NCBI GenBank assembly: GCA_001657295.1
Contig: LYSW01000018.1
Span: 1-42,510 of the forward strand
Length of the DNA stretch: 42,510 nucleotides
From: Oceanicaulis sp. BBD 1991-10
Lineage (GTDB): Bacteria > Pseudomonadota > Alphaproteobacteria > Caulobacterales > Maricaulaceae
Reading direction: 5' to 3'
Below are positions 1 to 42,510 of this stretch, piece after piece. The position numbers were made by a program, and so were the translations under genes. The notes below the pieces were generated by a model, which was not told where the DNA came from, made no database searches, and saw only the letters and a list, made by a program, of their open reading frames with translations. Positions within the stretch are counted from its first letter, which is position 1; each line of letters opens with the position of its first letter.

Positions 1-219
1 GATGTCCGCAAGGCCATGGAGGCTCTGCCGGAGGATCAACGCATCGCAATCATCCTCGTGGCGGTTGAGGGCTTCAGCTATTCGGAAACGGCGGAGACCC
101 TGGATATTCCGATCGGCACGGTGATGAGCCGGGTCGCGCGGGCGCGCAGAGCGCTGGCCGGCCAGTTCGGCGACGATGCGTTGCTCGCCGGAAAGGGAGG
201 CAGTCATGAACTTCACTGA
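1..219 (+). CDS. ECF-type RNA polymerase sigma factor, C-terminal part (5' end outside window)
   Basis: Only the last 72 residues are in the window; the frame is open at base 1. What is visible is sigma region 4, which binds the -35 element: a leader LPEDQRIAIILVAVEGFSY followed by the helix-turn-helix SETAETLDIPIGTVMSRVARA. The regions that bind core polymerase and the -10 element lie upstream. The stop overlaps the next gene, a membrane anti-sigma factor, by 14 nt, which is the usual arrangement for a sigma factor held inactive by a co-transcribed antagonist. By inference this sigma factor drives its own operon, which would include the ligase, TPR and barrel genes that follow. The family assignment is firm; the signal sensed is unknown. 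Confidence 0.9.
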   Translation, partial: DVRKAMEALPEDQRIAIILVAVEGFSYSETAETLDIPIGTVMSRVARARRALAGQFGDDALLAGKGGSHELH

Positions 220-961
220 TCAACAGCTGTCGGCCTATCTCGACGGCGAATTGCCTGAAGCGGAGGCGCGCGTCCTGGAGGCGGCGCTGCGGACCGATGC
301 GGCGCTTCGAGACGCGCTCGCCCGGCTCCAGAATGTCGACATCGTTCTGACCGAAACCCTTGGCGACATCATCGACGAGCCTGTCCCCGAGCATATCGCC
401 GCCCTGGTCGCAGACCCCGAACCCGCGCCGGCGGCGCCGGAGGCGCGCCGCTCCGTCATATCGCTGTCGGCCTGGAGGAAGCGGATGTCCGGTCTGACAA
501 TGCCGGTCGGCCTCGCCGCCTCCTTGATGGTCGGACTGATCGTCGGCGGTCAGTTTTCGGACCTGAGCGTTCAAGAGGCCGAGAGCGTCATGATCGCGGG
601 CGAGGTCGATCCAGGCTCGGCGCTGTACGCGGTGTTGGAAACCGCGCCCAGCGGCGCGACCGTCAGCGGGCTGTCGCCGACTTTGAGCTTTACGTCTGAA
701 ACCGGCGTATGCCGGGAGATCAGCGCTCCAAGCCAGCGCGCGCTCGCCTGCCGCGCGGCCTCGGTCTGGACCGTATTGGTGGTGACGCATCAGACCCCCT
801 CGAATGCCGGCGCCGGATATCAGACCGCCAGCGCGGAGACCTCCATCCTTTTCGACGTGCTCGCCGACCAGCTCATGACAGGGCCTCCGATGGCGGCGGA
901 CATCGAAGCCGCGCGCATTGAGAACGGATGGCGCGACCCGGATCAATCTCCCGAAGACTGA
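206..961 (+). CDS. Membrane-anchored anti-sigma factor
   Basis: This 251-residue protein begins with a typical anti-sigma N-terminal segment, LSAYLDGELPEAEARVLEAAL, which in this family packs against the sigma factor in the cytoplasm. One hydrophobic stretch at about residues 97-116 (TMPVGLAASLMVGLIVGG) would cross the inner membrane, leaving about 130 residues outside. The HxxxCxxC zinc motif of ZAS anti-sigma factors is absent. The start at 206 is preferred over an in-frame ATG at 176 because GGGAGG lies just upstream and the family homology begins there. It overlaps the sigma gene by 14 nt and ends 21 nt before the ligase fusion gene. The extracytoplasmic half has two cysteines (ETGVCREI and RALACRA), which could form a disulfide; that is inference. 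Confidence 0.85.
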   Translation: MNFTDQQLSAYLDGELPEAEARVLEAALRTDAALRDALARLQNVDIVLTETLGDIIDEPVPEHIAALVADPEPAPAAPEARRSVISLSAWRKRMSGLTMPVGLAASLMVGLIVGGQFSDLSVQEAESVMIAGEVDPGSALYAVLETAPSGATVSGLSPTLSFTSETGVCREISAPSQRALACRAASVWTVLVVTHQTPSNAGAGYQTASAETSILFDVLADQLMTGPPMAADIEAARIENGWRDPDQSPED

Positions 962-982
962 CGCGATCAAAGGATCAGAACC

Positions 983-3421
983 GTGCGAATTCTTGATGCC
1001 GCGCCGGTGCGTGCGCTCCTTAATCCTGTCTTGATTCTGGCGCTGGCCTGCGCGGCTTTGCTCGCGATTCATTTTCGTCAGTCGCCTGACACGCTGTCCC
1101 GATTGAAGGCGGAGACGCTGTACCAGTTCAGCCTCGCCATGCGCTTCGACGCCCAGAATTCCGAAGTCTCGGTCAACACCTATCTGCCGCGCTCCACGCC
1201 GCGGCAGGAAATCCTGCGCGAGGCGGTGCGGTCCGCGCATATGCAGTTTGACGACCGCAGCGACGAAAACGGCCGCGTCGGCAGTTGGTCCGGCCAGAAT
1301 GTCAATGAAATCCGATATGAAGCGCTGATCGCCTTGCAGCCGGTCCGCTTCGATCTGGCCGATGATCTCGCGATTCCGGACCGCCCGGCCGGATTCGACA
1401 TCCACTTGCGGGCGACCGACGGCATCCAGGTCGATCACCCGGAAATCGCTGAATTGTGGGCCTCCATCGCTCCGCTTCGGGTCAATGAGATGCGGCCTGT
1501 TCTGGAGGCGATCTTCCGCTTCACCTATCGCGACATCGCGCCGGCTCCGTTCAAGGGCTATACCGACGCCTTGACCGCCCTGAGGCTCCAGCAGGCCAGC
1601 TGCAACGGCAAAGGCCGCCTCTTCGTGGCGCTGGCGCGGCTCAACAACATACCGGCCCGTCTGGTCGGCGGCGTGGTGCTCGACGCGGGCTCCAAACGCA
1701 CCTCCCACCAGTGGGTGGAGGTGCTGATCGAGGGGCGCTGGGTGCCCTTCGACCCGACCCATGGCCACTTCGCATCGCTGCCGGAGAATTACCTGACCCT
1801 TTACACCGGCGATCAGTCGCTATTCACGCACAGCTCCAACATCAATTTCGACTACCGCTTTTCGATTCGCGAACAGCAGACATCCTCCGCCCTGTTTCGC
1901 TTTGAGCAGCGCGCCAACGACTTGCCGACCCTGAACGCCGCCGAACTGATGTCGCTGACCGGTCTCAATGAGAAGATGATCGGGGTGTTTCTGATGTTCC
2001 CGGTCGCCGCGCTGATCACCGTATTCCTGCGCAATGTGGTGGGCGTGCAGACCTTCGGCACCTTCATGCCGATGCTGGTCGCGGCGGCGTGCGTGCAGAC
2101 CGGCCTGGTCGTGGGCACTCTGGTTTTTGGCGGCGTGGTGGGGTTCGCCTTCCTGGGCCAAGCCTGGCTGGGGCGCTACAAGCTGCTCAAGGTGCCGCGC
2201 CTGTCGGCGATCATCACGCTGGTCACCCTGCTATTCATTGTTCTGCTCTACTATTTCGGGCGGGAAGTGGATCTGGAATTCGGCGTCCTGGCGCTCTTCC
2301 CGATCGTCATCATCGCCTTCCTGGCCGAACGCATCCACACCATGGCCGCAGAAGGCAATCTGCGCGGCATGCTAGTGTCCGCCGCCGGCACTATGGCGGC
2401 GATCGCCTGCTGCTATGTCGCGTTTTCCTCGGTGACCATGCAGGGCCTGATCGCGCTGCTGCCTGAGCTGCTGGTGCTGGTTCTGGCGCTGCAGATCGCG
2501 GCGGGACGTTGGACCGGCATGCGTCTGCTGGAGTATCTGCGCTTCCGCTCCATACTGAAGGCGGGGCCGGTGCTGTCGATCAATGCGCGCAATGTGGCGC
2601 TGGTGAACACGCTGAACACGCCCGAGCTTCTGGAGCTGGCCGCCGACAAGGTCAAAGCCAAAGCGGTCCTGCGCGAGCATGATGTCCCCGTCGCGGACGA
2701 TCTGGCAGTGTGTGAAACCCACACCCGGCTGGGCGCCTTGCTCGACGTCGCCAGCCAGCTCGACGGGTTTGCGCTCAAGCCCAATCGCGGGTCGCAGGGC
2801 AACGGCATCCTGATCATAAAGGGGCGCGAGGGTGAGAAATTCATCACGTCCGGCGGGCGCCGCCTGACCAGCGCAGACATCCATCACCATGCGTGCGAGA
2901 TTCTCGCCGGGTCATTCTCCCAGGACGGGTCGGAGGACATCGCCTTTGTCGAGCCTCTGCTCCAGCAGCATGCCCGGCTTGATCAAATCGCCGCGCTGGG
3001 CCTGTCGGACGTGCGGGTCATCCTGCACAATCAGGAGATCATCTCCGCCATGCTGCGCATGCCGACCAGCCTTTCGGGCGGCAAAGCCAACCTGCACCAG
3101 GGGGCCGTGGGCATGGCGATCAACCAGGCGACGGGCCGGATCACCCATGCCTCCATGAAAGGCCGGTCGGTGGAGCGCCACCCCGACACGTCGGCCCCGC
3201 TGATCGGCGTCCAGCTGCCCTGCTGGGACCGGATCAAGTTGATCGCCCGGAACGCCAGCGCAGCCATCCCGCTTGGATATATCGGCGTCGACATTTGCAT
3301 CGATCAGCAACGCGGCCCGCTGGTTCTGGAGGTGAATGGCCGACCGGGGATTGAAATTCAAAACGTCCAGAAGCGCGGCCTGTTCGCCGACCGGCCGGCG
3401 GGGGAGCTTCGCTATGCATAG
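983..3421 (+). CDS. Transglutaminase-like / multi-TM (UUP1-type) protein fused to a RimK-related ATP-grasp ligase
   Basis: This is an 812-residue fusion. Residues 11-30 are a membrane anchor. Residues about 40-300 are a periplasmic transglutaminase-like domain with C207 (QASCNGKGRLFVALARL), H242 (TSHQWVEV) and D257 (WVPFDPTHGHF). Residues about 330-512 form a bundle of hydrophobic helices matching the family called inactive transglutaminase fused to 7 TM helices. Residues about 520-812 are an ATP-grasp amide ligase of the alpha-L-glutamate-ligase-like type, with K599 (FALKPNRGSQGNGI), D770 (GYIGVDI) and E783/N785 (VLEVNGRPGIEIQN). In other proteobacteria known to me the two halves are separate adjacent genes. 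The ligase should act in the cytoplasm, joining an amine or amino acid to a carboxylate; the substrate is unknown. GTG start with AAAGGA upstream. Confidence 0.85.
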   Translation: MRILDAAPVRALLNPVLILALACAALLAIHFRQSPDTLSRLKAETLYQFSLAMRFDAQNSEVSVNTYLPRSTPRQEILREAVRSAHMQFDDRSDENGRVGSWSGQNVNEIRYEALIALQPVRFDLADDLAIPDRPAGFDIHLRATDGIQVDHPEIAELWASIAPLRVNEMRPVLEAIFRFTYRDIAPAPFKGYTDALTALRLQQASCNGKGRLFVALARLNNIPARLVGGVVLDAGSKRTSHQWVEVLIEGRWVPFDPTHGHFASLPENYLTLYTGDQSLFTHSSNINFDYRFSIREQQTSSALFRFEQRANDLPTLNAAELMSLTGLNEKMIGVFLMFPVAALITVFLRNVVGVQTFGTFMPMLVAAACVQTGLVVGTLVFGGVVGFAFLGQAWLGRYKLLKVPRLSAIITLVTLLFIVLLYYFGREVDLEFGVLALFPIVIIAFLAERIHTMAAEGNLRGMLVSAAGTMAAIACCYVAFSSVTMQGLIALLPELLVLVLALQIAAGRWTGMRLLEYLRFRSILKAGPVLSINARNVALVNTLNTPELLELAADKVKAKAVLREHDVPVADDLAVCETHTRLGALLDVASQLDGFALKPNRGSQGNGILIIKGREGEKFITSGGRRLTSADIHHHACEILAGSFSQDGSEDIAFVEPLLQQHARLDQIAALGLSDVRVILHNQEIISAMLRMPTSLSGGKANLHQGAVGMAINQATGRITHASMKGRSVERHPDTSAPLIGVQLPCWDRIKLIARNASAAIPLGYIGVDICIDQQRGPLVLEVNGRPGIEIQNVQKRGLFADRPAGELRYA

Positions 3422-5324
3422 GAAACGGACTTTGACGTCGGCGCCGGTGCTGTCTCTGGCGGTGATCGGCTTCGCCGCCGCGGCATGGGGTGTTGAACAC
3501 CAGATGCGGGTCAATAATGAGAGCCTGATGGCGTTCGCCCTGTCTTCCGACGACGGGCGCGAGTTTGAGGCCGGCCTTTCCAGCGACCTGTCCGAAACCG
3601 TGACCGCGGCGCTTACGCAGCGTGTATTGAGCACGCCCGCAGGAGACTTCGAGGCGGCCAGCCTGCAAGCGGACGCGCTGTTCCAGACAGCGCCGCAGGA
3701 GCGGCGGCGCGCCATGGTCGCCTTCACCGGCCGGCTGCTGTCGTCGCGCAATCGCTTCGAGGAAGCCCTGGCGGCGCTCAGCGTTTTAAGCGAAGCCGAG
3801 CGCAATCGCTTCAACGCCTCATTCGCCTATGCTGAGACGCTGAAGGGGCTGGGCGACGACGCCGCGGCGCTGGCCGCGTTCGAGCGCCATGTCGCCGCTC
3901 ATCCGAATCATCAGGCGGGCCATATCAACTACGCCATTTTGCTGATGCGGCTCGGCCGCCACGCCGAGGCCCTGCCCATTCTGGACCGCGCCGTGGAGAT
4001 CACAAGCGGCGGCCGGAAGGGCAAATCCCTGTCCCTGCGCGGAATCTCGCTCATGGAGCTGGGCGACTTCACCGGCGCCGAGGCCGCGTTTCAGCAGTCC
4101 ATCGAATATCGTCCCGGCCATGCGCCGACCTGGGGTCGGCTGGCCACGGCCCAGGCCCGCGGCGGCGCGTTCAGCCAGGCGGATGTGATCGCGACATTCG
4201 AACGCGCCATCGCCTTGGCGCCCGGCGATGGTCTGATCGAGAGCGGGCTGGCGCAATATTACTTCTCGGCGGGCCGGTTTGACGAGGCGCTCGGCCCCTA
4301 TCGAAGTGCGAGCCGCAACGCCCAGCACCGGGGCGAGGTCATGATCGATCGCGCCCTCAATCTGGTCCTGTCCGAACGCCCCTCAGCGGCCCGCAATGTC
4401 GTGCGGACCCTGAAAGCCGCAAACACCACCCGGGCTCAGGACCGGCAGATCGACTTGCTCGATGATATCTTGAACCGCTCGACGTCCGCCGTTTTGCGCC
4501 ACCTCCAGGCGCATGCCGATGCGCGCCAGATGACCGAGCGCGGCGTCTTTCTGCAAATCCTGGGGCATCTGGAGGTCGGCGACATCGCCATGGCGCAGCG
4601 CTATGCGGCCGATCTGCCGGCCAGCTCGAGCTATCACCAGCCCGCGCACTTCCAGATCGCGCGTCATCACTATCGGGCGGCGCGCGCGGACGCGGCGCGG
4701 TCGATTCTGTCAGAGTTGGTCGCCTCCAATGACCAAAGCCCCATCTTCTGGCTTTATCTGGGGCGTAGCGAACCGACGCCGGAGGCCGCGCTGATCGCCC
4801 ACCGCACCGCCCATGAATTGCTGCCGACCAGCGGCCGGATGGCCATTGAATATGCAGAGGCGCTCAATGCGGCGGGCCGAACCGCGGACGCGACCGCGAC
4901 CCTGTTCGCTTTCCTCGACGCGCAGCCGAATGAACCACGCGCGCTCCGGGCGCTTGCGAGAATTCATGACGCCAATCAGCAGCTTGACCGCGCCGAGCAG
5001 ATTTATCGGGTGATCCTTGATCTCAATGCCGAAGACGCCGGCGTCGGGCGCGCGCTCGCAGACATTCAGATTCGCGCCGGCCGGCTGGAAGCCGCGCTTG
5101 AGACGCTTGATCGCCTGATCGAATTGCAGCCTGCGCGCATCGATATCCGCGAACAGCGGGCGGACATCCTTATGACCCTCGGCAGAAGCGCCGACGCGCG
5201 CGCCGAGTTCGAGCGCATCCACCGGCTCGATCCGGACAACGCAACCGCAAACGCCTCCTTGAACGCCTTGGCCGGCTCCAGCCCGGCCGGGCGCATGAGT
5301 TTCAGCAGACAGGTGCAGCCATGA
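3414..5324 (+). CDS. Exported tetratricopeptide-repeat protein
   Basis: This is a 636-residue protein with a basic N-terminus and a hydrophobic segment (VLSLAVIGFAAAAWGV, residues 10-25) that is either a signal peptide or an anchor, so the rest is probably periplasmic. TPR-type helix pairs fill most of the protein from about residue 110, for example GDFTGAEAAFQQSIEYRPG, SAGRFDEALGPYRSA, LDRAEQIYRVILDLN and RSADARAEFERIHRLDPDN. TPR arrays are protein-interaction scaffolds. The chosen ATG overlaps the end of the ligase gene by 8 nt and has GGGGGAG about 8 nt upstream; an in-frame ATG at 3336 would lie inside the ligase gene. The TGA overlaps the next ATG (ATGA). A periplasmic TPR protein beside an outer-membrane barrel recalls exopolysaccharide exporters such as PgaA or BcsC, where the two are fused; that analogy is inference. 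Confidence 0.8.
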   Translation: MHRKRTLTSAPVLSLAVIGFAAAAWGVEHQMRVNNESLMAFALSSDDGREFEAGLSSDLSETVTAALTQRVLSTPAGDFEAASLQADALFQTAPQERRRAMVAFTGRLLSSRNRFEEALAALSVLSEAERNRFNASFAYAETLKGLGDDAAALAAFERHVAAHPNHQAGHINYAILLMRLGRHAEALPILDRAVEITSGGRKGKSLSLRGISLMELGDFTGAEAAFQQSIEYRPGHAPTWGRLATAQARGGAFSQADVIATFERAIALAPGDGLIESGLAQYYFSAGRFDEALGPYRSASRNAQHRGEVMIDRALNLVLSERPSAARNVVRTLKAANTTRAQDRQIDLLDDILNRSTSAVLRHLQAHADARQMTERGVFLQILGHLEVGDIAMAQRYAADLPASSSYHQPAHFQIARHHYRAARADAARSILSELVASNDQSPIFWLYLGRSEPTPEAALIAHRTAHELLPTSGRMAIEYAEALNAAGRTADATATLFAFLDAQPNEPRALRALARIHDANQQLDRAEQIYRVILDLNAEDAGVGRALADIQIRAGRLEAALETLDRLIELQPARIDIREQRADILMTLGRSADARAEFERIHRLDPDNATANASLNALAGSSPAGRMSFSRQVQP

Positions 5325-6451
5325 TGAAATCGCTCACGTTCACCGCATTGGGAGTCGCCTTGCTCAGCACGGCCGCCGAGGCGCAGCTCTCGGCTACGAT
5401 CGACGCTGGCTATGACGACAACCCATTCAGGCTTTCCAATGCGTTCGACCAGCGCCCGGGCGGGTTTCTGGAGGCCGAACTCAGGGCGGAGCACGGATTC
5501 GACACCGGCTTCACGCTGGACGCCCGGATCAGCCGCTTGTTTTCACAGAGCGAAGATGGCGACCGGACCCAATACTCGGCGACGCTCGGGTTTGAACACG
5601 GGGCGCGGATTTTCGGCAGACCGGCAGAATTCGAGCACCATGTCCGCATCGCCGGTCTTGATCGAACCTTCATCAGCCGGAATACGGGCGAGGTTGGGCG
5701 ATTTGGCGGTCAGGCGATTGCGGACCGTTTCGACCAGAATTCCGTTGAGGTCCGGTCACGGGCCGATATCGGGCTTTCCGAAGCCTGGACATTGCGCCTT
5801 CAGGGCGACGGGCGCAGCCGCGCCTATGAAAGCTACACCGGTCTGGGTCTGTCCAATCTGGACTATGATCAGCTCTTTGCTCATGTGCGGCTGCGGTATC
5901 GGCAGGATCCGACCCATGATGCGCAACTCGGCGCCTCCTTCGGCCGGCGCGTCTATGACGACCGGCGCGGGCGTGCGCTTGATACCGGCTTCGTCGCCGG
6001 GTCCGATCTCGAATTCAGCTTCTTCAGTGTCGATGCGAGCTGGAAATATGAATTCCTGCCCGATCATGACCTCCGCTTCGCCTACGCCTATGACGTCCGA
6101 GAGGACAATGTGACGGGCTATTACGACACCACCCTGCACAGCGCCCGGGTCCGCTATCGCTATATGCCGAGCTGGGGCAACCGGTTTTCGATTGAGCTCG
6201 AGCGGCGCGATTTTGATTTCGACAATATTCCGGCGGCGCTCATCATCAATGATGAGGAAAATGTCGCTCCGAACGACGGCGTCAGGCTGCGCCTGGCCTA
6301 TGACCGGCGGCTGGTGCGCACCCGGGAGCGCGAGCTGTGGCTGGATGCATCCCTGACATATGATGATTTCGACAGCCCCAACGCCGCCTATGTCTACGAC
6401 CGGTTGGCGTTTCGGATCGGCGTGAAGTTTGAATTCAGCCCTTTCGGCTGA
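5321..6451 (+). CDS. Outer-membrane beta-barrel protein
   Basis: This 376-residue protein has a clear signal peptide (MMKSLTFTALGVALLSTAAEAQ) and then alternating amphipathic strands rich in aromatic, Asp and Arg residues, such as FTLDARISRLFS, TQYSATLGFEHGA, VRLRYRQDP and NRFSIELERRDFDF. It ends with a final strand (AFRIGVKFEFSPFG). This is the pattern of an outer-membrane barrel of roughly 16 strands; I cannot assign it to a named porin family. Its ATG overlaps the TPR gene stop by 4 nt, so the two are translationally coupled and likely work as a pair. It is the last gene of the operon; a LysR gene converges on it 49 nt downstream. Role as an export channel or surface receptor is inference. 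Confidence 0.8.
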   Translation: MMKSLTFTALGVALLSTAAEAQLSATIDAGYDDNPFRLSNAFDQRPGGFLEAELRAEHGFDTGFTLDARISRLFSQSEDGDRTQYSATLGFEHGARIFGRPAEFEHHVRIAGLDRTFISRNTGEVGRFGGQAIADRFDQNSVEVRSRADIGLSEAWTLRLQGDGRSRAYESYTGLGLSNLDYDQLFAHVRLRYRQDPTHDAQLGASFGRRVYDDRRGRALDTGFVAGSDLEFSFFSVDASWKYEFLPDHDLRFAYAYDVREDNVTGYYDTTLHSARVRYRYMPSWGNRFSIELERRDFDFDNIPAALIINDEENVAPNDGVRLRLAYDRRLVRTRERELWLDASLTYDDFDSPNAAYVYDRLAFRIGVKFEFSPFG

Positions 6452-6500
6452 TTTCACATGCGCGCCCAGGCTGATCGGTCTTCGCCCTCGCCTTGAATGG

Positions 6501-7397
6501 TCAAAGCTCGCCCGACAGGTCCAGCCGGCGGGCCGCCCGCAGCTTCAGATGGGCGGCAAGCTCCTGTAAGACCGGATTGTCCGCCGCTCCCGGCGCGATC
6601 GCCAGCTCGTAGCCGCGCTCCACGACCAGATCCCCGTCGGGGAATACCGGACTGAGCCAGCCGGCCCGGATGGCGTCGAAACATAAGGGTTTGCGGGCGA
6701 GCAGAACCCCGGCGCCGTCGAGTGCGAGCGCCACCGCGGTCGCGGCGTCGTCGGCGCGGATCGATGGATTGAGCTGCGCGCCATAGGCGCCGCGTGCGGC
6801 CGCCCATTGCGGCCAGCCGACCCCAAGGCTTGAATCCTCGATCAGCGGCACGCCGTCTAGCCGGTTCAGGCCCTGGCCCTCCAGCTTGAGGGCTGGCGAG
6901 GCCAGCGGGGTGACGGTTTCACCCATGAGATGGTTGGGGCCGTGGTCGAGGGCGCGCTTGTAAACAAGCGCGAGGTCCGCGCCGTCCCTGAAGGCGGCGG
7001 TCGCCGTTTCCGGATCCGCCAGGCTGACCAGTTCAAGCTTCGCCCGGCCCGTCCAGCTTGCGACATCCGATGCGAGCCACGCGCCCAGAAGTTCACGCGG
7101 CGCGGCGATTTTGATCTCCAGGGCGGCGTGCGGTTCGCGCAGGGCCGCGCTGGCTTCGCCCATGAGTTCGAATCCGCGGCGCAGCGGCGCCAGCGCGGCC
7201 GCGCCGCGCTCGGTCAGGATCAGTTGGCGGCCGGCGCGATCAAAGAGCGGCGCCCCGATCAGCGCCTCCAGTTGGCGGACTTGTTGACCGACGGCGGCGG
7301 GCGTGACGTTCAGCTCGTCCGCCGCGGCTGCAAATCCGCCGCGCCGGGCGGCGGCCTCAAAGGCGCGCAGGGCGTTGAGGGGAACCAGACCAATCAT
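6501..7397 (-). CDS. LysR-family transcriptional regulator (GcvA-like)
   Basis: This is a 298-residue LysR regulator of normal length. The N-terminal winged helix-turn-helix is clear: LNALRAFEAAARRGGFAAAA, then DELNVTPAAVGQQVRQLEAL and APLFDRAGRQLILTERG. The rest is the effector-binding domain. It is transcribed divergently from the cysG-led sulfur operon with about 100 nt between the start codons, a classic layout for a regulator controlling its neighbour. The overall look, starting GLVPLNALRAFEAAAR, resembles the GcvA/AmpR branch rather than CysB, so control of sulfur assimilation is inferred from position only. The intergenic DNA carries AT-rich palindromes that could be its binding sites. 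Confidence 0.9.
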   Translation of the reverse strand: MIGLVPLNALRAFEAAARRGGFAAAADELNVTPAAVGQQVRQLEALIGAPLFDRAGRQLILTERGAAALAPLRRGFELMGEASAALREPHAALEIKIAAPRELLGAWLASDVASWTGRAKLELVSLADPETATAAFRDGADLALVYKRALDHGPNHLMGETVTPLASPALKLEGQGLNRLDGVPLIEDSSLGVGWPQWAAARGAYGAQLNPSIRADDAATAVALALDGAGVLLARKPLCFDAIRAGWLSPVFPDGDLVVERGYELAIAPGAADNPVLQELAAHLKLRAARRLDLSGEL

Positions 7398-7411
7398 GGC
7401 GCAGGCTTGGA

Positions 7412-7462
7412 AAAGAATTTCTTTCTCATAAACGCAGGAATACTCATTTGTAAAAAGCTTTT
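7412..7462. promoter_or_regulatory. AT-rich palindromic region between LysR gene and cysG
   Basis: Within the divergent intergenic region there are two symmetric elements in locally AT-rich DNA: AAAGAA-T-TTCTTT at 7412-7424 and AAAAGCTTTT at 7453-7462. LysR proteins usually bind dyad sites with a T-N11-A core between divergent genes, so these are candidate operator and activation sites. I could not fix -35/-10 boxes with confidence. Confidence 0.35.
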
Positions 7463-7501
7463 CTAGCCCCCAGCTTCGCCTCAGACATTTTGAGGCCTGT
7501 C

Positions 7502-8905
7502 ATGGACCAATTTCTGCCCGCCATTCCGCTCGCCGGAGCCCGGATCGTCGTCGTCGGCGTCGACGAGGCTGCGTTGAACAAGCTTCGTCTGTTCCGGACC
7601 GCGCCATGTGAGCTGGTCTGGGTGACGCTCGGCCGTCCCTATGCGGCGCCCGCAGACCTCAATTCGAACACGACGATCCTCACCGAGCGCCGGGTCGGCG
7701 GCGCATTCAAGAACGCCCGCCTGGTTTTCATCGGCCTTGACGACGCCGAGCTCGCCAGGCGCCTGGCGCGCAAAGCCCGCAGAGCGGGCGCCTTGGTCAA
7801 TGTGGTCGACAATCTGCCGCTTTGCGATTTCTACACGCCTGCATTGGTCGACCGGGGCGCGGTGAGCGTCGCCATCTCCACAGGCGGGTCGGGGCCGGTC
7901 CTGGCGCGCGACATCCGCAGCGCGGTGGAAAGCGTGATTGCGCCCGGCGTCGGCTTGCTCGCTCAGACCGCCGCCAAGACGCGCAGCCTGGTCAAGACGC
8001 GTCTGCCCGGCGTCGATGCGCGCCGCCGGTTTTGGGAGCGGGCCTTGCGGGGCGAGGCGGCGCGCCTGGCCGACCAGGGCGATGGCGAGGCCGCGTCCGC
8101 GGCGCTCCTGGCGGCGCTGGAGGACGCGGAGCCCGCATCCGCCGGAGTCGTTCACCTCGTCGGCGCCGGGCCCGGAGACCCGGAGCTTCTCACGGTGAAG
8201 GCCGCACGCTTGATCCGCGATGCAGAGGTGATCGTCCATGACCGTCTGGTTTCGCCCGACGTGCTCGACCGCGCCCGCCGCGATGCGGTTCGGATCGATG
8301 TCGGCAAGACCGCCGGCCATCATCCGGTGCCGCAATCGCGCATTTGCGAAATTCTCATTGAAGAAGCCCGCAAAGGCCGCCGGGTCGTACGCCTGAAAGG
8401 CGGCGACAGCTTCATCTTCGGCCGGGGCGGCGAAGAGGTTGAAGCTGTGCGCGCCGCCGGAATCGACGTCCACGTCACACCGGGCGTGTCGGCGGCCCTG
8501 GCGGCGGGCGCCCAAGCGCAAATCCCGTTGACGCATCGCGATGCAGCCCAGGCGGTCACCTTCGTGACCGGGCGGCCCAAGACCGGCGGTCCGTCGCTGG
8601 ACTACGCCGCCCTGGCCGCTCCCAGCCACACCCTGGTCGTCTATATGGGCGTCGCGGTGGCGGCGAGCTTGTCGCGGCGCCTGATCGCGGCGGGGCGTCC
8701 CGCAGAAACGCCGGTCGCGATCATCGAGAACGCCAGCAGCGCGAATGAGCGACGGGTCTTCACCCGGCTGGACCAGCTCGCCGCCGCCATTCGTGAAAAC
8801 GCAGTGACCGGTCCGTCCGCGATCGTCATCGGCGAGGTCGTATCGCGCGCCCCGGACGCCGTCGCCGGCCTCGCCGCGCAGGCCGGGCTGGAGGCGGCGG
8901 CATGA
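7502..8905 (+). CDS. cysG: Siroheme synthase (precorrin-2 dehydrogenase/ferrochelatase plus uroporphyrinogen-III methyltransferase)
   Basis: This 467-residue bifunctional enzyme makes siroheme, the cofactor of sulfite reductase. The N-terminal half (about 1-200) is the dehydrogenase/chelatase module with NVVDNLPLCDFYTP and VAISTGGSGPVLAR. The C-terminal half is the SAM-dependent uroporphyrinogen-III methyltransferase with VGAGPGDPELLTVKA, RLKGGDSFIFGRGGEE and the IPLTHRDAAQAV segment. The nucleotide-binding loop, GGGDVAERK in E. coli CysG, reads GVDEAALNK here, so the glycines are largely lost. ATG 7502 is chosen over TTG 7490 because GAGG sits 6 nt upstream. It overlaps the next gene by 4 nt (ATGA) and heads the sulfur operon. 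Confidence 0.93.
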   Translation: MDQFLPAIPLAGARIVVVGVDEAALNKLRLFRTAPCELVWVTLGRPYAAPADLNSNTTILTERRVGGAFKNARLVFIGLDDAELARRLARKARRAGALVNVVDNLPLCDFYTPALVDRGAVSVAISTGGSGPVLARDIRSAVESVIAPGVGLLAQTAAKTRSLVKTRLPGVDARRRFWERALRGEAARLADQGDGEAASAALLAALEDAEPASAGVVHLVGAGPGDPELLTVKAARLIRDAEVIVHDRLVSPDVLDRARRDAVRIDVGKTAGHHPVPQSRICEILIEEARKGRRVVRLKGGDSFIFGRGGEEVEAVRAAGIDVHVTPGVSAALAAGAQAQIPLTHRDAAQAVTFVTGRPKTGGPSLDYAALAAPSHTLVVYMGVAVAASLSRRLIAAGRPAETPVAIIENASSANERRVFTRLDQLAAAIRENAVTGPSAIVIGEVVSRAPDAVAGLAAQAGLEAAA

Positions 8906-9189
8906 AGGCGATCACAGCAAATCGATTGACCGACGGCCGCGTGGTCTACTTCGCGGCCGACCAGAGCTGGCGATCCGATCCCGACAGCGCCTTGCGGCTC
9001 GACGACGCCGAGGCGGAAGCCGTGCTGAAACACGCGTCGGCGGACGTCCTGGAAGCGGTTGGAGCCTATCTGATCGACGTGGACGCAGCGTCCGGTCAAT
9101 TCCGCCCCGCGGGACGCAAGCAGGTTCGCGAAACCATTCGGCTGACCGGGCCGAGCGCGGGTTCCACCCGTCAGGCGCTGAAAGGCTGA
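8902..9189 (+). CDS. DUF2849 protein associated with sulfite reductase
   Basis: This 95-residue protein matches the small DUF2849 family, which in alphaproteobacteria is almost always encoded between the siroheme synthase and sulfite reductase genes. Visible features are the N-terminal ITANRLTDGRVVYF, the acidic middle (LRLDDAEAEAVLKHA) and the C-terminal arginine/proline segment GRKQVRETIRLTGPS. It has no signal peptide or membrane segment, so it is cytoplasmic. Its ATG overlaps the cysG stop (ATGA) and cysI starts 3 nt after its stop, so it is co-translated with both. The molecular function is not established; an accessory role for sulfite reductase is inferred from the conserved context. 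Confidence 0.85.
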   Translation: MKAITANRLTDGRVVYFAADQSWRSDPDSALRLDDAEAEAVLKHASADVLEAVGAYLIDVDAASGQFRPAGRKQVRETIRLTGPSAGSTRQALKG

Positions 9190-9192
9190 ATC

Positions 9193-10824
9193 ATGTATCG
9201 CTATGACGTCATCGACCGCGACATCGTGAAGGCGCGGACAGCCGAGTTTCGCGAACAGGTGCAGGCGCGCCTGTCCGGGGCGCTGACCGAGGATGAGTTC
9301 AAGCCGCTCCGGCTCATGAACGGCGTCTATCTCCAGCTGCACGCCTATATGCTGCGCGTGGCGATTCCTTATGGCGTTCTGTCGTCTGAACAGCTGCGCA
9401 CCCTGGCCCACATCGCGCGGACCTATGACCGGGGCTATGGCCACTTCACCACGCGCCAGAATATTCAGTTCAACTGGCCGTCCTTGGTGGATATTCCAGA
9501 TATTCTCGACCAGTTGGCCGGCGTGGAGATGCACGCCATCCAGACCTCCGGCAACACGATCCGCAACACCACCACAGACCCGTTCGCCGGCGCCGCCGAA
9601 GATGAGATCGCTGATCCGAGACCCTGGTGTGAGCTCATCCGGCAATGGTCGACCCTGCATCCCGAATTCACCTGGCTGCCGCGCAAGTTCAAGATTGCGG
9701 TGACGGGCTCGCCCAGGGACCGCGCCGCCATCGGCGTGCATGATATCGGCCTGAAGCTGCTCCATGACGCCGACGGCGCGCTGGGTTTTGAGATTCATGT
9801 CGGCGGCGGCCAGGGCCGCACCCCGCGCATCGCCGCGAAGATTCGCGATTACCTGCCGGCGGCTGAGCTGCTGGCATATCTCACGGCGATCTTGCGCGTC
9901 TATAATCTCGCCGGCCGCCGGGATAATCTTTACAAAGCCCGCATCAAAATCCTGGTGGAGGCGATGGGCCCCGAGGCGTTCGCCGCGGCGGTCGAAGACA
10001 TGTACGCGCAGATCCGGGGCCGCGAGCTCGCCGTGCCGGCCGAGGAGATTGAACGGGTTTCACGCTTCTTCGCCGCCCCGGCTGAAGGTCGGGCCCTGGC
10101 CCGCGCGCCCCGGGACAGCGGCTTTGAGCGCTGGCGCCGGGTGAATGTGAAGCCGCATAAAATCGCCGGGCGCGCCATCGTCACTGTGGCGCTCAAGCCC
10201 TATGGCGCTGCGCCGGGCGACGCCAGCGCCGACCAGATGGATGCGATCGCGGACCTGGCGGACCGGCACGGCCTGTCGGAGATCCGGGTCACCAAGGAGC
10301 AGAATCTGGTCCTGCCCCATGTCGAGGCGGCGGCGCTTCCCGCCGTTTACGGCGCGCTGGAGGCGATCGGGCTCGCCACCGCCAACGCCGGGCGGGCCAG
10401 CGATATCGTCGCCTGTCCGGGACTGGATTACTGCAATCTGGCCAACGCCCGCTCCATTCCGATCGCCCAGGCGATTTCGGAGCGGATCGCCGCCGCGGGT
10501 CTCGACGACATCGCGGGCGAGGTGACCATCAAGATCTCCGGCTGCATCAACGCCTGCGGCCATCACCATGTCGCAAATATCGGCCTTTTAGGCGTCGATA
10601 AGAAGGGCGAGGAGGTCTACCAGCTCACCCTGGGCGGCGTGGCGGATGGAGCGGCCGCGATCGGAAAGATCGCCGGGCCCGGCCTGACTGCGGAGGATGC
10701 GATCGGGGCCGTGGTCGCCTGTGTCCGGGTTTTCGCCGATCGCGCGGAGCGCGACGAGGATTTCATCGACACCCTGTCCCGCATCGGACACGGGCCCTTT
10801 AAGGAGGCGGTCTATGGCGCTTGA
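9193..10824 (+). CDS. cysI: Assimilatory sulfite reductase, hemoprotein subunit
   Basis: This 543-residue enzyme reduces sulfite to sulfide with six electrons using a coupled siroheme-Fe4S4 centre. The four cluster ligands are C408 and C414 (ACPGLDYCNLAN) and C451 and C455 (SGCINACGHHHVANIG). Two ferredoxin-like half-domains are visible: YGHFTTRQNIQFNW and IQTSGNTIRNTTTDP in the first, LSEIRVTKEQNLVLPHV in the second. Those segments fit siroheme and sulfite binding in this family. No flavoprotein (cysJ) gene follows; instead a ferredoxin-NADP reductase lies at the end of the operon, so a ferredoxin-type electron route is likely. The 3' end overlaps the DUF934-CysH gene by 11 nt. Confidence 0.93.
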   Translation: MYRYDVIDRDIVKARTAEFREQVQARLSGALTEDEFKPLRLMNGVYLQLHAYMLRVAIPYGVLSSEQLRTLAHIARTYDRGYGHFTTRQNIQFNWPSLVDIPDILDQLAGVEMHAIQTSGNTIRNTTTDPFAGAAEDEIADPRPWCELIRQWSTLHPEFTWLPRKFKIAVTGSPRDRAAIGVHDIGLKLLHDADGALGFEIHVGGGQGRTPRIAAKIRDYLPAAELLAYLTAILRVYNLAGRRDNLYKARIKILVEAMGPEAFAAAVEDMYAQIRGRELAVPAEEIERVSRFFAAPAEGRALARAPRDSGFERWRRVNVKPHKIAGRAIVTVALKPYGAAPGDASADQMDAIADLADRHGLSEIRVTKEQNLVLPHVEAAALPAVYGALEAIGLATANAGRASDIVACPGLDYCNLANARSIPIAQAISERIAAAGLDDIAGEVTIKISGCINACGHHHVANIGLLGVDKKGEEVYQLTLGGVADGAAAIGKIAGPGLTAEDAIGAVVACVRVFADRAERDEDFIDTLSRIGHGPFKEAVYGA

Positions 10825-11911
10825 TGGTGCACGCCAGCTGCAGCCCGATTCGGTTCTGATCCCGGCCTCCCAACCGCCGGACGCCGCCTTGCGCGACGGA
10901 TTGGGGGCTGACCGGATCGATATCGCGTTCGAAACTTTCAAGGACGGCCGCGGCTTTTCGCTCGCCGCCCTGCTGCGCGCTCACGGATTCGCGGGGTCTT
11001 TGCGGGCTGTCGGGCCTTTGCTGCCCGATCAGGAAGCGGCGCTGAAGCGCGTCGGATTTGACGAGATCGTCAGTATGCGCATCGCCGCCGGCGGCCGCGG
11101 CGAGCGCCAGGGCTTCGCTGACGTCTACCAGCCTGACCCGGACGGGCTCGGCGCGCGCGCCCCGGCCATGCGTCAGCGCGCGCTGGCGGCGCGCAGAACC
11201 CAGGCCGAAGCTCTGGCGCGCGCGCTTGAAGAGGCCGCACCCGACGTGATTCTGGCCAAGGCGCTGGAGGCTTATCACGGGCGCATCGCCCTGCTCTCCT
11301 CCTTCGGGGCGGAGGCGGCGTTGGGGCTGAAGCTCCTGTCGGAGATCGCGCCGGACACCCCGGTTCTGTTTCTGGACACCAAGCGTCACTTCCCGCAGAC
11401 GCTCAGTTATCGCGATCAGCTGATCGACGAGCTGGGCTTAAAGTCCGTTCGCATCATTGAGCCCGACGCCGCGGAAGCCGCCGGCGAAGACGCCGATGGC
11501 AAACTATTTGAGCGCGATGGTCAGGCTTGCTGCGATTTGCGCAAAGTGCGGCCGCTGGCGCGCGCGCTCGAGCCCTTCGACGCGGTGATCACCGGGCGCA
11601 AGCGCCACCATGGCGGCGTCCGCAGCCAGGCCCAGGCGGTCGAATTCGACGGCGAGCGCGTGCAGATCAATCCGCTGGCCTATCTTGGTTCCGAAGAAAT
11701 CGCCGCGCGTTTCGCTGCGCTGAAATTGCCCCGGCACCCTTTGACGGCGGACGGCTATTCCTCGATCGGCTGCTGGCCATGCACGGCGCCCGCCCGCGTC
11801 GCCGGCTCCCGTGAAGGGCGCTGGGCTGGTCAGGAGCGCAGCGAGTGCGGCATCTTCGATCCTGCGCGGGCCGACCGCGCAGCGCGGGCCAAGTCGGTCC
11901 GATTGATCTGA
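10814..11911 (+). CDS. cysH: DUF934 domain fused to adenylyl/phosphoadenylyl-sulfate reductase
   Basis: This 365-residue protein joins two modules usually encoded by separate neighbouring genes. Residues about 30-115 are DUF934 (FKDGRGFSLAALLR, LRAVGPLLPDQ, FADVYQPD). Residues about 135-365 are the reductase that converts APS or PAPS to sulfite: LLSSFGAEAALGLKLL (nucleotide-binding loop), FLDTKRHFPQTLSYRD and GRKRHHGG. It keeps the paired cysteines C239-C240 (ACCDLRK) and C320/C323 (GCWPCT), which bind an Fe4S4 cluster and mark the bacterial APS-reductase type. The terminal resolving-cysteine motif is seen as SECGIF. The ATG at 10814 has AAGGAGG just upstream and overlaps cysI. An ATG at 10697 opens a longer frame but lies inside cysI. 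DUF934 function is unknown. Confidence 0.92.
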   Translation: MALDGARQLQPDSVLIPASQPPDAALRDGLGADRIDIAFETFKDGRGFSLAALLRAHGFAGSLRAVGPLLPDQEAALKRVGFDEIVSMRIAAGGRGERQGFADVYQPDPDGLGARAPAMRQRALAARRTQAEALARALEEAAPDVILAKALEAYHGRIALLSSFGAEAALGLKLLSEIAPDTPVLFLDTKRHFPQTLSYRDQLIDELGLKSVRIIEPDAAEAAGEDADGKLFERDGQACCDLRKVRPLARALEPFDAVITGRKRHHGGVRSQAQAVEFDGERVQINPLAYLGSEEIAARFAALKLPRHPLTADGYSSIGCWPCTAPARVAGSREGRWAGQERSECGIFDPARADRAARAKSVRLI

Positions 11912-11920
11912 GGAGGCTTC

Positions 11921-12925
11921 ATGTCCGGCGATGTGACGCGCTTGATCGGCGATACGCCGCTCATCCGGTTGAACGCGGCGTCGGAGGCCACCGGCTGTGA
12001 AATCCTGGGCAAGGCGGAGTTTCTCAATCCCGGCGGGTCGGTGAAGGACCGCACCGCGCTCGGTCTGATCCGGGCCGCAGAGGCGGATGGGTCGCTCACG
12101 CCAGGCGGAACCATTGTGGAGGGCACGGCGGGCAATACCGGCATCGGCCTGTCGCTGGTCGCCGGCGCATTGGGATACTCCACGCTGATCGTGATGCCGC
12201 GCGGCCAGAGCCCGGCCAAACGCGATGCGTTGATCGCCGCGGGCGCGCGCATCGTCGAGGTCGATCCGGCCCCCTACTCCAGCGAACATCACTTCGTGCA
12301 CGCGTCAAAGCGCCTCGCGGAGTCCCTCCAGGGGGCCGTTTGGGCCGGACAGTTCGACAATCCGGCCAACAAGGCGTTTCACGCCGCCACCACAGGCCGG
12401 GAGATTCTGGAGCAGACCGGGGGGCGGGTCGACGGATTCATTTGCGCCGTGGGAACGGGCGGCTCGCTCGCCGGCGTCGCCGAAGCGCTTCGTGCGGCCG
12501 ATCCGGACACCCGGATCGGTCTGGCGGACCCGGCCGGCGGCGCGCTTTACAGCTGGTATACCGAAGGCGTCCTGAAGAGCGGCGGCGGCTCGATCACCGA
12601 AGGCATCGGCGTGGGCCGCGTCACCGGCCAGCTGGACGGTCTCAGGATCGACCACGCCTACCGCATTGATGATGCGGAATTCCTGCCGATCCTGTTTGAT
12701 CTCGTAAGGTCCGAGGGTCTCTCGCTGGGCGGATCGGCGGGTGTCAACATCGCGGGCGCGATCCGGCTCGCCCGCGAATTGGGGCCGGGCAAGACCATCG
12801 TGACCCTGCTTTGCGATTCCGGGGCGCGGTATGCCGGCCGCCTGTTCAACAAGGATTATCTCGGCGCGCGCGGCCTGCCGGTCCCGCCCTGGGAAATAGA
12901 GGCGCCGGCGTCCGCGAGCGCCTGA
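11921..12925 (+). CDS. cysK: Cysteine synthase A (O-acetylserine sulfhydrylase)
   Basis: This 334-residue PLP enzyme joins sulfide to O-acetylserine to give cysteine, the last step of the pathway encoded here. The Schiff-base lysine is K42 in NPGGSVKDRTA. The substrate-binding loop EGTAGNTG (67-74) and the PLP-phosphate loop (AVGTGGSLAGVAEAL) are intact, and LSLGGSAGVNIAGA near the C-terminus fits the family. It is cytoplasmic. A strong AGGAGG precedes the ATG; the gap from cysH is only 9 nt and from fpr 18 nt, so all belong to one operon. The sequence resembles alphaproteobacterial cysteine synthase A more than CysM or cystathionine beta-synthase, though these paralogs are easily confused. 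Confidence 0.92.
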   Translation: MSGDVTRLIGDTPLIRLNAASEATGCEILGKAEFLNPGGSVKDRTALGLIRAAEADGSLTPGGTIVEGTAGNTGIGLSLVAGALGYSTLIVMPRGQSPAKRDALIAAGARIVEVDPAPYSSEHHFVHASKRLAESLQGAVWAGQFDNPANKAFHAATTGREILEQTGGRVDGFICAVGTGGSLAGVAEALRAADPDTRIGLADPAGGALYSWYTEGVLKSGGGSITEGIGVGRVTGQLDGLRIDHAYRIDDAEFLPILFDLVRSEGLSLGGSAGVNIAGAIRLARELGPGKTIVTLLCDSGARYAGRLFNKDYLGARGLPVPPWEIEAPASASA

Positions 12926-12943
12926 CCTCATAGGAGACCGACC

Positions 12944-13789
12944 ATGCTTGACGATGATCTGCGCGATCGCGCGGAGCGCGGGGGCCCGGCTGCGCCCGAT
13001 ATTATTGACGAGGGCGCCTTCTTCGGCTGCCGTGTGACGGAGGTGGAGCACTATACGGACACGCTGTTTCGTTTCCGCACCGCCCGTCCGCAGAGCCTGC
13101 GCTTCCGGCCCGGCGAATTCGTCATGATCGGTCTGAAGCTCGATGGCCGGCCGCTGCTGCGCGCCTATTCCATCGCCAGCGCCAGCTGGGACGACACGCT
13201 GGAGTTTTACTCCATCAAGGTTAAGGGCGGCGCGCTCACCTCCAGGCTCCGCCATATCCGGGCGGGCGACCGCGTTCTTGTCGGGCGAAAGCCGACCGGA
13301 ACCCTGGTTGTGGACGCGCTCAAGCCTGGCCGGCGGCTCTACATGCTGTCCACCGGAACCGGCGCGGCGCCCTTCGCGAGCCTGATCCGTGAGCCTGACA
13401 TATACGCGCGCTTTGAAGAAGTCGTCTTCACCCATACCTGCCGCTACGCGGCGGAGCTGGCATACTCCGAACAGCTTGTGAGCGCTGTGCAGGGCGATGA
13501 GCTGGTGGGCGCGATGGCGCGCGACCGGCTGATCTATTTCAACTCGCTCACGCGGGAGGCCGGACCGCGCACCGGCCGGATCACGACCCTGATCGAAACG
13601 GGCGAGCTTTTCAGACGGATCGACCAGCCGGCTTTCGATCCGGCCCAGGACCGGGTGATGATATGCGGCTCGATGGCGATGCTGGACGAACTCAAATCCA
13701 TCTTGCTCACGCGTGGATTCGCAGAGGGGTCCAACGCCAAACCGGGCGATTTCGTTATTGAGAAAGCGTTCGCCGGCGACGGCGTGTGA
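12944..13789 (+). CDS. fpr: Ferredoxin--NADP+ reductase
   Basis: This 281-residue flavoenzyme passes electrons between NADPH and ferredoxin or flavodoxin. The FAD-binding RAYS motif (R73-S76), the NADP-binding STGTGAAPFASL, the CGSMAMLDEL segment and the C-terminal VIEKAF are present. The last of these replaces a terminal aromatic stacking residue with a short tail, AGDGV, as seen in bacterial class I FNRs. It lies 18 nt after cysK with AGGAG before the ATG. As the last gene of the sulfur operon it probably supplies electrons to the CysI sulfite reductase, which lacks a CysJ partner here. A general role in redox defence is also known for Fpr. Confidence 0.9.
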   Translation: MLDDDLRDRAERGGPAAPDIIDEGAFFGCRVTEVEHYTDTLFRFRTARPQSLRFRPGEFVMIGLKLDGRPLLRAYSIASASWDDTLEFYSIKVKGGALTSRLRHIRAGDRVLVGRKPTGTLVVDALKPGRRLYMLSTGTGAAPFASLIREPDIYARFEEVVFTHTCRYAAELAYSEQLVSAVQGDELVGAMARDRLIYFNSLTREAGPRTGRITTLIETGELFRRIDQPAFDPAQDRVMICGSMAMLDELKSILLTRGFAEGSNAKPGDFVIEKAFAGDGV

Positions 13790-13996
13790 GCCGGCCTCGC
13801 GGCCGCCGCCTTTCTCATCCCGGCGTTTGCATGATGCGCCGCCAGACGCGGCGCAGGGCGTGTCGGCGGCGCGCAAATGCGGCCAGCCTGTGAACCTGCG
13901 AATTCCGCACCCTTCCATCCTAACGGTTGTGTCCATCCTGGCCCCGCTCGTGCATGATGCCCGTCCAGAGGGGATTGATGATGCTGAGGGGCGATC
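13790..13996. other. Intergenic region before the giant autotransporter; weak possible terminator
   Basis: A short stem, CGGCC-tcgc-GGCCG at 13792-13805, follows the fpr stop but only a three-T run comes after it, so it is a weak terminator candidate. No clear promoter boxes were found, although the autotransporter needs one here or reads through from the sulfur operon. GAGGGG at 13986-13991 is the ribosome-binding site for the ATG at 13997. Confidence 0.3.
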
Positions 13997-16900
13997 ATGG
14001 ACACTCGCAATAAGCTGGGAACCAAAACGGCCTTTCGCGCCGCCCTGCTGACCAGCGCCGGGCTCGCCGCCCTTGTTGCGGCGTCGGCTCACGCAACGCC
14101 GATTTCCAAGGCCTCGCCAGCCTTTAGCATTGACACCCAGGTGGAGATGTCGCTGACGCTGAAGCCGGTCGACGGCGCCAAGCGCTTCCGCCTCAACACG
14201 GTCGGCGACACCGTCGTCAATCCCGATACCGGCGCGACCGAGACCATTGTCGAGGTCATCAGCACCAATGTGGTGCGCACCAATGCGGGAAACGTCATCA
14301 TTCTCGCCGACGCGGTCGGGGACACCTTTGTCGAGTTGACCGCCGCGAGCGGTTCGACCTCAGACACCATCGATTTTGAAGACGCCACGATCGAGCTGAC
14401 CTGGCGCGTGACGGCGGTGACGACCGACGGCTCGGGCAATGTCATCAGCCTGGACGTCGAACGCGTCGACGACACGACGATCACCGAGACGGTGGATCGG
14501 GTGGTTGATATCTCCGGCAGGATTGCGGGCGAAGCGAACTCCGACGGCGCGGACGGCTCCGGCGCCTCGTCCGGCTCGCTGACCCCGGGCGTCAATGACG
14601 TCAACGCCTTCTCCCGCGTCAGCAACGGCGATGACGGCTCGAACGGGTCCAGCGGCGGCGGGGTGCGGATCTGTATTCCCTTCATCGGCTGCGCGACGAT
14701 CGGCAAGGACCCGACCGACGGCGGCGACGGCTCGACCGCCGATCCGATTGATGAGGACGTGACCACCGCCAATAACGGCGATATTTCAACCGTCACCGAC
14801 GAGCTGCCCGGCATAGCGCTGACCAGCCGCGGCGGCGATGGCGGCAATGGCGGGTCCAGCTATGTCAGCCTGAACCTGCCGGGCGCGGACGGCGGCGATG
14901 GCGGCGATGGCGGCGACATCACGCTCGTCGCCGACGTCAACATCACCACGACCGGTGAGAACGCCCACGGCATCTCCGCGCAATCGGTCGGCGGGGAGGG
15001 CGGCAATGGCGGCGACGGCTATGGCGTCGACGGCAGCGGCGGCACGGGCGGGCGCGGCTCGCAAGGCGGCACAGTCACCGTGGAGAACCATGGCGACATC
15101 CTGACCACCGGCAAAGGCGCCATCGGCATATTCGCTCAGAGCGTCGGCGGAGAAGCGGGCAACGCCGGCGATGCGGGCGGCATCGTGGCCTCCGGCGGCG
15201 CGGCGGTGGCGGGCGGTCAGGGCGGCGATGTCTCGGTGCTGAACTCCGGCCGCATCGAGACCCGCGGTGAGAACGCCTATGGCATTCTGGCGCAATCCAT
15301 CGGCGGCGACGGCGGCAATGCGGGCGACGGCGGCGGTGTCGTGGCGTCCGGCGGCGATGGCGGCGTCGGCGGCACGGGCGGCGACGTTCATGTCGAGACG
15401 CTGTCGAGCTCGACCATCACCACCAGCGGGCTGAACGCCCATGCGATCTTCGCCCAGTCCGTGGGCGGCGGCGGCGGATCGGGCGGTGACGGCGCGGGCA
15501 TTGTCGGCCTGGGATCCACCGGCGATTCCGGAGGCGATTCCGGCACGGTGACCGTCATAAATGCAGGCGGCGTATCGACCAGCGGGGTGCGGGCGCGCGG
15601 CATCTTCGCCCAGTCCGTGGGCGGCGGCGGCGGCGACGGCGGGTCCGGCGGCGGCCTGGTTTCGGTCGGCGGGTCCGGCGGTCAGGCCAGCACCGGCGGC
15701 GTGGTCACGGTCACCAATAGCGGCGACATCAGCACGGCGAATTCTGATTCCAACGCCATTCAGGCCCAGTCCATCGGCGGCGGCGGCGGCGACGGCGGCA
15801 GCTCGGGCGGGGCTTTCTTCACTATTGGCGGTTCTGGCGGCGGCGGCGGGGATTCCAGCACCGTCACCGTTAACCATAGCGGCGACATCACCACGTCGGG
15901 CGATGATTCCCGCGGCATCTTCACCCAGTCCATCGGTGGCGGCGGCGGCAATGGCGGTTACGCCACCTCGGTCAGCGTCTTCGCCGGGGTCGCCATCGGC
16001 GGCACGGGCGGCGATGGGGGCGATGGCGGCGCGGTCGACATCAATTTCTCCGACCGCACGGTCAACGGTCAGCTCTTTTCTCCGCTGATCCAGACTTCCG
16101 GCGACCGGTCCCAGGGCGTCTTCGCCCAATCGGTCGGCGGCGGCGGCGGCAATGGCGGCGCGGCGGTGCAGGTCACCGTCGGCTACGGCCTGGCGGCGAG
16201 CATCGCGGTCGGCGGCGACGGCGGCGCGGGCGGTCTTGGCGGCGACGTGTCGGTGGACGGCGACGTCATCATCCTCACCCAGGGCGAACGGTCTGAAGGC
16301 CTGTTCGCTCAGTCGGTCGGCGGCGGCGGCGGCAATGGCGGCTACGCCGTCTCCATCGCCGTGACGGCCGGCTCGCCGGCCTCCGGCTCGATCTCAGTCG
16401 GCGTGGGCGGCGAGGCGGACAGCGGCGGCGCGGGCGGCGAAGTCAGCATTGATAGCGGCGGCGCGATCACCACGCTGGAGGATTTCTCGACCGGTCTGGT
16501 CGCGCAGTCTGTCGGCGGCGGCGGCGGCAATGGCGGCTTCAGCGTGTCGGTGTCTGTCGCGAGCGGCGCCGGCGCCTCCGGCGCGATCGGGGTCGGGGTC
16601 GGCGGCTCCGGCGGCGATGGCGGCGCGGGCGGCCTCGTCAACGCGGGATTTGACGGCACAATCACCACGGGCGGCGATGATGCCGGCGGCGCCCTGATCC
16701 AGTCGGTCGGCGGCGGCGGCGGCAATGGCGGCTATAATGTCACCGCCTCGGTGGCGCTGTCCGGCGGCCTGTCGGGCGCCGCGGCGATCGGCGTGGGCGG
16801 CGATGGCGGGCTGGGCGGCGCCGGCGGCGCGGTCACCGGCTCGGTCGGCGGCGATGTCGAAACATCGGGCGATCGCTCCACCGGCGTGATCGTTCAGTCG

Positions 16901-19900
16901 GTCGGCGGCGGCGGCGGTAATGGCGGCTTCAACGTGTCCGGCGCGATCGGTGCAGGCGGGGCTGCGGGCGGCGCGGTGTCGGTCGGCGTCGGCGGCGCCG
17001 GTGACGCTGGCGGCGCGGGCGGGGACGTCACCGGCTCGGCGGGCGGCGCCATCACCACGTCCGGCGATCAATCCGGCGGCCTTCTGGTCCAGTCTGTGGG
17101 CGGCGGCGGCGGCAATGGCGGCTTCAACGTGTCCGCAGGGATCGGTTCCGGCGGCGTCTTCGGCGGCGCTCTTCAGGTCGGCGTGGGCGGCGCCGGCGGC
17201 GCCGGCGGCGATTCGGGTGATGTTGAAGGCACGGCCGAGGGCCCGGTGACCACTCGCGGCGAGTCCTCCTCCGGCGTTGTGATCCAGTCGCTGGGCGGCG
17301 GCGGCGGCAACGGCGCGTTCAACGTGTCCGCCGGCATCGGTCTCGGCGGTACGGTCGGCGGCAATCTCGCCATCGGAGTCGGCGGCAGCGGCGGACCGGG
17401 GGGCGATGCTGGCGATGTGACCGGTACGGTTAACGACACCGTCATGACGGAAGACCATCTCTCCGCCGGCGTGGTGGTCCAGTCGGTGGGCGGCGGCGGC
17501 GGCAATGGCGGCTTCAACGTCTCCGGCGGCATTGGTGTCGGCGGCACGGTCGGCGGCGTGCTCAATGTCGGCGTCGGCGGCAGCGGCGAGGGCGGAGGGG
17601 ATGGCGGCGAAGTCGACGCTTCGGCCCAAGCCATCGGCACCCTGGGTGATCAAGCCGCCGCCTTTCTCGCTCAAAGCGTCGGCGGCGGCGGCGGCAGCGG
17701 CGCCTTTTCGATCGCGGGCGGCATCGGCGGCGGCGGCACCGCGGCCGGCACGATCAATATCGGCGTCGGCGGCGCCGGCGGGGATGGCGGCGACGCCTCC
17801 CGCGTGGGCGCTTCGGTGACCGGCGATGTGACGACGCAGGGCGAATCCTCCAGCGGCATCGTCGCCCAGTCCCTGGGCGGCGGCGGCGGCAATGGCGGCT
17901 TCTCGATCGCGGGCGGCATCGCCCTGGCCGGCTCGGCGGCGGGCAATCTGAATGTCGGCGTCGGCGGCTCCGGCGGCCTGGGCGGGCAGTCCGGCGATGT
18001 CCGCCTGGACGCGGTCGGCGCGACGATGACCCAAGGCGCGCTGAGCGACGCGGTCGTCGTTCAATCCCTGGGCGGCGGCGGCGGCAATGGCGGGTTCAAC
18101 GTCACCGGCGGGATCGCGCTGTCCGGCTCGGCGGCCGGCAATATCGGCGTCGGCGTCGGCGGGTCCGGCGGCGGCGGCGGAGACGCGGGAACGGTCACCG
18201 CCTATATCAACGAGAACGTCGTCGATGCGGACGACACCCTGCTCGCGGCGTCGACCGCGGACGACAACGCCCGCGCCGTCACCGTGCAGAGCATTGGCGG
18301 CGGCGGCGGCAATGGCGGCTTCAACGTCACGGGCGGATTGGCGATTTCGGCGGCCGGAGCCGGCAATATCGGTGTCGGAGTCGGCGGCTCCGGCGGCGAT
18401 GGCGGCGCGTCCGACAATGCGTTCGGCGGCGTCAACGGCGACATCGTCACCCTGGGCGACGAGTCCTCGGGTCTTCTGGTCCAGTCGGTCGGCGGCGGCG
18501 GCGGCAATGGCGGCTTCAACGTCTCCGGCGGCGTCTCGGCGACCAAGACGGTGGCCGGCAATATCATGGTCGGCGTCGGCGGGGTCGGCGGAGATGGCGG
18601 CGACGCCGGCTCGGCCACGGGATTTCTGACCGGCGACGTCTCAACCGACGGCGACCGCTCGGCCGCGGTGACCTATCAGTCCCTGGGCGGCGGCGGCGGC
18701 AACGGCGCCTTCAACATCACCGGCGCGATCGCGCTGTCCGGCGGCGGCGCCGGTAATATCGGCGTCGGCGTGGGTGGTTTTGGCGGTCTTGGCGGTGATG
18801 CGGCCCTGGTAAACGCCGCCATCACCGGCGATATCGACACCGATGGGGATGATTCCCACGCCATCCTTTTACAATCGCTCGGCGGCGGCGGCGGTAATGG
18901 CGGTTTCAACATCACCGGCACGATCAGCGCCAGCAAAGCCGCGGCCGGCACGCTGGGCGTCGGGATCGGCGGCTTCGGCGGCGGGGCGGGCGATGCGTCC
19001 ACCGTGAACGGCGTGTTGACGGGCGATGTGGTCACCCGGGGCGAGAACAGCTTTGGCGCCGCATTGCAATCCATCGGCGGCGGCGGCGGCAATGGCGGAC
19101 TGAACGTCACCGGCTCCATCACGCTGGCGACCTCGAACAACCCCTCTGTGGCCATCGGATTCGGCCTGGGCGGATTTGGCGGCTCCGGCGGCGATTCCGA
19201 TGATGTCACCGGAGAGGTGACCGGCGACTACATCACCGTCGGAGACAACGCCGATGGCGTCGTCGCGCAGTCGATCGGCGGCGGCGGCGGCAATGGCGGC
19301 ATCAATGTCACCGGCTCGGTGGCGCTCAGCGCCGGCACGGCCGGGACCGGCTCCATCGGCATCGGCGGTTTCGGCGGCGCGGGCGGAAACGCCGGCGATG
19401 TCGACCTGACTTACGCCGGCGACATCATCACCACGGGTGAGAACGCCGACGGCTTCATGGCTCAATCGCTGGGCGGCGGCGGCGGCAATGGCGCGATCAA
19501 TGTCACCGGCGCGATCAGCGGAACGACCAACGGCAATGCGGCCAGCCTGGGCTTCGGCATCGGCGGCTTCGGGGGCGATGGCGGAGACAGCGGCGATGTG
19601 ACCGCCAGCGTGACCGGCAATGTCCTGGCCCAGGGCTTTGGCGAGGACATCCTCACCGACGAGCAAGTCTTCGATCTGACCAGCCTGGGTGTCGACGCCA
19701 CCTTCACGATCGACGCCGAACGCACCCGCACCAACGGGTCCAACGGCGTTGTGGCTCAATCGATCGCCGGCGGCGGCGGCAATGGCGGCATGAATGTCAC
19801 CGGCCAGATCTCCGTGACCCAACCGGGCAGCACGCAGGTCGCCAGTCGCGCCTTCACCATCGGCATCGGCGGATTCGGCGGCGGCGGCGGCGACGCCGGC

Positions 19901-22900
19901 GATGTCGACCTGACCGTGGGCTCGCCGGACGATGATCGCGTTCAGGTGCAAGCGGTTGGCGACGACCGCTCAGCCGTGATGGCGCAGTCGATCGGCGGCG
20001 GCGGCGGCAATGGCGGGATGAACATCTCCGGCGGCATCGCCATGGACGGCACGCTGACCATCGGCGTCGGCGGCTTCGGCGGCGCTGGCGGACGGGGCGC
20101 CGATGTCGTCGCTGATGTGGACGCCGATCTGTTCGCTTCCGGCGACCAGGCGCGCGGCCTGGCGGCGCAATCCATCGGCGGCGGCGGCGGCAACGGCGCC
20201 ATCAATATCGCCGGCGGGATCACAGCCAGCACCGTGACCTCCGATCCAGCGATCGTCTTTGGTCTGGGCGGTGACGGCGGCGCCGGCAATGAATCCGGCG
20301 ACGTCACGGTCACGCAGCGGGGTCAGATTCAGGTGGATGGCGAGGACGCCATCGGCCTTCTGGCGCAATCCGTCGCCGGCGGCGGCGGCACGGGCGGCCT
20401 GAATGTCAGCGCGGCCCTAAGCCTCAGCGGCGGCCTTTCGGGCGGAAGCACGCGCGGCTGGATCGCTAATGTCGGCATCGGCGGCAGCGGCGGCGCGGGC
20501 GCGGACGCGGGCGACGTGTCCGTCAACAGCCGCGGCTTGATCCTGATCAATGGCGAACTGGATCCGGACGCCGGGGTTGATGACGATCCCTTCCGCTCAA
20601 CCGAATTCACCGGCGGCGCCACCGGCCTGCTGGCGCAATCGGTCGGCGGCGGCGGCGGCACGGGCGGGATGAACATCACCGGCTCCATCGCGCCCCAGGG
20701 CAATCCCGCCAACCTGGCCGTCGGCGGCTCCGGCGCGTCGGGCGGTGACGGCGGCCGGGTGGACGTGGTCCGCGGCTATGACGCGTCCAACACGCTCGAC
20801 CCCAGCCTGATCCGCACCTTCGGTGACGATTCCACCGGCCTATTCGCCCAGTCCGTCGGCGGCGGCGGCGGTGACGCCGGGATGAATTTCAACTTCGCCG
20901 GCGCGACCGGCAATGAAACCAATAATCCGGTCGCGGCGCTGATCACCATCGGCGGCTCCGGCGCAGGCGCGGGCAGCGGCGACGCGGTCAGCGTCACCCA
21001 TGCCGGCGACATCATCACGGACGGCAAATACTCCATCGGCCTTCACGCCCAATCGCAGGGCGGCGGCGGCGGCAACGCCAATTTCAACATTGGCGTCGGC
21101 CTGTTAAACAGCGCCAGCTCGTTGAATGTCGCTTTGGGCGGCGCAACCGGCGCGGCCGGGTCCGGCGGCGACGTCACCGTTGATCATATCGGCGCCATCG
21201 TCACACTGGGCGACGGGGCTGAAGGCATTTTGGCCCAGTCGGTCGGCGGCGGCGGCGGCAATGCCGGCACCGACTTCAACATGTCGCTGCTGGCGTCCAA
21301 TTCGATCGATATCGTCCTGGGCCGCCAAGGCGGCTCAGGCGGTGAAGGCGGCGATGTCACCGTCACCGCGGCCGGCGTCGTGGATACGACGGGCGATGAC
21401 AGCTCCGGCATCGTCGCGCAATCGGTCGGCGGCGGCGGCGGCTCCAGCTCGGCGACCTCGATCGGCGGGGCGGTCACCCGCGGCGACGAAACCTTCCAGG
21501 CCAATTTCGCGTTCGGCATCGAAGGCGGCGCCGGCGCCACGGGCGGCGATGTCGCCATCGAGTCCTCCGCCGCTGTCACGACGCGCGGCGATGAATCACG
21601 CGCCCTGTTCGCGCAGAGCGTGGGCGGCGGCGGCGGCGCCGGCGGCATGGCCACCAATATCGTTCTAAGAACGGCCGGCTCCCTGACCTTCGGCATGGGC
21701 GGCGCGGGCGGCACGGGCGCCACCTCCGGCGCGGTGGATGTCGCCAACACCGCGACCTTGATCACCGAGGGTGACCGGTCCGACGGCATTCTGGCGCAGT
21801 CCATCGGCGGCGGCGGCGGAACCGGCGGCATGGCCATTACGACCGCGTTTCAGGTCGGCGGCGTGCCCGACAGCACCACCTCGCGCACCGTCGCGATCAA
21901 TGTGGGCGGCTCGGGCGGCACGGGCGCGGCCGGCGGCGATGTGACCGTTGATAATTCCGGCGTCATCTCAACACAGGGCGAATACGCCTACGGCATTCGC
22001 GCGCAATCGGTCGGCGGCGGCGGCGGCATCGGCGGCGCCGTGATGAATCTGCGCGCTCAGGGCAAAGGCAATAACCAGGCGCTCGACATCAATGTCGGCG
22101 GCGCCGGCGATGATGGCGGTGAAGGCGGCGATGTGGACGTCACCAATACCGGCATGATCTTCACCACCGGCGGTGAAGCCGCGGGCATCGTGGCGACCTC
22201 GATCGGCGGCGGCGGCGGTGATTCCGGCACGGTGATCAATGCGGTCGGCGGCGTGTCCGGTTCCGACAACAACTCCATTCAAGCCGCGATCAATATCGGC
22301 AGCGAGGGCGGAACCGGCGGCCGCGGCGGCGACGTGATCGTCTCGAACATGACCACGGCCGACGCCGGGTCCGGCCAGATCGTCACGACAGGCGAAAACG
22401 CCTACGGCATCTTCGCCCAGTCCCTGGGCGGCGGCGGCGGCAACGGTTCGACGGTCTATTCCGTCACCGGCATGCAGAGCAGCGAGAACAGCTTCATCGG
22501 CTCCTTCAATCTCGGCGGCGCCGGAGGCCAGGGCAATACCGGCGGCATGGTCGAGGTGGTCAATGAAGGTCTGATCGACACCACCGGCGACGGCGCTCAC
22601 GGCATTCTGGCGCAATCGGTCGGCGGCGGCGGCGGCAATGGCGGCCTGGCCGTCGGCGTCAACGCCGCGATCGGCGCGCGCGCCAATTCGCCCATCATCG
22701 CGATCGGCGGCGTCGGCGGCGACGGGGAAAATGGCGGCGATGTCGTCGTCACCAATTCCGGCACGATCGTCACCCGCGGCGAAGCGGCCCACGGCATCGT
22801 CGCCCAGTCGATCGGCGGCGGCGGCGGCAATTCCTCCATGGGCTTCGGCGTCACCGGAGAGCCCAACACCCTTATTCTGTCCAACGCCATCTCGGCCCTG

Positions 22901-25900
22901 GTCGGCGGCCTGGGCGGCGGCCTGGGCGGTGAAGGCGGCGATGTCACCGTCAATCACTCCGGCGACATCACCGTTCTGGGTGACCGCTCGCAAGCGATCA
23001 AGGCGGAGAGCACTAATGGCGGCGGCGGCTCGCTGGAAATCCGCTTCGACGGGTTGGCCGGCTTTGAAACCCTGCCGATCATTGGCCCGCTGATCGGGGA
23101 AGGCAGCGATTCCGACGTCGACGTGCCGACCGTGCAGATGGTCAATGGCAGCTCGGACGCGTCCGATATGAACGCCGGCCGCGTCACATTGAATCTGTCG
23201 GGCACGTTCGGCGTCGCCGGGCAAGACAGTGCGGCCGTGGCCAACCAGGCGATCGGCGGCGGCGGCGGAACCACCGACCTGATCGTCACGCTGTCCACGG
23301 GCGAGGCCGATGCGGCGCAACTGCCGGTCAATTTCGAGGCGCGCCTCGGCGCCACGAATGGCGACAGCAATTCCGGCGGTGAAATCACCACCACCCATTC
23401 CGGCGACGTGGTCACCACGGGAACCAACACCCATGGCGTCCTGATCCAGTCCATCGGCGATGGCGGCGGCCGGGTGGTGATGGACATCACCGCGCCGGAG
23501 GGCGCCGAGATCGGGACCATCGACCTGCAGCTCGGCGGCGAAAATGGCGTCGACGGCGTGGGCGGGGATGTCTTCCAGACCCAATCCGGGTCGATCACCA
23601 CCACCGCCAATCTGGCGGCGGGCGCGATCCTGCAATCCATCGGCGGCGGCGGCGGGATCGCTTCGATCGACATCAGCGGCTTCGGTGCAGGCGATGCGGG
23701 CGTCAGCGCGTCCTTCGGCGCTGATGGCGGCTCGGGCAATCATGGCGGCGCGATCACCGCGGACTTGAGCGGCGGGGTGGCGACGCTGGGCGACGACGCC
23801 CAGGGCCTGGTGGTCCAGTCCATCGGCGCCGGCGGCGGCGAGGTGCGCGTCCAGGGCGTTGAAACCATGGACGTCTTCTTCGGCGGGGTGTGTTGCGCCG
23901 CGGGCGATGGCGGCGCGGTCACGCTGACCAATTCCGGCTCGATCACCACCGAAGGCGCGCGCGCTCACGGCGTGTTCCTGCAATCGATCGGCGGCGGCGG
24001 CGGCGCGGTGTTCGGCGATGTCGGATTCGGCACGGTCGATCTGTCCGATGAAGGCGTCGGCGACGGCGGGGCCATCAACTTCACCCAGAACGGTGACATC
24101 GTGGTCCGCGGCCTGGGCGCCTACGGCGTCATCGCCCAGTCATTGGGCGGCGGCGGCGGCTGGGCCGGCCAAGGCTATGTCGCCGGCGGCGAGGGCGATG
24201 GCGGCGCGATCACTCTGGACATCAACGGCGCGGTCTTCGCGCCCGGCCAGGACAGCACGGCGGTTTTCGCGCAGAGCCGCCGCGCGACCGGCGCGGGCGA
24301 CATCATCGCGCTGATCCAGGGCCTGGTGCGCGGCGGCGACGGTCTGGGCGCGGGCGTCATGTTCGATGGCGGCGCCAACAATCAGCTGACGGCGTTCGGT
24401 TCGGTCTCCTCGATCTCCGGCCTGGCGATCAACACCACCAGCGGCGACGACACCGTCAGCAATTTCGGCCTCGTGGTCGGCAATGTCGATCTTGGATCGG
24501 GCTCGAACCGCTTCAACAATGAAGCCGGCGCGACGTTTATCGCGTTTGATACGATCGATCTGCGTGATCCGGCCGGTTCCACCGGGACGGCCGGCCCTGC
24601 CGCGCAGACCGCGGCCGTTTCGATCGAGCCGCTCAGCGACGGGACGCCGAGCCAGGCGGATGCGTCGAACGCGGCGGTGTCCGTCACGACTCTGCCGCCC
24701 ATGGCGAGCCCGAACCGTGCGCCGGAGCCCAGCCCGGCCTACCGCGCCAGCCTCGCCGACGCGCCGGAGGGCGCGGAAACGGCGTCTGCGCGCGCCGGCG
24801 CGGCGGATATCGTTCTACAGGGCGCGGCGCCATCGGCCGCTGAGGACGTGTCGACGTCTCAAGGCGAGCTCATCGCGGTGGTCTCGGCCGCCCCCGCCGC
24901 GACGCCCAGCCTTGTCGGCGCGCCGGGGACCTTCACCAATGCGGGCGATTTTCTGATGGGACTGTCCGCGCCCCGCTTCCCGATCGACCTTCTCAACGGC
25001 GACACCTTCGGGAATCTGGACAATCAGAGCGCGCCTGCGACCAATCTTCTGTTCGGCGCCCGGGTGATCAACACGGTCGAGTTAGACGGCGATTACGTTC
25101 AAACCGAGACCGGTCATCTGGCCTTTGACGTGGCGTTCGGACCCTATGCCTCCGACATCGTCAATGTCAGCGGCGACACGGTGGTCGACGGAACCGGCGA
25201 GGTGATCCTCACCTGGCTGGAGAGCGACGAGAACCGCACCCTGTTCGCCACGGCGGGAACCGCTGTGGACAACGGCCTGGAGATTGAAGACACAATCGCC
25301 ATCGATTACGGCATCGTCGCCAACGCCGAAGGCATCCAGCTCACCTTGAAGAGCGATTTCGGTCAGGACTTCCTCAATCAGAACGGCCAGGCGATGGGCG
25401 TTCATATCGATCGCGCCATCCGCGCGGACGACTCAGCCGGCATCGGCCGGCTCGGCGCCTTGCTGGGCAATCTCCAGGCCGGTCAGGAAGACGTCTACAC
25501 GGCGATCTTCACGGAGCTGGATCCGTCCGGACACCTCGCGCCGCTGCACGCCCAGCTGGGCAATGCGCAGCATTTCGCCGGCGAGCTCTTCTCCTGCGAA
25601 AGCCCGGTGCGCCGGGTCGAAGGTCAATGCGTGTGGACGCGCTTGGAGGCCTCGGCCTCAACCCGCGGCGAGACGTTCGAGACCTTCTCCGTTGAAGCGG
25701 ACGCGACCCATTTCCGCGGCGGTTTCGAGCAACGCCTGGACAATGATCTCTGGACCGTCGCCGCGGGCATCGGCTACGACCATCTGGGCAGCTTCCGCGT
25801 CGACAACACCCGCATGCGGGCGAGTGGTCAGGCCCTGCACGCGGGCCTTGGCTTCGAGCGCACCAGCCCGGTCTCCGGCACGATTATCGGCGGCGGCGTG

Positions 25901-26464
25901 ACCACCGGCTGGCAGTGGACGGACGCGGCGCGCGCACAGGCCATCTTCGACCCCGGCGTCGGCGAATCCTCGGCCACGTCCGGCTATGTGACGACGGCGT
26001 TGCACATCGCGCAGGTGCTGCGCGCCGGCCGCGTTTTCGCCCGGCCCGAGCTGAGCGGTTCGGCGACGGTTCTGCACCATACCGGTCTGAGCGAGAGCGG
26101 TCTGGACGGGCTTGGCGTGGAGATTCTCTCGGACACCCAGACCGTCGCGCGCATCAGTCCTGAACTCGCGCTCGGCGCCGTGCTTCACGAGGGTGACGGC
26201 AGCGCGGCCACGTTCACGGTGACCTTCGGCGCGGACTTCCAGTCCGCCGATCAGCTTGAGCTGCCCATGCGGCTTCTGGGCGCCAATCCGGTCGCGGATC
26301 CGGCGGTGATCGGCACGGCGCTGGATCAGGAATCCTATCGAATCTCGACGGATCTGCACCTGGCGGGCTCGGACCGGATCGGGCTGCGCTTTGGCTATAC
26401 CGGCGAGTTCGGCGACGCGGTCGAGGATCACCGGGCCGGGTTCGATTTCCGCCTGAGATTCTAA
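13997..26464 (+). CDS. Giant autotransporter (type Va) with about 49 Gly-rich passenger repeats
   Basis: This is a 4155-residue surface protein. Residues 1-33 are a signal peptide (RAALLTSAGLAALVAASAHA). A unique N-terminal domain runs to about residue 270, then the repeat passenger from about 329 to 3426, built on a core such as QSVGGGGGNGG followed by beta-strand-like segments (GDVTTSGDxSxGV type). This suggests a long beta-helix or beta-roll. An Ala/Pro-rich low-complexity linker spans about 3520-3645. The C-terminal autotransporter beta-domain covers about 3885-4155, ends in FDFRLRF with the required terminal aromatic, and is preceded by C3867 and C3878. The barrel would carry the passenger out through the outer membrane. 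Such proteins usually act as adhesins or in aggregation; that role is inferred. It stands alone, without a dedicated partner gene. Confidence 0.93.
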   Translation: MDTRNKLGTKTAFRAALLTSAGLAALVAASAHATPISKASPAFSIDTQVEMSLTLKPVDGAKRFRLNTVGDTVVNPDTGATETIVEVISTNVVRTNAGNVIILADAVGDTFVELTAASGSTSDTIDFEDATIELTWRVTAVTTDGSGNVISLDVERVDDTTITETVDRVVDISGRIAGEANSDGADGSGASSGSLTPGVNDVNAFSRVSNGDDGSNGSSGGGVRICIPFIGCATIGKDPTDGGDGSTADPIDEDVTTANNGDISTVTDELPGIALTSRGGDGGNGGSSYVSLNLPGADGGDGGDGGDITLVADVNITTTGENAHGISAQSVGGEGGNGGDGYGVDGSGGTGGRGSQGGTVTVENHGDILTTGKGAIGIFAQSVGGEAGNAGDAGGIVASGGAAVAGGQGGDVSVLNSGRIETRGENAYGILAQSIGGDGGNAGDGGGVVASGGDGGVGGTGGDVHVETLSSSTITTSGLNAHAIFAQSVGGGGGSGGDGAGIVGLGSTGDSGGDSGTVTVINAGGVSTSGVRARGIFAQSVGGGGGDGGSGGGLVSVGGSGGQASTGGVVTVTNSGDISTANSDSNAIQAQSIGGGGGDGGSSGGAFFTIGGSGGGGGDSSTVTVNHSGDITTSGDDSRGIFTQSIGGGGGNGGYATSVSVFAGVAIGGTGGDGGDGGAVDINFSDRTVNGQLFSPLIQTSGDRSQGVFAQSVGGGGGNGGAAVQVTVGYGLAASIAVGGDGGAGGLGGDVSVDGDVIILTQGERSEGLFAQSVGGGGGNGGYAVSIAVTAGSPASGSISVGVGGEADSGGAGGEVSIDSGGAITTLEDFSTGLVAQSVGGGGGNGGFSVSVSVASGAGASGAIGVGVGGSGGDGGAGGLVNAGFDGTITTGGDDAGGALIQSVGGGGGNGGYNVTASVALSGGLSGAAAIGVGGDGGLGGAGGAVTGSVGGDVETSGDRSTGVIVQSVGGGGGNGGFNVSGAIGAGGAAGGAVSVGVGGAGDAGGAGGDVTGSAGGAITTSGDQSGGLLVQSVGGGGGNGGFNVSAGIGSGGVFGGALQVGVGGAGGAGGDSGDVEGTAEGPVTTRGESSSGVVIQSLGGGGGNGAFNVSAGIGLGGTVGGNLAIGVGGSGGPGGDAGDVTGTVNDTVMTEDHLSAGVVVQSVGGGGGNGGFNVSGGIGVGGTVGGVLNVGVGGSGEGGGDGGEVDASAQAIGTLGDQAAAFLAQSVGGGGGSGAFSIAGGIGGGGTAAGTINIGVGGAGGDGGDASRVGASVTGDVTTQGESSSGIVAQSLGGGGGNGGFSIAGGIALAGSAAGNLNVGVGGSGGLGGQSGDVRLDAVGATMTQGALSDAVVVQSLGGGGGNGGFNVTGGIALSGSAAGNIGVGVGGSGGGGGDAGTVTAYINENVVDADDTLLAASTADDNARAVTVQSIGGGGGNGGFNVTGGLAISAAGAGNIGVGVGGSGGDGGASDNAFGGVNGDIVTLGDESSGLLVQSVGGGGGNGGFNVSGGVSATKTVAGNIMVGVGGVGGDGGDAGSATGFLTGDVSTDGDRSAAVTYQSLGGGGGNGAFNITGAIALSGGGAGNIGVGVGGFGGLGGDAALVNAAITGDIDTDGDDSHAILLQSLGGGGGNGGFNITGTISASKAAAGTLGVGIGGFGGGAGDASTVNGVLTGDVVTRGENSFGAALQSIGGGGGNGGLNVTGSITLATSNNPSVAIGFGLGGFGGSGGDSDDVTGEVTGDYITVGDNADGVVAQSIGGGGGNGGINVTGSVALSAGTAGTGSIGIGGFGGAGGNAGDVDLTYAGDIITTGENADGFMAQSLGGGGGNGAINVTGAISGTTNGNAASLGFGIGGFGGDGGDSGDVTASVTGNVLAQGFGEDILTDEQVFDLTSLGVDATFTIDAERTRTNGSNGVVAQSIAGGGGNGGMNVTGQISVTQPGSTQVASRAFTIGIGGFGGGGGDAGDVDLTVGSPDDDRVQVQAVGDDRSAVMAQSIGGGGGNGGMNISGGIAMDGTLTIGVGGFGGAGGRGADVVADVDADLFASGDQARGLAAQSIGGGGGNGAINIAGGITASTVTSDPAIVFGLGGDGGAGNESGDVTVTQRGQIQVDGEDAIGLLAQSVAGGGGTGGLNVSAALSLSGGLSGGSTRGWIANVGIGGSGGAGADAGDVSVNSRGLILINGELDPDAGVDDDPFRSTEFTGGATGLLAQSVGGGGGTGGMNITGSIAPQGNPANLAVGGSGASGGDGGRVDVVRGYDASNTLDPSLIRTFGDDSTGLFAQSVGGGGGDAGMNFNFAGATGNETNNPVAALITIGGSGAGAGSGDAVSVTHAGDIITDGKYSIGLHAQSQGGGGGNANFNIGVGLLNSASSLNVALGGATGAAGSGGDVTVDHIGAIVTLGDGAEGILAQSVGGGGGNAGTDFNMSLLASNSIDIVLGRQGGSGGEGGDVTVTAAGVVDTTGDDSSGIVAQSVGGGGGSSSATSIGGAVTRGDETFQANFAFGIEGGAGATGGDVAIESSAAVTTRGDESRALFAQSVGGGGGAGGMATNIVLRTAGSLTFGMGGAGGTGATSGAVDVANTATLITEGDRSDGILAQSIGGGGGTGGMAITTAFQVGGVPDSTTSRTVAINVGGSGGTGAAGGDVTVDNSGVISTQGEYAYGIRAQSVGGGGGIGGAVMNLRAQGKGNNQALDINVGGAGDDGGEGGDVDVTNTGMIFTTGGEAAGIVATSIGGGGGDSGTVINAVGGVSGSDNNSIQAAINIGSEGGTGGRGGDVIVSNMTTADAGSGQIVTTGENAYGIFAQSLGGGGGNGSTVYSVTGMQSSENSFIGSFNLGGAGGQGNTGGMVEVVNEGLIDTTGDGAHGILAQSVGGGGGNGGLAVGVNAAIGARANSPIIAIGGVGGDGENGGDVVVTNSGTIVTRGEAAHGIVAQSIGGGGGNSSMGFGVTGEPNTLILSNAISALVGGLGGGLGGEGGDVTVNHSGDITVLGDRSQAIKAESTNGGGGSLEIRFDGLAGFETLPIIGPLIGEGSDSDVDVPTVQMVNGSSDASDMNAGRVTLNLSGTFGVAGQDSAAVANQAIGGGGGTTDLIVTLSTGEADAAQLPVNFEARLGATNGDSNSGGEITTTHSGDVVTTGTNTHGVLIQSIGDGGGRVVMDITAPEGAEIGTIDLQLGGENGVDGVGGDVFQTQSGSITTTANLAAGAILQSIGGGGGIASIDISGFGAGDAGVSASFGADGGSGNHGGAITADLSGGVATLGDDAQGLVVQSIGAGGGEVRVQGVETMDVFFGGVCCAAGDGGAVTLTNSGSITTEGARAHGVFLQSIGGGGGAVFGDVGFGTVDLSDEGVGDGGAINFTQNGDIVVRGLGAYGVIAQSLGGGGGWAGQGYVAGGEGDGGAITLDINGAVFAPGQDSTAVFAQSRRATGAGDIIALIQGLVRGGDGLGAGVMFDGGANNQLTAFGSVSSISGLAINTTSGDDTVSNFGLVVGNVDLGSGSNRFNNEAGATFIAFDTIDLRDPAGSTGTAGPAAQTAAVSIEPLSDGTPSQADASNAAVSVTTLPPMASPNRAPEPSPAYRASLADAPEGAETASARAGAADIVLQGAAPSAAEDVSTSQGELIAVVSAAPAATPSLVGAPGTFTNAGDFLMGLSAPRFPIDLLNGDTFGNLDNQSAPATNLLFGARVINTVELDGDYVQTETGHLAFDVAFGPYASDIVNVSGDTVVDGTGEVILTWLESDENRTLFATAGTAVDNGLEIEDTIAIDYGIVANAEGIQLTLKSDFGQDFLNQNGQAMGVHIDRAIRADDSAGIGRLGALLGNLQAGQEDVYTAIFTELDPSGHLAPLHAQLGNAQHFAGELFSCESPVRRVEGQCVWTRLEASASTRGETFETFSVEADATHFRGGFEQRLDNDLWTVAAGIGYDHLGSFRVDNTRMRASGQALHAGLGFERTSPVSGTIIGGGVTTGWQWTDAARAQAIFDPGVGESSATSGYVTTALHIAQVLRAGRVFARPELSGSATVLHHTGLSESGLDGLGVEILSDTQTVARISPELALGAVLHEGDGSAATFTVTFGADFQSADQLELPMRLLGANPVADPAVIGTALDQESYRISTDLHLAGSDRIGLRFGYTGEFGDAVEDHRAGFDFRLRF
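14981..24280 (+). repeat. Tandem coding repeats of the autotransporter passenger
   Basis: About 49 copies of a QS(V/I/L)GGGGG core occur in frame. The first seven cores are spaced 156-162 nt (52-54 residues) from 14981 to 15926. From 16310 to 19463 the spacing is almost always exactly 195 nt (65 residues), with cores at 16505, 16700, 16895, 17090, 17285 and 17480. Later copies vary from 183 to 294 nt, with unique insertions near 18190-18280 and 19630-19740. Towards the end the core decays (STNGGGGS near 23010, QSIGDGGG, QSIGAGGG) and the last, at 24272, reads QSRRATG. Confidence 0.9.
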
Positions 26465-26709
26465 TACGTTCCGGGATGACCGCATGAAGCGGGTCCGGGG
26501 GCGCAGGCGGGCCCGGAGCGGACCGCCTGTTCAGAACCGGGCGCGGCCGCTGCGCACCGGTGGCGCGCGCCTTTGAACGGCCCGGTCGCGGGCCGCTCGA
26601 CGCGCGCCGAATTCAGCCTTGCTCTGGACATCAAATGACATCGTTGTCAAAAGTGGTGATGGAAGGGCGGCCGGCCGTCCGTCTCATGTTTCGCAGTCAG
26701 GGGGCCTTC
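26465..26709. other. Intergenic region between autotransporter and GH17 gene
   Basis: This is 245 nt without a supported gene. It has a GC-rich imperfect inverted repeat (TCCGGG 26494-26499 with CCCGGA 26512-26517) but no T-run, so I do not call a terminator. The notable element is the LacI-like palindrome at 26636-26649. GGGGG at 26699-26704 precedes the chosen GH17 start. Confidence 0.4.
26636..26649. promoter_or_regulatory. LacI-type operator candidate upstream of GH17
   Basis: The site TGACATCGTTGTCA is a 14-bp dyad with the central CG typical of LacI-family operators; all but one symmetric pair match. It fits the consensus TGACAACGTTGTCA at 13 of 14 positions. It lies 61 nt before the GH17 start and about 1.1 kb before the LacI gene itself, so this regulator is the natural candidate to bind it. 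Confidence 0.55.
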
Positions 26710-27609
26710 ATGGGCAAGCTTCACCGTCAACACCTGATCTGGTCCGGGATCGACATGCATGGTCTGGGAGAATCGGGCATGGGTCCGATCATCGAGGAGG
26801 TGCTCGCGGAAAAGCTGCACGGGGTTGCGTTCAGCCCCTATGTCGACGGCCAGGACAATAAGACCGAGGTGGGCGCCGAGCAGATCCGCGCCCGCATGGA
26901 AATGCTGGCGCCGCATACCCGTTGGATCCGGACGTTTTCCTGCACGCGCGGTAACGAGCTGAGCCCGGGCGTGGCGCGGGAGTTGGGCCTTAAAACCATG
27001 GTCGGCGTCTGGATCGATGACGATCTTGCCTACAACGAGCTCGAGCTCGCCGCCGGCATCGAGATCGCAAAGCGCGGCGAGGCGGGCGTCCTCGCCATCG
27101 GCAATGAGGTGATGCTTCGCGAAGAGCTCACGGAAGACCAGCTGATCGCCTATATCGAACGCGCGAAATCCGAGCTTTCAAAGGCCGGGGTCGATGTGCC
27201 GGTGGGCTATGTCGACGCCTATTTCCTGTTCGAAAACCATCCGCGGGTGGCGGCGGCCTGCGATGTGATCCTGGTCAACTGCTATCCCTTCTGGGAGGGC
27301 TATCCGATCGAGCACGCCCATATCTATATGCGCGAAATGTATCGCCGCGCGCAGCGGGTGGCGAACGGCAAGAAGGTGATCATCGCCGAGACCGGCTGGC
27401 CGAATATCGGCACGCCGGACCGGGGCGCCGTGCCGTCGCGGGCCAACGCCATGAAGTATTTCCTCGACGCGGTGCGCTGGACCCAGGACGAAGGTATTGA
27501 GCTGTTTTATTTCGCCGGATTCGACGAAGCCTGGAAGATCGCCAGCGAGGGCGATGTCGGCGCCTATTGGGGCCTGTGGGACAAGGATGGCGCGCCGAAA
27601 TACGTCTAG
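26710..27609 (+). CDS. Glycoside hydrolase family 17 (beta-1,3-glucanase-like), no signal peptide
   Basis: This is a 299-residue (beta/alpha)8 enzyme of the GH17 clan. The likely acid/base is E133 in AIGNEVMLREEL and the nucleophile is E227 in IIAETGWPN; both motifs are diagnostic. Marine bacterial GH17 enzymes known from laminarin loci attack beta-1,3-glucan chains. There is no signal peptide, so it should be cytoplasmic and act on imported laminari-oligosaccharides. The ATG at 26710 is chosen because GGGGG lies about 6 nt upstream and the fold begins here; a longer frame (ATG 26635, GTG 26560) would run over the LacI-like operator. It precedes the LacI gene on the same strand, with a 125-nt gap. 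A transglycosylase activity cannot be excluded. Confidence 0.85.
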   Translation: MGKLHRQHLIWSGIDMHGLGESGMGPIIEEVLAEKLHGVAFSPYVDGQDNKTEVGAEQIRARMEMLAPHTRWIRTFSCTRGNELSPGVARELGLKTMVGVWIDDDLAYNELELAAGIEIAKRGEAGVLAIGNEVMLREELTEDQLIAYIERAKSELSKAGVDVPVGYVDAYFLFENHPRVAAACDVILVNCYPFWEGYPIEHAHIYMREMYRRAQRVANGKKVIIAETGWPNIGTPDRGAVPSRANAMKYFLDAVRWTQDEGIELFYFAGFDEAWKIASEGDVGAYWGLWDKDGAPKYV

Positions 27610-27734
27610 CCTGGCTTCCGGCTTCGAAACGCCTGTCGCGGTGTGATTACACCGCCTGGCGTTGCATCAGCTTGTCAATCGCGCTGGGGCGGGCGAGTCT
27701 TGGGCCAGCGAACTGCATTCGATCCGGGCGGGCC

Positions 27735-28757
27735 ATGACCACCATTATCGATGTTGCCAAGCGCGCCGGCGTGTCGATCAAGACCGTCTCGCGCGTCATG
27801 AACAACGCGAAAAACGTGCGCCCCGCCACCGCCGAGCGGGTGCGTCAGGCCATGGACGAGCTGAAATACCAGCCCAGTACGGCGGCGCGCGAGCTTCGCA
27901 GCGGCAGATCCCGTTTCATCGGCATGTTGTTCTCCGATCCGTCCAGCGGCTTCCAGGCGCGCCTGCACCATGCCGCGCTTCAGGCCTGCAGCGAAGCCGG
28001 CTATTTCCTGGCGGCCGGCCTGTTTGACGAATCCGATCCTGATTGGCGCCGCCAGTTTCAGGACTTCCGCAATCGCACGCGCACCGACAGCATCGTGCTG
28101 GCGCCGCCCTTGTGTGATTCCGAAGCCTTGCAGCAGGAGCTCGCCGAGCACAGCCTCGCCGCCGTTTTGATCTCGCCCAGCCGCCCCATCGCCCAGGCGC
28201 ATACGGTGCGCATGGATGACTATGGCGCGGCGCAGGAGATCACCGAACACTTGCTGGATCTGGGTCATGTGCGCCTGGGCCATCTGTCCGGTCCGTCCGG
28301 CCACACGGCGTCGGGCCAGCGGCGGGCCGGGTTTGAAGACGCCATCCGGGCGCATGGCCGCGCGCAGGTGCGCGAAGACTGGATTCTTCCCGGATTATTC
28401 CGCTTCAAGGAAGCGATCGCTTCGGCCGAGCGCATGCTGTCCGGGCCCGAGCGGCCAACCGCGATATTCGCGGCCAATGACGAGACGGCCGCGGCGGTCT
28501 GCTTCACCGCCGGACGCATGGGCCTGCGCGTGCCTGAAGACTTGTCCGTGGCCGGGTTTGACGATGTCCCCATCGCGACCACGCTATGGCCGCCGCTGAC
28601 GACGATCGCCCAGCCGTTCGACGCCATGGCGCACTCCCTTGTGGAGCTGATTTCCCAGACGCCGACCGATCCCGGCGTGTCCTGGACAGCACAGACGCGC
28701 ACGCTTCCGCATGTCCTGAAAGTGCGTGCGTCAACGGCGCCTCCCCCAAGTCATTGA
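27735..28757 (+). CDS. LacI-family transcriptional regulator
   Basis: This 340-residue repressor has an N-terminal LacI helix-turn-helix (TTIIDVAKRAGVSIKTVSRVMNN) and hinge (ERVRQAMDELKYQPSTAARELRSG), followed by a periplasmic-binding-protein-like sugar-sensing domain (IFAANDETAAAVCFTAGRMG, VPEDLSVAGFDDVPIATTLWPPLTTI). It should be a soluble repressor released by a sugar such as a laminari-oligosaccharide; the effector is inferred from neighbours. The ATG at 27735 is where family homology begins; an upstream in-frame start at 27567 lies inside the GH17 gene. The ribosome-binding site is weak (GGGCGGG). It sits between GH17 and the TonB receptor gene and probably controls both sides through the palindromes listed here. 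Confidence 0.92.
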   Translation: MTTIIDVAKRAGVSIKTVSRVMNNAKNVRPATAERVRQAMDELKYQPSTAARELRSGRSRFIGMLFSDPSSGFQARLHHAALQACSEAGYFLAAGLFDESDPDWRRQFQDFRNRTRTDSIVLAPPLCDSEALQQELAEHSLAAVLISPSRPIAQAHTVRMDDYGAAQEITEHLLDLGHVRLGHLSGPSGHTASGQRRAGFEDAIRAHGRAQVREDWILPGLFRFKEAIASAERMLSGPERPTAIFAANDETAAAVCFTAGRMGLRVPEDLSVAGFDDVPIATTLWPPLTTIAQPFDAMAHSLVELISQTPTDPGVSWTAQTRTLPHVLKVRASTAPPPSH

Positions 28758-28906
28758 TTTGTCACAATCCATGGGCGCTGGAGCATTGACCGGCCAAATG
28801 ACAACGACAGACATTTTGATTGACAAGGATAGACATATGAGGCTGAGGTGACGCATCGAGCGCACCGGCATCGAAAAAGTTCGGGCGCATTCGGGGAGGA
28901 AAAAAG
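28758..28906. promoter_or_regulatory. Leader of TonB receptor gene with LacI-like half-site
   Basis: This 149-nt leader separates lacI from the receptor gene. TGACAACG at 28799-28806 equals the left half of the operator seen before GH17 and GH3, but the right half is not symmetric, so it is only a half-site. TTGACA at 28820-28825 could be a -35 box, but no good -10 follows at 16-18 nt. GGGGAGG at 28893-28899 is a strong ribosome-binding site. Confidence 0.3.
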
Positions 28907-31738
28907 ATGATTCATTCACGACGCGCCGCGTCTCTTCTTTCAGCGTGTTCCGCTTCCGCCTTGCTGCTGGCCGCCGCCCCTGGCGCCTTGGCGCAGGAAA
29001 ATGACGAGTCCGATGAGGCGCGTCCGGAAACCACCGACGTCATCGTCGTTACGGTCGAGCGCCGCGAGCAGTCGCTCCAGGATGTCGCCGGCACTGCGAC
29101 CTCCTTCTCCGGCGAAGAGCTCAAACAGATCGGCGTTCAGAATTTCGCTGATCTCAACGGCCGTTATCCGGGCCTCCAGGTTGCGAACAACCAGGGCAAT
29201 ATCGAGGTCTATATCCGCGGCGTCGGCTCCTCGAACAATACCGAACTCGGCGAGCCCGCCGCCGCCACCCACCTGGACGGCATCTATATTCCGCGCCCGT
29301 CCGGTTTCGGCGCGGCCTTCTTCGACATTCAGCGTGTGGAAGTGAATGTCGGTCCCCAAGGCACGCTGCGCGGCCGTAACGCCACGGCGGGGTCGGTGAA
29401 TGTGATCCCGTGGAGCCCGGGCATCGGCGTCTTCAACGCCGCGGCCGAAGCCAGCGTCGGCAATTTCGGCGAGTATTCCGTTGAAGGGGTGATCAACATC
29501 CCGGTGACGCAAAACTCCGCCTTCCGGCTGGCGGGCTCCTACCTGGAGCACGACAGCTATTTCAACAACGTCAATCCGACCAGCGCCGAGCTGGGCGTAA
29601 ACGTTCCCACCGCCGAATCCGAAGGCGTCGGCGTCGCGGAAGCGGTCGAGAATTGGGGGCTTCGCGCCTCCTACCTGATCGAGCCGACCAGTCGCTTGCG
29701 GATGACCTTCACGGCCGACTGGCTGGCTGAAGGCGGCAGCGGGTATACCGGCGTCAACTACGCCAACCCGCTGGGCAACGGAATTCGTCCCGAGGACATC
29801 TCAGAGCCGCGCGACGTGATCGGCCGGGCCCGCACCCCGGAGCTCGATACCGACCATTACGGCTTCAAAGCCCATGTCGAATATGAGACCGACTGGTTCA
29901 ATATCGAATATATCGGCGGCTATCGGGACCTGGTTTACGATTATCAGGCGGATACCCCGCTCGGGCCGTTCTATGAGGGCGTGTACGACAATCTGCGCAA
30001 TCCGGTCGACGGCAATCTGAACGAGGCGCTGGACAATTTCTCCTTCTTCCAGTCGATCAACGACTCTGAATCCCAGGTCCACGAAATCCGCCTGTTCCGC
30101 GAGCATGATAATGGCGCGATCTGGAATGCCGGCGTCTTCTATTTTGATGAAGACCAGCGCACCTTCCTGGGCTCCACCGGCGACCGGGGCCTTTTCTTCC
30201 AGGGTCTGGAATTCAACCAGCGCACCCAGACGGAATCCATCGCCTACTACGCCGATGCGACTTATCCGCTGACCGACACTTTCCGGGTCACCGGCGGTCT
30301 TCGCTACTCCGATGAAGACAAGGCGCGCCAGGGCGTGAACGCCCGCTACGGCTTCGCCATCGGCGGCGCGGGCTTCAGCTGCTGCGGCGGCGTGCGAATC
30401 GGCACCGAGGGCTTCCAGTTCAACGTCTTCGACCGCACGATCTTCAACCCGGACACCGATGGGGACGGGTCGACGAGCGACCAAGAAGTGCTGGAATTCT
30501 TCTTTGACGGGGTCCGCCGTTTTGGCGTGCGGGACAATATCGACGACATCTTCATCGACCCGGCCACCGGGGCGATCCGTCCCATCCTGGGCGGCGATGT
30601 GGCGGGTCCGGCCTGTATCGACACCATTGTCGGCGATTTCTGGAATTGCCCGGCGGTCGGCGACGGCATTGATTTCGACGACTTCGTCGGCAACCGGTAC
30701 ACCTTCGCGGTGCCCTTCCAGGGTCAAATCGCCCCGCAGAACGGCTTCGCGAATTACAACTTCGTCGACTGGCGTCTGCGCTTCGAGTGGGACATCTCTG
30801 ACGACAACCTGCTCTACGGCTCGATCAGCACCGGCCATAATGGCGGCGGTTTCAACGACAACCTGCCCAGCGTGTCCGGCGTCAGCTTCTCGGCGACCGG
30901 CGGCGGTTCCGCGCCGTTCGACACTTCGACCCTGTCGCCGACCTTCGATGAGGAAAGCGTCATCGTCTACGAAATCGGATCGAAGAATGAATTCGAGACC
31001 GAATGGGGCGGCGCCTATTTCAACGTCTCGGCCTTCTACTATGATTACAAGGACTTGATCCAGAACGTCCTGTTGTCGGTCGGCCAGATTCTGGACGATG
31101 AGGGTCTGGACACCACCGGCGCCGATCCCAACGAGCTGGGCCTGGTGGTCAACTTCAACTTCAACGCCGCCGACGCCGAGATTTACGGCGCCCAGTTCGA
31201 AGCGGGCTTCGACCTGCCGGCGAACATGCAGTGGAAGGGCACGCTGTTGTGGATGCCGGAAGCCCGGATTCAAAACTCCGAGCTGATTCAGGACAGCCGC
31301 TTCCAGGCCGACGTGGCGCCGGCTCAGGCGATCCCGCAATCGATCGACGGTTTCCGCCTGCGCCGCACGCCGGAGCTGTCCATCCAGATGTCGCTGACCC
31401 AGCGCATCTTCCTGGATCAGGGCGAGTTCGACTGGATCGTCAGCTATGGCTATCGCTCCGAGCAGAACCAGGATCTGTTCAACGGTGTCGTCTTCCCGGA
31501 ATTCGACCCCACCACGGATGATCCGCTGCGCCTGAACGATACGGTGGAAGGCTATTCCACCTGGGATCTGGGTGCGGGCTTCACGCCGGCGCAATTCCCG
31601 AACCTGGACTTTGAGGTCTATGTTCAGAACGCGACCGACGAACAGCGCGAAGCGGCCATCATCATCACCCAGTTCGACAACACCCGCTTCTTCACCCGTC
31701 CGCGCACCTACGGCGCGCGGGTGCGCTGGGTCTATTGA
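28907..31738 (+). CDS. TonB-dependent outer-membrane receptor
   Basis: This 943-residue receptor has a signal peptide ending in GALAQ, a TonB-box-like segment just after it (TTDVIVVTVERREQ), and a plug domain (residues about 55-165) with LQDVAGTATSFSGEEL, IYIRGVGSSNN and VEVNVGPQGTLRGRNATAGSVNVI. The large beta-barrel ends in RPRTYGARVRWVY, with a terminal aromatic as required for assembly. It takes up a ligand across the outer membrane using TonB energy. Placed between a LacI regulator and GH16/GPH/GH3 genes, the likely ligand is a laminarin oligosaccharide; no SusD-like partner is present, as expected for proteobacteria. GH16 follows 27 nt downstream, so they are co-transcribed. Confidence 0.93.
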   Translation: MIHSRRAASLLSACSASALLLAAAPGALAQENDESDEARPETTDVIVVTVERREQSLQDVAGTATSFSGEELKQIGVQNFADLNGRYPGLQVANNQGNIEVYIRGVGSSNNTELGEPAAATHLDGIYIPRPSGFGAAFFDIQRVEVNVGPQGTLRGRNATAGSVNVIPWSPGIGVFNAAAEASVGNFGEYSVEGVINIPVTQNSAFRLAGSYLEHDSYFNNVNPTSAELGVNVPTAESEGVGVAEAVENWGLRASYLIEPTSRLRMTFTADWLAEGGSGYTGVNYANPLGNGIRPEDISEPRDVIGRARTPELDTDHYGFKAHVEYETDWFNIEYIGGYRDLVYDYQADTPLGPFYEGVYDNLRNPVDGNLNEALDNFSFFQSINDSESQVHEIRLFREHDNGAIWNAGVFYFDEDQRTFLGSTGDRGLFFQGLEFNQRTQTESIAYYADATYPLTDTFRVTGGLRYSDEDKARQGVNARYGFAIGGAGFSCCGGVRIGTEGFQFNVFDRTIFNPDTDGDGSTSDQEVLEFFFDGVRRFGVRDNIDDIFIDPATGAIRPILGGDVAGPACIDTIVGDFWNCPAVGDGIDFDDFVGNRYTFAVPFQGQIAPQNGFANYNFVDWRLRFEWDISDDNLLYGSISTGHNGGGFNDNLPSVSGVSFSATGGGSAPFDTSTLSPTFDEESVIVYEIGSKNEFETEWGGAYFNVSAFYYDYKDLIQNVLLSVGQILDDEGLDTTGADPNELGLVVNFNFNAADAEIYGAQFEAGFDLPANMQWKGTLLWMPEARIQNSELIQDSRFQADVAPAQAIPQSIDGFRLRRTPELSIQMSLTQRIFLDQGEFDWIVSYGYRSEQNQDLFNGVVFPEFDPTTDDPLRLNDTVEGYSTWDLGAGFTPAQFPNLDFEVYVQNATDEQREAAIIITQFDNTRFFTRPRTYGARVRWVY

Positions 31739-31765
31739 TCGATCAACGTCCTTAAGGAGAGCGAG

Positions 31766-32746
31766 ATGATCATTTCATCCCTGCTCGCCGGCCTTGGGGG
31801 GACGCTGGCGCTGTCCGCGGCGGACGCCGTGGACAGCAGCCAGGCGGAGCCCGGCTGGCGTCTGGTCTGGTCCGACGAGTTCGATGGCGAGACCCTTGAT
31901 GAATCCCTGTGGAATCGCGAAGTCGATTGCTGGGGCGGCGGCAATGAGGAGCGCCAGTGCTATACCGCGCGTGAGGAGAACGCCCGGGTTGAAAACGGCA
32001 TGCTGATCCTCGAGGCGCGCCTTGAAGAGGCGACCGGTCCGGCCTTGCCGCAGCGGCTTTGGACCACCGAAGAAGACCGGACCAACACAAACACCCAGCC
32101 TTTCACGTCCGGCCGCGTCAACACGGCCGGCAAGGGGGACTGGACCTATGGCCGGATCGAGGTCCGCGCGCGCCTGCCGGAAGGCCAGGGCACCTGGCCG
32201 GCGATCTGGATGCTGCCCACCGACGAGGTTTATGGCGGCTGGGCGCTGTCGGGCGAGATCGACATTCTTGAAGCGGTCAATCTGGGGGCGGATTGCCGCG
32301 AATGCCGCGGCCGAACGGAGAACCGCATTTTCGGAACGCTGCATTTCGGCGGCGCCTGGCCTCAGAACACGTATCAGAACCGGGAAACCACTCTGCCGAC
32401 CGGCGAGAATGGCGAGCAGATCTTCCACACCTACGCGATCGAATGGAGCGAAGGCCGCATCGAGTGGTTCCTCAATGGGGAAAGCTACGGCTATCTGACC
32501 CAGCGCCGCTGGCGGACTCTGTCGGAGGCGCCGGAAGCCCGGAACAATCCTTACGCCCCGTTTGATCAGGATTTCCATTTGATCCTGAATCTGGCGATCG
32601 GCGGTCATCTGGCCGAAAGCCGCAGCGCCGGCGGCGTGGACCCGTCCGGCTATCCCAAGCAGTTCGAGATCGATTATGTGCGGGTCTATGACTGCCCCAG
32701 CGATCCGGACACCGCCGTGGCCTGCCGCAACGCCGGCCTGCAATAG
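31766..32746 (+). CDS. Glycoside hydrolase family 16 endo-beta-1,3-glucanase (laminarinase)
   Basis: This 326-residue GH16 enzyme carries the catalytic signature SGEIDILEAV, with E164 nucleophile, D166 helper and E169 acid/base. Flanking family motifs are WRLVWSDEFDGETLD, TYGRIEVRARLPEGQGTWPAIWMLP and, at the end, FEIDYVRVYDCP. It cleaves internal beta-1,3 bonds of laminarin. A hydrophobic N-terminus (MIISSLLAGLGGTLALSAADA) looks like a signal peptide but has no basic residue, and no alternative start exists after the receptor gene stop 27 nt upstream. Export is therefore likely but unusual. A possible disulfide pair, C284/C285-type spacing, is seen in NLGADCRECRGR. GGAG precedes the ATG. Confidence 0.9.
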   Translation: MIISSLLAGLGGTLALSAADAVDSSQAEPGWRLVWSDEFDGETLDESLWNREVDCWGGGNEERQCYTAREENARVENGMLILEARLEEATGPALPQRLWTTEEDRTNTNTQPFTSGRVNTAGKGDWTYGRIEVRARLPEGQGTWPAIWMLPTDEVYGGWALSGEIDILEAVNLGADCRECRGRTENRIFGTLHFGGAWPQNTYQNRETTLPTGENGEQIFHTYAIEWSEGRIEWFLNGESYGYLTQRRWRTLSEAPEARNNPYAPFDQDFHLILNLAIGGHLAESRSAGGVDPSGYPKQFEIDYVRVYDCPSDPDTAVACRNAGLQ

Positions 32747-32780
32747 GCCGGCGAGAAGAGCGCACAAAGGCGCCTGATCC

Positions 32781-34244
32781 ATGACCGAAGCGCGACGCGT
32801 CACCGCGCCGGAGGACCGTGTGTCCTTCCTTCACCGGCTGGCCTATGGGTCGGGCGCCTTCGCCAACAACCTGCTGGCGGGCGCGCTGGGCGGGCTGATG
32901 GTGGTTCTCAATCTGGGCCTGGGCATGGACCCGGTCCTGGTCGGCTTGCTGGGCGGGCTGCCCCGCTTCTTCGACGCCGTCACGGACCCGATCATCGGCT
33001 ATATCTCCGACAATACGCGCTCGCGCTGGGGGCGGCGGCGGCCCTTCATCTTCATCGGCGCGATCCTGGTGGCGATCTGTTTCGCCATGCTCTGGCAGTT
33101 CCCCGAAGGCCAGAGCGAGATGTTCTATTTCTGGTACTTCCTGATCGGGTCCTTCATCTTCTTCCTGGCCTACACGGTGTTCGCCACGCCCTGGGTCGCG
33201 CTCGGCTATGAGCTGACGCCGGACTATAATGAGCGCAATCTGTTGATGGGCACGCAGAATTTCATCGCCCAGCTGGCCTATCTGATCCCGCCTTCGCTTC
33301 TGTGGATGGTTCAGCACCCGGTCTTTGACGACATGGTCCACGGCACCAGCGTGGTGGCCATCGGCATCGCCGTTCTGGTCGTCGTCACCGGCGTCATCCC
33401 GCCGATCTTCCTGCGCGAGCGCCTGGCGGGCGTTGCGGCGCAGGAGAATCTGGCGGCGCATGCCGACGATACGGGGCCCGCCGTCACCGCCCGGATCTGG
33501 GACTTCATGAAAGGCTTCGCGGAGGCGCTGGCCTTCATCCCCTTCCTGAAGCTGTGCCTGGCGACCTTCCTGGTCTTCAACGGCTTCATCATGATCGCCG
33601 CCTTCGGCTTTTATGTGACGGCCTATTATGTCTTCGCCGGCGACACGGTCGCGGCCGCCGAGCTGTCCGCTTATCTGGGCTGGGCCGGGGTGGTCTGCAC
33701 CTTCATCGTCGTGGCGGTCGTGACCTGGATGGCGAACCGCTTCGGCAAGCGCACCGCCTTCATCATCGCAACCGGGCTGGCCACCTTCGGCTACGCCATC
33801 AAATGGTTCTGCTACAATCCCGAGGCGCCCTATCTTCTGTTCATCCCGGCGCCCTTCCTGGCGTTCGGCCTGGGCGGGCTGTTCACGCTCATGCCGTCGA
33901 TGATGGCGGACATCGTCGACCGGGATGAATTGCGGACCCATCAGCGGCGCGAGGGCATGTTCGCCTCGATCTATTGGTGGGTGGTCAAGTTAGGCCAGGG
34001 CGCTGCGACCGCGATCGGCGGCTATCTGCTGGCCAATACCGGATTCGATGTGGCGCTGGGCGGCGCGCAGACCGAGGAGACGCTGCTCTGGCTGCGGATT
34101 TATGATATCGGTCTGCCCATCGTCTTTTACCTGACCGCGATTTTATTGATCGCAACGCTGGATGTGTCGCGGGAGAAATCCGAAGCGGTCCGCGCGGAGC
34201 TCGAGGCCCGCCGGGGCGCGCCCGATCCGCACCCGGCGGAATAG
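32781..34244 (+). CDS. Glycoside-pentoside-hexuronide (GPH) family sugar:cation symporter
   Basis: This 487-residue inner-membrane transporter is of the MelB-like GPH branch of the MFS. The family signature is in the first half: FFDAVTDPIIGYISDNTRSR followed by WGRRRPFIFIGA, including the cation- and sugar-site aspartates known in MelB. About twelve hydrophobic helices are visible, for example FYFWYFLIGSFIFFLAYTVF and LFIPAPFLAFGLGGLFTLM. It should bring laminari-oligosaccharides or glucosides from periplasm to cytoplasm, which fits the signal-less GH17 and GH3 enzymes nearby. It starts 34 nt after GH16, so the same transcript is likely. The exact substrate and coupling ion cannot be read from the sequence. 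Confidence 0.9.
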   Translation: MTEARRVTAPEDRVSFLHRLAYGSGAFANNLLAGALGGLMVVLNLGLGMDPVLVGLLGGLPRFFDAVTDPIIGYISDNTRSRWGRRRPFIFIGAILVAICFAMLWQFPEGQSEMFYFWYFLIGSFIFFLAYTVFATPWVALGYELTPDYNERNLLMGTQNFIAQLAYLIPPSLLWMVQHPVFDDMVHGTSVVAIGIAVLVVVTGVIPPIFLRERLAGVAAQENLAAHADDTGPAVTARIWDFMKGFAEALAFIPFLKLCLATFLVFNGFIMIAAFGFYVTAYYVFAGDTVAAAELSAYLGWAGVVCTFIVVAVVTWMANRFGKRTAFIIATGLATFGYAIKWFCYNPEAPYLLFIPAPFLAFGLGGLFTLMPSMMADIVDRDELRTHQRREGMFASIYWWVVKLGQGAATAIGGYLLANTGFDVALGGAQTEETLLWLRIYDIGLPIVFYLTAILLIATLDVSREKSEAVRAELEARRGAPDPHPAE

Positions 34245-34285
34245 GCGGGAGCGCATGAGGCGGCTTGTCCTGTTGCACAAGGCGA

Positions 34286-34299
34286 TGACAACGTTTACC
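34286..34299. promoter_or_regulatory. LacI-type operator candidate upstream of GH3
   Basis: TGACAACGTTTACC lies 23 nt before the GH3 start in the 78-nt gap after the symporter gene. It shares the left half and the palindromic AACGTT core with the TGACAACGTTGTCA-like site before GH17, matching 11 of 14 positions. A separate promoter for GH3 is suggested, but no boxes were identified. Confidence 0.4.
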
Positions 34300-34322
34300 G
34301 GCAAGCGCCGGAGACATTGAGG

Positions 34323-36563
34323 ATGACTGACATGGCTGACGCCATTCTCACCGACGAGATCAACTCGATGGATATCGACGCCCGGGTGGAGTCGATCCTG
34401 TCGCAGATGACGCTGGAGGAAAAAGCCGGTCAGCTGAACAGCGTGGACGCCTCCAGCCCCGATCCGTCCGGCCGCCTGGCGGACGATATCCGGGCCGGCC
34501 GGGTCGGCGCGGTGCTCAACCAGGTCGAGCTGCCGGAGATTTGCAAGCTGCAATATCTGGCGCTGGAGGAGAGCCGCCTGGGCGTGCCGCTGCTGTTCAG
34601 CCGCGACGTCATCCATGGCTTCAACACCGTTTTCCCGCTGCCCCTGGGCCAGGCGGCGAGCTGGAATCCGGGTCTGGTGCGCGAGGCGGCGCGGATCGCC
34701 GCCGCGGAAGCCGCCGCGACGGGCGTGCGCTGGACCTTCGCGCCCATGGTCGACATCTCGCGCGATCCGCGCTGGGGACGGATCGCGGAGTCGCTGGGCG
34801 AAGACCCGCATCTCGCCTCCGTGCTGGGCGCGGCGATGGTCGAGGGCTTTCAGGGCGAAGAATTGTCCGCACCGGGCAGCATCGCCGCCTGCGTGAAGCA
34901 TTTCGCCGGCTATGGCGCGTCTGAAGGCGGGCGCGATTATGCGGCGACCTCCATCCCCGACAATGAAATGCGCAATGTCTATCTGCCGCCCTTCAAGGCG
35001 GCGCTGAAGGCCGGTGCGGCGACCTTCATGACCTCCTTCGGGGATATCGACGGCGTTCCGGCCACGGGCAATGACTATCTGATCAACGGCGTTCTGCGCG
35101 GCGAAATGGGCTTTGACGGCCTGATGATCAGCGACTGGGATTCCATTGGTCAGCTCATCGTCCACGGCTTCTGCGAAAACCCGGAAGAGGCGGCGCGCAT
35201 CGCCGCGCAGGCCGGGGTGGACATGGATATGATGTCCTCCGCCTTCGTCGATCATCTGCCGGCGCTCGTGCGCCAGGGTCTGGTGTCCGAGGCGCTGCTC
35301 GATGAGATGGCGCGCCGGGTCCTGACCCTGAAATTCGCCCTGGGCGTGATCGATGATCCTTATGCCGACATTCATCGCGGCGGCGCCCCGGCGCCGGCCG
35401 ACGCCTTGTCGCTCGCCCACAAGGCGGCGGTCGAAAGCCTCGTGCTTTTGAAGAATGAGGGCGGCGTCTTGCCGCTCGATTTCAGCGAGATCGATAATCT
35501 GGCGGTGATCGGGCCTTTGGCCGACCAACCGGTCGAGCAGATGGGCACCTGGGTGTTCGATGGACGGGCGGAGCGCTCGATCACTCCGCTCAGCGCCGTA
35601 CGGTCCGCCCTGGGCGATCAGGCGCAGCTGCATTTCGCGCCGGGGTTGACCCACTCGCGCGACAACAGCCAGACCGGTTTCGCCGATGCGGCGGCTGCGG
35701 CCCGCGCCAGCGACGCGGTCATTCTCTGCCTGGGCGAAGAGGCCATCCTGTCCGGCGAAGCCCATTGCCGGGCCGACATCACATTGCCGGGCGCCCAGCT
35801 TGACCTGGCCAAGACCATCCGGGCCGCCGGCAAGCCGGTGATCGCCGTCATCCTGGCGGGCCGGCCCCTGGCTCTGACCCATATCGAACCGTATTTTGAT
35901 GCGCTCATCTACGCCTGGCACCCGGGCAATATGGGCGGTCCTGCGATCGCAGACGTGATTTCGGGCGCGGCGAATCCCTCCGGCAAGCTGCCGGTCAGCT
36001 TTCCCAAATCGGTGGGCCAGATCCCGATCCATTATAATCGAAAGAATTCCGGCCGGCCGGCCGAGCCGGACAAAGTCATCGCCATCGAGGACGTGCCGGT
36101 CGGCGCGCCGCAAACCTCGCTGGGCATGAGCTCCTTCCATCTCGACGACGGCTATGAACCTTTTTATCCGTTTGGATTCGGCCTTTCCTACTCCAAGTTT
36201 GCATATGGTCACATCCAGATCAGCGCGCAATCGATCGCGCCCGGCGAGCCGCTTGAGTTAGCGATCGACATCACCAATTCTGGCGATCGGGACGGTGTTG
36301 AAATCGTTCAACTTTACATCCGCGATCGCGCTGCGAGCCTGACCCGGCCGGTGCGCGAGCTGAAGGCTTTCCAAAGGGTCGAGCTGCCGGCGGGGGAAAG
36401 CCGGACGGTGCGATTTGTGCTGACGGATGCGGATCTGGCGTTCAGCCGGCGCGACAAGAGCTTCGGCGCGGAGCCGGGCGGGTTCGACGTCTGGATCGGC
36501 GGGGATTCGCAGGCCGACGCCCATGCCGCGTTCGAACTCTGCGCCCGGAGCGCGGCGGGCTGA
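34323..36563 (+). CDS. bglX: Glycoside hydrolase family 3 beta-glucosidase (BglX-like)
   Basis: This protein of about 746 residues removes terminal glucose from beta-linked oligosaccharides. The catalytic nucleophile is D271 in MISDWDSIG. Family motifs include VPLLFSRDVIHGFNT, WGRIAESLGEDP and CVKHFAGYGASEGGRDY. The second alpha/beta domain follows (LVLLKNEGGVLPLD), and a C-terminal fibronectin-III-like domain (VEIVQLYIRDRAASLTRPVRELKAF) completes a BglX-like layout. Unlike E. coli BglX, no signal peptide is seen, so it should act in the cytoplasm on sugars delivered by the symporter. ATG 34323 (GGAG 10 nt before) and ATG 34332 (GAGG 9 nt before) are equally plausible starts; TTG 34317 is less so. 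Confidence 0.92.
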   Translation: MTDMADAILTDEINSMDIDARVESILSQMTLEEKAGQLNSVDASSPDPSGRLADDIRAGRVGAVLNQVELPEICKLQYLALEESRLGVPLLFSRDVIHGFNTVFPLPLGQAASWNPGLVREAARIAAAEAAATGVRWTFAPMVDISRDPRWGRIAESLGEDPHLASVLGAAMVEGFQGEELSAPGSIAACVKHFAGYGASEGGRDYAATSIPDNEMRNVYLPPFKAALKAGAATFMTSFGDIDGVPATGNDYLINGVLRGEMGFDGLMISDWDSIGQLIVHGFCENPEEAARIAAQAGVDMDMMSSAFVDHLPALVRQGLVSEALLDEMARRVLTLKFALGVIDDPYADIHRGGAPAPADALSLAHKAAVESLVLLKNEGGVLPLDFSEIDNLAVIGPLADQPVEQMGTWVFDGRAERSITPLSAVRSALGDQAQLHFAPGLTHSRDNSQTGFADAAAAARASDAVILCLGEEAILSGEAHCRADITLPGAQLDLAKTIRAAGKPVIAVILAGRPLALTHIEPYFDALIYAWHPGNMGGPAIADVISGAANPSGKLPVSFPKSVGQIPIHYNRKNSGRPAEPDKVIAIEDVPVGAPQTSLGMSSFHLDDGYEPFYPFGFGLSYSKFAYGHIQISAQSIAPGEPLELAIDITNSGDRDGVEIVQLYIRDRAASLTRPVRELKAFQRVELPAGESRTVRFVLTDADLAFSRRDKSFGAEPGGFDVWIGGDSQADAHAAFELCARSAAG

Positions 36564-36798
36564 ATTAATCCCTCGCGCGCGGCTTCAACCGCACGGATTT
36601 TCGCGGCCCGGCCTCGCAACCTCCGATTATGGTTAACAAATTTCTAACCGCACGCCAAAGAATTCCTTTGGCGTTTTGCGGGAATTGTCGTCTAATTGAG
36701 ACTAATGCGAGTTAAGGTTTTAGTCGCGCCCAGCTTCTGACTGGCGCGGCTCTTGCGTAGGGCGGCTCAAAAGACCGCTGAGCGCCTCGGGGGACACC
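36564..36798. other. Intergenic region before the giant Calx-beta protein; promoter not resolved
   Basis: This is 235 nt without a gene, noticeably AT-richer than its surroundings from 36625 to 36725. It holds two adjacent hairpins (36631-36649 and 36654-36672), then an AT-rich stretch (TCTAATTGAGACTAATGCG around 36691-36709) where a promoter is likely, although I cannot pair -35 and -10 boxes. GGGGGA at 36789-36794 is the ribosome-binding site for the next ATG. Confidence 0.4.
36654..36677 (+). terminator. Candidate rho-independent terminator after GH3
   Basis: A stem GCCAAAG (36654-36660) pairs with CTTTGGC (36666-36672) over a 5-nt loop AATTC and is followed by GTTTT. It lies 90 nt after the GH3 stop. 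A second hairpin, GGTTA/TAACC at 36631-36649, sits just before it. Both could instead be leader elements of the next gene. Confidence 0.5.
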
Positions 36799-39700
36799 AT
36801 GGCTAAACTCACCGACCTTCGCTGGACGACAGGCGCGCTGCGCCGCGGTTTGAGCAAGTTTGGAGGCGCCGCCTTCGCCGCATTGGCAGGCGGCGTTTTG
36901 CTGAGTGGAGCGGCGCTCGCGCAGCCGACGATCACCGGGCCGACGCTGTATGATGCGACGCCAGCCTTTGGCCCTGGGGCTGCTGGCGATCTGGAGCCGG
37001 GTGACGACATCCAGTTCGAAATCACCATCGGCTCGCCGATTCCGACCTTTGTTGAAGATAACCTCGACGGCACCTTCGACTTTGCTGGCCAGACTTATGC
37101 CGGCATGGCCCTGACTGCGACCCTGTCCGGCTTGGGGTCCGGCGGCGTCGTGACGACATTCACCGGAGTCAGCGGCGCCAGCAATCCCACCATACCCTTC
37201 GGCGACATCACCATCGCAGACCCCAATTGCAACGGTTCCGGGCCCGTCCCCGGCGACATGACCGCGAATTGGTCGGGCATGGAGACCGCGGTTTCCGGCT
37301 TTTCAACTTTCGTCGCCGCCTACCTTCAGTCCTGCGTCGTCGCCGTCACGATAAGCTTGCCCGATGACATCCCCGCGGGCTCTTACACGCTGAGCTTCAG
37401 CAACCTGACGGGCTTCATCCAGACCCAAAACCTGATCTCGAACGCCAACAGCACCTTCGGGACGGTTCTGTCCTCGAGCCCGACCGGCTCGCCCGTCGCC
37501 TTCTCCGAACCGGTCAGCTCGCTCACTGTGACGGTGGTTGGCGACACCATTGCGCCGTCCGGCACGATCTCCGCACCTGCCGGGCCCGTTGAGCCGGGCG
37601 AGGTCTTCGGCGCCTCAGTCGCTTTCGACGAGCCCGTGGTCGGATTTGACGAGACGGATCTGGTGGTCGCCAACGGTACAGTGTCCAACTTCACCGCGAA
37701 CACCAATGAGGCCGGCGAAACCTCCAGCTTCAGCTTTGATGTCACCGCGGGGGTTGCCGGAACGACCACCATCGATGTGGGCGCGGGTGCGGCCCAGGAC
37801 GAGGCGGGCAATGACAACGCCGCCCTGACCCAGTCCTCAACGATTGTCGCCGAAATCGACGAAGTGCTGCTGAGCATGCAAGCCTTCGGCGCCCTGCCGG
37901 CGCCGGGCGAATCGGGGACGTTGCGCTTTGAAATCACCAATGAAAGCGCCACGCTCGCCGCGTCGGCGATCAGCTTCTCGCTGAATTTCAGCGGCTCCTT
38001 CCCGGGCGGGGAGTTCGGCGTGACGATGCCGGCGAATCCGTGCGGCGCGGGGTCGGTGGCGGTCAGAGTCTCCGCCACCTCCTTCGTTCTGGCGGCGGGC
38101 AGCCTGCCCGCCGCCGGCAGCTGTATCTTTGACATTCCGGTGGATGTGGATCCCGGCGCCGCCGTGCAGACCTATGCGCTCGAGACCAGCGTCCTGCAAT
38201 ACACCCCCGACGGCTCAGCCACCACGTCCAGCGCCGCTGCGCGTCTCGACTACGCCGTGGGCGGCGCCGAAGGCGGCGACACGCCGCTCGCCTTTTCCAA
38301 ATCCTTCATCGGTTCGCCGGCGGCGCCCGGCGGTTCGATTACGGTGGAATACTCCATCGCCACGCCCGACGGCGCGGATCTGAACAGCCTCGCCTTCACC
38401 GACGATCTGGATTCAGTGCTGAGCGGCCTGGTCGCCACCGGCCTGCCCCTAAGTGATGTTTGCGGGACCGGTTCATCGGTGTCCGGCGCCGGCACGATTT
38501 CGTTTTCCGGCGGGAATTTGATGGAGGGGGAGACCTGCTCCTTCTCGGTCACGCTGCAGCTGCCGGCCGGGGCGGCTGCGGGCAGCTATCCGAGTACGAC
38601 CAGCGATCTGACGGGCAATGAGAATGACGGCGGCGGCGATGTCGCCATCGCGTCCGGATTCACCGCCACCGACAGCTTCAGCGTCCTTAACCTGGTCCCG
38701 CTGGTGACCGTCAGCGGCCCTGCGGGCCCGGTCGCCGTCGGCGACGACTTCACAGTGACCATCGAGTTTTCAGAGCCGGTGACCGGCTTCCTGGTCAGCG
38801 AAATCGACCTGTCCGGCGGCGTGGCCGCGGCCGCCAGCAATCTTCAAACCACCGACAACGAGACCTTCACGGCGACGATCACGCCGTCGGCGGCGGGGCA
38901 GGTGTCGGTGGGCGTGCCGGCCGGCGTCGCCCAGGACGCGGACCTGAATGACAACACCGCGGCCGCGAACTTCACCGTGCAGGCCGAAACCGCCGCGCCT
39001 GAAATTGAAGTGCAATTCGTCGGCGCCACGCTCGAAATCGTCGATGGCGCTGCGACACCGAGCTCCGCCACGCTGACTGATTTCGGTTCGGTCGATGTGA
39101 CCGCAGGCTTGGTGCAGCGCAGCTTGCGTATCTCAAACACCGGGGTGGGTGATCTCACCATTAGCTCGATCACCTCCACCGATCTGGTCAATTACGCCTT
39201 CGGCGCCGTGCCTGGACCGATTGCGGGCGGCGGCTCTGCGACCGTCACGGTCACCTTCGATCCCGCATCGGCGGCAATTCATCCGGCCACGGTCACGATT
39301 AATTCCGACGACGCCGATGAAGCCGCGTTCGATTTCGCCATCACCGGGGAGGGCACGGCGGCGCCGGAAATCAATATCGAGGGCAATTCCGTCAGCATCG
39401 CCGACGGCGACACCAGCGTATCTCTCGCGGACCATACTGAATTCGCGTCCATCCTTCCCGGCGCGACGGGCGACCGCGTCTTCGCCGTGCAAAATCTGGG
39501 CAGCGCCGCGCTGACGCTGGGCCTGAACGCCGTCTCGATCTCCAACGATCCAGACGGCGTCTTCTCCGTCATCAGCCAGCCCGCAGCGGTGATTTCCGCA
39601 GGCGGATCGGACACCGCCTTCACCATCCAGGCCGCGCCGGCGACCGCCGGCATCTTCACCGCCCTGGTCTCGGTGGCGTCCGACGATGCGGATGAAAATC

Positions 39701-42510
39701 CCTACACGTTCGCCATCCAGATCGAAGCCACCGGCGAGCCTGAGGTCGATCTTCAGGGCTCGGGCATCTCGATCGTCGCCGGCGACGCCACGCCGTCGAG
39801 CGCCGACGACACGGCCTTCGGCGAGGTGCAGGCCGGCTCGAGCGCAAGTTCGACCTTCACCATCCTCAACACCGGCGCCGTCAATCTCACCCTGTCCGCC
39901 CCATCCGGGGCGCGGGACGTCATCGTCGAACGCCAATCAGGTTCGACCGAATTCACGGTGAGCGCCCAACCGGGCGGGTCCGGCGTCATCGCGCCGGGCG
40001 GCTCGGAAACCTTCACCATTCAATATGCGCCGTCCGCCGACGGCGCGGACACCGCCGTGTTCGGGTTCAACACGACCGATTCCGACGAGCCGAGCTACAC
40101 CTTCACCGTCGGCGGGACCGGCGTCTCGCCGGAGATTGCGGTGGCGGGGCTGAGCAATACCGACATCACCAACACCGATGCGACGCCGGACAGCGTCGAC
40201 GGCACCGATTTCGGCACGACCGGCTCCAGCGCCGGCGCCGCGATCACGCGGACCTTCACGATCTCCAATTCCGGCACCGGCGTGCTGACGCTGGGCTCGA
40301 ACGCCGTCTCCATCTCCGGATCCGCGTCCGCCGACTTCACCGTCACCGACCAACCGGACACCAGCGTTGCGGCCTCCGGCGGCGCGACGACATTTGAGAT
40401 CAGCTTCGATCCGAGCGCGGAAGGCCTGCGCGAAGCCACGGTTTCGATCGCCAATGACGACGCCGACGAAGCGCCCTTCACCTTCGACATCCAGGGCACG
40501 GGCGGCGACGACACCGCGCCGAGCGGTTATACGGCCAGCTTTGATCAGGCCCTGGTCCTGTCCACCAACGAGACCGCCGTGTCCTTCACCTTCGCCAATG
40601 CCGAGGTGGGCGCGACCTATAATTTCTCCATCACCTCAAGCGGCGGCGGCGGATCGGTCTCGGACTTCGGCATCGTTGCAAGCGCCATTGACAACGTCAG
40701 CGGCATCGACGTCTCCAGCCTGCCCGATGGTCTTCTGACCCTGTCGGTGACCCTAACGGACGACGACAGCAATGTCGGCGCGGCCGCCGCCGACACGGTG
40801 AACAAGGCGACGGCGCCGCCGGCCTTTTCGAAGGCCTTCTCGCCGAGCAGCATTCTTGTGGGCGGCGTGTCCACCTTGACCTTCACGATCGATAATTCGG
40901 CGTCGCTGGTGGCGTCGACCTCGCTCGACTTCACCGACACGCTTCCCGCCGGCGTCACCGTCGCGGCGGTGCCCAATGCGTCGACGTCGTGTACGGGCGG
41001 CACGCTGACCGCGGTCTCCGGATCCGGCACGATCAGCTATACCGGCGGCACGGTTCTGGCGGGCGCCGCCTGCACCCTCTCCGTCGACGTGACGGCGAGC
41101 GGCGTCGGCGCTTTCGTCAATCAGTCCGGCGATCTCACGTCATTGCTGGGCAATAGCGGAACCGCGAGCGATACGCTGACCGCGACTCAGCCGTCGATCT
41201 CCATTGCGGATGTGACGGTCGATGAGGCGGACGGCACGGCCACCTTCACCGTGACGCTGTCGGACGTTCCCGCGGCTGCGGTCAGCGTCGACTATGCCAG
41301 CGCTGACGGCACGGCGGCCGCCGGCTCCGATTACACGGCGGTGAGCGGCACGCTGAATTTCGCCATCGGCGATGATACGGAGACCTTCTCCGTGACGATC
41401 AATGATGACGCGCTGGACGAGCCGGACGAGACTTTCACCGTCACGCTGTCCAATCCGACCAATGCGACGATTTCCGACTCTGAGGCGACGGGCACGATCA
41501 CCGATAATGACGCCGCGCCGTCGCTCTCCATCGCCGACGTCACCGTGGGTGAAGGCGATGGCGTCGCCACCTTCACGGTGACGCTCGACGCCGCCTCGGG
41601 GCAGACCGTGACCGTCGGCTACGCCACGGCGGATTCCTCCGCTCTGGACGGCAGCGACTACACCGCCACGTCGGGCACGCTGACCTTCACGCCGGGTGAT
41701 GTGTCCGAGACATTCACGGTCACCATCATCGATGACGCGCTGGACGAGATCGACGAAATCTTCGGCGCGGGCCTCGCCAGCCCAACCAATGCGACGATCG
41801 CTGATGACACGGCGACCGGCACGATCACGGATAATGACGATGCGCCCACGATTTCGATCGCGGACGTGACGGTGGGCGAAGGCGCCGGCACGGCGACCTT
41901 CACCGTCACCCTGTCCGCCGCTTCAGGTCAGACTGTGGGCGTCGGATACGCCACCGCCGACGGCTCGGCGGTCGCGGGGTCCGACTACGCCTCGAATACC
42001 GACGCCCTGTCTTTCGCGCCGGGCGAAACCTCGCAGACGATCACCGTGACGATCACGGACGACGCCCTGGACGAAACGGATGAAACATTCTCGGTGGGCC
42101 TGGCCTCGCCGACCAATGCGACGATCGCTGACGATACCGCCACCGGCACGATCACGGACAATGACAGCCAGCCTGAGCTGTCCATCGGTGATGTGACGGT
42201 GGGCGAGGCCGACGGCACGGCGACCTTCACGGTGAGCCTGTCCGCCGCCTCGGGCCAGACCGTCACGGTTGATTTTGCGACGACGGACGGGACGGCTGTC
42301 GGGGGGTCGGACTTTGGTTCGAGTTCCGGCACGCTGAGCTTCACGCCGGGCGATGTGTCCGAGACGGTCACGGTGACGATCATCGACGACGCGCTCAATG
42401 AGGCGGATGAGGGCTTCACCGTGGATCTGTCCTCGGCGGTCAACGCCTCGATCGCGGATGCGTCGGGGGCCGGTACGATCACGGATGACGACGCTGCGCC
42501 GTCTTTAAGC
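36799..42510 (+). CDS. Giant exported surface protein with Ig-like, choice-of-anchor-D and Calx-beta repeats (3' end outside window)
   Basis: The first 1904 codons are in the window with no stop. A signal peptide is clear (FAALAGGVLLSGAALAQP, about residues 25-42). After a unique N-terminal domain come two bacterial Ig-like modules (near 37530-37850 and 38690-38990), with a DUF11-like prealbumin-type segment (FSKSFIGSPAAPGGSITVEYS) between them. Four choice-of-anchor-D/HYDIN-like repeats follow (38998-40506), then another DUF11-like segment (FSKAFSPSSILVGGVSTLTF), and then Calx-beta repeats to the window edge. Calx-beta modules bind calcium in known proteins, and such arrays are common in long adhesins of marine bacteria. 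The anchor or secretion signal lies beyond the window. Adhesion is inferred from architecture only. Confidence 0.88.
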   Translation, partial: MAKLTDLRWTTGALRRGLSKFGGAAFAALAGGVLLSGAALAQPTITGPTLYDATPAFGPGAAGDLEPGDDIQFEITIGSPIPTFVEDNLDGTFDFAGQTYAGMALTATLSGLGSGGVVTTFTGVSGASNPTIPFGDITIADPNCNGSGPVPGDMTANWSGMETAVSGFSTFVAAYLQSCVVAVTISLPDDIPAGSYTLSFSNLTGFIQTQNLISNANSTFGTVLSSSPTGSPVAFSEPVSSLTVTVVGDTIAPSGTISAPAGPVEPGEVFGASVAFDEPVVGFDETDLVVANGTVSNFTANTNEAGETSSFSFDVTAGVAGTTTIDVGAGAAQDEAGNDNAALTQSSTIVAEIDEVLLSMQAFGALPAPGESGTLRFEITNESATLAASAISFSLNFSGSFPGGEFGVTMPANPCGAGSVAVRVSATSFVLAAGSLPAAGSCIFDIPVDVDPGAAVQTYALETSVLQYTPDGSATTSSAAARLDYAVGGAEGGDTPLAFSKSFIGSPAAPGGSITVEYSIATPDGADLNSLAFTDDLDSVLSGLVATGLPLSDVCGTGSSVSGAGTISFSGGNLMEGETCSFSVTLQLPAGAAAGSYPSTTSDLTGNENDGGGDVAIASGFTATDSFSVLNLVPLVTVSGPAGPVAVGDDFTVTIEFSEPVTGFLVSEIDLSGGVAAAASNLQTTDNETFTATITPSAAGQVSVGVPAGVAQDADLNDNTAAANFTVQAETAAPEIEVQFVGATLEIVDGAATPSSATLTDFGSVDVTAGLVQRSLRISNTGVGDLTISSITSTDLVNYAFGAVPGPIAGGGSATVTVTFDPASAAIHPATVTINSDDADEAAFDFAITGEGTAAPEINIEGNSVSIADGDTSVSLADHTEFASILPGATGDRVFAVQNLGSAALTLGLNAVSISNDPDGVFSVISQPAAVISAGGSDTAFTIQAAPATAGIFTALVSVASDDADENPYTFAIQIEATGEPEVDLQGSGISIVAGDATPSSADDTAFGEVQAGSSASSTFTILNTGAVNLTLSAPSGARDVIVERQSGSTEFTVSAQPGGSGVIAPGGSETFTIQYAPSADGADTAVFGFNTTDSDEPSYTFTVGGTGVSPEIAVAGLSNTDITNTDATPDSVDGTDFGTTGSSAGAAITRTFTISNSGTGVLTLGSNAVSISGSASADFTVTDQPDTSVAASGGATTFEISFDPSAEGLREATVSIANDDADEAPFTFDIQGTGGDDTAPSGYTASFDQALVLSTNETAVSFTFANAEVGATYNFSITSSGGGGSVSDFGIVASAIDNVSGIDVSSLPDGLLTLSVTLTDDDSNVGAAAADTVNKATAPPAFSKAFSPSSILVGGVSTLTFTIDNSASLVASTSLDFTDTLPAGVTVAAVPNASTSCTGGTLTAVSGSGTISYTGGTVLAGAACTLSVDVTASGVGAFVNQSGDLTSLLGNSGTASDTLTATQPSISIADVTVDEADGTATFTVTLSDVPAAAVSVDYASADGTAAAGSDYTAVSGTLNFAIGDDTETFSVTINDDALDEPDETFTVTLSNPTNATISDSEATGTITDNDAAPSLSIADVTVGEGDGVATFTVTLDAASGQTVTVGYATADSSALDGSDYTATSGTLTFTPGDVSETFTVTIIDDALDEIDEIFGAGLASPTNATIADDTATGTITDNDDAPTISIADVTVGEGAGTATFTVTLSAASGQTVGVGYATADGSAVAGSDYASNTDALSFAPGETSQTITVTITDDALDETDETFSVGLASPTNATIADDTATGTITDNDSQPELSIGDVTVGEADGTATFTVSLSAASGQTVTVDFATTDGTAVGGSDFGSSSGTLSFTPGDVSETVTVTIIDDALNEADEGFTVDLSSAVNASIADASGAGTITDDDAAPSLS
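38998..40506 (+). repeat. Four choice-of-anchor-D (HYDIN-like) coding repeats
   Basis: Four units start at 38998, 39364, 39739 and 40129 (122-130 residues each). Each begins with a PE(I/V)-x-(V/I/L) strand, has a DFG-S/AFGEV-type segment, a middle FxIxNxGxxxLTL and ends with DSDE/DDADE-xx(F/Y)xFxIxGTG. They diverge at DNA level, so they are older than the Calx-beta copies that follow. Confidence 0.8.
41191..42510 (+). repeat. Calx-beta coding repeats, exact 327-nt period
   Basis: Units start at 41191, 41518, 41845 and 42172, with a fifth beginning at 42499: exactly 327 nt (109 residues) each time. Each starts PS(I/L)SIADVTVxEGDG-like, continues TFTVTLS, YATADGTA, GSDY, FTPGD, and DDALDExDE, and ends TGTITDND. 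The acidic DDxLDE and DND segments are the usual calcium-binding positions of Calx-beta modules. Confidence 0.9.

What the first reader, a model, noticed from the sequence alone, without database searches (positions are those of the whole stretch)
1..6451. Possible undescribed ECF-controlled ligase plus TPR/outer-membrane barrel system
Five genes are packed as one operon: ECF sigma, membrane anti-sigma, transglutaminase-like/multi-TM/ATP-grasp fusion, exported TPR protein and outer-membrane barrel. Overlaps are 14, 8 and 4 nt, plus one 21-nt gap. Related ATP-grasp amidoligase loci predicted in comparative genomics usually pair the membrane protein and ligase with a peptidase-like gene. Here no peptidase is seen; a periplasmic TPR and a barrel take its place, like the export half of synthase-dependent polysaccharide secretion. 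The inference is an inner-membrane peptide or amide-bond synthase tied to an outer-membrane conduit under surface-stress control.
Basis: partly seen in the sequence, partly recalled or inferred. Interest (0 to 1): 0.75.

Follow-up and report, generated by a model that had tools for sequence, protein, structure and literature searches.

The report
Membrane ligase with outer-membrane outlet
A marine bacterium carries a membrane-bound bond-forming enzyme packaged with a transglutaminase-like domain whose catalytic residues are intact, a periplasmic scaffold and an outer-membrane barrel; it is a sister version of a recently described stress-tolerance system, and it may make and push out an unknown glutamate-based product.

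Summary
The five genes are there exactly as described; the sigma gene is cut by the contig start. The 7TM/ATP-grasp pair belongs to the Rlo (RloB/RloC) kind but forms a separate side of the tree. Window-type loci (15 of 15) keep a Cys-His-Asp triad in the transglutaminase domain and have a TPR gene next to the ligase; a retropepsin is near in 0 of 15. Of 62 Rlo-type loci examined, 0 have the triad, 60 have a retropepsin next door (two are cut by contig ends) and 1 has a TPR gene near. The barrel accompanies the module in 9 of 15 genomes from two classes and is missing in 6 Henriciella/Hyphomonas-type genomes. Sigma/anti-sigma lie beside the module in 2 genomes, with a conserved ECF-like promoter. 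Outside the window, divergent from sigma, lies a subtilase with a 16-residue poly-glutamate run. Best reading: a variant Rlo-like system in which an active transglutaminase domain plus a TPR/barrel outlet stands in for the retropepsin. Product and export are inferred, not shown. New variant of a known kind.

The parts
1..219 (+). ECF sigma factor, C-terminal 72 codons (region 4); N-terminal part on contig C13
   Evidence: Sigma70_r4_2 E 5.5e-18; N-terminal piece at G000:C13:44166-44375; intact 174-aa homologue in L031
206..961 (+). anti-sigma factor, one transmembrane segment (residues about 96-114)
   Evidence: zf-HC2 E 1.7e-6; hydropathy; 60% identical in Maricaulis
983..3421 (+). fusion: N-terminal TM, periplasmic transglutaminase domain, 7TM domain, cytoplasmic ATP-grasp ligase
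   Evidence: PF01841 2.5e-16, PF14402 3.5e-43, PF14397 2.6e-57; topology from hydropathy
1517..1756 (+). transglutaminase core, triad Cys207 (1601-1603), His242 (1706-1708), Asp257 (1751-1753)
   Evidence: Pfam range residues 179-258; triad intact in 15 of 15 window-type loci, 0 of 62 Rlo-type
1955..2554 (+). multi-TM (7TM_transglut) domain, approximate limits
2588..3385 (+). ATP-grasp ligase domain, RimK-like fold
   Evidence: PF14397; this part of the model has block pLDDT mostly 61-92, best PDB match RimK 4iwx E 3.3e-8
3414..5324 (+). periplasmic TPR protein, probably anchored in the inner membrane
   Evidence: TPR families; hydrophobic segment 9-27; next to the ligase in 15 of 15
5321..6451 (+). 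outer-membrane beta-barrel with signal-peptide-like N-terminus, 14 to 16 strands
   Evidence: model with 14 strands, pLDDT 54.7; profile A5 strong in 9 of 22 genomes tested, 8 of these 9 being in the profile itself

Best explanation
A variant of the Rlo kind of membrane amidoligase system. Shown by sequence: a RimK-like ATP-grasp domain sits at the end of a multi-TM domain, placed in the cytoplasm by hydropathy; a transglutaminase-fold domain with an intact Cys-His-Asp triad sits on the same chain, placed in the periplasm; a TPR protein and usually an outer-membrane barrel are encoded next. Inferred: the ATP-grasp domain makes an amide-linked, probably glutamyl, product or tail; the 7TM part carries it or its acceptor to the periplasm; the transglutaminase domain trims or transfers it, standing in for the RloA retropepsin; the TPR protein guides it to the barrel, the outlet or final site. 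In this genome and in one Maricaulis the set is probably switched by an ECF sigma/anti-sigma pair that reads its own promoter.
For: Triad intact in 15 of 15 window-type and 0 of 62 Rlo-type loci. Retropepsin near in 0 of 15 against 60 of 62; the two misses are cut by contig ends (by tblastn). TPR next in 15 of 15 against near in 1 of 62. Tree with 15 window-type and 19 of the 62 Rlo rows: each type is one side of a branch (99/97 and 100/99), also with the transglutaminase part removed (100/100). The own genome (98.95% complete) has no PF05618 retropepsin. ATP-grasp part folds like RimK. In two f17 genomes a putative barrel precedes a 7TM/ATP-grasp pair without transglutaminase domain, and their ATP-grasp nests among the window type. 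In P. aeruginosa, loss of RloB or RloC rescues loss of the RloA proteases (PMC12239564: passages, sections 8 and 12 read).
Against: No substrate or product is known for any member. Barrel absent in 6 of 15 genomes, so it is not essential to the core. A PF05618 match exists elsewhere in 10 of the 15 module genomes (15 places: seven in ORFs of 467-513 aa, seven in ORFs of 219-244 aa, one of 162 aa), so the swap is complete only in the own genome and 4 of 5 f189 genomes. Lumen charge estimate runs from -7 to +15 in eight barrels. The TPR-barrel contact was not modelled. The transglutaminase part of the model is poor, so triad geometry is untested. In the ATP-grasp tree the f17 rows fall inside the window type, while the one f17 row stands outside on a long branch. 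L090 (f17) has a retropepsin three genes away.
Confidence: 0.45

Rival explanations
1. Cross-linking, not export: the transglutaminase domain joins the ligase product to envelope proteins or peptidoglycan, and the TPR/barrel pair anchors the complex to the outer membrane.
For: Transglutaminases form amide bonds (established knowledge); an exported transglutaminase is proposed for bond formation in archaeal pseudomurein (PMC11915815, passages read); Rlo mutants have cell-shape and cell-wall drug phenotypes (PMC12239564).
Against: Rlo relatives have a protease beside an inactive version of this domain, which points to cleavage; nothing tested here tells hydrolysis from transfer.
Confidence: 0.2
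2. Polysaccharide route: the ATP-grasp domain adds an amide group to a glycan that the TPR/barrel pair exports, as in synthase-dependent secretion.
For: PF14397 is named sugar-transfer associated ATP-grasp; TPR plus barrel resembles the PgaA, BcsC, AlgK/AlgE layout (recalled; abstracts listed); the f120 barrel L087 touches PgaA_barrel weakly (E 0.019, below cut-off); one g25 locus (L056) has a glycosyltransferase-like ORF downstream, by eye.
Against: No glycosyltransferase among the five genes and none seen by eye as a constant neighbour (Pfam was not run on neighbours); the top structural matches of the ATP-grasp part are amino-acid ligases.
Confidence: 0.15
3. The barrel is the substrate: the module modifies or assembles its own outer-membrane protein, with the TPR protein as chaperone.
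For: Constant gene order where the barrel is present; among 22 genomes tested strong barrel matches occur only in the 9 with the module, though 8 of these built the profile.
Against: TPR and ligase persist without the barrel in 6 genomes.
Confidence: 0.1
4. ECF/anti-sigma/subtilase form the real unit and the ligase module is only a neighbour.
For: Sigma and anti-sigma are absent from 13 of 15 module loci; the divergent subtilase shares the sigma promoter region.
Against: Same order in two genera at 60-82% identity, gap of 21 nt here; no terminator-like site between anti-sigma and fusion.
Confidence: 0.1

Closest known systems
RloABC system of Pseudomonas aeruginosa (RloA retropepsin, RloB inactive transglutaminase-7TM, RloC ATP-grasp; PMC12239564)
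   Same: Same 7TM and ATP-grasp families and membrane layout; aligned parts 24-33% identical to RloB-type and 33-40% to RloC-type proteins.
   Different: Here the transglutaminase triad is intact, no retropepsin is adjacent, the ligase is fused to the membrane protein, and TPR and barrel genes are added.
RimK/RimB ribosome-modifying pair
   Same: ATP-grasp glutamate-ligase fold.
   Different: RimK/RimB are cytoplasmic (PMC12239564, passages); here the ligase is membrane-bound.
Synthase-dependent exopolysaccharide secretion (PgaA, BcsC, AlgK/AlgE)
   Same: Inner-membrane enzyme, periplasmic TPR, outer-membrane barrel in one operon.
   Different: No glycosyltransferase among the five genes; TPR and barrel stay below the PgaA and BcsC cut-offs.

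Membership tests
RloABC system | 7TM_transglut membrane protein plus ATP-grasp partner | tested here: met
   PF14402 3.5e-43 and PF14397 2.6e-57
RloABC system | secreted RloA retropepsin next to rloB | tested here: not met
   0 of 15 window-type loci; none in the own genome
RloABC system | transglutaminase domain inactive | tested here: not met
   Cys-His-Asp intact in 15 of 15; activity itself not assayed
RloABC system | score over NCBIfam cut-offs for RloB / rimK_rel_E_lig | tested here: not met
   130.1 against 900 and 229.8 against 314.2 bits
Synthase-dependent exopolysaccharide secretion | membrane glycosyltransferase synthase | tested here: not met
   none among the five genes
Synthase-dependent exopolysaccharide secretion | periplasmic TPR protein | tested here: met
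   TPR families and N-terminal hydrophobic segment; location inferred
Synthase-dependent exopolysaccharide secretion | outer-membrane export barrel | tested here: inconclusive
   14-strand low-confidence model; best PDB matches general porins at low TM-score
ECF sigma / membrane anti-sigma pair | sigma regions 2 and 4, TM anti-sigma next to it | tested here: met
   region 4 in the window, regions 2 and 4 in the Maricaulis homologue, TM segment
ECF sigma / membrane anti-sigma pair | sigma reads its own promoter | tested here: inconclusive
   conserved GGAAT-N16-CGTC block upstream of sigma in two genomes; use by this sigma is inferred
Poly-glutamate making ligase | glutamate ligation activity | not testable with these tools
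   RimK-like fold only

The most novel reading that the evidence does not exclude
A trans-envelope synthesis and export machine for a non-ribosomal poly-amino-acid (or for poly-glutamylated surface proteins), built on a membrane ATP-grasp ligase with an active periplasmic transglutaminase domain and a TPR/barrel outlet; the divergently encoded subtilase with a genome-encoded poly-glutamate run (16 Glu here, 23 in the Maricaulis counterpart) would be its built-in client or regulator.
Probability: 0.22. Interest if true: 0.85.

Novelty: new variant of a known kind. Interest (0 to 1): 0.6.

Why it matters
What RloB and RloC make is an open question: deleting them rescues cells that lack the RloA proteases, and RloA cuts poly-glutamate in vitro, but its physiological substrate is not known (PMC12239564). 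A sister system with an intact transglutaminase triad and a TPR/barrel pair in place of the protease suggests where that product goes (periplasm, then perhaps out) and offers harmless marine bacteria in which to look for it. It also suggests that the label inactive transglutaminase is wrong for one branch of this family.

Tried and rejected
Barrel as polyanion pore: lumen charge not consistent, dropped. Barrel homology to the f17 barrel: hhalign 67% probability, E 5.1e-5, but profile A5 finds nothing in the two f17 genomes at E 1; left open. A weak barrel hit in G278 (E 4.7e-4, 1 of 298 other genomes of the order sample) was fetched (L091) but not analysed. Solved relatives by sequence: none for the fusion; barrel hits look like chance, best a collagen adhesin at E 1.6e-5. 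Full-length fusion model: only the ATP-grasp part is usable. Other ECF regions of the own genome (four stretches, about 57 kb) for a subtilase or poly-Glu run: none. Plasmids: 6 records, none covering 80% of the query: two with membrane and ligase parts, two ligase-only, two transglutaminase-only. The 26 genomes with only short matches were not pursued. Thresholds differ: E 1e-3, 1e-20, 1e-60, 1e-40, so split loci are under-sampled in the class and phylum samples.

Literature searches: for this kind of system; 92 and 102 for side questions. In the listings the Rlo paper (PMC12239564: passages, sections 8 and 12 read) and a vesicle screen (PMC12096838: passages read) concern this membrane protein; PMC10318531 names an inactive transglutaminase once and was seen as a listing only. 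None of the listings I saw describes a TPR or barrel partner. The paper that first predicted such loci (Iyer 2009) is not held; its content is recalled, so a mention of this variant there cannot be excluded.

Full report
OBSERVATION. Pfam gives: sigma region 4; zf-HC2 anti-sigma; Transglut_core (2.5e-16), 7TM_transglut (3.5e-43) and ATPgrasp_ST (2.6e-57) on one 812-residue chain; many TPR families; no family over cut-off for the barrel. NCBIfam points to the RloB membrane protein and the alpha-L-glutamate-ligase-like family, both below their cut-offs. The window is contig C14 of a 3.22-Mb, 98.95% complete genome; a sigma N-terminal piece lies at the end of contig C13. No terminator-like site separates anti-sigma and fusion.

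RELATIVES. Family sample (E 1e-3): 29 of 137 genomes match, of which 2 (own and G076, Maricaulis sp. BWSM_11) have the full fusion, 1 (G043) has a split locus, 26 have short partial matches that I did not follow. Class sample (E 1e-60): 6 of 385: own, 2 fused (f120), 2 f17, 1 split. Phylum sample (E 1e-60): 20 of 398: own, 5 f189 (another class; transglutaminase-7TM and ATP-grasp as separate genes), 2 f17, 12 split. In the class of f189, 5 of 78 genomes carry it; in the order of f120, 2 of 4, with a third genome split. The patchy spread suggests horizontal transfer or repeated loss (inference). Several of the genomes are metagenome-assembled.

NEIGHBOURHOODS. I took the DNA around all 15 window-type loci and all 62 split loci just listed (47 in the order, 12 in the phylum sample, G043, G648, G1102). 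Genes were called by a simple codon-score script. Window type: TPR gene directly after the ligase in 15 of 15; no retropepsin within four genes in any (6 to 8 genes seen per locus) and none by tblastn in these loci. The fusion-TPR overlap is 8 nt in the window, in Maricaulis and in the six g25 loci. Three more named records of the g25 kind (L071, L072, L076) also have the TPR gene. Barrel: directly next in G000, G076, G593, G681, G904, G871, G805, G1001; in G836 the TPR gene lies at a contig end and the barrel is on another contig; absent in the six g25 genomes apart from one weak partial hit (G352, E 2.9e-5). Of the nine strong matches, eight were in the profile; only G836 is independent. Rlo type: retropepsin adjacent in 18 of 19 and 42 of 43; both misses (L032, L134) are cut by the contig end. 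TPR near in 1 of 62 (L088, a 445-aa protein). No barrel relative in any Rlo locus by blast.

TRIAD. In an alignment of 34 transglutaminase domains, Cys207, His242 and Asp257 are present in 15 of 15 window-type rows; Cys and His are absent in 19 of 19 RloB rows. Of 43 further RloB rows, 0 have the triad; 5 keep a His at that column, none the Cys.

TREES. With membrane and ATP-grasp parts together, the window type (15 rows, 99/97) and the Rlo type (19 of the 62, 100/99) are each one side of a branch; the one f17 row stands outside on a long branch. With the transglutaminase part and f17 removed both types are 100/100. The trees are unrooted, so which state came first is not shown; loss of the triad in the Rlo branch is the more natural direction (inference). 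In an ATP-grasp-only tree the two f17 genomes fall inside the window type (98/96), which then is not one group by itself. They have a putative barrel gene (signal-like start and terminal Phe by eye; L089 scores E 0.018 for OMP_b-brl, below cut-off), a 7TM protein without transglutaminase domain, and the ligase. The program warned of long branches meeting in all three trees.

RETROPEPSIN ELSEWHERE. PF05618 is absent from the own genome and from four of five f189 genomes, present somewhere in the other 10 of 15, so the swap is complete only in some.

BARREL AND FOLDS. AlphaFold2 on two sequences gave 14 strands at mean pLDDT 54.7; two more amphipathic stretches would make 16 (my reading). Foldseek best matches are general porins such as OmpG, E 6.6e-5, TM-score 0.28 of the query, so no known export family is indicated. 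The f120 relative passes the cut-off of OMP_b-brl. The fusion model is usable only in the ATP-grasp part, whose top matches are RimK, ArgX/LysX and similar amino-acid ligases. Hydropathy gives one N-terminal TM plus about seven, which puts the ATP-grasp domain in the cytoplasm and the transglutaminase domain in the periplasm (inference).

REGULATION AND A SURPRISE. Upstream of sigma, own genome and Maricaulis share a near-identical block GGAATAAAAC..TGAAACGTC, which fits an ECF-type promoter (GGAAT, 16 bp, CGTC; consensus recalled); within 3 mismatches it occurs once in the own genome, control 0. Relatives of the anti-sigma were found in no other fetched locus; a 32% sigma relative lies in one Rlo locus, L088. 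Divergent from sigma, about 94 bp away, the own genome encodes a 548-residue protein with an N-terminal hydrophobic segment, a run of 16 Glu in a long acidic stretch, and a subtilase domain (PF00082, 3e-31). Maricaulis has a similar N-terminus with 23 Glu, cut by a contig end before any protease domain. In about 1.6 Mb of fetched DNA (overlapping copies counted), runs of 8 or more Glu occur only in this protein. RloA of P. aeruginosa cut reporters with 8 or 10 Glu but not with 6 or fewer, and no genome-encoded poly-Glu candidate was found there (PMC12239564, section 8). The link is suggestive only; an acidic linker or an anti-sigma-cutting protease are simpler readings.

MECHANISM. P. aeruginosa genetics say that RloB/RloC make something that RloA must handle: losing the RloA proteases is harmful, losing RloB or RloC as well rescues. 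In the window type that outlet would be the active transglutaminase domain, the TPR/barrel pair, or both; in g25 the domain; in f17 perhaps the barrel, although L090 also has a retropepsin three genes away. This outlet rule fits most loci seen but is my inference.

VERDICT. Real, conserved, and a distinct branch of the Rlo kind.

Noticed in passing
L126 8417-10063 (contig C13 of the same genome), L031 14444-14764: Subtilase with a 16-Glu run (own) and a Maricaulis counterpart with 23 Glu, divergent from the sigma gene; poly-Glu runs of 8 or more occur in no other ORF of the loci scanned.
   Followed up: partly
L089 4963-7958, L090 6155-8889: f17 genomes: putative outer-membrane barrel, 7TM protein without transglutaminase domain, and ATP-grasp ligase in a row; a third arrangement of the family.
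   Followed up: partly
window 13997-26464: 4155-codon ORF with signal-like N-terminus, Gly-rich tandem repeats and no Pfam match at E 0.001.
   Followed up: no
window 36799-42510: Giant Calx-beta / Ig-like repeat protein, 1904 codons and open at the window end, with a 327-bp tandem repeat.
   Followed up: no
window 26686-36563: GH17, LacI regulator, TonB receptor, GH16, MFS sugar transporter and GH3: looks like a beta-glucan (laminarin-type) utilisation locus (substrate recalled).
   Followed up: no
L109, L110, L112, L113 upstream of the transglutaminase gene: A 174-187-residue similar-looking membrane protein precedes the module in four of five f189 loci; Pfam, run on the L112 copy only, gives PepSY_TM below cut-off.
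   Followed up: no
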